Source of the DNA: Boseongicola sp.
GTDB lineage: Bacteria > Pseudomonadota > Alphaproteobacteria > Rhodobacterales > Rhodobacteraceae
Length of the DNA: 36,211 bases
Reading direction: 5' to 3'
NCBI GenBank assembly: GCA_013042105.1
Contig: JABDQU010000157.1
Location: forward strand, 1-36,211
The notes beneath the pieces were generated by a model. The model was given only the letters and a program-made list of their open reading frames with translations, did not search any database and was not told the DNA's origin. Shown piece by piece: positions 1 through 36,211 of this stretch. Position 1 is the stretch's first letter; every line of letters begins with the position of its first letter. The translations under genes were made by a program, and so were the position numbers.

Positions 1-552
1 GGGCCGGAACATGGTGATCGGGATGCCCCAAAGGTGGGCATAGGCGTGGGCCATGTTTTCATTGGATTTTTTCGTGGCGGCGTAGAGTGTCAGAGGCGTG
101 TCGGTGGCGTGGCTTTCGATGAAGGGCATGTCGGTGTTGGCACCGTAAACGGATGACGTTGAGGCCATGAGGAGGTGCTGGGGCGCGGCTTCTTTGGCGC
201 ATTCCAGCAGGTTGAATGTGCCGAGGATGTTGGTTTCGACGTAAGAGCGGGGGTTTTCCAGGCTGTAGCGGACACCGGCTTGGGCGGCGAGGTGGATGAC
301 AATGTCGGGGCGGGCATCGCTGAAGGCCTTGCCAAGGGCGTCGACGTCTTCGAGGCGGGCTTCGGTGGTGCGAAACGCGGGGTTTTGCAGCAGGTTCTGG
401 TGGCGTCGGCGTTTGAGATTGACGTCGTAATAATCGGTCATGCCGTCAAAACCGATGACCTCGAACCCGGCGGCGAGAAGCTCTTTGCAGAGGTGATATC
501 CGATGAAGCCTGCGCTGCCGGTGACCAGGACGCGGCGGGTTTCGTGGCTCAT
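1..552 (-). CDS. NAD-dependent epimerase/dehydratase, UDP-glucuronate 4-epimerase-like (3' part missing)
   Basis: The reverse strand encodes 184 codons from an ATG at 552 and runs off the left edge, so only the N-terminal half is present. The ORF track misses it because no stop lies in the window. The start shows an extended-SDR Rossmann signature (VTGSAGFIG near residues 9-17), then LAAQAGVRYS, a TSSVYG segment and the catalytic pair in YAATKKSNE. The order VTGSAGFIG / LAAQAGVRYS / YAATKKSNE is typical of UDP-glucuronate 4-epimerases that make UDP-galacturonate for surface polysaccharides. UDP-glucose 4-epimerase or a dTDP-sugar dehydratase is less likely. Its neighbour icd is on the same strand, but a terminator lies between them, so the gene probably has its own promoter within about 90 bp. 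Confidence 0.88.
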   Translation of the reverse strand, partial: MSHETRRVLVTGSAGFIGYHLCKELLAAGFEVIGFDGMTDYYDVNLKRRRHQNLLQNPAFRTTEARLEDVDALGKAFSDARPDIVIHLAAQAGVRYSLENPRSYVETNILGTFNLLECAKEAAPQHLLMASTSSVYGANTDMPFIESHATDTPLTLYAATKKSNENMAHAYAHLWGIPITMFRP

Positions 553-640
553 GGGTCGGTGTCCTTCATGCCTGATGCTGGGCAGAGTAAGACACCGAAT
601 TTGTCGCCTTAACAAGGGGATCGGATGGGGTGCAGACACG

Positions 641-670
641 AAAAGGGCCACCCCGGTCGGGATGGCCCTT
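641..670 (-). terminator. Rho-independent terminator after icd
   Basis: On the reverse strand AAGGGCCATCCC and GGGGTGGCCCTT form a 12-bp stem with one mismatch around a short loop, followed by TTTT. It sits 24 nt after the icd stop and before the epimerase gene, which fits an end to icd transcription. Confidence 0.8.
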
Positions 671-693
671 GGTGTTGTCGTGTGGTTTTTGAC

Positions 694-2916
694 CTAGCCG
701 ATGATGGCGTTCAGCGTTGGCGACGGTTGCATGACGGCTGCGGTTTTGGCCGGATCCGTGTGGAAATACCCGCCAAGATCGGCAGGAGCGCCCTGAACGG
801 CGGCCAATTCTGCGGTGATCTTGTCTTCGTTTTCCGCCAGTGCTTTGGCAATCGGTGCGAAGTGGGCGGCGAGGTCCGCGTCTTCGGACTGAGCGGCCAG
901 TGCTTCGGCCCAGTAGAGTGCGAAGTAGAAGTGGCTGTCGCGGTTGTCGGGCTGACCGACTTTGCGGCCCGGCGATTTGTTGTGATCGAGGATGCCTTGG
1001 GTCGCGGCGTCGACGGCTTCGCCAATAATGCGCGCGCGGGCGTTGTTCTTGGTTTCGCCAAGGAATTTCAGGCTTTCGCCAAGGGCGCAGAACTCACCGA
1101 GCGAGTCCCAGCGGAGGTGGTTTTCTTCGACCAGCTGTTGGACGTGTTTGGGGGCCGAGCCGCCAGCGCCGGTTTCAAACAGACCACCGCCGTTCATCAG
1201 TTTCACGATCGACAGCATCTTGGCGGAGGTGCCAAGTTCGAGGATCGGGAAAAGGTCGGTGAGGTAGTCGCGCAGCACGTTGCCGGTGATGGCGATAGAG
1301 TTTTCGCCTTTGCGGATCGTCTCAAGTGCCAGACGCGTGGCTTCGCGGGGGGCGAGGATCTGGAATTTGTCGGCGACGCCAGCGGCTTCAAGCATTGGCG
1401 TGACGTAGGCGATCAGTTCGGCGTCGTGGGCGCGGTTGGCGTCGAGCCAGAACACAGCCTGACAGCCTTCGGCCTTCTGGCGCGAGATGGCGAGGTTCAC
1501 CCAGTCGCGGATCGGGGCTTCTTTGGTGGAGGCCGCGCGCCAGATGTCGCCGGCTTCAACGTTGTGGGTGTGAATAACGTCGCCGTTTGCGGCCGTGAGG
1601 GTGACTGTGCCATCGGCGGGCACTTCAAACGTGGTCGGGTGCGAGCCGTATTCTTCGGCCTTTTGTGCCATCAAACCAATGTTTTGCACTGTGCCGGAGG
1701 TGGATGGGTCAAGCGCGCCGGTCTCTTTGAAGTAGTTGACGGTTTCTTCATAGACGGGCGCGTAGGAGTTGTCGGGCACGACGCAGTTCGTGTCACCTTC
1801 GTTGCCATCCGGGCCCCAGCCCTTGCCACCTGCGCGGATCACAGCCGGAAGTGAGGCGTCGATGATGACGTCGGAAGGCACGTGCAGGTTGGTGATGCCC
1901 TTGTCGGAATTCACCATATACATGGGCGGACGCGTGGCCATGACAGCGGCGATATCGGTTTCGATTTCGGCTGCGTTGTCCATTTCTGCGATGCGATCGA
2001 GGACCGCGCCAAGGCCGGAGTTCGGGTTTACGCCAGCCGCGTCGAGGGCGGGCCCGTGCTTTTCAAAGACGGGGGCGAGGAAGGCGCGCACGGCGTGACC
2101 GAAGATGATCGGGTCCGAGACCTTCATCATCGTTGCCTTGAGGTGCAGCGAAAAGAGTGTGCCGTCGGCTTTGGTGTCTTCGATCTGTTCGGCGAGGAAT
2201 GTGCCGAGGGCTTTGACGGACATGAAGGTCGTGTCCACAACAGTGCCTTTGGGCAGTTGGAAGCCCTCTTTCAGGACCGTCTTTGCACCAGATGTGTCAG
2301 TGAAGGTGATGGTCGCGCCACCGGCTTGGGCTTCACTGATGGTCGATGATTTCTCGTTTGAAAAGAAGTCGTTGCCATTCATGGACGAGACTTTGGTCTT
2401 GCTGTCTTTTGACCATGCACCCATCCGGTGCGGGTTGGCTTTGGCGTAGTTCTTGACGGCGACAGCCGCGCGGCGGTCGGAGTTGCCTTCGCGCAAGACG
2501 GGGTTCACGGCAGAGCCTTTGATCGCGTCAAAGCGCGCGCGGATGGCTTTTTCGTCGTCCGTCTGCGGGTCTTCGGGGTAGTCGGGCAGGTCGTAGCCTT
2601 GCGACTGAAGCTCTTTCACGGCGGCGACGAGTTGCGGGACCGAGGCCGAGATGTTCGGCAGTTTGATGACGTTGGCATCGGGTGATTTCACCAGAACGCC
2701 CAGTTCGGCCAGATCGTCGGATTGCTTTTGCGCGTCTGTCAGGCCTTCGGGGAAGGCGGCGATGATGCGACCGGCGAGCGAGATGTCTTTCGTTCCAAAG
2801 CTGACGTCAGCGGCCCCCGCAAAGGCGCGAATGATGGGCAAAAGCGATGCAGAGGCCAGCTCTGGCGCTTCGTCGACTTTGGTGTAGATGATGTCGGAAC
2901 CGTTCTGATCGGTCAT
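694..2916 (-). CDS. icd: Isocitrate dehydrogenase, NADP-dependent, monomeric type
   Basis: This 740-residue protein oxidises isocitrate to 2-oxoglutarate and CO2 with NADP+ in the TCA cycle. Its length and sequence fit the large monomeric IDH class (about 740 aa) rather than the 45-kDa dimeric class. Recognisable stretches include the N-terminal [47 protein letters not shown] and [15 protein letters not shown]. The ORF track extends 35 codons further upstream, but the ATG at 2916 (MTDQNGSD) matches the usual N-terminus and has a strong GGGGGAG ribosome-binding site just upstream. It is monocistronic by appearance: a terminator follows it, and a 20-bp imperfect palindrome lies 69-88 bp upstream of the start. 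Cytoplasmic. Confidence 0.97.
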
Positions 2917-2984
2917 GGGTTGCTCCCCCGCAAGATGTGATTGTGGGGTGCATAATGGGATTTTCGCGTCGCGTCGACCATTTT

Positions 2985-3004
2985 CAGCATACCGTGGTAT
3001 ACTG
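2985..3004. promoter_or_regulatory. Candidate operator palindrome upstream of icd
   Basis: CAGCATACCGTGGTATACTG has arms CAG.ATACC and GGTAT.CTG that pair perfectly apart from one position in each arm and the central GT. It is the only clear dyad in the 139-bp gap between icd and the amidohydrolase gene, and it lies where an icd promoter would be expected. The regulator is unknown. Confidence 0.4.
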
Positions 3005-3055
3005 TGCGACGAATTGCCCATGGCGGGTGACGGTGACAGGTGTCTGCCGGGTGGG

Positions 3056-4486
3056 TTATTTTCCGGCGTTCAGTAGGTTTTCCTCGAGCGCATCAAGGGC
3101 CGCGCGATCAAGCACGCGGCCTGCGGCAATGACCGCCTGAGGGCGGCGCAGCGTGGCGAGCGAGACCAGTGGGTTGGTATCCAGCACCACGAGATCCGCG
3201 TGGCGTCCGGGGGCGATGGTGCCGTCGAGATCCGGCAGGTCAAAAAAACGCGCCGGGGCAAGTGTTGCTGTAAACAGGGCTTCGCGCGGGGACAGGCCGG
3301 CTTCGACGTAGATGTCGAGTTCATCCAGCAGCGAAAAGCCGTGGAACGGGTAGGGGTTGGCGAAAGACGCATCGGTCGAGGCGAGGATCGGAACCCCTGC
3401 CGCATGGGCCATCGCGAAGGTCTTGCGGTCGAGCGCAATGCTGTCTTGTGCCAGCGCGCGCACTTCGTCCGTCATCGCGGCGAGACGAAAGTCAGGCTTG
3501 CCCCAGGCTTCGCGCAAGGCGGCGGGGATCATTTGCATGCGCGGGGCGTCGGCGGAGGGCCAGTTGCCGGTGTAAAAGTCAGCGACAACGAGTGTTGGGC
3601 TGACGTGCAGATTGGCTGCGGCCATGGTGTCCAGAACCCCGGTGCAGAGATTTTCGTCCCACGTGCGCAGAATAATTCCATTGCGCGCGGCCATGATCTC
3701 AAAGATGCGGGTCAGGTCTGCGCCACTGTTCATCGCCTGACGCAGATCGTTGAGCATTTGCTCTTCTTTCCGAGAGCAGGCCATGGGAATGCGTCCGAAG
3801 TGTTCCATTCCGGCTTGTCCGGCTGAGATCGCCGTGGCGAGGGCGACGCGTTCGGGAATGTGGCCGACCAATGGCAGGCCCTGTGCCGTCGCGGCGTCTG
3901 CCAGCGCGAGATAGGTGGCCTCGTCCAGCATCGAATAGGATTTGACGGCGGCCCATTCTTCCTGTGCGATCTGGCCGACCACCGACTTTGCCTGCGCCGG
4001 GGTGTCTGCAAGGAACATGCCCGGCCACGAGCCCGGGCTGGCATCGACCCAGGCCCCTGCAAGGATGAGGCGCGGTCCGAGCACTTCTCCTGCGGCGATC
4101 CGGGCCTGGAGGGCCTTTTGTTCTGCGATCGGCCAGAGCGCGCCCATGTCGCGGATGCCGGTGACGCCGTTCAGAAGATAGAGCGGGAGAGCAGTGTCGG
4201 GTTCATCAGCTGTGGAGAAGATATGCACATGGCTGTCCCAAAGCCCGGGGATCACAAAGCCGCCGTCGCCATTTATGGTGTCTGCGGTTTCTGACGCGGT
4301 CAGGTCGGGGGCTATTTCGGCGATGAAGCCGTCACGGATCAGGATTGACTGGTCGGGTGAGAGGCTACCGTCTTCGATATGGACGAGTGTTACATCGGTG
4401 AGCAGGGTTTCGGCATGGCTGGCGAGCGCGCCCGCCAGAATGGCGGTCGTCAGTGTCAGAGCTTTCAAACACAGTTTTTTCATCAT
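3056..4486 (-). CDS. Exported amidohydrolase-family protein (imidazolonepropionase-like)
   Basis: A 476-residue protein with a Sec-type signal peptide ([19 protein letters not shown], likely cleaved after SHA near residue 25), so it is probably periplasmic. The amidohydrolase fold shows a small N-terminal beta domain, the metal motif DSHVHIF (HxH at 86-88), a VKSYS segment whose Lys sits where the carboxylated Lys is expected, then VGHIP, MEHFG and STDASF supplying further His/Asp ligands. The C-terminus has the usual [15 protein letters not shown] beta-sheet return. Family members hydrolyse cyclic amides, dipeptides or related C-N bonds; the substrate cannot be read from sequence. A second Met directly follows the first, so the start is uncertain by one codon. 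It may be transcribed separately from icd. Confidence 0.88.
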
Positions 4487-4843
4487 TCAGGGACCTTGTG
4501 GTTCAATGTGCCGGGCAGAGAACCGGTGCCTTTCGGTCAGGCCGGAAGGCGGGTTCTGGGAACGTGATCAGCCTTGGTGTTCTGGCGTTGCTAAGCGCGA
4601 CGCTGTCTGTGTCGGTTGTTGGCATGCAGATCGGGTGCGGGCCTTGATCAATGTCAAACAGGTCGAGGCGATTGAACACGCGAATGGCGGACCAGACCCG
4701 ACGAGGCTTGGGGCGCGCCTGTTTGAGATTGCTCAATAGCGTGGGATCAATGCGGCTTAGGGTGGTGTCCAGGGATTTGATGCGAAGGGCCGCCTTTGGA
4801 GAGAGGGGGCTTGTTTAGATCGTCAGAGGAAAGGGTATTTCAG
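4487..4843. other. Intergenic region between divergent genes
   Basis: This 357-bp gap separates the leftward amidohydrolase from the rightward CPBP protease gene and should hold both promoters. A reverse-strand frame is open from about 4815 to 4503 but has no ATG (only TTG near 4736) and no recognisable domain. I see no repeat, RNA gene or strong hairpin. Confidence 0.5.
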
Positions 4844-5677
4844 GTGTCTGACCCGTCGACTGTCCATACCGCGCCGTCCCGAGATCTTTCGGTGCGATAC
4901 ATTCTGCCTTTCTTTGTGGCAACCTTCGCGCTTTCGTGGGGGTTGCTGTTTGCAATGCTGCAATATCCGGAAGCGATGACCCGTTTTTTCGGAGAGCTGA
5001 GTGTTACCCATCCGGCGTATATGATTGCCACCTGGTCACCGGGATTGGTCGGGATCGGGCTGGTCTGGGCGGCGACGGGGTTTTCGGGGCTGCGTCGGTT
5101 TTTCGGGCGTTTGTTTGATGTGCGGGTGCCGTTGGTCTGGTGGGCGTTTGTGCTTTTGGCGCTGCCGCTTTTGAAGATGCTGGGGGCATTGCTGAACGGG
5201 ACACCGGTGAGCGAGTTGATTGTTCTCGATCCTTTGGGGCAGGTCGTGATGATCACCGGGTTCATGCTGTTTCTTGGCCCGGCCGAGGAGTTCGGCTGGC
5301 GCGGTGTGGCCTTGCCGTTGATGCAGCGGACGATGGCGCCGGTCTGGGCGGGTGTGATTGTGGGGTTTGTCTGGGCATTCTGGCATATCCCGGCCTTTTA
5401 CCTTGACGGAGCGCCCCATACGGCATGGTCTTTGACGCCTTTTTTGATCGGCGTGACGTCCGTGGGTGTGGTCATGGCCGTTGTCTTCAACAAGACGCGC
5501 GGAAATCTGCTGTTTGCTGTCCTGATCCACTGGCAGTTGAATATCGCTTTCTGGCCCGAGGCGCAGCCGTGGGAAAACTATCTCAACCTTGCGCTTGCTG
5601 TGATGCTGGTCTGGATCCATCGCGATGTCATGCTGCACCGGGACAAGGCCGAGACCACGGTTGTTCCGGCGTTTTAG
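4844..5677 (+). CDS. CPBP-family intramembrane metalloprotease (CAAX protease/Abi type)
   Basis: A 277-residue polytopic membrane protein. The diagnostic CPBP motifs appear in order: EEFGWRG (motif 1, paired Glu plus Arg), FVWAFWH (FxxxH, motif 2) and HWQLN (HxxxN, motif 4), within about eight hydrophobic segments. These residues form the glutamate/histidine site of the Rce1-like fold. In bacteria such proteins cleave membrane substrates or process and resist peptides; the target here is unknown. The ORF track starts at 4796, but the in-frame GTG at 4844 is preceded by AGAGGAAAGG at a good distance and removes a poor N-terminal extension. It converges on the DUF6544-like gene with a 4-nt overlap of the two stop regions. 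Confidence 0.85.
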   Translation: MSDPSTVHTAPSRDLSVRYILPFFVATFALSWGLLFAMLQYPEAMTRFFGELSVTHPAYMIATWSPGLVGIGLVWAATGFSGLRRFFGRLFDVRVPLVWWAFVLLALPLLKMLGALLNGTPVSELIVLDPLGQVVMITGFMLFLGPAEEFGWRGVALPLMQRTMAPVWAGVIVGFVWAFWHIPAFYLDGAPHTAWSLTPFLIGVTSVGVVMAVVFNKTRGNLLFAVLIHWQLNIAFWPEAQPWENYLNLALAVMLVWIHRDVMLHRDKAETTVVPAF

Positions 5678-6519
5678 GGGTTAGTCGGGGTTGGAAACCT
5701 GACCTCGGACACATTGGCGATGAAGAACGGAAAGTAGTCGTCTGTGCCGAAATGGTTTCCGGCTTCGACGTGGAAGGGGACTTGGAATCCGTTGATTTGC
5801 CGGAAGTCAGACAGGAAGCCTCCGAAGGGTTGCAGGCGGTGGATGCCTTCGGGGTTTGCGTTGCTCCAGCGTTGAAAGACAACTTCGACGGGTCGGCCTT
5901 CGGCGTCTACGGTGATGTCGACTGCCTGGCCCATGCCGTCGTGGTTCATTGTATAGCGTGCGGTGTTTGCGTCGACGGCTTCCCATGTGACGTGGCGGCT
6001 GGGCAGAATGGCGGCAGGGGTCCAGAAGGCGGCCTCGGCGACATAGCGGCCGAAGGCGGAGCGGGCATGATCATTGTCGCCGCCAAAGCGCGCCACGGGG
6101 GCGAGGCCCGCCATCCAGAACCGTGTCCAGCGGGCCGAGTCAGAGCCGGACATTCGCATCAGTCCGGACCCGCAGGACATCTTCCAGACAAACCCGTCAG
6201 GCGCGGCCAGCACCTGGGTTGCCTGCATATCCATGTAATTCGGGGCGTCTTGACTGCCGAGGCTGAACTTTCCGGTCATCTCTATTTGGGCGACGCTCAG
6301 AAGGGGTGTGCCTTCGGCGATTGCAAAACGGAAGTAGCGTTGTGCCGGTTCGGGCAGGTCTGAAATCAGGGCCTTTGAGAACCGTTCCGGTTTGAGGGGT
6401 TGGAGGGCGCGCAGGCGGTCCATTTCGCGGGCGTCGGCGCGATGATCCGTCAGGCGCCAAACGATCAACAGGGCGGCTGCGAGAAGGACGAGACTTGCCA
6501 GTGCAATCAGATACTTCAT
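5674..6519 (-). CDS. DUF6544/DUF6920-like protein with N-terminal membrane anchor
   Basis: A 281-residue protein beginning with one hydrophobic segment (LIALASLVLLAAALLIVWRL), either an uncleaved anchor or a signal sequence. The rest is soluble and begins with a LPEPAQRYFRFAI segment, then a beta-rich domain ending in PFHVEAGNHFGTDDYFPFF. This layout matches proteins annotated as DUF6544 (formerly DUF6920), which have no established function; family assignment is from memory of its motifs. A GGAGA site lies just before the ATG. Its 3' end overlaps the convergent CPBP gene by 4 nt. No operon partner: the next gene upstream ends 130 bp away. Confidence 0.75.
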   Translation of the reverse strand: MKYLIALASLVLLAAALLIVWRLTDHRADAREMDRLRALQPLKPERFSKALISDLPEPAQRYFRFAIAEGTPLLSVAQIEMTGKFSLGSQDAPNYMDMQATQVLAAPDGFVWKMSCGSGLMRMSGSDSARWTRFWMAGLAPVARFGGDNDHARSAFGRYVAEAAFWTPAAILPSRHVTWEAVDANTARYTMNHDGMGQAVDITVDAEGRPVEVVFQRWSNANPEGIHRLQPFGGFLSDFRQINGFQVPFHVEAGNHFGTDDYFPFFIANVSEVRFPTPTNP

Positions 6520-6649
6520 CGGATCTCCGGGGTGATCTGTTTACGTGACAGTTTCGCATTTCGCGGCAAATCCGCAAACGATTTCCGGTGGTGGGTTTTG
6601 GTGGCGGCGGGTGCGCACGGAAGTCCGGGTGTCGGTATTGCGACTTTTG

Positions 6650-8446
6650 TCAGTAGTGTCCGCGCGATTGCATGAGCGCATCGGCGCGGCGCTGGGCGTT
6701 GGTCAGGGCCACTTCGACGCTTTTTGCGCCTTGCAGCATATCGTGAAGTTCGGTGCCGATGATCTCGATCAGATCGGTGATTTCGGGGACCGGGGGGCGG
6801 GGCCAGTATTGCAGGATGCCCGAGCGCGCCATGCCGTCCACGATCGAGATCACGGGTGAAATGCGGCGCACGTTCGGGTCCATGCTGACGCTGAAGCGCG
6901 GTGATACGAGGCTGCCGTTTTCGATGTAGAGCTTGATGCTTTCGGGCGAGGTCAGGGACCGCATGGCGTCCCAGACCGCGCCGACGCGTTCGGGGGCAAT
7001 GTTGGACGGGATCGCCAGCGCGTAGCCTCCGACGGGGGCCAGAGGCTTGCCGCCCGGACCATAGGGGTGGGGCAGGAAGTCGGTCACGCCGTAGGCGGGT
7101 GATGCGTCGTTCAGTTCAAACAGGGGGGCCAGAAGTGTCGCGCAGTAGGCCATGGCGACTTCGCCATCTGCGTAGGCGCGGGCGCGTTCGTACCACGACA
7201 TCGACAGGATCGAGACGGGGGAGTAGTCGAGCAGTTCGCGCAGGTATTCGGCTGTTGCGACGGCTTCGTCGGACAAAAACGCCGGGCGCAGATTTTCGCC
7301 TTCGGACCATTCGGCATCAAAGCCGGTGTCGGTTTTTTCGAGGTTGAGGAAGGGGCGGCCCATCGCCCCCATGACGAACATGAAGGTGTGACCAAGCGGT
7401 GTGCCGCGCGCGGCGTTCCAAGCGATACCCGAGCGGCCCTGCGCACGGCTGTGCAGTTTGCGCGCAGTTTCGAGCGTATCCGAGATCGTAAAGGGCACGC
7501 CAATTCCGGCGGCGTCGCAGAGGTCACGGCGGACGCAGAGCAATTCGGGTGTCGTCTGGACCGGCAGGCCGTATTGCGCGCCCCGGTGGCGGGCCGATGC
7601 CAGCGCGACACTGTGGAAGTCCCCGAGATCGACCTTGCCGTCGGACAAGAGGTCGTCGATGGGCATCAGGATTTTCTTTTCGGCCAGTTCGCCGAACCAG
7701 GGCAGGTCACAGGCGATAATGTCATAGCGTGACGACTTGCGGCTGGCGTTGGACAGAATTTCCTGGCGCAGCCGGTCAATGGACAAGGCGCGGCTGTCGA
7801 TGCCGGTGCCAAACAGCGCTTCGAACTGGCGTTTCAGCACGTTCATGGCAAGGAATGTCGGATCGGCGTGAACCAGAACGCGCAGGTTGTTTTGCAGGCT
7901 GAGCTTTGATTGCAGCGGGGTCGGCGGCGGGATCGTGCCGCTTTCGCCGTAAGACGAGCCGAAGAAATAGTCGCTGATGCCGCCTTGTCCTGCGCCTTCA
8001 AGTCCAAGGGTCGAGCCAATGGCCCCGCGCACGCGGCGCGCATATTCCTGCCATTCACCGATCAGTTTTTCTGTCGGGTGGAGCGAGAAGCTTTTTCCGG
8101 TTTGGGTCCGTGGGCGTCTGATGAGAAGGCCGCGTTCTTCGATGGAGTTGATCGCCCGGATTGCGGTGCCATACCCAAGGCCGCTGGCGTTGGCCAGAAA
8201 GCTGGTGGTGGTCATCTTGCCTTTGAGGTGATTGCGCAAGAGCGTGGTGATCAACCGGGTTTCGTCATAACCGGATCGGAGGCTGAGCACCTGATCGGCC
8301 TCGTTGCCGAGGGCTTCGATGAAATCCAGGAAACGCGAAAATTCCTCGCCGGAAATGCTTTTGGGCAGCGGCGTTGGCCCGCTTTCGAAGGGATCTTTCG
8401 GTCGTGCTCGGTTGCGTCCCTTTTGCAGGTTCATGCGGTCTTTCAT
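6650..8446 (-). CDS. Putative one-component regulator: winged-helix domain fused to a MalE-type (SBP_bac_1) solute-binding domain
   Basis: About 598 residues with no signal peptide and no membrane segment. After a basic, disordered N-terminus, roughly residues 30-135 form a MarR-like winged helix (TTTSFLANASGLGYGTAIR as recognition helices, EERGLLIRRP as the wing). From about residue 190 to 560 the sequence follows the family-1 extracellular solute-binding fold (NLRVLVHADPTF, YDIIACDLPWF, YGLPVQTTPELLCVRRDL, APVGGYALAIPSN). Automated pipelines may call it an extracellular solute-binding protein, but without an export signal it should be a cytoplasmic sensor-regulator. It is the last gene on the strand of the adjacent CUT2 transporter operon, behind a terminator. 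The ORF track starts at TTG 8458; I prefer ATG 8446, though 8434 is also possible. Ligand unknown. Confidence 0.8.
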   Translation of the reverse strand: MKDRMNLQKGRNRARPKDPFESGPTPLPKSISGEEFSRFLDFIEALGNEADQVLSLRSGYDETRLITTLLRNHLKGKMTTTSFLANASGLGYGTAIRAINSIEERGLLIRRPRTQTGKSFSLHPTEKLIGEWQEYARRVRGAIGSTLGLEGAGQGGISDYFFGSSYGESGTIPPPTPLQSKLSLQNNLRVLVHADPTFLAMNVLKRQFEALFGTGIDSRALSIDRLRQEILSNASRKSSRYDIIACDLPWFGELAEKKILMPIDDLLSDGKVDLGDFHSVALASARHRGAQYGLPVQTTPELLCVRRDLCDAAGIGVPFTISDTLETARKLHSRAQGRSGIAWNAARGTPLGHTFMFVMGAMGRPFLNLEKTDTGFDAEWSEGENLRPAFLSDEAVATAEYLRELLDYSPVSILSMSWYERARAYADGEVAMAYCATLLAPLFELNDASPAYGVTDFLPHPYGPGGKPLAPVGGYALAIPSNIAPERVGAVWDAMRSLTSPESIKLYIENGSLVSPRFSVSMDPNVRRISPVISIVDGMARSGILQYWPRPPVPEITDLIEIIGTELHDMLQGAKSVEVALTNAQRRADALMQSRGHY

Positions 8447-8466
8447 CTTCTGTGGCAAGGTGATCG

Positions 8467-8504
8467 AAAAGGGTGGTCTCTCCCGGGTTGGTGCGGGGAG
8501 AGAC
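8467..8504 (-). terminator. Terminator between permease and regulator genes
   Basis: On the reverse strand GTCTCTCCC and GGGAGAGAC make a perfect 9-bp stem around an 11-nt loop, followed within a few bases by TTTT. It lies between the end of the transporter operon and the regulator start, so the regulator probably has lower readthrough expression or its own promoter. Confidence 0.7.
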
Positions 8505-8540
8505 TACGCCTGAAACGAGCGGCTTACCAGTTTTGTCCGA

Positions 8541-9581
8541 CTATCCCGATGGCCTTCGTAAACCCGCGATCTTGTCGGACAAGATACTTCGTCGTCGGTC
8601 GACATCGTCAAGCAACTGGCCGCGCCTTTGTCGTTCCTCGAAGACGCGGCTGCCGGTCTGGAACATGATGACGACCAAAAGCAGGATGCCAAGATAGAGC
8701 TGAACCATGAAGGAGGGCGTCACGTTGAACACCAGTCCGGTATTGAGGAAGTTGACGGTCAGGGTGCCGATGGCAGCGCCAACGACGCCGCCTTTGCCGC
8801 CAAGAATCGAGACCCCGCCGATGAAGGCGGCCACGGTCCCGGCCAGCAAAAGGTATTGCAGACCAAGGGCCTGTGCGGTGCCGGAGCGAAGTCCGATGAT
8901 GACGCCGCCAAGCCCGGCACAGAACCCGGAAATTGCGAAAACGATGATCATCGGGCGTTGCAGGGAAATGCCTGAAGCGAGGGCTTCTTTGCGCGCGCCG
9001 CCAATTGCGTAAATCTCGCGGCCGTAGCGTGTGAAGGCCATGAACAGGCCAACCACCACGAACATGATGATGACCAGCAGCGAGGCGGGCGAGAAGTAGC
9101 CAAGCATCTTGGTCGAGATGAAATCGGGAATGCGGAAGTCTGTCAGCATCACGGTTTTTTCTTCGGCGGCAAACAGCGCCACACCGCGCAAGAGCATCAG
9201 GGTGCCAACCGTCAGGACGATGGCTCGGATGCGTAGGTAGGCGATGAAGTAGCCCTGAATTGCCCCGATTGAGGTCGAGATCGCGAGCGCGAACAACAGG
9301 GAATTGATCGCGCCCCAGTCATCGGTGAAGCGCACGGTGACGACGGCGGCGAGGGCCGCGTTCGATCCGATGGAGAGGTCGATTTCGCCTGCAATGATGC
9401 ACAGCGTCAGCGCCAGACCGACCAGTCCCAGAACCGCAAAGCGTTCCATGATCGCAAAGCCCGTGCGATGCGTGAAAAAGAGCGGCTCGGTGATGGCGAA
9501 AAACGTGTAGACGCTGACCGAGAGCAGGATCGCAAAGCTGAGGTCGGGGTTTTCTGTCACCCAGTTTTTTAGTCGTTCCAT
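8541..9581 (-). CDS. Sugar-type ABC transporter permease (CUT2/RbsC family)
   Basis: A 346-residue membrane protein with about eight to ten hydrophobic segments. The CUT2/RbsC hallmark region is present (IIAGEIDLSIGSNAALAAV), followed by GAIQGYFIAYLRIRAIVLTVGTL and, near the C-terminus, LLAGTVAAFIGGVSILGGKGGV, which contacts the ATPase. It would pair with the next permease and the double ATPase to import a small polar compound of sugar or polyol type. It is the fourth gene of the leftward transport operon, 9 nt after the preceding permease gene, and is followed by a terminator. The C-terminal tail after the last membrane segment is basic (EERQRRGQLLDDVDRRRS). Confidence 0.93.
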   Translation of the reverse strand: MERLKNWVTENPDLSFAILLSVSVYTFFAITEPLFFTHRTGFAIMERFAVLGLVGLALTLCIIAGEIDLSIGSNAALAAVVTVRFTDDWGAINSLLFALAISTSIGAIQGYFIAYLRIRAIVLTVGTLMLLRGVALFAAEEKTVMLTDFRIPDFISTKMLGYFSPASLLVIIMFVVVGLFMAFTRYGREIYAIGGARKEALASGISLQRPMIIVFAISGFCAGLGGVIIGLRSGTAQALGLQYLLLAGTVAAFIGGVSILGGKGGVVGAAIGTLTVNFLNTGLVFNVTPSFMVQLYLGILLLVVIMFQTGSRVFEERQRRGQLLDDVDRRRSILSDKIAGLRRPSG

Positions 9582-9590
9582 GATAGGCTC

Positions 9591-10664
9591 CTATTCCACA
9601 GCACGGCTGCCGCGGCGGACAAGCGCAAAGACGATGATGGAAAACACGATCATCAGGCCAACCGCGAGGACGCGCGCGCCCGAGTTGAAGCCGTTCAGGA
9701 CCATCATGTTGTCGATACTAGAGATGAAGATCGCGCCAAGTGATGTGCGCAGGGTCGAGCCGTAACCTCCCATGATGGAATTGCCGCCGACCATGACAAT
9801 GGCGATAACCATGATCGTCATGTCACCGGACGAGCCGAATTCGGAGGAGAAGTAGTTGACGTGCGCCGACGAGACCTGACCCGAAAAGGCCACCGCAACG
9901 AAGGCGGCGCAGACGCTGGCGATGATGCAGCATTTGATCGCCATGCCGAAGTTCTCGTGCCCCGTGGCGCGACCTGCGGCGCGATTGGCACCAACCAGAT
10001 AAACCTGACGTCCGAAGGTCGTGTATCTGAGTACCAGTTCGGCCACGACCGCGATGATCACGAAAGCCACGGTGATGTTCGGGATGTCGCCAATGAACGA
10101 GCCGGTCCCGAGCCATTCGGCGCCGTGGGGGCGGCGATAGCTGATCACAAGGTTGTCTGACCACCACGACCCGATGCCGAAGAACAGGCCCGCCGCGCCG
10201 AGTGTGACAACGATGGGGTTTCCGCCAAGGCCGATGAGAGCGCCTTGCAGGGCCCCGGCGATGGTGGCGATGATCATGGTCGCGACGAAGGCGACAAGGA
10301 AGGTCATGAACAAGGACCATGTTGTCGGATCGGCGTCGACCGGACCCCATTGGTTCCAGTCCGCGCTCATCAGAGTGGCGAAGCAAATGATTGAAAGGGC
10401 GGCGATTTCCTTCATCGACAGAAGGAAGAAGTTCCCGCTGAGGGTCACGAATGTCAGGCCGATGGCCATGATGCCGACGAGGGCGGCGTCGCGGATGATA
10501 GTCTTGACGTTGAACCATGTCAGGAAGTCGTCCGTGAAGGCTGCGCCGGCAACAAAGACCAGCAGGAACAGCCCGACCATCCCGATGACCAGCGGGGAGT
10601 AGTCCCGCCGGATACGTTGCACGAGGTTCGGCGTGTTGCCTGTGGATGCGGATACATCGGTCAT
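9591..10664 (-). CDS. Sugar-type ABC transporter permease (CUT2/RbsC family)
   Basis: A 357-residue polytopic protein homologous to its neighbour. The LTFVTLSGNFFLLSMKEIAA segment is the counterpart of the usual GxIDLSVG motif, but the Asp-Leu-Ser pattern is altered. GALQGALIGLGGNPIVVTLG and VMVGGNSIMGGYGSTLRTSLGA follow. Two unlike permeases imply a heterodimeric channel, as in some CUT2 systems. Its start codon overlaps the stop of the ATPase gene (ATGA, 4 nt), indicating translational coupling. The signature is weaker than in the other permease, which fits specialisation within the dimer. Confidence 0.93.
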   Translation of the reverse strand: MTDVSASTGNTPNLVQRIRRDYSPLVIGMVGLFLLVFVAGAAFTDDFLTWFNVKTIIRDAALVGIMAIGLTFVTLSGNFFLLSMKEIAALSIICFATLMSADWNQWGPVDADPTTWSLFMTFLVAFVATMIIATIAGALQGALIGLGGNPIVVTLGAAGLFFGIGSWWSDNLVISYRRPHGAEWLGTGSFIGDIPNITVAFVIIAVVAELVLRYTTFGRQVYLVGANRAAGRATGHENFGMAIKCCIIASVCAAFVAVAFSGQVSSAHVNYFSSEFGSSGDMTIMVIAIVMVGGNSIMGGYGSTLRTSLGAIFISSIDNMMVLNGFNSGARVLAVGLMIVFSIIVFALVRRGSRAVE

Positions 10665-12190
10665 GAGGCTTTCTCCGAAACTGCAATGCCCGCTTCATGG
10701 AAGGGGTCGGTGATCTGTTCGAGGATGTTGGCCGAGGTCATGTCATCCAGTTGGAGTTCTCCGATCTGCACGCCGCGGTAAAAGCTAACGATGCGGTCGG
10801 GCAGGTTGGTGATTTCCTGGATATCGGTTGAGGCCACGACAATCGCGGCACCGTTGTCAGCGAGATCACGCAGGATTTGATAGATTTCGGCCCGCGCGCC
10901 GACGTCCACGCCGCGGGTCGGCTCGTTGACGAGGATCACGTCGGGCGAGATCGACAGCCATTTTCCAAGCGCGACTTTTTGCTGATTGCCACCGGACAGG
11001 ACGCCTGCTTCTTGCGGCAGGCGTTTGGGGTCGATGGTGAACTTCACAGCGTTTTCGGTTGTTGTCTGGAGTTCTCGCGGGCCGCTGAGGATGCCTTTGG
11101 TCGCAATCGTTTCAAGGGACGGCGATGACATGTTTTCCATGATCGGACGCCCGAGGAACAATCCGTCGTGTTTGCGGTCTTCCGAGCAATAGGCGATTCC
11201 GCGGCTGATTGCGTCCTTGGGGCGGGTGGGCAGGAAGGTCTCGCCTTTGTAATGCAGCATGCCTCCGCGTGTTTTGGTCGAGCCGGCCATGGCGCCCAGA
11301 ATTTCAGATGTGCCGGAGCCGAGTTGCCCGGCAAGACCGAGGATTTCACCGGGGTAGACGTCAAAGCTGATCGGCTCGACGATGCCGTCCGGCCACAGAT
11401 CGCGGACCTTGAGGACTGGTTCGGCGCGGGCGACGGGTTTGCGCGCGGGATACATATCGCCAAGCTCGAAGCCGAGCATGAGTTCGACCAGACTGTTGAC
11501 GTCCATGTCCGCAGCAGGGCGGGCGGGTTGGCTTTCGCCATCGCGCAACACGGTGATCCGGTCGCAGATCTTGAAGATTTCATCCATGCGGTGACTGACG
11601 TAGATAATGGATTTTCCGCGATCTTTCAGGCGTTTGACCATATCGAGGATGCGGATGGAGTCGGTTTCGCCAAGCGCGGCGGTGGGTTCATCCAGAATGA
11701 GGACCTGCGGGTTGTGGGCGATCAGTCTGGCGACTTCGACCAGATGTTGTTCGCCGACCGACAGTCGGTTCGTGGCGCGCAAGGGGTTGACGTGGCCAAG
11801 CCCGACTTCTTCCAGAAAGGGTTTGGCCATCTCGGAGAGGCGGCTTTTCGAGGCGAACAGCGGCACGCCGTCTCCTGCGAGAAAGATGTTTTCGGCGACG
11901 GTCATGGTCGGGATGAGGCTGAGTTCCTGCTGGGCAATCGCGATGCCGACCTGTTCAGCCGCAGTAGGCGTTTTGAAGTGCCGCGCTTCGCCGTCGTAGA
12001 AGTATTCTCCGCGAAAGCCGGGGTCGAAACCGCCGATGATCTTGACCATCGTGGATTTTCCGGCGCCGTTTTCGCCGACCAATCCCATGACCTCGCCGCG
12101 ACCGATTTCGAAACTTGCGCCCTTCAGCGCCTGGATCGCACCGTAATGACGGCTGATGTTTGTGAGCTTTAGCAGCGGTTGATCCGCCAT
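10661..12190 (-). CDS. Sugar-type ABC transporter ATP-binding protein with two nucleotide-binding domains (RbsA/MglA-like)
   Basis: A 509-residue cytoplasmic ATPase with two tandem ABC domains, the normal architecture of CUT2 transporters. Domain 1 has a complete Walker A (GENGAGKST near residue 39), an LSVGEQHLVEVARL signature and Walker B LILDEPTAALGE. Domain 2 has the degenerate Walker A seen throughout this family (GQLGSGTSE), the signature LSGGNQQKVALGKWL and VILVNEPTRGVDVGARAEIY. It therefore probably hydrolyses ATP mainly at one site. It follows the binding-protein gene, from which it is separated by an 87-bp gap with a hairpin, and overlaps the next permease gene by 4 nt. Confidence 0.95.
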   Translation of the reverse strand: MADQPLLKLTNISRHYGAIQALKGASFEIGRGEVMGLVGENGAGKSTMVKIIGGFDPGFRGEYFYDGEARHFKTPTAAEQVGIAIAQQELSLIPTMTVAENIFLAGDGVPLFASKSRLSEMAKPFLEEVGLGHVNPLRATNRLSVGEQHLVEVARLIAHNPQVLILDEPTAALGETDSIRILDMVKRLKDRGKSIIYVSHRMDEIFKICDRITVLRDGESQPARPAADMDVNSLVELMLGFELGDMYPARKPVARAEPVLKVRDLWPDGIVEPISFDVYPGEILGLAGQLGSGTSEILGAMAGSTKTRGGMLHYKGETFLPTRPKDAISRGIAYCSEDRKHDGLFLGRPIMENMSSPSLETIATKGILSGPRELQTTTENAVKFTIDPKRLPQEAGVLSGGNQQKVALGKWLSISPDVILVNEPTRGVDVGARAEIYQILRDLADNGAAIVVASTDIQEITNLPDRIVSFYRGVQIGELQLDDMTSANILEQITDPFHEAGIAVSEKAS

Positions 12191-12233
12191 GCTCCCCTCC
12201 CTGATCCATTATGGATATTCTTATAAGTAGCAT

Positions 12234-12260
12234 AAAAGGGCGCCCGATTGCCGGACGCCC
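12234..12260 (-). terminator. Hairpin with T-tract between binding-protein and ATPase genes
   Basis: On the reverse strand GGGCGTCCG and CGGGCGCCC pair (one G-T) around a 5-nt loop and are followed by TTTT. In the middle of an ABC operon this usually acts as a partial terminator or 3' stabiliser, giving more binding protein than membrane components. Confidence 0.75.
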
Positions 12261-12277
12261 TCTGCAATTTTCAGGAG

Positions 12278-13312
12278 TTAGCCGCCCCAGGCGCCCGAGC
12301 AAAGCTCGTCGATGCCATAAAGCTTGCCGTCAAAGCCGCGCAGGGCAACGGTTTCCATGTTGGTCGCCGTGACCGCAGGGTTTGGCGTGAAGTTGATGTA
12401 GTTCTCCAACTCGCCTGTCTCGAGGTATTCCTCGACCATCTTGATGGCCAGCTGGCCCTCGTGCAGGGGTGACTGCAACGTGGTGCCGAACTGCTTGCCT
12501 TCTTCGATCAACTGCTTGTCGCCGTTGCAGACAGTGCCGACTGCGATGACGTCTTCGCCCATGACGTAGCCAGCTTCCTCAAGCGCGCGAATGCCGCCTG
12601 TCAGGATCGCATCGTCCATGCCGTAGACAAAGTGAATGCCTTCATCGCGCAGCGACGCAATCGCTTTTGCAGCACCGCTATAGCCGTTTGCCTGACCAAA
12701 GCCTTCGTCAACGTCGCCGATGATGGTCAGATCAGAGCCTGCGATGGCTTCCTGAAACGCGTTGATGGAAAGGCCATATCCGCCATAGCTGTGAGGGTAG
12801 GACAGCACGAGAACATTGAAGCCTTCGCCGCCAGCCGCTTTTTTCGCCGCCGCAGCTTCGCGCATCATGTAACCGGCATTACGGGCGCGAAGACGATCGT
12901 CAGGTCCCGCGTAACCGAAGATATACTGCCGGTCCTGATCGTTTGGCAGCTGGTTGATCTTGAGAACCGGGACACCGGTTCTGGACAGAGCGCGCAGCGA
13001 ACCCAGTCCCGCAACGGCATCGGATGGCCACCAGATGAACACGTCCGGCAGGACGCCTGCGGCCAGAACCTGCTGAACCTGCTGGTCCTGCTCGGCCTGG
13101 TTGAACTGATTTTCGAACACCTGGATATCAAAGCCCTTTAGCTCGGCTGTGTCTTTGATGCCCTTGATGAACCGCCCGATGTAGGCTTCGCCTGCCGGGC
13201 CGTTGAATGATACGATTGATGGTCTGTCTTGCGCGAACGACGCGGTCGCCACGGCCGTAATGGCCAAAGCTCCGGCCAATATGCTGCGCAGGGTTTTTCC
13301 CAGATACGACAT
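12278..13312 (-). CDS. Periplasmic substrate-binding protein of the CUT2-type ABC transporter
   Basis: A 344-residue protein with a clear signal peptide (LRSILAGALAITAVATASFAQ, cleavage near residue 28). The mature part has the type-I periplasmic-binding fold of the ribose-binding/Peripla_BP_4 kind: an IVSFNGPAGEAYIGRFIKGIKD opening, LPDVFIWWPSDA, VPVLKINQLP, and a hinge region with YGMDDAILTGGIRALEEAG. Two Cys residues in the C-terminal part (GTVCNGD and ELCSGAWGG) could form a disulfide. It should deliver the substrate to the two permeases. It is first in the leftward operon, reading away from the SDR gene. The fold differs from the MalE-like domain in the regulator, so that domain was not copied from this gene. 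Confidence 0.93.
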   Translation of the reverse strand: MSYLGKTLRSILAGALAITAVATASFAQDRPSIVSFNGPAGEAYIGRFIKGIKDTAELKGFDIQVFENQFNQAEQDQQVQQVLAAGVLPDVFIWWPSDAVAGLGSLRALSRTGVPVLKINQLPNDQDRQYIFGYAGPDDRLRARNAGYMMREAAAAKKAAGGEGFNVLVLSYPHSYGGYGLSINAFQEAIAGSDLTIIGDVDEGFGQANGYSGAAKAIASLRDEGIHFVYGMDDAILTGGIRALEEAGYVMGEDVIAVGTVCNGDKQLIEEGKQFGTTLQSPLHEGQLAIKMVEEYLETGELENYINFTPNPAVTATNMETVALRGFDGKLYGIDELCSGAWGG

Positions 13313-13508
13313 AGATTCCTCCCTAAAAGTTTTAGACGATGTGTGTTCGTCTGCACCACCGTCTCAAATAATGGCACTCGCTTGGTCTTTGATTTCGTCC
13401 ACTTTGGACAAATTTCATCCAAACCGGACCAAAAGCCGCTGTGGTTCGTTTTGCTGGTGCGTCAGCGTGGGGGGAGCAAAAATTGACTGCGCTCTGGGAG
13501 GAAGCACC
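13313..13508. promoter_or_regulatory. Divergent control region of the catabolic locus
   Basis: This 196-bp gap separates the leftward transport operon from the rightward enzyme operon and must carry both promoters. It contains two tandem 20-bp operator-like repeats (13391-13430) and an inverted repeat AGACGA-N7-TCGTCT (13334-13352) just upstream of the binding-protein start. A GGGAGGA site precedes the SDR start. I do not assign exact promoter elements. Confidence 0.6.
13391..13430. repeat. Tandem 20-bp operator-like repeats
   Basis: GATTTCGTCCACTTTGGACA is followed directly by AATTTCATCCAAACCGGACC. They match at 13 of 20 positions (ATTTC.TCCA....GGAC). The first contains a perfect dyad GTCCA-CTT-TGGAC and the second the weaker TCC-N5-GGA. 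A 20-bp period is about two helical turns, so two dimers would sit on the same face of the DNA. Confidence 0.55.
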
Positions 13509-14318
13509 ATGGACCAACAACGGCTTGCCGGAAAGAACATCATGATCACCGGCGCGGCACAAGGAATGGGTGCCGCAAACGCAAAATATTTCGCCGCTCA
13601 GGGCGCGAATGTATGCATCGGGGACCTCAACCTTGACGGGGTCGAGAGCGTTGCCGAGGAGATTAACGCGGAAGGCGTCGGGAAGGCCGTAGCGGTCAAG
13701 ATGGACGTGACCAACCGCGCAGACAATGCCGCTGCGGTGGCCGCAACCGTAGATGCGTTCGGATCGATCAACGTCGCGCTTTTGAACGCAGGCGTGAACA
13801 AGCCGCGCATGTTCATGGATATCGACGAAGACAACTGGGACATGATCATGAACATCAACGCCAAGGGTGTTTTGCTTGGCATGCAGGAGGCCGCGCGGGC
13901 GATGATTGCGCAGGGCCCGATGGAAAATCATCCCTACAAGATCATTCCGGTCGGTTCGATTGTCTCGCGGACCGCGTTTCTTGATGTGATCCCCTACAGC
14001 TGTTCAAAATATGCTGTGCTGGGAATGATCATTGGCGGCGCGAAGGCGCTTTGGGAGCACAAGATCACAGTCAATGGTTATGGCCCGGGTGTGGTGAACA
14101 CCGAGCTTTGGAAGCAGCTTGATAAAGACCTGGTCGATATCGGGATGTTCGAAGAAGAGGGCCAGTCGCTGGAGACTTTGCGCGAGAACATGATCCTGAT
14201 GAAGAAGCTGTCGACGGCTGATGACGTGAAGGGAACGGCTGCGTTCCTGTGTTCGGACGAGAGCGATTACATGACCGGCCAACTGATCATGATCGATGGC
14301 GGCATCATCATGCAATGA
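13509..14318 (+). CDS. SDR-family NAD(P)-dependent oxidoreductase
   Basis: A 269-residue classical short-chain dehydrogenase. Visible motifs are the cofactor loop TGAAQGMG (residues 16-23), IGDLN with an Asp after beta-2 that favours NAD(H), NAGV, the catalytic Ser in VGSIVS, and YSCSK (YxxxK). The C-terminal FLCSDESDYMTGQLIMIDGG is typical. Such enzymes oxidise secondary alcohols of polyols, sugars or hydroxy acids to ketones; the substrate is not readable. The ORF track begins at 13203 inside the control region, but ATG 13509 with GGGAGGA six bases upstream is clearly the start. First gene of the rightward enzyme operon, so probably the first oxidation step after import. Confidence 0.92.
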   Translation: MDQQRLAGKNIMITGAAQGMGAANAKYFAAQGANVCIGDLNLDGVESVAEEINAEGVGKAVAVKMDVTNRADNAAAVAATVDAFGSINVALLNAGVNKPRMFMDIDEDNWDMIMNINAKGVLLGMQEAARAMIAQGPMENHPYKIIPVGSIVSRTAFLDVIPYSCSKYAVLGMIIGGAKALWEHKITVNGYGPGVVNTELWKQLDKDLVDIGMFEEEGQSLETLRENMILMKKLSTADDVKGTAAFLCSDESDYMTGQLIMIDGGIIMQ

Positions 14319-14450
14319 CGTTTGCCCCGCGCCGCATCCGGCGTGGGTCATTCTGCAACCTTTGCCGGGGACACTCCGGATTGCCGACAAGCCGGTCTGA
14401 TGTGAGCGACGCTGCGCATCGGCCGGCCCTTACTCAAAAGGATTTTCGAA

Positions 14451-15746
14451 ATGGGTGCCTTGACGCCAAATGTTCTGACCCCGCAAGACCTTGAGCCAAA
14501 CTGGCGCTGGGAAAACAAGCTACCGGCATGGGGACATACCTCGGTCGATTTTGAGCGGCGTGTGGATCATGACCGCTTGCGCCGGTATCGGTTGAGCCGC
14601 ACGCGCGAGGCGATGAAAAATTCCCCCGCAGGAACTCTTTTGCTGTTTGACGTGAACAATATCCGATACGTTTCGGCCACCAAGATCGGTGAGTGGGAGC
14701 GGGATAAGATGTGCCGCTTCTGTCTGTTGACGGGCGATGACAGTCCCTACGTCTGGGATTTCGGATCCGCTGCGGTGCATCATCAGAAGTATTCGGACTG
14801 GCTGGAGCCGGATCACTGCCTTGCTGGTGTCGTCGGCATGCGCGGGACGATCCCGCCCGAGTTCGGACTTATGAAGAAGTATGCCAAGCAGATCGCGGGT
14901 CTGATCCGGGATGCCGGGATGGGTGATATGCCGGTCGGCGTGGATTACGCCGAGACCGCGATGTTCCATGCATTGCAGGAAGAGGGCATCAACGTCATCG
15001 ACGGGCAGCAGATTATGCTGGCGGCGCGCGAGATCAAGAACTGGGACGAGATCCAGCTTCTGACGCAGGCGGCCAGTATGGTCGATGGTGTCTATCACAT
15101 GATCTATGAAGAGCTGAAACCGGGCGTGCGCGAGAACGATATCGTCGCGATGTCCAACAAGATGCTTTACGAAATGGGATCGGACGATGTGGAGGCAATC
15201 AACGCCATTTCGGGCGAGCGCTGCAATCCCCATCCGCATAATTTCACCGACCGGCTGATCCGCCCCGGTGATCAGGCGTTCTTTGATATCTTGCAGAGTT
15301 ATCAGGGATATAGAACCTGCTACTATCGAACGTTCAACGTGGGTCGTGCGACGCCGTCGCAGAACGATGCCTATGTGAAAGCGCGCGAATGGCTGGAAGC
15401 GTCGATCGAGATGATCAAGCCCGGCGTCACGACGGACAAGGTCGCGGAGGTCTGGCCAACGGCGGAAAGCCTAGGCTTCCCGAATGAGGATGCGGCCTTT
15501 GGATTGCAGTTCGGGCATGGGCTGGGATTGGCTTTGCATGAGCGCCCGATCATCAGTCGGGCCGTCAGCATGGATCATCCGATGGAGATTCAGACCGGTA
15601 TGGTCTTTGCATTGGAGACCTATTGCCCGGCAAGCGACGGGTATTCAGCTGCGCGGATCGAAGAAGAAGTGGTCGTAACGGACAAGGGCTGCGAAGTGAT
15701 CAGCCTGTTCCCTGCCGAAGAATTGCCAATCGCGAACCGTTACTAA
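14451..15746 (+). CDS. M24-family (Xaa-Pro peptidase/creatinase fold) protein with an altered metal site
   Basis: A 431-residue protein with an N-terminal creatinase-type domain (LLLFDVNNIRYVSATKIGEW) and a C-terminal pita-bread domain (HGLGLALHERP, ETYCPASDGYSAARIEEEV). In M24 metallopeptidases the ligands are Asp, Asp, His, Glu, Glu. Here the first Asp (D279), His (H356) and both Glu (E389, E404) are present, but the second Asp, expected 11 residues after the first in the D..Q.YQGYRT.YYRT motif, is Cys290. The family also includes the non-metal creatinase and the DMSP lyase DddP, so a peptidase role should not be assumed. It sits between the SDR and the TPP-dependent E1 genes, so it more likely acts on the imported compound. 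ATG 14451 follows an AAGGA site. Confidence 0.85.
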   Translation: MGALTPNVLTPQDLEPNWRWENKLPAWGHTSVDFERRVDHDRLRRYRLSRTREAMKNSPAGTLLLFDVNNIRYVSATKIGEWERDKMCRFCLLTGDDSPYVWDFGSAAVHHQKYSDWLEPDHCLAGVVGMRGTIPPEFGLMKKYAKQIAGLIRDAGMGDMPVGVDYAETAMFHALQEEGINVIDGQQIMLAAREIKNWDEIQLLTQAASMVDGVYHMIYEELKPGVRENDIVAMSNKMLYEMGSDDVEAINAISGERCNPHPHNFTDRLIRPGDQAFFDILQSYQGYRTCYYRTFNVGRATPSQNDAYVKAREWLEASIEMIKPGVTTDKVAEVWPTAESLGFPNEDAAFGLQFGHGLGLALHERPIISRAVSMDHPMEIQTGMVFALETYCPASDGYSAARIEEEVVVTDKGCEVISLFPAEELPIANRY

Positions 15747-15819
15747 TCGCAGCGGGAGAGGCCCATTTTGCGGAGATTTCGCAAGGTGGGCTGACCTTCG
15801 CTGCCTCGGGAGACCCCAG

Positions 15820-16803
15820 ATGGCTGACGCCAAGACCAATACCGAAGACTATTTGCAGATGTATCGCCAGATGGTGCGCATTCGCACCTTCGAAGACAAC
15901 GCCAACCAATTGTATCTCGATGCCAAGATGCCGGGGCTGACTCATATGTATTCCGGCGAGGAGGCCGTGGCGGTCGGAATTTGTGAGGCGTTGAAGGTGA
16001 CGGACAAGATCACCTCGACCCATCGCGGCCATGGTCATTGCGTGGCCAAGGGCGCGGCGTTCAAGGAAATGTTCTGTGAGCTTTTGGGCAAGGAAGAGGG
16101 TTATTGCCGGGGCAAAGGCGGGTCGATGCACATTGCGGACCAGTCCAACGGTAACCTTGGGGCGAATGCGATTGTGGGCGGCTCAATGGGGATCGCGACG
16201 GGGTCGGCATTGAGGGCGAAAATGCAGGGCTCGGATGATGTGACCGTGTGTTTCTTCGGGGACGGCGCGACGGCGCAGGGTCTGATGTATGAAGTCATGA
16301 ACATGGCCGCGCTTTGGAAGCTGCCGGTGATCTATGCCTGTGAAAACAATGGATATTCCGAGTATACGAAGACCGACGAGATTGCCGCCGGTGAAATCAC
16401 GGCCCGCGCCGAGGCCTTCGGGATCGAGGCGCACAAGGTCGACGGACAGGATGTCTTGGCGGTCAACGCGCTGACGACCGAGCTTGTCCAGCGGGCGCGC
16501 AACGGCGAGGGGCCGTTTTTCATCGAGTTGGACACCTATCGCTATCACGGGCACCACGTGGGTGACATCAATCGCACCTATTACCGGACCAAGGACGAAG
16601 AGGCCGAGTGGAAAGCCAAGCGCGATCCAATCAAGCTGTTCGGCGACTGGCTGACCGGTGAGGGAATCGCGAGCGAGGACGAATTAGCAGCACTTGGCGA
16701 AGAGGTCCGCTCGGAGGCGGCGGAGGCTGTGGCCTATGCGCTGGAGGCGCCCTATCCCGACGGTTCCGAAGTCGACATGCATGTATTTCTGGAGACGACC
16801 TGA
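15820..16803 (+). CDS. Thiamine-diphosphate-dependent dehydrogenase E1 alpha subunit (acetoin dehydrogenase/PDH type)
   Basis: A 327-residue E1 alpha subunit. The TPP/Mg motif begins GDGATAQG (147-154) and ends in ENNGYS about 28 residues later, the classical GDG-N26-30-NN pattern. GKGGSMHIAD and LGANAIVGG surround the substrate pocket. The loop RYHGHHVGD replaces the phosphorylation loop of pyruvate dehydrogenase (RYRGHSMSDP) and resembles acetoin dehydrogenase AcoA. With the beta subunit it should cleave or decarboxylate an alpha-hydroxyketone or 2-oxo acid and pass an acyl group to lipoate. Acetoin itself, another acyloin, or a 2-oxo acid are all possible substrates. It follows the M24 gene by 73 bp in the same operon. 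Confidence 0.94.
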   Translation: MADAKTNTEDYLQMYRQMVRIRTFEDNANQLYLDAKMPGLTHMYSGEEAVAVGICEALKVTDKITSTHRGHGHCVAKGAAFKEMFCELLGKEEGYCRGKGGSMHIADQSNGNLGANAIVGGSMGIATGSALRAKMQGSDDVTVCFFGDGATAQGLMYEVMNMAALWKLPVIYACENNGYSEYTKTDEIAAGEITARAEAFGIEAHKVDGQDVLAVNALTTELVQRARNGEGPFFIELDTYRYHGHHVGDINRTYYRTKDEEAEWKAKRDPIKLFGDWLTGEGIASEDELAALGEEVRSEAAEAVAYALEAPYPDGSEVDMHVFLETT

Positions 16804-17798
16804 TGCGCAGTATCACTCTTAGTCAGGCGGTCAATGAGGCCATTGCAGAAGAAATGCGGCGTGATGAGACAGTGTTTCTCATCGGGGAGGACGTGGCCGA
16901 AGCGGGAACGCCCTTTAAGGTAACCAGCGGGCTGGTCGAGGAATTCGGCACGGATCGCGTCATTGATACGCCGATTGCCGAGCCGGGGTTCATGGGGCTG
17001 GCTGTCGGGGCGGCGATGACCGGCGCGCGGCCGATTGTGGACCTCATGTTTGGGGATTTCCTTTTTCTGGTGATGGACCAGCTTTGTAATCAGGCTGCGA
17101 AGACACACTATATGTCCGGCGGAAAACTAAACGTGCCGCTTGTTTTGCGCACAAATCTTGGGGCGACGCGTCGTTCGGCGGCGCAGCACAGCCAGTCACT
17201 TCACGCCCTTGTGGCGCATATTCCGGGATTGAAGGTGGCTATGCCGTCGTCGGCTTATGAGGCCAAGGGGCTGATGAAGACCGCGATCCGCGATGACAAT
17301 CCGGTTGTGATCTTTGAAGACAAGCTCATGTATCAGGACAAGGCCGAGGTGCCGGAAGAGGAGTTTCTCATTCCCTTCGGTGAGGCCAAAGTGCTGCGTG
17401 AGGGCCGCGATGTGACGCTGATCGGCACGTCCTCGATGCGGCAGGTTTGCGAAGCGGCGGCGACGATGCTGGAGGCAGACGGCGTAAGCGCCGAGGTGAT
17501 TGATCCGCGCACGATTGCGCCGCTGGATGAGGCCACGATCCTTCAAAGCGTGAAGAAAACGACGCGTGCGATTGTGGTCGACGAGGGTCATCAGAATTTC
17601 GGCACAACAGCCGAGATTGCAGCCCGGATCAGTGAAAAGGCGTTTTATCATCTGGATGCGCCCGTGATCCGCATGGGGGCGATGGACGTGCCGATTCCGT
17701 TTAGTCCGGCGCTTGAAGATTTGACAGTGCCAACGCCAGAGCAGGTCGCTGAAAACGCCCGACGGATTGTGGCGGGGGAATTGATCCATGCCCTTTGA
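16803..17798 (+). CDS. Thiamine-diphosphate-dependent dehydrogenase E1 beta subunit
   Basis: A 331-residue partner of the E1 alpha subunit, forming an alpha2beta2 heterotetramer. It shows the transketolase pyrimidine-domain motif around IGEDVAEAGTPFKVT (the Glu contacts TPP), DTPIAEPGFMGLAVGAAMTG, AQHSQSLHALVAHIPGLKV, and the C-terminal domain with DVTLIGTSSMRQVC, VIDPRTIAPLD and VVDEGHQNFG. It starts 1 nt inside the E1 alpha stop (TGATG), so translation is coupled and subunits should be equimolar. Its end overlaps the start of the lipoyl-protein gene by 11 nt. Full length compared with other E1 beta subunits of this class. Confidence 0.94.
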   Translation: MRSITLSQAVNEAIAEEMRRDETVFLIGEDVAEAGTPFKVTSGLVEEFGTDRVIDTPIAEPGFMGLAVGAAMTGARPIVDLMFGDFLFLVMDQLCNQAAKTHYMSGGKLNVPLVLRTNLGATRRSAAQHSQSLHALVAHIPGLKVAMPSSAYEAKGLMKTAIRDDNPVVIFEDKLMYQDKAEVPEEEFLIPFGEAKVLREGRDVTLIGTSSMRQVCEAAATMLEADGVSAEVIDPRTIAPLDEATILQSVKKTTRAIVVDEGHQNFGTTAEIAARISEKAFYHLDAPVIRMGAMDVPIPFSPALEDLTVPTPEQVAENARRIVAGELIHAL

Positions 17799-18747
17799 AG
17801 TCAAGATGCCTCAGCTGGGCATGAACCAGGACAGCGCAGTCATCGTGGCATGGCTGAAGGCGGCGGGTGACAAGGTCACCCGTGGCGAGCCGATTTTCGA
17901 GGTCGAAACCGACAAGGCAACGATGGAGGTCGAAGCGGCGGGTGACGGTTATCTTGCGGGTATTCGCGTCGAGGAAGGGGCGGATATTCCGGTCGGAGAC
18001 GTCATTGCTTTGATCGTTGAGACCGAGGACGCGGTTGCGGAGCATGCGTGTGCGCCTGTGCCTGCATCGGTTGAGGCGACGGAGACTGCCGAGGTTGCAC
18101 CAAACCCTACGCCTGCGCCTGAGACGACGGCCAAGGCCGAGGAGACTGTTGCGCCCGCGCCTGTTGAGGTGCGCGCACCCGCGCCGCCTGCTCTGTCGGG
18201 GCCTATTCTTGCGTCGCCTTTGGCAAAGCGGTTGGCAAAAGAGCGGGGTGTCGATCTGGCGGCTTTGAGGGCCGGTGGTTTGCCCGAGCCGATCCATGCG
18301 GCCGATCTGTCACGGGCTGCAACCGGCGGACAGTCTCAACTCGGCGCGCGGATATCGGGTGACGCGTTGACCGCGCTTCTTCAACGATCGGAAAACGCGG
18401 ATCGCACGGTACTTTTTGCGGCCTTTGCCGCCGGTGCGTGGCGTGACGTGTTTGAGACTGACGACGCGACAATCGCCATTCGTGGCCTGGATGGCGCGAC
18501 GGTTCACTATCCTGCGCATGGCGAGGCTGAAGCTGGCGCGGCGATGTCGCTGGTCGATCTGTGCGACACGCGCCTTCAGGGCTATGCGCCAGCGAGCGGT
18601 GGGATCACGCTTTCGGTCGGGGCGGACACAGACCAGTTCGCACTGACGCTGTCCTTCAACGAGGCGTCTTTGCCGATGGCGCATGCCATCACGCTTCTCG
18701 ACGCAATCGCGGCACGGGTGGAAGACCCGATCCGCCAACTGATCTGA
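17788..18747 (+). CDS. Lipoyl-carrier protein: lipoyl domain, E1/E3-binding domain and a shortened E2-like domain lacking the catalytic His
   Basis: A 319-residue protein. Residues 1-78 are a lipoyl domain with the lipoylation motif VETDKATMEV (Lys43). An Ala/Pro/Glu-rich hinge (about 80-135) leads to a peripheral-subunit-binding domain (ASPLAKRLAKERGVDLAAL). The last 130 residues align with the C-terminal half of an E2 acyltransferase: LTLSFNEASLPMAHAITLLD corresponds, without gaps, to LDLSYDHRVINGADAARFLA in the separate E2 of this operon. The catalytic His is therefore Glu and the Asn is Pro, and the domain is about half the usual 230 residues. It should carry the swinging arm but not catalyse transfer. 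An GGGGGAA site precedes ATG 17788. Confidence 0.85.
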   Translation: MPFEVKMPQLGMNQDSAVIVAWLKAAGDKVTRGEPIFEVETDKATMEVEAAGDGYLAGIRVEEGADIPVGDVIALIVETEDAVAEHACAPVPASVEATETAEVAPNPTPAPETTAKAEETVAPAPVEVRAPAPPALSGPILASPLAKRLAKERGVDLAALRAGGLPEPIHAADLSRAATGGQSQLGARISGDALTALLQRSENADRTVLFAAFAAGAWRDVFETDDATIAIRGLDGATVHYPAHGEAEAGAAMSLVDLCDTRLQGYAPASGGITLSVGADTDQFALTLSFNEASLPMAHAITLLDAIAARVEDPIRQLI

Positions 18748-18754
18748 GAGAGAC

Positions 18755-20191
18755 ATGAAAAACCTTAAAAACCAACTCTATATCGGCGGCGAATGGCGTG
18801 ACGCTTCGGATGGTGGAGCGTTTGACGTTCTCAATCCGGCGGATGAAACGGTCCTTGCCAGTGTTGCATCCGGCACGGTCGATGATGCGATGGCCTGTCT
18901 GGATGCGGCTGAAGCTGCCTTTGGGGGCTGGGCTGCGAAAAGCCCACGCGAACGGGGTGAAATACTGCGCCGGGCGTTTGAGCTCTTCACCGACAAACTG
19001 GACGAGATTGCCCGGCTTATCACGTTGGAGAACGGCAAGGCCGGGTCTGATGCGATGGGCGAGGCCAAGTATGCGGCCGAGTTTTTCCGTTGGTATGCCG
19101 AGGAGGCTGTGCGCTCGGAAGGGTATCTGGGCATGGCGCCTGCGTCGGGTGCGCGGCTGATGGTGCATCAGAAACCGGCGGGGATCGCGGTGTTGGTGAC
19201 GCCGTGGAATTATCCGGCGGCGATGGGCACGCGCAAGATTGGCCCGGCTTTGGCGGCCGGGTGTCCGGTGGTTTTGAAGCCGGCGTCCGAGACGCCTTTG
19301 ACGATGCTTGCGCTGATGCCCATTCTGGAGGAGGCGGGCGTGCCGCCGGGGGTGGTCAACATTCTTCCGTCGCGGTCTTCGGGCGCGGTTGTGGGCGCGA
19401 TGCTGGCGGATGCGCGCGTGCGGGTGGTCAGCTTTACCGGCTCGACCGAGGTCGGGCGCAAGCTGTTGCATGCTGCGGCCGACAACGTGGTCAAACCGGC
19501 GATGGAGCTGGGTGGAAACGCGCCGTTCATTGTTTGCAAAGACGCCGATATCGAGGCGGCCGCGGATGGTTTGATGGTCGCGAAGATGCGCAATCTGGGC
19601 GAGGCCTGCACGGCAGCGAACCGGATTTATGTGCATGAAGAGGTAGAGGCCCCCTTCGTCGAGGCGTTCTGCGCAAAGATGGCGGCGCTGAAGATCGGGA
19701 ACGGTCTTGAAGAAGGCGTCGATGTGGGCGCGCTGGTAAATGCCGAAACCCGCGACAAGGTGGATTTTTTCGTGCGTGATGCGGTCGACAAGGGCGCCAC
19801 GCTTCGCCTTGGCGGGACGCGTCCGAATGGGCCGGGGTATTTCTATCCGCCTACGGTTTTGACTGCTGTGCCGGACGATGCCGCCTGTCTGCGTGACGAG
19901 ATTTTCGGGCCGGTTGCGGCGTTGCAGACCTTCCGCGACGAAGACGAGGTTATCGCGCGGGCCAATGACACGGAATACGGTCTGGTCGCTTACCTTTATA
20001 CCGCCGACATGGCGCGTGGCATGGCACTTTCGGAACGGCTTGAGTTTGGCATGGTTGGATTGAACCGGGGTCTTGTGTCCGATCCGGCGGCGCCATTTGG
20101 TGGTGTGAAGCAATCCGGTCTGGGCCGTGAAGGTGGCAAGGAGGGGCTGCTGGAGTTTCAGGAAACCCAATACATTTCGACCGCGTGGTAG
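18755..20191 (+). CDS. NAD(P)-dependent aldehyde dehydrogenase (succinate-semialdehyde dehydrogenase-like)
   Basis: A 478-residue ALDH-superfamily enzyme. The oxyanion Asn is in TPWNYP (N152), the general-base Glu in MELGGNAPF (E251), and the nucleophilic Cys in GEACTAANRIYV (C285); FTGSTEVGRKL is the cofactor loop. The sequence GEACTAANR and the tail PFGGVKQSGLGREGGKEG are typical of the succinate-semialdehyde/GabD group, although that group also oxidises glutarate semialdehyde, glycolaldehyde and others. Inserted between the two E2-related genes, it probably oxidises the aldehyde released in the same pathway. Only 7 bp separate it from the lipoyl-protein gene. There is no gabT or other GABA gene nearby, so a role in GABA breakdown is not supported. 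Confidence 0.92.
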   Translation: MKNLKNQLYIGGEWRDASDGGAFDVLNPADETVLASVASGTVDDAMACLDAAEAAFGGWAAKSPRERGEILRRAFELFTDKLDEIARLITLENGKAGSDAMGEAKYAAEFFRWYAEEAVRSEGYLGMAPASGARLMVHQKPAGIAVLVTPWNYPAAMGTRKIGPALAAGCPVVLKPASETPLTMLALMPILEEAGVPPGVVNILPSRSSGAVVGAMLADARVRVVSFTGSTEVGRKLLHAAADNVVKPAMELGGNAPFIVCKDADIEAAADGLMVAKMRNLGEACTAANRIYVHEEVEAPFVEAFCAKMAALKIGNGLEEGVDVGALVNAETRDKVDFFVRDAVDKGATLRLGGTRPNGPGYFYPPTVLTAVPDDAACLRDEIFGPVAALQTFRDEDEVIARANDTEYGLVAYLYTADMARGMALSERLEFGMVGLNRGLVSDPAAPFGGVKQSGLGREGGKEGLLEFQETQYISTAW

Positions 20192-20193
20192 CG

Positions 20194-21072
20194 ATGTCTG
20201 CGATTGCCAGCCCTTCTGTGCGTAAACTGGCTGCGGATCGCGGTGTGGATATCGATGCGCTGGCAGCAGAGCTTGGTCGCGAGACGATCGCGCGTGAGGA
20301 TGTGCTGGGGCAGACCGCGCCGCGTCGGGCGGCGGCGGGTGCGTCTTCGGGGTATTGGGACGTGGATCATGGCGAATGGGGCCCTGTGACGGTCGAGCCA
20401 TTGACCCGAATTGCAAAGGTCGCTTCGGCAAACCTGACGGCGGCTCAGCAGATGATCCCCGCCGTGACCCATCACGACAGCGCGGATGTTTCGCGCCTTG
20501 AGGCAACTCGAAAAGCGCTGAAAGCAGACGGCAACAGCGTGACGGCCTTGTCGTTTCACGTGGCTGTTCTGGCGCGGTGTCTGAGGGAGTTCCCGCGGTT
20601 TAATGCGTCCTTGTCGCCGGATGGTCAGTCCCTGATCCTGAAGGGGTATGTTCACATTGGCATTGCGGTCGACACGCCGCACGGGCTGGCTGTGCCGGTA
20701 CTTCGTGACGTCGAACACATGCGTTTGTCCCAAATTGGGGCAGCAATCCGGGAGCTTGCGGGGCGCGCGCGTGATCGCAAGCTGAGGGGGCATGAAATGG
20801 GTGGGGCGTCGATGACGATCACCAATCTTGGCGGCATCGGTGGCGAGGCGTTCACACCCATCGTCAACCCGCCTGAAGTCGCCATTCTGGGGATTACCCG
20901 AACCGACATCCGACCGGTCTGGGACGGCACCGCGTTTGTTCCGGTGCCGATGACGCCGCTTGATTTGTCTTATGACCATCGCGTCATCAATGGCGCTGAT
21001 GCAGCACGGTTCCTTGCGCGCTATTGTGCGCTTCTGGCGCAGCCGGACGATCTGTTGATCGCTGAAATCTGA
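20194..21072 (+). CDS. 2-oxo acid dehydrogenase E2 acyltransferase, catalytic type without a lipoyl domain
   Basis: A 292-residue protein that begins directly with a peripheral-subunit-binding domain (ASPSVRKLAADRGVDIDALAA) and continues into a complete catalytic domain (VTVEPLTRIAKVASANLTAAQQMIPAVTHH, DTPHGLAVPVLRDVE, SMTITNLGGIGGEAFTPIVNPPEVAILG, SYDHRVING). The active-site His is H262 with N266; the Asn instead of Asp also occurs in the Azotobacter vinelandii pyruvate-dehydrogenase E2. No lipoyl domain is present upstream or in another frame, so it must be served by the lipoyl protein two genes earlier. The ORF track starts at GTG 20185; ATG 20194, just after the ALDH stop, seems more likely. 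Last gene of the enzyme operon. No E3 gene is in the window, so a shared dihydrolipoyl dehydrogenase is implied. Confidence 0.92.
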   Translation: MSAIASPSVRKLAADRGVDIDALAAELGRETIAREDVLGQTAPRRAAAGASSGYWDVDHGEWGPVTVEPLTRIAKVASANLTAAQQMIPAVTHHDSADVSRLEATRKALKADGNSVTALSFHVAVLARCLREFPRFNASLSPDGQSLILKGYVHIGIAVDTPHGLAVPVLRDVEHMRLSQIGAAIRELAGRARDRKLRGHEMGGASMTITNLGGIGGEAFTPIVNPPEVAILGITRTDIRPVWDGTAFVPVPMTPLDLSYDHRVINGADAARFLARYCALLAQPDDLLIAEI

Positions 21073-21315
21073 AGCTGGCGGTTCAGGGGCGCCTGCCAAG
21101 CTGCTTAAAGGAGCATCTTGGCGGTTGGTATGCCCGGACGTTTGGATTTTTAATTTCAATGGATGCATGGGCCGGCGGGTGCCTGCAATTGATATGCCTC
21201 AAGGCGGCACGCGGCTTTTCAGACCAGACAGGACTATGACGTGTGCCTGACGCTTCTGACTACTGGAGCGATTCTTGCGGTGCGCGTTCTTGCTCAGTCT
21301 TTGGGGGGAAAGTCT

Positions 21316-22890
21316 GTGAGAGTTAAAGAATATCTTAAAATTGAGAGCGCCACTGACCTTAGTCGTTCCGAAGTCGGGCGACTGGGAACCGCAGTCTTAT
21401 TTGTCGTCGCGGTCATCATCTACACTGGTTCGACATTTGCGCATGTCGACCAGCTTTTCCTGTTGATCGCGGCAGCCGTCATCGGCGCATACATGGCGAT
21501 GAATATCGGCGCCAACGATGTCGCCAACAATGTCGGCCCGGCTGTTGGCTCGTATGCGTTGACGCTGACGGGGGCGATTGTGATCGCTGCCATTTTCGAA
21601 GCGGCAGGCGCCATCATCGCGGGCGGGGACGTGGTCTCTACGGTGAAGAAGGGCATCATTGATCCGGCGGACGTTGCGGATCCGAATGTGTTTATCTGGG
21701 TGATGATGGGGGCGCTGATTGGTGCGGCCTTGTGGCTGAACGCCGCGACGTGGCTGGGGGCACCGGTTTCGACGACGCATTCGATTGTCGGCGGTGTGAT
21801 GGGGGCCGGTATTGCGGCGGCAGGCTGGGACATTGTGAACTGGGCGGCGATGGCCAAGATCGCCGCGAGTTGGGTCATTTCGCCTTTGACGGGCGGAATT
21901 ATTGCGGCGACGTTTCTGTTCGTTCTGAAGAAGACGATATTCTTCAAGCCCGACCCGGTGGAATGTGCGCGCAAGGTCGTGCCCTTCATGATTGGCATTA
22001 TGACATGGGCCTTCACGACGTATATTGCGCTTAAGGGGATCAAGAAGCTTGTCGAGATCGATTTTCTCGTCGCGTTGCTTCTTGGGCTGGTTGCGGGTCT
22101 GGCGATCATCGTGATTGTCCGCCCCGCGATTAACAGGGCGGCCCCAACGCTTGAAAACAGTCGGGCAGGGGTGAACAAGCTGTTCACGGTTCCGCTGATC
22201 ATTTCTGCGGCCTTGTTGAGTTTTGCGCACGGGGCGAACGATGTGGCCAACGCTGTCGGCCCATTGGCAGGAGTTGTCGATGCGCTGACCCATGCCGAGG
22301 GAGGCAGTTCGAAGGTGGCGATCCCCTTGTGGGTGATGGTGATCGGGGCTTTGGGGATATCGGTGGGACTTGCGTTGTTCGGCCCCAAGCTGATCAGGAC
22401 CGTGGGGTCCGAGATCACCGAGCTTGATCGTAGCCGAGCCTTCTGCATTGCGCTGGCCGCGGCTATCACGGTGATCATTGCAAGCCAGTTGGGCATGCCG
22501 ATCAGTTCGACACATGTGGCGCTGGGCGCCGTGTTCGGTGTGGGCTTTCTACGTGAGTTTCTGGAAACCCGGCTGGGCAAGGTGATCGAAGATGTCCTTG
22601 GTCAGCATCAGGGCGATCCGGATTTCGCGCTGACCGAGCAGGTTTTGTTCACCTTTCAGAATGCGCCACCCGAGGACAAGCAGCGCATTCTGGACGAGTT
22701 GAAGAAGATGGGGTCTGAGGCGGTGATCAGCGCGGCGCAACGCAGAGAACTGCAAAAGGCGTTGAAGCGACAGTTGGTGCATCGCTCTTCGCTGTTCAAA
22801 ATCGTGTCGGCGTGGATCATTACGGTGCCTGTTTCGGGGGTTCTGGCGGCGCTGTTCTACTTCGTTCTGCGCGGGATGCTGTTGCCGTAG
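21316..22890 (+). CDS. Inorganic phosphate transporter, PiT family
   Basis: A 524-residue membrane protein with the duplicated PiT signature: GANDVANNVGP near residue 65 and GANDVANAVGP in the second half, each within a repeat of hydrophobic segments, plus paired GAPVSTTHSI and GMPISSTHVA loops. PiT proteins move metal-phosphate or phosphate with H+ or Na+. There is an extra hydrophilic segment before the last membrane helix (LGQHQGDPDFALTEQVLF to about VHRSSLFK), longer than in short bacterial PiT proteins. The ORF track starts at 21241, but GTG 21316 has a GGGGGGAAAG site and gives a cleaner N-terminus. Seven bases separate it from the second phosphate-transport gene. Confidence 0.92.
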   Translation: MRVKEYLKIESATDLSRSEVGRLGTAVLFVVAVIIYTGSTFAHVDQLFLLIAAAVIGAYMAMNIGANDVANNVGPAVGSYALTLTGAIVIAAIFEAAGAIIAGGDVVSTVKKGIIDPADVADPNVFIWVMMGALIGAALWLNAATWLGAPVSTTHSIVGGVMGAGIAAAGWDIVNWAAMAKIAASWVISPLTGGIIAATFLFVLKKTIFFKPDPVECARKVVPFMIGIMTWAFTTYIALKGIKKLVEIDFLVALLLGLVAGLAIIVIVRPAINRAAPTLENSRAGVNKLFTVPLIISAALLSFAHGANDVANAVGPLAGVVDALTHAEGGSSKVAIPLWVMVIGALGISVGLALFGPKLIRTVGSEITELDRSRAFCIALAAAITVIIASQLGMPISSTHVALGAVFGVGFLREFLETRLGKVIEDVLGQHQGDPDFALTEQVLFTFQNAPPEDKQRILDELKKMGSEAVISAAQRRELQKALKRQLVHRSSLFKIVSAWIITVPVSGVLAALFYFVLRGMLLP

Positions 22891-22897
22891 GCGCGTT

Positions 22898-24739
22898 ATG
22901 TCACGTTTGATGAACAAACTTCTGCTGCCGGTCATCCTGCTGGTTTTGAGCCTGGGGTTCTGGGCGAGCAGCGACTTTCAGGAAATCGCCGCCGGGGTTG
23001 CGATCTTTCTGTTCGGGATGCTGATGCTGGAGGATGGTTTCCGATCGTTCAGCGGTGGTTTTCTGGAACGGACGCTGGAGAAGGTGACGGATTCAGTGCC
23101 GAAGTCTCTGGGCTTTGGCGTCATTACGACCACGATCATGCAGTCCAGTTCGCTGGTCTCGATCATCACCATCTCGTTTTTGTCGGCGGGGCTGATTTCG
23201 CTGATTGCTGGTGTGGGGATCATTTTTGGTGCGAACATCGGCACGACGACGGGTGCATGGCTGGTCGCAGGGTTTGGGTTGAAGGTGAATATTTCCGCCT
23301 TCGCGCTGCCTATGCTGGCGATTGCGATCGTGCTGGTGTTTCAAAAGAACAAATACTGGCGCGGAGCCGGGCTGGTGCTGGCGGGGCTTGGATTTTTGTT
23401 CCTTGGCATTCACCACATGAAGGAGGGGTTTGAGGCCTTCAAGGATCAGTTCGATCTGACCCGATTTGCTCTGACCGGGCTAGTGGGGCTATTGGTTTAC
23501 ACTCTGGTCGGCACGGCGGCGACGGTTGTGATGCAGTCGAGCCATGCCACGATGACCCTGATCATTACTGCGCTGGCCGCTGGTCAGATTTCCTATGAGA
23601 ACGCATTGGCGCTGGCGATTGGCGCGAATATCGGCACGACGATCACGGCAATCATCGGGTCTTTGACGGCTAATTTTCAAGGAAGGCGTTTGGCGCTGGC
23701 GCATTTGGTGTTCAATGTCACGACGGCTGGCGTTGCCTTGATCTTTATCACGCCGATCCGCATGGCCGTCGATGTGATATCGTCGGGCGTCGGTATTCCC
23801 GACGATGACTTCACGCTGAAGCTGGCGGTATTTCATACGATTTTCAACACGCTTGGTGTTGTCATCATGCTGCCGTTTCTAAAGCGGCTGATCGGATTTC
23901 TGGAACGCAGGATCGCGCAGCCCGAGGAGGATTTGAGCAAGCCGAAGTACCTGTCCGAAGCGGTCGACGCGTTTCCGCAAACAAGCGAATATGCGATGCG
24001 GCGTGAGGTGAAGCATCTTTATGACAATGCCGTTGAGTTGATTTTGCACGGGCTTAATCTGCATCGTCACGAGATCTTTGACTCGAAAGATATCGCGGCG
24101 ACAGTGGCGACAAGCCGCGCGCCGGTCGAATTTGACATCGATGAGCGATACGAGGCGCGGGTTAAGACGCTTTACTCAGCGATCATCGAGTTCTCAACGC
24201 GCGTGGGGGCGAAAGACATGCCCGAGGACGTTGCACAAGGCATATATTCATTGCGAGATGTGTCGGAAGAGATCGTGCAGGCTGTCAAAGCGATCAAGCA
24301 TCTGAGGCGCAACGCAACGCGCTATACGCAACGGGATCAGGGGACGATCACCGCGCTTTATGATCAACTTCGCACCGAGATTGCGCGTATTCTGGTTGAG
24401 ATCCGAAAGCTTGAGCTTGCCGATCCGGATGACCGTTCCAGTCTGTGGCTGGATGAGGAGCGTATTCAGGTCGAGAGCGATGCGAAGGACACGAACAACC
24501 GGATCGAGGTCCTGATCCGAAACCGCAAGCTTGATGCGACGAAAGCCACTTCGTTCCTGAACGATTCAAGCTATGCATATTCCGCAATGCGTAACCTTCT
24601 TGCCGCCGCGCGGGCGTATTACATCGAAACCGAAGATGCGATGGCAGAGGTCGAGCGCATTCTTGCGCTGGAGGACGAGGAACTGGCCGATGTCGTGCCC
24701 GGCGCCGGGTTGGAAACCGAAGGCGGACGTGCACGATGA
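22898..24739 (+). CDS. Na/Pi-cotransporter family protein with C-terminal PhoU-like domain
   Basis: A 613-residue protein. The N-terminal 330 residues hold two Na/Pi-cotransporter repeats, each with the diagnostic QSS motif (TIMQSSSLVSI near 80-90 and VVMQSSHATMT near 210), paired with GANIGTTTGAW and GANIGTTITAI. After about residue 350 the protein is soluble and helical (HLYDNAVELILHGLNLHRHE, VSEEIVQAVKAIKHLRR), as in PhoU-like tails. Family members take up phosphate with Na+ or act in phosphate-related regulation. It lies 7 bp after the PiT gene, an unusual tandem of two unrelated phosphate carriers. An alternative start at Met5 is possible because neither has a strong ribosome-binding site. 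Confidence 0.9.
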   Translation: MSRLMNKLLLPVILLVLSLGFWASSDFQEIAAGVAIFLFGMLMLEDGFRSFSGGFLERTLEKVTDSVPKSLGFGVITTTIMQSSSLVSIITISFLSAGLISLIAGVGIIFGANIGTTTGAWLVAGFGLKVNISAFALPMLAIAIVLVFQKNKYWRGAGLVLAGLGFLFLGIHHMKEGFEAFKDQFDLTRFALTGLVGLLVYTLVGTAATVVMQSSHATMTLIITALAAGQISYENALALAIGANIGTTITAIIGSLTANFQGRRLALAHLVFNVTTAGVALIFITPIRMAVDVISSGVGIPDDDFTLKLAVFHTIFNTLGVVIMLPFLKRLIGFLERRIAQPEEDLSKPKYLSEAVDAFPQTSEYAMRREVKHLYDNAVELILHGLNLHRHEIFDSKDIAATVATSRAPVEFDIDERYEARVKTLYSAIIEFSTRVGAKDMPEDVAQGIYSLRDVSEEIVQAVKAIKHLRRNATRYTQRDQGTITALYDQLRTEIARILVEIRKLELADPDDRSSLWLDEERIQVESDAKDTNNRIEVLIRNRKLDATKATSFLNDSSYAYSAMRNLLAAARAYYIETEDAMAEVERILALEDEELADVVPGAGLETEGGRAR

Positions 24740-24808
24740 TCGGTGGCACATGCGAAGCTGATTTGCATTTTTTGCGACCTTCGGGATCGCCATGCACAGG
24801 GGATTTAA

Positions 24809-25063
24809 ATGGGACTTGAACACGCGATCGAGAAGCTCGACAAGTATTTCAAACGCCTTGAAAAGGGCAAAGCCCGGAAGATCAAACCAGACCATGTCGA
24901 GAAGGTTCTGCGCAAACTGGAGGCGCGGGAGAAAGAGCTTCAAAGCGATCTGGAAGACACCGAAAAGGCAGATAAGAAGCGCCGATTGGCAAAGAAACTT
25001 GAACTGGTGCGCGAGCAACAGGCGCGGGCACGCTGGCTTCGCGAAAAGATCAGCGACATCTAG
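24809..25063 (+). CDS. Small coiled-coil protein, function unknown
   Basis: An 84-residue, highly charged and almost wholly helical protein (LEKVLRKLEAREKELQSDLEDT-like heptads are visible; no Cys, no membrane segment). ATG 24809 follows AGGGGA at a suitable distance, so I regard it as real despite its size. It lies 69 bp after the Na/Pi-cotransporter gene on the same strand and converges with the BCCT gene 27 bp further on. I do not recognise a named family. A structural or regulatory partner of the phosphate transporter is possible from position alone. Confidence 0.75.
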   Translation: MGLEHAIEKLDKYFKRLEKGKARKIKPDHVEKVLRKLEAREKELQSDLEDTEKADKKRRLAKKLELVREQQARARWLREKISDI

Positions 25064-25090
25064 TGGCCCGCTTTGGCGTCGTCTCGGCTG

Positions 25091-26716
25091 TCAGCGTTCC
25101 AATAGCGGCGGCACTGTATTCCAAAACAACATGCGCGCCACGGACAGCGCCATAAGAGCCATGATCACGGAAAAAGGAACCGCGCCTACGATCATGACGT
25201 CCCGGATTGATGCGACACCGTTCACCGACATAACGGCGCCGGTAATCGCGGCGATCACGACGGCCCAGGTCATCGAATGAAGCGGTGTTTCTGCATGTGC
25301 GCTGCCCGCCGCGCCAATTGATTTGATCGCGATGATGGCGGCGGTCGAAGAAGCGATGATCAAGATCAGAAACAGCAGTGCCAGAGCCGCCTTGATCAGC
25401 ATTGCGGGCCCGGGCGAGAGCATAAGGTCTACGGTTTCATAAATGCGATTGGCGTGGGCGGCGTTGGTGATGCGTCCTTCTGCAACACCGTTCAATTCAA
25501 ACAAGAGCGCCGTGCCACCGGTCGCTGAAAACCAGATGAAGCACATGGCTGTTGGGCCAAGCATCGCGCCGAGGATGAACTCTCGCAGTGTGCGACCTCT
25601 TGAAATGCGCGCCAGAAACAGGCCGACGAAAGGCGCGAAGGCGATCCACCACGCCCAGTAGAAGATCGTCCACTGACCTTGCCAGTCACGTTGACCGACC
25701 ACCTCGCCGAAGCCGTTGGGTGTATAGAGCGTTGTGATCTGCGCGGGCAAGGTCGCGAGATAGCGGAGCGTGCCATCAACAAATATGGAAAAGACGCGCG
25801 CACCGGTGCCGTAGAGCACAAAGACGACCAGCACTCCGAACGCCAGAAGAATACCGATCTGTGAGACCCATTTCACACCGCGATCCACACCCGAAACGAT
25901 GGACGCGATTGCCACGGAGATCGCAACGACAAGCGCGGTCAAAAGCGCAGTCAACGGTGGGTCGCCTGCATGATCTGCGAAGAAGGGCGAGCCGGTGAGC
26001 GCCGATAATCCGGAACAGATCTGCTCGAGTCCCAGCACGATTGTTGTCGTGATCCCGGCAATGATTGCAAGGATCGCGGTTGTGTCGATCAGGTGTCCGA
26101 GCGGTCCTTCCAGCCTCTGGCCGAAGATTGGCGCGAGGGCGGATCGGATGGTCATTGGTTGACCATGGCGATGACAGGCCAAACCCAGCGCCATGCCGAT
26201 GATGGCATAGCAGCCCCATGCGGAGAGGCCCCAGTGCAGGAAGACGAAGCGCATTGAAGAGGCCACGCCCTCGGCTGAGCCAGCCACGACGCGGCCTTCG
26301 AGAATGTCCGGATTGGTTGCGAAATGAGAGATCGGCTCGCTGACCGAAAACACCAGAATTCCGACGCCGATGCCTGCGCAGAACATCATGCACAACCAGT
26401 CTTTTGTGCTGTGGTCGGGGATTGACTCATCGCGTCCGAGTTTGATCCGGCCTGAGGCGGGCAACACCACGATCAGCAGGCAAAAGCCGACAAAGGCCGC
26501 CATAAGGTAGACATACCACCCGGCGAAGGTTGTCAGCGTGAATTGCTTCAGCTCGCCAAGTGCATGTGCTGACGCATCCGGCCACGCCAGCAAGAGTGTA
26601 ACGATGAGTGCGATCAGAAATTTTGCCGACATTGATACGATCGGGTTGAACCCTTCGTAGAAGCCTGCCGATACCGTGCGGATGTTCAGCGGCGCTGCCT
26701 CATATCGACTGTCCAT
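25091..26716 (-). CDS. BCCT-family transporter (betaine/choline/carnitine type)
   Basis: A 541-residue, twelve-segment membrane protein. The family signature is WTIFYWAWWIAFAPFVGLFLARISRGRTLREF, with the Trp cluster that binds the quaternary ammonium group. The glycine-rich stretch CAGIGVGILVFSVSEP corresponds to the GMG region of Na+- or H+-coupled members such as BetP and BetT and differs from the exchanger CaiT. Tails are short, with no long C-terminal osmosensing extension. Likely substrates are choline, glycine betaine, DMSP or similar. The ORF track starts at 26914; ATG 26716 (MDSRYEAAP) with a CAGGGG site is preferred because the extension overlaps the upstream regulator gene. It lies 76 bp downstream of that regulator gene. 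Confidence 0.92.
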   Translation of the reverse strand: MDSRYEAAPLNIRTVSAGFYEGFNPIVSMSAKFLIALIVTLLLAWPDASAHALGELKQFTLTTFAGWYVYLMAAFVGFCLLIVVLPASGRIKLGRDESIPDHSTKDWLCMMFCAGIGVGILVFSVSEPISHFATNPDILEGRVVAGSAEGVASSMRFVFLHWGLSAWGCYAIIGMALGLACHRHGQPMTIRSALAPIFGQRLEGPLGHLIDTTAILAIIAGITTTIVLGLEQICSGLSALTGSPFFADHAGDPPLTALLTALVVAISVAIASIVSGVDRGVKWVSQIGILLAFGVLVVFVLYGTGARVFSIFVDGTLRYLATLPAQITTLYTPNGFGEVVGQRDWQGQWTIFYWAWWIAFAPFVGLFLARISRGRTLREFILGAMLGPTAMCFIWFSATGGTALLFELNGVAEGRITNAAHANRIYETVDLMLSPGPAMLIKAALALLFLILIIASSTAAIIAIKSIGAAGSAHAETPLHSMTWAVVIAAITGAVMSVNGVASIRDVMIVGAVPFSVIMALMALSVARMLFWNTVPPLLER

Positions 26717-26792
26717 GTGGTTACCCCTGATTGACGTAGGGGCAAACTCGGCCTGGATTGTTGCACAATTGTTTGAGCGTATTGAGATTTGC

Positions 26793-28343
26793 TCAGATGA
26801 AGAGACCCGGAATATCCCGGATGATCTCGTCGGGCACGACGCTGCGCCCGTGGCGACGCACGGCCAGACTGACCGGCGCCCGCAAAGCATTGCTTTGATG
26901 CGCCGGGTCTTCACAGAGCCGGGTCCAGACGAAGTGAAGGTTGCTCAGAAGTGCAGTTGTGCGGGCACGTGACATCACAAACATCGCGCCTTTCGCGCGC
27001 ATCGAGGGGTGATCGGGGTCAGTGAACAAAGGTTCGAGGAATATTCTGAGGAGCGGGTGCTGGCCATAGATGCGCGTACGATACTCGGGCAGCTCGTCAC
27101 GTCGGCCTGCGGCGATCAGGACTTGGCATAAAATGATGAGAACGTAGCGATCAAAAGTAGAGTTGGGATCGCTCAGCGCATCTGCCTGTTTGAGATAGTC
27201 AACGGCTGTATCGGTGTTTCCCAAAAAGCCGTGAAACTGGCCGACGATGGCCAGAGAGGGCGCAATCGCGGTGTTTGAGCGATGCGCGTTGCTGGCCAGT
27301 TCCAGCGCCAGTGGCTTGTAGCTGCGATCGACAAAGTAGAGAAGCTTGGCCGCCATGACACCAAGGTGCGGGCGGGACTGGGCGTATTCCAAAGCACCCA
27401 GCACAAGTTGCTCAATTTCCGCCAGATCGGACTGGCGACGTGCGGGATCGATAAGGCCAGGTTCAAACCCGCGCACGACATATTCGCTGTGCAGATAGGT
27501 CGCATAGATCAGTTTGAAGTGCGGATCATCCGCGTGTTGCGCGCGCATGGCCTTCAGCTTTGGACCGATTTCCTCCAGTGTCTTTCGGCTGTCGAACTGC
27601 TCTATCGAGGCGTTCTGCATGGCGATGGGAAGCGGCGAGTCAAAGGTGTTGGCATCGACTTTGGTCCGCCAGCTTTCGTTGAGGATGCGCGAGGCCAACT
27701 CCCGGCACTGGCTGTTGGCAACCGCGTGTGCGGATCGGGTATTGGAAAGTCGGACGCGCTCGGCCAGAACGACGTGGGTCCCTTCGCCGGCGCGACTTGT
27801 TACCACGCATTCCAGACCGTCGGAGTCCCGGAAGAACGACAATTCGACCTGAATGGCCGCAGCAGGAGGGGGGGTGCGATTTGATCCTGCGTCTATGTCG
27901 AGTGCGACCTTGAGGTCCGGTTCAAGAACGTCCTTGAAGGCCAGAGCGAGGCTCTCTGCAAAAACCGCCCCGGGCGCAAAATCGGACGAGGCCGCATCGA
28001 GACCACGCATTGGGCTAATGAAGACGTGGGCGTCATCTGCGGGTTCCTGGCGGACGCTTTCCGGCTTTGCCACCCAGACATATCCCCCGCCATACCGTGT
28101 GGCGATAAATTTGGGGTCTTTCGGGTTGTCCTTCAGTTTGCGGCGTATCCGGTTAATCAGGAAATCGATTGTTCGGTCACGGCGATCAGAACCGGCTTCG
28201 GTGAGTGCGTCGAGAATTTGGTCGCGCGACAGTGTTTGCCGCGGATGACGCGAAAGATATGACAGAAGCTGGCTTTCGGCGTGCGTGAATGTCACGAAGG
28301 TTGCCTCGTCCAATTTTGCAGCACTGAAATCAGGCTCGAACAA
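26793..28343 (-). CDS. Winged-helix (OmpR/PhoB-type) transcriptional regulator with long helical C-terminal region
   Basis: A 516-residue protein. Residues about 1-92 are an OmpR-type DNA-binding domain (TFTHAESQLLSYLSRHPRQ, RTIDFLINRIRRKLKD, FIATRYGGGYVWV) placed at the N-terminus, as in CadC/ToxR-like proteins, but no membrane segment follows. Residues about 105-250 resemble the TolB-like/adenylate-cyclase-linked domain often found there, and the rest is helical with TPR-like character (LASNAHRSNTAIAPSLAIVGQ, FLGNTDTAVDYLKQADAL). It has no phospho-receiver domain, so a ligand or protein partner is the likely signal. It is immediately upstream of the BCCT gene on the same strand and probably controls it. 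Target and signal unknown. Confidence 0.82.
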   Translation of the reverse strand: MFEPDFSAAKLDEATFVTFTHAESQLLSYLSRHPRQTLSRDQILDALTEAGSDRRDRTIDFLINRIRRKLKDNPKDPKFIATRYGGGYVWVAKPESVRQEPADDAHVFISPMRGLDAASSDFAPGAVFAESLALAFKDVLEPDLKVALDIDAGSNRTPPPAAAIQVELSFFRDSDGLECVVTSRAGEGTHVVLAERVRLSNTRSAHAVANSQCRELASRILNESWRTKVDANTFDSPLPIAMQNASIEQFDSRKTLEEIGPKLKAMRAQHADDPHFKLIYATYLHSEYVVRGFEPGLIDPARRQSDLAEIEQLVLGALEYAQSRPHLGVMAAKLLYFVDRSYKPLALELASNAHRSNTAIAPSLAIVGQFHGFLGNTDTAVDYLKQADALSDPNSTFDRYVLIILCQVLIAAGRRDELPEYRTRIYGQHPLLRIFLEPLFTDPDHPSMRAKGAMFVMSRARTTALLSNLHFVWTRLCEDPAHQSNALRAPVSLAVRRHGRSVVPDEIIRDIPGLFI

Positions 28344-28912
28344 GGCTTGGCTCCGTTATGGGAAAGGACTGTCTCCTCTTTGATAGCCAATAGGGTTGGG
28401 CATAAGCAACTCGTTGTTTTTGAAATCTTATCGATCAAGATCGCAGGGCCGCGGGCGACGACGCGCGGGACGCCGTTGGTCAACCGCAAAAGAGCCAGGT
28501 TGTCAGTTCGTCGCCCGTTGGAATTTCCGGAAAGTCGCGCCGTCATATTCAACTTCGCCAACCTGCCGGGCCCTGACTTGCAATGGCGCGCACCTGAGCT
28601 TGCTCAAGGTCTTCGGTCTTCGGTCTTTGATCTTCGCTCGATGCGCTTGCCGTTGTCGGGTGACAGACGCACATGCCGATCCGTGTTGACCGCACGTTTG
28701 TCTGACGTCAGTTTTTGCGCAGTAATTGCACTGGCATTACAGCCCTCTGTTCTGGCTGCGTTTGCAAGTGACTGTTTAACCGACACTATTTTGAATCTTC
28801 CAAGCCCCATAGCAGCACTGGACCGCAGACTGGGGCTGCAATGTGCACGAATTACGCGTGGGTCTTTTTTGTGATAGGGACGAAAAAACTCAGGACAAAC
28901 AAAAAGATGTTT
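28344..28912. other. Gene-poor region between the regulator gene and the tRNA fragment
   Basis: About 570 bp with no convincing gene. Two long open frames (28281-28874 plus, 28604-29089 minus) have no recognisable domain; the second reads straight through the tRNA fragment. A short tandem array of four 7-nt units (GGTCTTC-like) lies at 28608-28635. The promoter of the winged-helix regulator should be near 28344-28450. Confidence 0.5.
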
Positions 28913-28959
28913 TGGAGGCGAGTACCGGAATCGAACCGGTGTACACGGATTTGCAATCC
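28913..28959 (-). tRNA. 3' fragment of a tRNA-Cys (GCA) gene, putative attachment-site scar
   Basis: On the reverse strand the sequence runs GGATTGCAAATCCGTGTACACC, then a T arm ACCGG-TTCGATT-CCGGT, then ACTCGCC-T-CCA. This is the tRNA-Cys sequence from the middle of the anticodon stem to the encoded CCA. Further 5' the sequence (CCGCGGCATCCTTA) does not complete the anticodon stem and there is no D arm or 5' acceptor strand. It is therefore a 47-nt partial copy, not a functional tRNA. Such 3' fragments are typical of the distal attachment site of elements integrated into tRNA genes. Confidence 0.8.
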
Positions 28960-29260
28960 TAAGGATGCCGCGGATTTCATGGCGTTTTTTTGTAAAATGC
29001 ACTGCAGGGTGCCTGTGTGAAATCTGTGGATTAGCTGCCGAATGTAAAATGCATTGAGTGTCCAAAGCAGTCATTATTGCAAGTTGCACTATACGAACTC
29101 TCGCTAGATCTCGGCCCCTTTTTTCAAATGCGCAAATGAAATGTTAGTTTTTTGCTTTTTTGTTAAACCGCGTCGTACTGGCGCGAGCTCAAAGAAAACG
29201 AATTTGACCGGGCCGAGGATAGTCCGCAGCCGACTGGCAGACCGGTTTTCCTTTTTTCGT
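28960..29260. other. Non-coding flank next to the tRNA fragment, with short direct repeats
   Basis: This roughly 300-bp stretch is richer in A and T than its surroundings (runs of T near 28985, 29150 and 29248). TGTAAAATGCA occurs twice in direct orientation, at 28991-29001 and 29043-29053. I see no open frame with a recognisable domain and no integrase fragment. Confidence 0.5.
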
Positions 29261-30289
29261 TCAAATTCCCGGCCAGGTGTCAGAGACCCGGTACCCTTCG
29301 GGCCATGGATCGTTGGGGTCGAGCATGAGTTGATGCGTGCCTGTGACCCAGGCCGATCCAGTGACGGTGGGGATGATCGCGGAAAAGTCGCCGACGGTCA
29401 GTGTTTCGGCAATGTGGCCAAGGAACTCCGATCCGATGATCGAGCGCGCCCTAAGGCAGTTTCGCACATTCATCTGCCCCTTCGCCAGCAGAACCGCCAT
29501 GCGCGCGGAAACAGCAGTGCCTGTCGGCGAACGGTCTATTTTTCCGGGGCGGATTGCGACAGCGTGTGTGGTCTCAAGGGCTTCTTTCGTGCGCGTGATC
29601 GCGCCTGCAAACAGGCAGAATGAGTAGTGCGACCAGTCTGGAAGCGTGGGGTGCATGAAACCGATCTGTTCGTCCGCCGCTGCGGTGATGCGGGTGCCGA
29701 GGTCAGCCAACGCGCGCGCATTTGATGATGTGAGCGCGATGCCGACGGCCTCGGCGTCGAGGATGACAAAGCTGTCTCCACCAAATCCGGTGTCGACCTG
29801 AATTTTCCCCAGTCCGGCAACATCGAGCGTGACGTCGAGGCGATGGGCGAAGGAGGGCATATTTTTTAGTGTAACCGAGGTGACCGCTCCGTCGCGGCAG
29901 GCGGCGGTCACATCAACAAGGCCGCCGGGGGCTTCGAGTGTCAGATGTGTTTCGGGTTCCTGCATTGGCAGAATGCCAGTCTCAAGCAGAACCGTGGCCA
30001 CACAGATGGTGTTTGAGCCGGACATTGGCGGGGTGTCGGCGGGTTCCATGATGATGAACCCCATGTCTGCGCCCGGGGTCTTTGGAGGAACCAGAAGGTT
30101 CACGTGGCGAAACACGCCGCCGCGCGGTTCGTTCAGAACAAAGTTTCTGAGCTTCTGGTCGCGCGCGATGAAGGCGCGTTGCTCCCAAAGAGTATCTCCG
30201 GGGGGCGGGGCCACGCCGCCGACGATGACATCGCCAACCTCTCCTCCTGCGTGGGCGCTGACGATGTGGATTGTCTTGGAACTTCGCAT
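29261..30289 (-). CDS. Proline racemase-family protein (hydroxyproline 2-epimerase or 3-hydroxyproline dehydratase-like)
   Basis: A 342-residue enzyme of the proline racemase superfamily, with N-terminal [36 protein letters not shown] and the two catalytic motifs. In proline racemases these are MCGH and SPCGT, with two Cys acting as acid and base. Here they read PPMSGSNTI (Ser90) and [12 protein letters not shown] (Thr256). Family knowledge links Thr at the second position to trans-3-hydroxy-L-proline dehydratases and Ser at the first to some epimerases; the Ser/Thr pair leaves no Cys. It starts 3 bp after the stop of the ATPase gene, so it is last in the amino-acid ABC operon, which suggests import and conversion of a proline-type amino acid. 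Confidence 0.88.
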
Positions 30290-30291
30290 GA

Positions 30292-31032
30292 TCAGTTCCC
30301 TAGAATCTTCTCAAGAAACTGGCGAGTGTCCGCTTCGCGCGGGGCATCGAAGAACGTCGTTGGCGGCCCTTCTTCCACGATGCGGCCATCAACCATGAAG
30401 ACAACGCGGTCGGCTACCTTTCTGGCAAAACCCATCTCATGGGTGACGCAAATCATCGTCATGCCCCCTTCGGCAAGTGCTACCATCGCGTCGAGAACTT
30501 CGCCGATCATTTCGGGATCAAGTGCCGAAGTGGGTTCGTCAAACAGCATGATTCGAGGTTGCAGGCACAAGGCGCGCGCGATGGCGACGCGTTGTTGTTG
30601 ACCCCCTGACAGTTCGTCGGGGAATTTGTCTGCTTGCTCGGAAATGCGCATGCGTGTCAATTCGCTCCGAGCCAGGTCTTCGGCGTCTGCGCGTGCGGTG
30701 CCACGGACGCGGATGCGGGGAAGGGAGCAGTTCTCCAGGACCGTCAGATGCGGGAATAAGTTGAAGTCTTGAAAGACCATACCAACTTCTCGGCGCACAT
30801 CGCGGATTGCGTCGTCGTCATCCGAGAGTTCTACGCCCTCGACCTCGATACTGCCAGCGTCGTGAACTTCGAGCCGGTTGATGCAGCGGATCAGTGTGGA
30901 TTTCCCGGACCCGGATGGGCCGCAGATGACAACCCGTTCGCCTTTGGCCACGTCGAGATCAATGGATTTCAGCGCGTCGAAGTCACCGTAGCGCTTGGTC
31001 ACGTCGCGCATTTTGATTGCCTGATCAGCCAT
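30292..31032 (-). CDS. Polar amino-acid ABC transporter ATP-binding protein (AapP/GlnQ-like)
   Basis: A 246-residue ATPase with Walker [11 protein letters not shown]-loop [13 protein letters not shown], signature [15 protein letters not shown], Walker [15 protein letters not shown] and switch His in VTHEMGFA. These are standard for the polar amino-acid class. The ORF track starts at 31209 within the permease gene; ATG 31032 ([11 protein letters not shown]) is preferred, giving an 8-nt overlap with the upstream permease. Cytoplasmic subunit serving the two permeases and followed directly by the proline racemase-family gene. Confidence 0.95.
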
Positions 31033-32110
31033 GATGCAGCCTCGTGCGCCGTTCAAGATAGGCACCATAGCGTGACAGTCCGAAGACAAAGACGAAATAG
31101 ATGAGGGCGACAAAGACGTAGATTTCGACGTAGTAGGCGCCCCATTCCCCGCGTCCGACCGCAGCCGATGCCGATGCGGTGACGTCGAAAAATCCGATGA
31201 TTGTGACAATCGAGGTTTCCTTGAAGGTGATCACGACCTGATTGATCGTTGAGGGGAGAGTGTTGCGAAAGGCCTGCGGCAGAATGATGTCGAAGACGAC
31301 CGCCCGGTAGCTCATCCCGAGGGCTTGGGAGGCTTCCTCCTGACCGGAGGGGATGGACTGGATACCTGCGCGAATGATCTCTGCCTGATAGGCGGCGTAG
31401 AAGACTGCGAAGGCGACTATGACCCGGCCCAGTTTATCGCCCTGTGCCCAATGTGGGACGACAAAGGGGACGACGACCGCGGCGGCAAAAAGAATTGTGA
31501 GAAGCGGCAGCGACCGCACGGTGTCGATGAAAACGGCGGCCAGCCAATGGATCACCGGTAGCTTTGAGCGGCGCGCCAGAGCAAGGCCGACGGCCATGGG
31601 CATGCCCAGAACAAAAACGCCAGCGAAGATGAACACTGTGAGTGATAGTCCACCCCATTGTTCGGTGGTGACAACCGACAGTCCGAAGATGCCGCCGTAC
31701 ATCAGGATCACGAACGTGCCGAACCCGGCTATCCAGAGGGCAGGCAAGCGTTTCAGCCCCCACATTGCAGGCAGGCAGGACAGGATCATTGTGAGGACGA
31801 TGACTAGACATGCTAGGGTCGAACGCCAGTGTTGCTCAGACGGGTACAGACCGAACAGGACCAGCCGTCCACGCGCTTCGATGACGGACCAGCACGCGCC
31901 CGACACTTCGCGGCATCGGCTGGCTTCGGCTTCGCTCCAGACGGCGTTTAAGAACGCCCAGTCGACGATGCTGACCACGATCCACACGAGGGCTGAGCCC
32001 GCCACCAGCGTGACGATACCGTCGAACCAGTTTGAGAACAGCCGTTTTTTTAGAATTTCGAGGCGGCTGTCCAAGAGGGGGGGCGGTCGCGATACGGAGG
32101 CGTCGGTCAT
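31025..32110 (-). CDS. Amino-acid ABC transporter permease (AapM/BztC-like)
   Basis: A 361-residue permease with a long N-terminal region containing extra hydrophobic segments, then the binding-protein-dependent transport domain. The EAA loop is visible as EEASQALGMSYRAVVFDIILPQAF, which docks to the ATPase, preceded by FIDTVRSLPLLTILF and YQAEIIRAGIQSIP. The extended N-terminus separates Aap/Bzt-type permeases from the short GlnP type. It overlaps the ATPase gene by 8 nt and starts right after the stop of the other permease gene, so the four transporter genes are a tightly linked operon. Forms a heterodimer with the next permease. Confidence 0.93.
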   Translation of the reverse strand: MTDASVSRPPPLLDSRLEILKKRLFSNWFDGIVTLVAGSALVWIVVSIVDWAFLNAVWSEAEASRCREVSGACWSVIEARGRLVLFGLYPSEQHWRSTLACLVIVLTMILSCLPAMWGLKRLPALWIAGFGTFVILMYGGIFGLSVVTTEQWGGLSLTVFIFAGVFVLGMPMAVGLALARRSKLPVIHWLAAVFIDTVRSLPLLTILFAAAVVVPFVVPHWAQGDKLGRVIVAFAVFYAAYQAEIIRAGIQSIPSGQEEASQALGMSYRAVVFDIILPQAFRNTLPSTINQVVITFKETSIVTIIGFFDVTASASAAVGRGEWGAYYVEIYVFVALIYFVFVFGLSRYGAYLERRTRLHHG

Positions 32111-32111
32111 G

Positions 32112-33245
32112 TCAACTGCGCCCCTTGATTGCGAGGCGGCTATTTATCCAGTTCATCGAGCCGCTGATCGTGTAGTTGATAATCAGGAACCCGACCATCA
32201 GGAGGAGTAGCAACTCCATTGTCTGACCGCTCTGATTGATCGAGGTTGAGACGACCATGAAATAGTCCGGATACCCGATTGCTATGCCGAGGGTGGTTGC
32301 TTTCATCAGCCAGACGTATTGATTTGTGAGGGCAGGGAGCATGGCGCGGATTGCCAGCGGGACCCGGATGAAGCGATTGATCTGCGTGGTGGATAGTCCA
32401 AGGGCTCGGGCCGCTTCGAGGCGGCCCTTGTCAACCGACAGGAACCCGCCGCGCACGATCTCTCCGATGTAAGCGCCGCCAAATACCATGATCGCAATAA
32501 GCAGAGCGGAAAACTCAGGTTTGATCGTCGCGCCTCCGACAAAGCGCAGTCCCTTCAATTCGGGGCGGCTAATGAGGGGCGTGTCAGGATCGTGGCCGAA
32601 GAACAGAAGGGCCGTTGCAAGTGCGACCACTGCGGCAACACCGATCCCCCATTTGGTCAAGAGGCGGTCGCCGCCAAAACGGCGCGCTGCCACTATCGTG
32701 GCGATGATTACGACCACAAGAATGAGCAAATCCCAAGACGACCAGCTTGGTGTGGCGATCATCAGGCCCCGGTTAGACAGGAAGCCAAAACCGGCGAGGT
32801 CGATGGCACCACGTGGTGACGGCAAATGGGTGAAGATCGCGTACCAGAAAATAACCTGAAGGATCAGCGGCACGTTTCGGAAGGTTTCAACGAAAACCGT
32901 GCCAAGCACGTTCAAAATGAGGTTTGACGACACGCGCATGAGGCCCACAATCAGACCGACGCAGGTGGCCCCGGCGAGGCCCGCGAGCCCGACGATAATC
33001 GTGTTCAGAAAACCGGCCAGAAGCATGCGCGAGTAGGGTGAGCGGTCGGTGACCTCGACAATCGAGAAGTTGATCGGCCAGCCGGTGGAGCGTTCCAGAA
33101 ACCCAAAACCAGTGGCAATGCCCTGTGAGACGAGGTTGTCACGCGCTGTGAGTATGAAGCTCAGCGTGAGTAGCAACGACGCGGCAAGGACAACTGCCTG
33201 GATCAAGTAGCCGCGCGCCCTGCGGTTGCGAATAATGCGTTGCAT
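32112..33245 (-). CDS. Amino-acid ABC transporter permease (AapQ/BztB-like)
   Basis: A 377-residue permease with an N-terminal anchor, a periplasmic segment (GFGFLERSTGWPINFS, a pattern common in AapQ-type proteins), VETFRNVPLILQVIFWY, and the EAA loop EAARALGLSTTQINRFIRVPLAI. The middle region between about residues 150 and 250 holds an additional hydrophobic stretch and a periplasmic insert, as expected for this long permease class. It follows the binding-protein gene after a 52-bp gap containing a hairpin, and precedes the second permease by one base. Confidence 0.93.
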   Translation of the reverse strand: MQRIIRNRRARGYLIQAVVLAASLLLTLSFILTARDNLVSQGIATGFGFLERSTGWPINFSIVEVTDRSPYSRMLLAGFLNTIIVGLAGLAGATCVGLIVGLMRVSSNLILNVLGTVFVETFRNVPLILQVIFWYAIFTHLPSPRGAIDLAGFGFLSNRGLMIATPSWSSWDLLILVVVIIATIVAARRFGGDRLLTKWGIGVAAVVALATALLFFGHDPDTPLISRPELKGLRFVGGATIKPEFSALLIAIMVFGGAYIGEIVRGGFLSVDKGRLEAARALGLSTTQINRFIRVPLAIRAMLPALTNQYVWLMKATTLGIAIGYPDYFMVVSTSINQSGQTMELLLLLMVGFLIINYTISGSMNWINSRLAIKGRS

Positions 33246-33256
33246 GATGTTCCTTC

Positions 33257-33292
33257 AAAAGTACAGGGCCGAGCGCGAAGCCCGGCCCTGTA
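33257..33292 (-). terminator. Hairpin with T-tract between binding-protein and permease genes
   Basis: On the reverse strand TACAGGGCCG and CGGCCCTGTA form a perfect 10-bp stem around an 11-nt loop, followed by CTTTT. Its place after the binding-protein gene suggests partial termination or mRNA stabilisation that raises binding-protein levels above the permeases. Confidence 0.75.
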
Positions 33293-33297
33293 TTTGA

Positions 33298-34335
33298 TCA
33301 GTCGAGAACCAGCGGATACAGCAGGCCACCGTTTGACCACAGGTGGTTCTTGCCGCGCGGTAGCTTGTAGACCGAGCCTTCGCCCACAGTACGGTCATAG
33401 ATTTCACCGTAGTTTCCGACAGCTTTGATCATGTTGTAGGCCCAGTCATCACTGAGGCCCAAACGCTCGCCGACGCCTGGGCTTGCGCCGAGAAGGCGCT
33501 CAACCGACGCAGATGGCGGGTTGGCACGGATGTCGTCGACATTGGCTTGGGTGATGCCGTTTTCCTCGGCCATCAGCAGCGCGGACATCATCCAGTTGAT
33601 GACATCGATAAAGCCATCATCCCCTTCTCGGGCTGCAATTCCTTCAGGCTCAAGCGCGAGAACTGCGTCGAGAATTGTGAAGCCTTCGGGGTCTGGCGCG
33701 TTGAAGCGCGTTGCGGCCAGAAACGGACCGAACCCGGCAAGCGCGTCGCAGCGACCGGCGTAGAGGGCTGCGCGAAGCTCTTCGGCCTTCTCGAAGTTGA
33801 GCGCTTCGTAAGTGATCCCACGCGCCCCCATGTAATCGGCCACGATCCGTTCGATGGATGTTCCGGCGTTGATGCAGAACACGCCACCTTCAAGATCCTC
33901 CGGGGTCGTCGCGCCAAGATCGCTGCGGACCAGAATGTTGGTTGGTCCAATGAAATACGGGCGCGAATACTGGAGTCCAAGCTCGGTGTCGCGGCTCATT
34001 GTCCAGCCGGTCACCTTGATGATGACGTCGATGTCGCCGGACTGGAGGGCAGGGAAGCGCTGAGCCCAGCTTACCGGAATAAGCTGCAGAGCTTCGGGAT
34101 TGCCGAGGATGGCAGTGGCAAGTGCCTTGCACATCTCGATATCAAATCCCGACCATTTTCCGTCATCATCAACTTCGGCAAAACCCAGATAGCTGCCGTT
34201 GTGGCTGGTACACAAGAGACTTCCACGCTCCTGAATTTGCGTAATCGTCGGTCCGGGGTCAGCCGCCGATGCCGGAAGGGCCAGGCCAGCCATCATTGCC
34301 GCTGCGGCAACGGTTTTTATTGTGGATTTGATCAT
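33298..34335 (-). CDS. Amino-acid ABC transporter substrate-binding protein (AapJ/BztA-like)
   Basis: A 345-residue periplasmic protein with a signal peptide (MIKSTIKTVAAAAMMAGLALPASA, cleavage after ASA). The family-3 solute-binding fold is visible: RGSLLCTSHNGSYLGFAEVDDDGKWSGFDIEMCKALA, WAQRFPALQSGDIDVIIK and CINAGTSIERIVADYM. Length and the SGFD...CKA and WTMSRD segments match the AapJ/BztA group, which binds glutamate, glutamine or a range of polar amino acids. The hydroxyproline-type enzyme at the operon end suggests a proline derivative here, by context only. The ORF track starts at 34422; ATG 34335 has AAAGAGGT upstream and begins the signal peptide. Confidence 0.93.
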   Translation of the reverse strand: MIKSTIKTVAAAAMMAGLALPASAADPGPTITQIQERGSLLCTSHNGSYLGFAEVDDDGKWSGFDIEMCKALATAILGNPEALQLIPVSWAQRFPALQSGDIDVIIKVTGWTMSRDTELGLQYSRPYFIGPTNILVRSDLGATTPEDLEGGVFCINAGTSIERIVADYMGARGITYEALNFEKAEELRAALYAGRCDALAGFGPFLAATRFNAPDPEGFTILDAVLALEPEGIAAREGDDGFIDVINWMMSALLMAEENGITQANVDDIRANPPSASVERLLGASPGVGERLGLSDDWAYNMIKAVGNYGEIYDRTVGEGSVYKLPRGKNHLWSNGGLLYPLVLD

Positions 34336-34750
34336 GTTTACCTCTTTGTGTTGGATAAAAGGACGCTGCTCATCGCGCGGCGTCTTTTGGGCGCACAGCT
34401 CCGCGCTATGCCAGGATTTCATATTGTTTTGAGTTCAATACACCTTTCTGTCGTTGGTGGTGTTTCTTAGGCAGAACACATCGCGCGATGGGCTTTCAGA
34501 CCTGCGGAATTCCGGCCTGCTGGCTTTTGTGCCAGGTAAATTCGACCGTTTCAGCATCGGGACTCATTCATCGCGATCCGCAAGAGCGGGTCATGTATGA
34601 ATGGCTTCATGTGACGAAGCCTGGCAGCTTTGGTTACTACAGTCTGAATGCCGATCCCCTAGTATCGCAAAGTTGCTGATTCCCCTTTCCGAGGCTAACT
34701 TATGGCCATCACTCTGTCGACAAGGCGTGTGAGACTTGGAGAATCCGCCG
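34336..34750. other. Divergent intergenic region between the amino-acid ABC operon and choline-sulfatase gene
   Basis: This 415-bp gap should carry both promoters. A hairpin with flanking A and T runs lies at 34357-34388. An open frame at 34488-34679 has no recognisable domain. I see no regulator gene for either side and no clear BetI-like operator. Confidence 0.5.
34357..34388. promoter_or_regulatory. Leader hairpin upstream of the amino-acid ABC operon
   Basis: AAAAGGACGC and GCGTCTTTT pair (one bulged G) around about 13 nt. Read leftward it has terminator form, a GC stem followed by TTTT, and lies 22 bp before the binding-protein start, where it could attenuate transcription. No leader peptide or known riboswitch is evident. 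Confidence 0.3.
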
Positions 34751-36211
34751 ATGACAGACGCCCCCTCGATGCCCAACATTGTCTTGTTCATGACCGATCA
34801 ACTGACGGCATCTGTGCTTTCTAGTTACGGTGGTCTCGTTTGCAAAACCCCGAACCTGGATCGCCTTGCATCGCGTGGTGTGGTCTTTGAGAAAGCCTAT
34901 TGTCCTTATCCGCTGTGCGCGCCCTCGCGATTTGCTATGATGTCGGGTCGGCTGGCCTCGCGCATCGGTGCGTGGGACAATGGCGCTGAATTTCCGGCCT
35001 CGACGCCGACCTTTGCGCATTACCTGCGTGCGCGAGGGTATTACACCTGCATCTCGGGCAAAATGCACTTTGTAGGACCCGATCAGTTTCACGGGTTCGA
35101 GGAACGCCTGACAACCGAGATCTATCCGTCTGATTTCTCCTGGACTCCCGCCCCTGAGGAACGCGATGCTTCGGATCGTTTTGGAGCCGGCGTTTCTTCG
35201 GTGGAAAGCGTGCTGGATGCAGGGCCAATGGCGCGCACAATGCAAATTGACTACGACGAAGATGTGATCCACCACGCCGTGCGCGAGGTTTATGCACGTG
35301 CGCGCAGTGCCGATACCCGACCGTTCATGCTTACGGTGTCGCTGACACAGCCGCATGATCCCTACATAACGACGCAAGCCTTTTGGGATCTCTATGAAGA
35401 CACGGAGATCGACGCGCCGCGAGTCCCTGCGATCCCACTGGATCAGCGCGATCCCCATTCGCGTATGCTTCACAGTCACTACGGCCAGGATAAGACCGAC
35501 ATAGACGCGCACGCCACAACCCGCGCAAGACGCGGGTATTATGGAATGATCTCGCATATCGACGCGATGTTCGGGCGCCTGATGGACGCGTTGTCGGACT
35601 CTGGCTTAAGCGAGAACACTATGGTGATCTTTGCCTCTGATCATGGTGACATGATGGGCGAGCGCGGGATGTGGTTCAAAAAGACGCTCTTTGAACCGGC
35701 GATACATGTCCCGCTGATCGTTGGTGGTCTTGGGATCGCGCAACGGCGGGTTGCTACTCCGGTCTCGCTTTTGGACCTTCTGCCCACGCTTGTTGATGTC
35801 TCGGGCGCGCCAGAAGGTACCTTATGCACTCCGTTTGATGGTCAAAGCCTTGTGCCGCTCTTGCATGGTAGTTCTGAGCACGACCCGGTTATGGTTGAGC
35901 ATCTGGACGGAGGGACAGATGCGCCCAGAGTGATGCTGCGAGACGGGGATCTGAAACTTGTGCTGTCATGCGCTTATCCGACAATGCTGTTCAATTTGAG
36001 CGACGATCCTTTTGAGCTTAATGATCTTGCGTCCGATCCGGCCGTATCAAATGAAATGGCGAGAATTATGGCGAAGGCGCATGAGATATGGGATTTGGAC
36101 GCACTCGCGGTCGATAAGCATGCCAATCAAACGGCCCGCACCGTGGTTAACACCGCGCTTCAGACAGGTCGCCCTCAGGTGTGGGATTTCACGCCGGGCA
36201 CTTTGGCGCAG
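34751..36211 (+). CDS. betC: Choline-sulfatase (C-terminus cut by window edge)
   Basis: The frame runs 487 codons from ATG 34751 to the right edge without a stop, which is why the ORF track omits it and lists only reverse-strand shadows. The sequence opens MPNIVLFMTDQLTASVLSSY and has the sulfatase active-site motif CAPSR, whose Cys becomes formylglycine, followed by the second signature SGKMHFVGPDQ. Further matches are TQPHDPYI and ASDHGDMMGERGMWFKKTLFEP. The tail reaching RPQVWDFTPG resembles the C-terminal extension of BetC, which turns choline-O-sulfate into choline and sulfate; the full protein is usually about 500 residues, so little is missing. No signal peptide, so cytoplasmic. A GGAG site lies ten bases upstream. 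No betA, betB or betI is visible here. Confidence 0.9.
   Translation, partial: MTDAPSMPNIVLFMTDQLTASVLSSYGGLVCKTPNLDRLASRGVVFEKAYCPYPLCAPSRFAMMSGRLASRIGAWDNGAEFPASTPTFAHYLRARGYYTCISGKMHFVGPDQFHGFEERLTTEIYPSDFSWTPAPEERDASDRFGAGVSSVESVLDAGPMARTMQIDYDEDVIHHAVREVYARARSADTRPFMLTVSLTQPHDPYITTQAFWDLYEDTEIDAPRVPAIPLDQRDPHSRMLHSHYGQDKTDIDAHATTRARRGYYGMISHIDAMFGRLMDALSDSGLSENTMVIFASDHGDMMGERGMWFKKTLFEPAIHVPLIVGGLGIAQRRVATPVSLLDLLPTLVDVSGAPEGTLCTPFDGQSLVPLLHGSSEHDPVMVEHLDGGTDAPRVMLRDGDLKLVLSCAYPTMLFNLSDDPFELNDLASDPAVSNEMARIMAKAHEIWDLDALAVDKHANQTARTVVNTALQTGRPQVWDFTPGTLAQ

Follow-up and report, generated by a model that had tools for sequence, protein, structure and literature searches.

A predicted family of one-component regulators joining a MarR-like winged helix to a MalE-class sensor domain

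Solute-binding protein folds are known to act as cytoplasmic sensors in LacI (a type I fold), LysR (a short type II fold) and Btr (an AraC head with a FhuD-like, class III domain), and the heads of these regulators differ. Engineered biosensors make wide use of MalE, one of the best-studied ligand-binding folds. Full-size binding-protein sensors have been described in SgrR and DsvR, cytoplasmic one-component regulators of carbohydrate-linked genes that combine an HTH head with an SBP_bac_5 domain (PMC13060122), and TrmB, from the archaeal sugar regulators, has the 11-bp operator TACT-N3-AGTA (PMC4158304).

The protein considered here is encoded in a 36,211-nucleotide stretch of Boseongicola DNA, hereafter the window. 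It resembles SgrR and DsvR in that a full-size type II solute-binding domain follows an N-terminal HTH head, but its sensor is of the SBP_bac_1 family, whereas that of SgrR is of the peptide-binding SBP_bac_5 type. Pfam found no SBP_bac_5 in the window protein or its family members, and SgrR_N (PF12793) gave no match in the window protein and matched one of 20 members, at E 0.16 only. With TrmB, whose mode of action is much like the one proposed here, it shares a winged helix and sugar-sensing domain beside an ABC transporter, and also the 4-3-4 operator layout, but the TrmB effector domain (PF11495) was not found by Pfam in the window protein or members. Pfam and fold search likewise gave neither a LacI head nor a type I sensor fold. 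The predicted structure of the head (helices, HTH, wing, long helix) is that of the MarR family; MarR proteins, however, are about 140 aa long without a separate sensor, whereas the regulator carries one of 420 residues. The sensor shares its fold and sequence family with MalE-class transporter binding proteins (5iai, 4rya, 1eu8), but these are exported and feed a transporter, in contrast to the regulator, which has a DNA-binding head and no signal peptide.

In the literature searched, no characterised member or fusion of the MarR-like head and MalE-class type was found, an outcome that carries little weight by itself, and the combination with its operator appears undescribed to that extent. 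The first-pass annotation knew of no characterised regulator with a full MalE-like domain. For the fusion itself this stands in the literature searched, but the SgrR/DsvR precedent for a full-size sensor had been missed, and the concept is thus not unprecedented (PMC13060122).

Overall, the computed domain content, absence of an export signal, family-wide linkage and conserved operator point, with a probability of roughly 0.83, to a cytoplasmic one-component transcription regulator that would bind TCCA-N3-TGGA, sense a small ligand and switch on the adjacent uptake and catabolic operons.

Domain make-up of the predicted regulator

The regulator gene and its parts are as follows.

6650 to 8434, minus strand: regulator gene, 594 aa, MarR-like winged helix plus MalE-type domain (ORF check, Pfam, relatives' starts)
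8000 to 8371, minus strand: predicted winged-helix DNA-binding domain, residues 22–145 (AF2, Foldseek, conservation)
7919 to 7999, minus strand: linker, residues 146–172 (AF2 confidence, low at 145–165)
6653 to 7918, minus strand: MalE-class (SBP_bac_1) sensor domain, residues 173–594 (Pfam, Foldseek)

The reading frame from 8434 to 6650 on the minus strand was confirmed and is conserved in relatives. The gene had earlier been ended at 8446, but the second codon of this version is a stop in Boseongicola aestuarii (94% identical), and several close relatives have MNLQ as their N-terminus; the start was therefore moved to ATG 8434, which is probably the true one (TTG 8458 being a further alternative). 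Modelled whole by AlphaFold2 with 50 homologues, the protein has two confident domains (mean pLDDT 87.5, pTM 0.82).

Residues 22–147 folded alone (AF2) reach a pLDDT of 89.8, in the predicted order of three helices, a recognition helix (residues 88–100), a two-strand wing (104–120) and a long helix. The 50 best PDB matches of the head in Foldseek, MexR, MepR and HpaR among them, are all of the MarR type except 2kko, a generic winged helix; E-values are around 1e-4 to 1e-3, and TM values reach 0.72. At the level of sequence profiles, the first ~190 residues of a 598-aa version of the regulator have no curated Pfam or NCBIfam match. Of 20 members, 9 have a sub-threshold MarR_2 match, at best E 3.6e-4, and HTH_IclR, also below threshold, reaches E 2.2e-7; neither MarR nor MarR_2 exceeds the Pfam gathering score, and the window protein has no MarR_2 match at E 1. 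SlyA and TubR appear among the PDB sequence matches, and the sequence profiles thus agree weakly with the fold. Since the N-terminal HMM scores lie below curated cut-offs, the assignment rests mainly on predicted structure, by which the modelled head is confirmed as a MarR-like winged helix. Its best-conserved part is the recognition helix and wing (ASG.SYGTA.R ... RPRTxTGKSFSLHP); conservation over residues 76–121 is 0.72, against a mean majority identity of 0.70 for the sensor domain, and T90, A91, R93 and R107 are invariant in 50 of 50 members.

In the sensor, Pfam recognises SBP_bac_1 (E 1.9e-22, residues 222–503 in 598-aa numbering), and in the window protein and members together only SBP_bac_1 and SBP_bac_8. 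The two-domain make-up proposed in the first-pass annotation is thereby borne out, by structure prediction and fold search for the winged-helix head, whose MarR type emerged from the same check, and by Pfam for the sensor. The leading Foldseek match of the sensor is 5iai (TM 0.90, normalised by target), followed by 1eu8, MalE3 and 4rya. The PDB listing labels 4rya as sorbitol-binding, 5iai is a ribitol complex, and the locus contains an SDR gene whose product is acetoin reductase/L-iditol dehydrogenase-like; together these tentatively suggest a ligand of polyol- or cyclitol-like type, with a chance of perhaps one in three. A hydroxyquinol/inositol search for the pathway returned nothing relevant.

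It could also be that the MalE-like part no longer binds a small molecule and serves instead in dimerisation or in contacting a partner protein such as the transporter ATPase, much as MalT is held by MalK. The cytoplasmic position of the sensor would suit such a role, as would the frequent placement of the regulator as the last gene of a transporter operon. However, the whole MalE fold is kept and strongly conserved throughout its length (the 0.70 above); moreover, transporters of several different kinds are linked to this one sensor, which speaks against a fixed partner. This explanation is accordingly considered unlikely, and ligand sensing is preferred.

Predicted operator and its gene contexts

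The operator probably recognised by the regulator is the predicted palindrome TATCCAAATTGGATA (TCCA-N3-TGGA), assigned to it by co-occurrence. The sites in the window, and the genes around them, are listed below.

13396 to 13410, strand not assigned: predicted operator copy 1, CGTCCACTTTGGACA (phylogenetic footprint over 30 divergent regions; PWM score 16.5)
13416 to 13430, strand not assigned: predicted operator copy 2, CATCCAAACCGGACC, 20 bp from copy 1 (footprint, PWM)
12203 to 12217, strand not assigned: predicted third operator, GATCCATTATGGATA (the window's best PWM match, 18.9)
12278 to 13312, minus strand: the transporter's own periplasmic binding protein (Peripla_BP_4, by Pfam), in the probable target operon
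10661 to 12190, minus strand: sugar ABC transporter ATPase (AraG/RbsA-like)
9591 to 10664, minus strand: ABC permease (BPD_transp_2)
8541 to 9581, minus strand: ABC permease (BPD_transp_2)
13509 to 14318, plus strand: SDR dehydrogenase (acetoin reductase/L-iditol dehydrogenase-like), first gene of the divergent operon
14451 to 15746, plus strand: M24 peptidase-fold enzyme
15820 to 16803, plus strand: TPP-dependent dehydrogenase E1 alpha
16803 to 17798, plus strand: TPP-dependent dehydrogenase E1 beta
17788 to 18747, plus strand: lipoyl-domain E2-like protein
18755 to 20191, plus strand: aldehyde dehydrogenase (SSADH-like)

In the window's group, the operon runs binding protein, ATPase, permease, permease and, as the last gene, the regulator, with SDR, M24, E1 alpha, E1 beta, E2 and ALDH on the divergent side. 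Across 30 divergent regions of this group, a pair of TATCCAAATTGGATA palindromes 20 bp apart is the main conserved block besides the ribosome-binding sites, central in an otherwise variable region. In the window, the distance to the start codon is 83 bp on the binding-protein side and 78 bp on the SDR side. The 20-bp spacing scores 13.9 out of 16, against 9.8–11.3 for all other spacings from 12 to 40. The divergent region at 13313–13508, named earlier as the regulator's target, thus proves to hold a deeply conserved tandem palindrome, binding itself being a prediction. A sigma-70 promoter scan of the region gave no match.

A PWM was built from 56 sites of one gene context, two of them from the window. 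Over the 36-kb window, its top three matches, the only ones above 12 bits, are the three predicted operators, all in gaps of the transporter locus. The third, which took no part in building the PWM, lies inside the operon, some 13 bp ahead of the start codon of the ATPase gene, and is kept in B. aestuarii (L045:5231). When the window's genome was searched with a restricted pattern, 13 matches were obtained over both strands, two of which are the 12204 site; this pattern misses the 13396 site.

The partners of the regulator change across the family. The regulator gene of Phaeobacter, Marinovum and Tritonibacter diverges from a different ABC operon, only 25–37% similar, and has the same enzyme genes as in the window's group downstream of it. 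Partners differ again in Agrobacterium/Devosia/Rhizobium, in Halomonas and in remote members from Rhizobium, Sinorhizobium and Aminobacter, and include intradiol dioxygenase and maleylacetate reductase; family-wide, the linkage is to sugar-type ABC transporters and dehydrogenases. In ten annotated loci with other partners, outside PWM building and with regulators 25–59% identical to the window protein, the best PWM match over ~19.7 kb is intergenic in nine, a statistic inflated by the descent that these loci share. With kinship among loci uncorrected, 2000 permuted palindromic PWMs gave a mean of 1.96 intergenic matches in ten, and nine of them reached nine; the mean top score was 16.5 against 10.3 for permuted PWMs, three of 2000 reaching 16.5.

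The site stands directly after the regulator and before the next operon in Agrobacterium/Devosia-type loci (7 of 10), and in L041 (regulator 25% identical) the best match is in the divergent promoter adjoining the regulator gene. Upstream of their SDR gene, Halomonas loci have a related block, TGACCAGATTGGAT; an alignment of 25 loci shows it conserved except in Marinobacterium. The PWM gave no convincing site in two of the remotest loci, L040 and L042; the best match in L040, one of the nine intergenic ones, was discounted for its low score and distance from the regulator. Motif matches in the 3' part of regulator genes (~10440, L056–L058 and others) were excluded as coding sequence.

As the operator is assigned solely from co-occurrence, the palindrome might be bound by a different regulator, with the window protein controlling something else. 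This is improbable, since the motif accompanies the regulator gene where transporter and enzyme genes differ, and no gene other than the regulator is shared by all compared neighbourhoods. Assignment of the palindrome to the regulator is therefore retained.

Cellular location, origin and spread

Over 50 members, the peak hydrophobicity of any 15-residue stretch within the N-terminal 60 residues has a mean of 0.52 and a maximum of 1.04; the window's own periplasmic binding protein reaches 1.93, and an exported family-1 protein 1.62. None of the 50 members checked has an export signal or hydrophobic leader, and none was seen in any two-domain homologue that was read, as the first-pass annotation had expected. 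The database name 'extracellular solute-binding protein', borne almost throughout by annotated plasmid copies, would fit an ordinary exported protein with a miscalled or unusual N-terminus, but a conserved, in-frame winged helix of ~125 residues with a MarR fold in all two-domain members, the lack of a hydrophobic segment and the different appearance of true exported relatives in practice refute this.

That annotation further placed the transporter's own binding protein in another fold class, which holds (Peripla_BP_4), and had the sensor recruited from elsewhere, which is probable. The nearest headless relative of the sensor, and its nearest living relative outside the regulators, is an exported MalE-class protein with a signal peptide (L125, 6743–8092, minus strand), 41% identical to the sensor domain and encoded with MalF/MalG-type permeases and ATPases in a MalFGK-type operon. 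Its operon lies near FAD-oxidoreductase, GcvT-like and GMC-oxidoreductase genes. A search with this protein gave 64 matches in 298 Rhodobacteraceae genomes, of which, one short frame (G134) aside, it is itself the only stand-alone exported one. In a sensor-domain tree it is sister to all 28 regulators with modest support (80/72), a position that, together with its export, is consistent with one fusion event in which an exported ancestor took part. The sensor would then probably derive from a MalE-class transporter protein. The headless relatives that were read at 28% identity or less are exported proteins; L041 and L042, remote regulators at 25% identity, have the head.

The regulator is carried by 52 of 298 Rhodobacteraceae genomes at E <= 1e-40, and is far rarer elsewhere in the class (searched with the sensor domain, 9 of 385 genomes at E <= 1e-35). 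A genome-collection scan gave 445 related stretches, of which 80 were kept and only part of the 445 checked for the head, from Rhodobacterales, Rhizobiales, Rhodospirillales, Halomonas and others; the family probably comprises several hundred loci. It seems likely, taking these lines together, that an undescribed one-component regulator family, hundreds of loci labelled 'extracellular solute-binding protein', stems from a single fusion of a MarR-like head with a MalE-class transporter protein whose export signal was lost, and has kept its TCCA-N3-TGGA operator across alpha- and gammaproteobacteria as transporters and pathways were exchanged.

Three AT-rich, streamlined 1.4-Mb genomes (G630, G326, G553; loci L135, L136, L137) keep a two-domain regulator, 33–35% identical, which is unusual at such a size. 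In another locus (L050, 7846–9546, minus strand) a second regulator paralogue, 38% identical, lies ~4 kb away from the first copy and has ABC genes of its own.

Proposed mechanism and neighbouring genes

The MarR-like winged helix, presumably dimeric, would bind the TCCA-N3-TGGA palindromes. The C-terminal MalE-class domain would close around a small ligand, for which the likeliest candidate is a polyol- or cyclitol-like compound that the adjacent pathway takes as its substrate or forms early on. Closure would alter DNA binding, such that both divergent operons, for uptake (13312 down to 6650) and catabolism (13509 onward), would be on when the compound is present. The earlier proposal of a cytoplasmic sensor of the imported compound or a product is supported by the fold and the lack of an export signal; dimerisation, actual DNA binding, the ligand and the sign of regulation we infer. 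Derepression is slightly favoured over activation. The two tandem copies lie about two helical turns apart, which suggests that a pair of dimers sits on the same face of the DNA, and the third site, by the ATPase start codon, could, as a guess, separate control of the transporter genes from that of the binding protein.

If this is true, a natural regulator of MalE-class domain and DNA-binding head would show clam-shell motion wired to transcription by evolution. Further, hundreds of misannotated genes become predicted regulators whose operator is stated, so that the sugar or polyol pathways under their control, mostly uncharacterised, become open to testing.

The M24, E1 alpha, E1 beta, E2-like and ALDH genes at 14451–20191 perhaps encode an acetoin-dehydrogenase-like cleavage route; Pfam found no acyltransferase domain in the E2-like protein (17788–18747). 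Elsewhere in the window, a 516-aa protein (26793–28343, minus strand) beside a BCCT transporter has an N-terminal OmpR/ToxR-type DNA-binding domain (Trans_reg_C) and no other assigned domain, and two types of phosphate transporter, PHO4 and Na/Pi cotransporter, adjoin at 21241–24739 (plus strand).

Follow-up and report, generated by a model that had tools for sequence, protein, structure and literature searches.

Does a truncated tRNA gene beside a catabolic operon mark the end of a mobile element, and if so, on which side does the element lie and how far does it extend? These questions are raised by a 36,211-nucleotide stretch of a Boseongicola sp. genome (contig JABDQU010000157.1, positions 1 to 36,211; hereafter the window), in which the original prediction, made from the letters alone, had placed the 3' part of a tRNA-Cys(GCA) gene at 28913-28959 and had read it as the border of an integrated element at higher coordinates. 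The placement is exact. The reverse complement of this segment, GGATTGCAAATCCGTGTACACCGGTTCGATTCCGGTACTCGCCTCCA, is identical, at 47 of 47 positions, to the 3'-terminal 47 nt of the intact gene for tRNA-Cys(GCA) in Boseongicola aestuarii CECT 8489, which belongs to the genus of the window, and in many other members of the Rhodobacteraceae (comparison genomes from this family carry G codes here, B. aestuarii being G004). The E value of this match, 1.5e-22, rules out a chance origin. The 5' half is missing, as had been proposed; the 27 nt upstream of the core, which end in ATGAAATCCGCGGCATCCTTA, are unlike a tRNA 5' half, and ARAGORN and Rfam call no tRNA anywhere in the window. A short-word BLAST search of the window for additional degenerate cores or arms returned nothing beyond the internal repeat of the arm described below and chance 11-mers.

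The sequence that replaces the 5' half is a conserved element end, or attachment arm (Table 1), of which we located twelve copies: the one in the window, eight more beside tRNA-Cys fragments (B. aestuarii, two in Roseovarius albus [G064], G062, G063, G246, G080 and a weaker one in G236), and three at secondary sites outside tRNA genes (G255, G188, G118). The window and B. aestuarii arms are 74% identical over 99 bp, and the parts conserved among the copies are two TTTTACA sites, a CTGATATTCCACAGGC-like block and CAATGNNNTCAG close to the core; the 3' side of the core shows no comparable conservation across the same loci. In the window, copy 2 of the TGCATTTTACA direct repeat lies 52 bp from copy 1, and judged by their sequence the two look like the arm sites bound by integrases, a putative role. 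With one mismatch tolerated, a search of 397 family genomes for the pattern ATTTTACA-N31-GGATTGCAAATCCG gave 9 with a match, each from a different genus, and none for the reversed control. We did not find the arm in IMG/VR viral contigs, and among the plasmid and phage matches listed the similarity is confined to the tRNA core. The three plasmid matches inspected, all from Rhodobacterales (NZ_CP021410.1 [37616-37662], CP081101.1 and NZ_CP123585.1), are intact tRNA-Cys genes in which the 47-nt core is identical, with a HipA-family gene nearby in two of the three; the same integrases might use such plasmid-borne genes as additional targets.

The three copies outside tRNA genes (G255:C6:268653-268705, G188:C11:18651-18703 and G118:C10:9119-9171) consist of the arm and the 14-nt anticodon stem-loop alone in non-tRNA surroundings, and are apparently secondary-site insertions; within the 15.8-58.5 kb examined around them, neither a tRNA-Cys nor a tyrosine integrase was detected. 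Because they cease to match tRNA-Cys beyond GGATTGCAAATCCG (of which G118 keeps 13 of 14 positions), the point of strand exchange likely lies in the anticodon stem-loop.

Table 1. Features of the attachment site and of the adjoining cargo in the window
Feature	Position	Strand	Basis
tRNA-Cys(GCA) 3' fragment, anticodon stem to CCA; 47-bp attachment core, distal end of the element	28913..28959	-	47/47 identity to intact genes
Anticodon stem-loop GGATTGCAAATCCG, inferred crossover region	28946..28959	-	Non-tRNA copies in G255, G188 and G118 keep this 14-mer alone
Conserved element end (attachment arm) adjoining the core	28960..29057	-	Ungapped, fixed spacing against 11 other copies
TGCATTTTACA, putative arm-type integrase-binding site, copy 1	28991..29001	-	Exact 11-bp direct repeat; CATTTTACAA in most other arms
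TGCATTTTACA, putative arm-type integrase-binding site, copy 2	29043..29053	-	Exact 11-bp direct repeat; TTTTACAT in most other arms
trans-3-hydroxy-L-proline dehydratase (proline-racemase family), cargo	29261..30289	-	PF05544 3e-128; NCBIfam NF047722 609 bits (cut-off 550)
Polar amino-acid ABC transporter ATPase, cargo, reading frame as listed	30292..31209	-	PF00005, GlnQ-like
Amino-acid ABC permease, cargo	31025..32110	-	PF00528, TIGR01726
Amino-acid ABC permease, cargo	32112..33245	-	PF00528, TIGR01726
Amino-acid ABC substrate-binding protein, cargo	33298..34422	-	PF00497
Choline-sulfatase, cut by the contig end	34736..36211	+	TIGR03417 581 bits

Integrase-bearing relatives reveal how such sites are arranged. 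In several family members the order runs from an intact tRNA-Cys through an adjoining convergent tyrosine integrase and the element to a distal fragment with this arm, and every pair of neighbouring cores forms direct repeats. The integrase lies just 3' of the intact, convergent tRNA-Cys in G005, G011, G017, G030, G035, G062, G063, G064, G080 and G236, with a direct repeat of the tRNA 3' half 6-50 kb beyond (the distal copy of G005 was not identified on its contig). The conserved arm at 28960-29057, together with exactly the same polarity in these relatives, bears out the prediction that the element occupies the high-coordinate side, and a 3' direct repeat of the tRNA with a conserved element end on its 5' side supports reading the core as an attachment-site fragment. 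The elements of G062 and G063, 20 and 16 kb long, encode integrases 88% identical to each other and carry the window's arm at their distal ends and TTTTACA sites also at their integrase ends; the G062 element also encodes a type I restriction-modification system and a DUF5906/VapE-like protein. As the target of several distinct integrase groups, tRNA-Cys is a shared hotspot, and the islands at this gene in the Rhodobacteraceae are stacked in tandem. In G246 (C27:91814-91860) and G080 (C1:2395444-2395490), elements whose integrases belong to another group terminate distally in a second, unrelated-looking arm sequence, 89% identical between the two genomes; the class of arm thus seems to follow that of the integrase. 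At the tRNA-Cys locus of B. aestuarii (G004:C40:30191-32653), tyrosine integrase genes flank the tRNA on both sides: the upstream one stops 77 bp short of the tRNA 5' end and the other starts 79 bp after the CCA. The upstream position is unusual for 3'-end integration.

Stacking allows the intervals between consecutive cores to be compared, and we examined 16 of these. A tyrosine integrase is present in 12, at the tRNA-proximal end in nearly all (G009 is an exception). The remaining four hold cargo only, and all four end in the window's arm: a 705-bp interval in G080 with one SnoaL-like gene, a 1197-bp interval in G246 with a TacA-type antitoxin and GNAT pair, and two in R. albus, of 3109 bp (a Glu/Leu/Phe-dehydrogenase-like [GluDH-type] protein and a Zn-alcohol dehydrogenase) and 6164 bp (a PLP decarboxylase, an oxidoreductase and LysR). 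At the opposite end of each of the four, an inverted TGTAAAATG lies some 40 nt away from the core. Since the sample is small and was partly picked by arm, we regard the association between this arm and the lack of an integrase as suggestive only.

The window itself was said to hold no integrase, and we likewise found none; within the visible 7.2 kb of the element (28960-36211, where the contig end cuts it) there are no integration or transfer genes, and the cargo is catabolic (Table 1). The true start of the ABC transporter ATPase is probably near 31017, because its domain begins at residue 64-65 of the listed frame. What lies past the contig end can be approached through B. aestuarii, in which a 3.5-kb contig (C49, NZ_FXXQ01000043.1) carries a choline-sulfatase 95% identical to that of the window (C49:128-840), followed by a HalD/PhyH-like oxygenase, a second tRNA-Cys fragment (C49:1832-1878) with its arm, and an NAD epimerase gene. 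This second fragment lies 991 bp past the point matching the window edge. The end of C49, as read from its last codons, holds the start of an IS3-type transposase. The left part of the element has its counterpart in another genome of the genus, G002, where the hydroxyproline operon is 97-99% identical and is preceded by epimerase and EamA transporter genes (G002:C76:1-2206); the contig with this operon has no tRNA-Cys core. The window joins arm to operon at 29057, precisely where its matches to G002 and to B. aestuarii meet, and either the extra genes of G002 were inserted at this point or the window lost them. The different context of the G002 operon and the absence of a core from its contig indicate that module borders have shifted within the genus.

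We conclude that the fragment represents the distal attachment site left by a tRNA-Cys element. This element is probably a compact cassette that spans about 8 kb (8.2 kb by our estimate) within a tandem stack, lacks an integrase and would be mobilised in trans. This reading draws on the tandem stacking at the hotspot, on the four integrase-less intervals with the same arm and on the second fragment about 1 kb past the choline-sulfatase gene in C49. In the mechanism we propose, a tyrosine integrase would insert the element at the 3' end of tRNA-Cys(GCA), exchanging strands in the anticodon stem-loop; the incoming element would give the tRNA gene a new 3' half, and the displaced 47-nt half would stay behind distally, attached to the arm of the element (28960-29057). 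From there the element would extend to higher coordinates across the genes for the 3-hydroxyproline dehydratase, the amino-acid ABC transporter and the choline sulfatase to a right boundary where, as in B. aestuarii, a further core would follow roughly 1 kb beyond the edge of the window. The cassette may have been moved by whichever integrase of a neighbouring or incoming element recognises the same arm. Several observations count against this explanation: the 3' side of the B. aestuarii core is without the TGTAAAATG motif of the other cassette ends, the two sides of the short contig C49 may belong to one element or to two, module borders have shifted in G002, no clean empty site was found, and the assembly of the window contains neither the right boundary nor an intact tRNA-Cys nor a matching integrase.

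The fragment could instead be the distal end of a single ordinary island, with an integrase and an intact tRNA-Cys tens of kilobases to the right. This is the standard arrangement in G062, G063, G030, G017, G011, G080 and G236, with elements of 8.5-50 kb, and nothing in the window contradicts it. However, in B. aestuarii about 1 kb separates the choline-sulfatase gene from the next core, which suggests that another fragment comes next on the right, and a single island ending at an intact tRNA is therefore probably too simple a description; moreover, four of the four integrase-less intervals found bear this arm. We consider a single island rather unlikely, though deserving of serious attention.

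An element on the left, that is, on the 3' side of the fragment, with chromosome on the right, would account for the lack of DNA-level conservation of window positions 24.7-28.9 kb in four genomes of the same genus, and for the location elsewhere in B. aestuarii of the block at 6.6-21 kb. The gene order farther left, which speaks for our main reading, places the fragment most likely at the tRNA-Cys locus, because the monomeric isocitrate dehydrogenase gene at the left end of the window (694-3021) has a counterpart in B. aestuarii that follows the intact tRNA-Cys at a distance of 17 kb, in the same order and on the same strand. The stretch between the fragment and this gene spans 26 kb in the window and differs completely from that of B. 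aestuarii, which indicates a plastic region. Window 1-3019 matches C40:48-51 kb of that genome, and the 14-kb block at 6650-21057 matches C40:225-239 kb at 86% identity; the break in synteny falls at 3020-6650. A different integrase, of the Arm-DNA-bind_3 type, adjoins the match to this block (C40:239590-240840). The non-conservation fits an older stacked island or a rearrangement between the fragment and the isocitrate dehydrogenase gene. The conserved element end, by contrast, is on the right, the polarity of integrase-bearing relatives is fixed, and neither a conserved end on the 3' side nor chromosomal synteny on the 5' side was seen; a left-hand element is thus improbable.

The assembly of the window, comprising 432 contigs and 84% complete, lacks the far end of the element: it contains no second core, no tRNA-Cys among its 27 tRNA genes and no integrase matching the element. 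Its two tyrosine recombinases both lie on other contigs, and the one that was read is XerD-like. Within Boseongicola, the only homologue of the G062-type integrase is a 26% match in B. aestuarii (G004:C40), with none in G000-G003. A clean empty site was not found among these genomes, as B. aestuarii has an integrase 79 bp after its tRNA-Cys and G001-G003 have no tRNA-Cys match. Absence of a second copy, an intact tRNA-Cys and a matching integrase from the assembly is what a decayed or recombined pseudogene that lost its 5' half with no element involved would leave, but the core is intact to the base and the same arm replaces the 5' half in several genera at exact spacing, which disfavours random deletion and makes this explanation very improbable.

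Integrase-less islands at tRNA genes are usually read as remnants. The compact cassette that we favor here belongs to a set in which the same arm, at exact spacing, bounds units of 0.7 kb to 20 kb across genera, and therefore the question of whether single genes travel non-autonomously can be asked directly. More tentatively, we suggest that the Rhodobacteraceae may possess dispersed small integrase-less cassettes of at least one gene, whose site is the tRNA-Cys 3' half plus an arm of about 100 bp, and that tRNA-Cys integrases may capture, stack and re-mobilise these in trans, which would make the tRNA gene an integron-like platform for gene capture and the hydroxyproline/choline-sulfate cassette of the window one of its passengers; we put this forward as a speculative proposal. 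If such cassettes do travel, they would provide a route by which catabolic operons (hydroxyproline, choline sulfate) and toxin-antitoxin pairs spread among marine Rhodobacteraceae, and ATTTTACA-N31-GGATTGCAAATCCG offers a simple sequence signature for finding them.

Our literature search yielded no paper on tRNA-Cys integrase islands in the Rhodobacteraceae or Roseobacter, and no description of a set specific to tRNA-Cys in which units as small as one gene share a common arm. Integron gene cassettes are small, often single-gene units that are stacked by site-specific recombination, with the recombinase located elsewhere. The units described here are likewise small and stacked, with a recombinase elsewhere, but on inspection they differ: integron cassettes rely on attC and IntI, whereas here each site consists of a tRNA-Cys 3' end plus an integrase arm, and the partner enzymes are tRNA-targeting phage-type integrases. 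Another parallel is found in the CIMEs (cis-mobilizable elements) and accretion known from the ICESt1-related islands of Streptococcus (Pavlovic 2004; Bellanger 2011; as described in PMC5704250); CIMEs are described as decayed ICEs or IMEs. Like those, the present element would be bounded by attachment sites (one in the window, the other inferred from C49), shows no integrase or transfer genes between 28960 and 36211, and belongs to a family of units that share their site, in tandem, with integrase-bearing elements. The differences are that the smallest intervals here hold just one gene or a toxin-antitoxin pair flanked by two complete ends, that tRNA-Cys serves as the target, and that we saw no conjugation genes. 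The ssrA islands of Dehalococcoides also lie in tandem, with the 3' end of a tRNA-like gene as their border; an integration module is missing from 15 of them, which carry metabolic (rdhA) cargo, and a short conserved motif adjoins each repeat (PMC3146451). The likeness thus extends to the tRNA-type 3' end, the integrase-less members, the metabolic cargo and the motif beside the repeat, although those islands use a serine recombinase, tmRNA and a 20-bp repeat, in place of tyrosine integrases, tRNA-Cys and a 47-bp repeat with an arm of about 100 bp. Tycheposons of Prochlorococcus, as discussed in PMC10872708, are tRNA-bounded islands of marine bacteria with a tyrosine recombinase and nutrient-related cargo; they share this cargo type and setting with our case, but involve other tRNAs and lineages and are described there with a recombinase, of which the window element shows none. 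Judged by analogy with CIMEs, Dehalococcoides ssrA islands and tycheposons, the present case works on a known principle.
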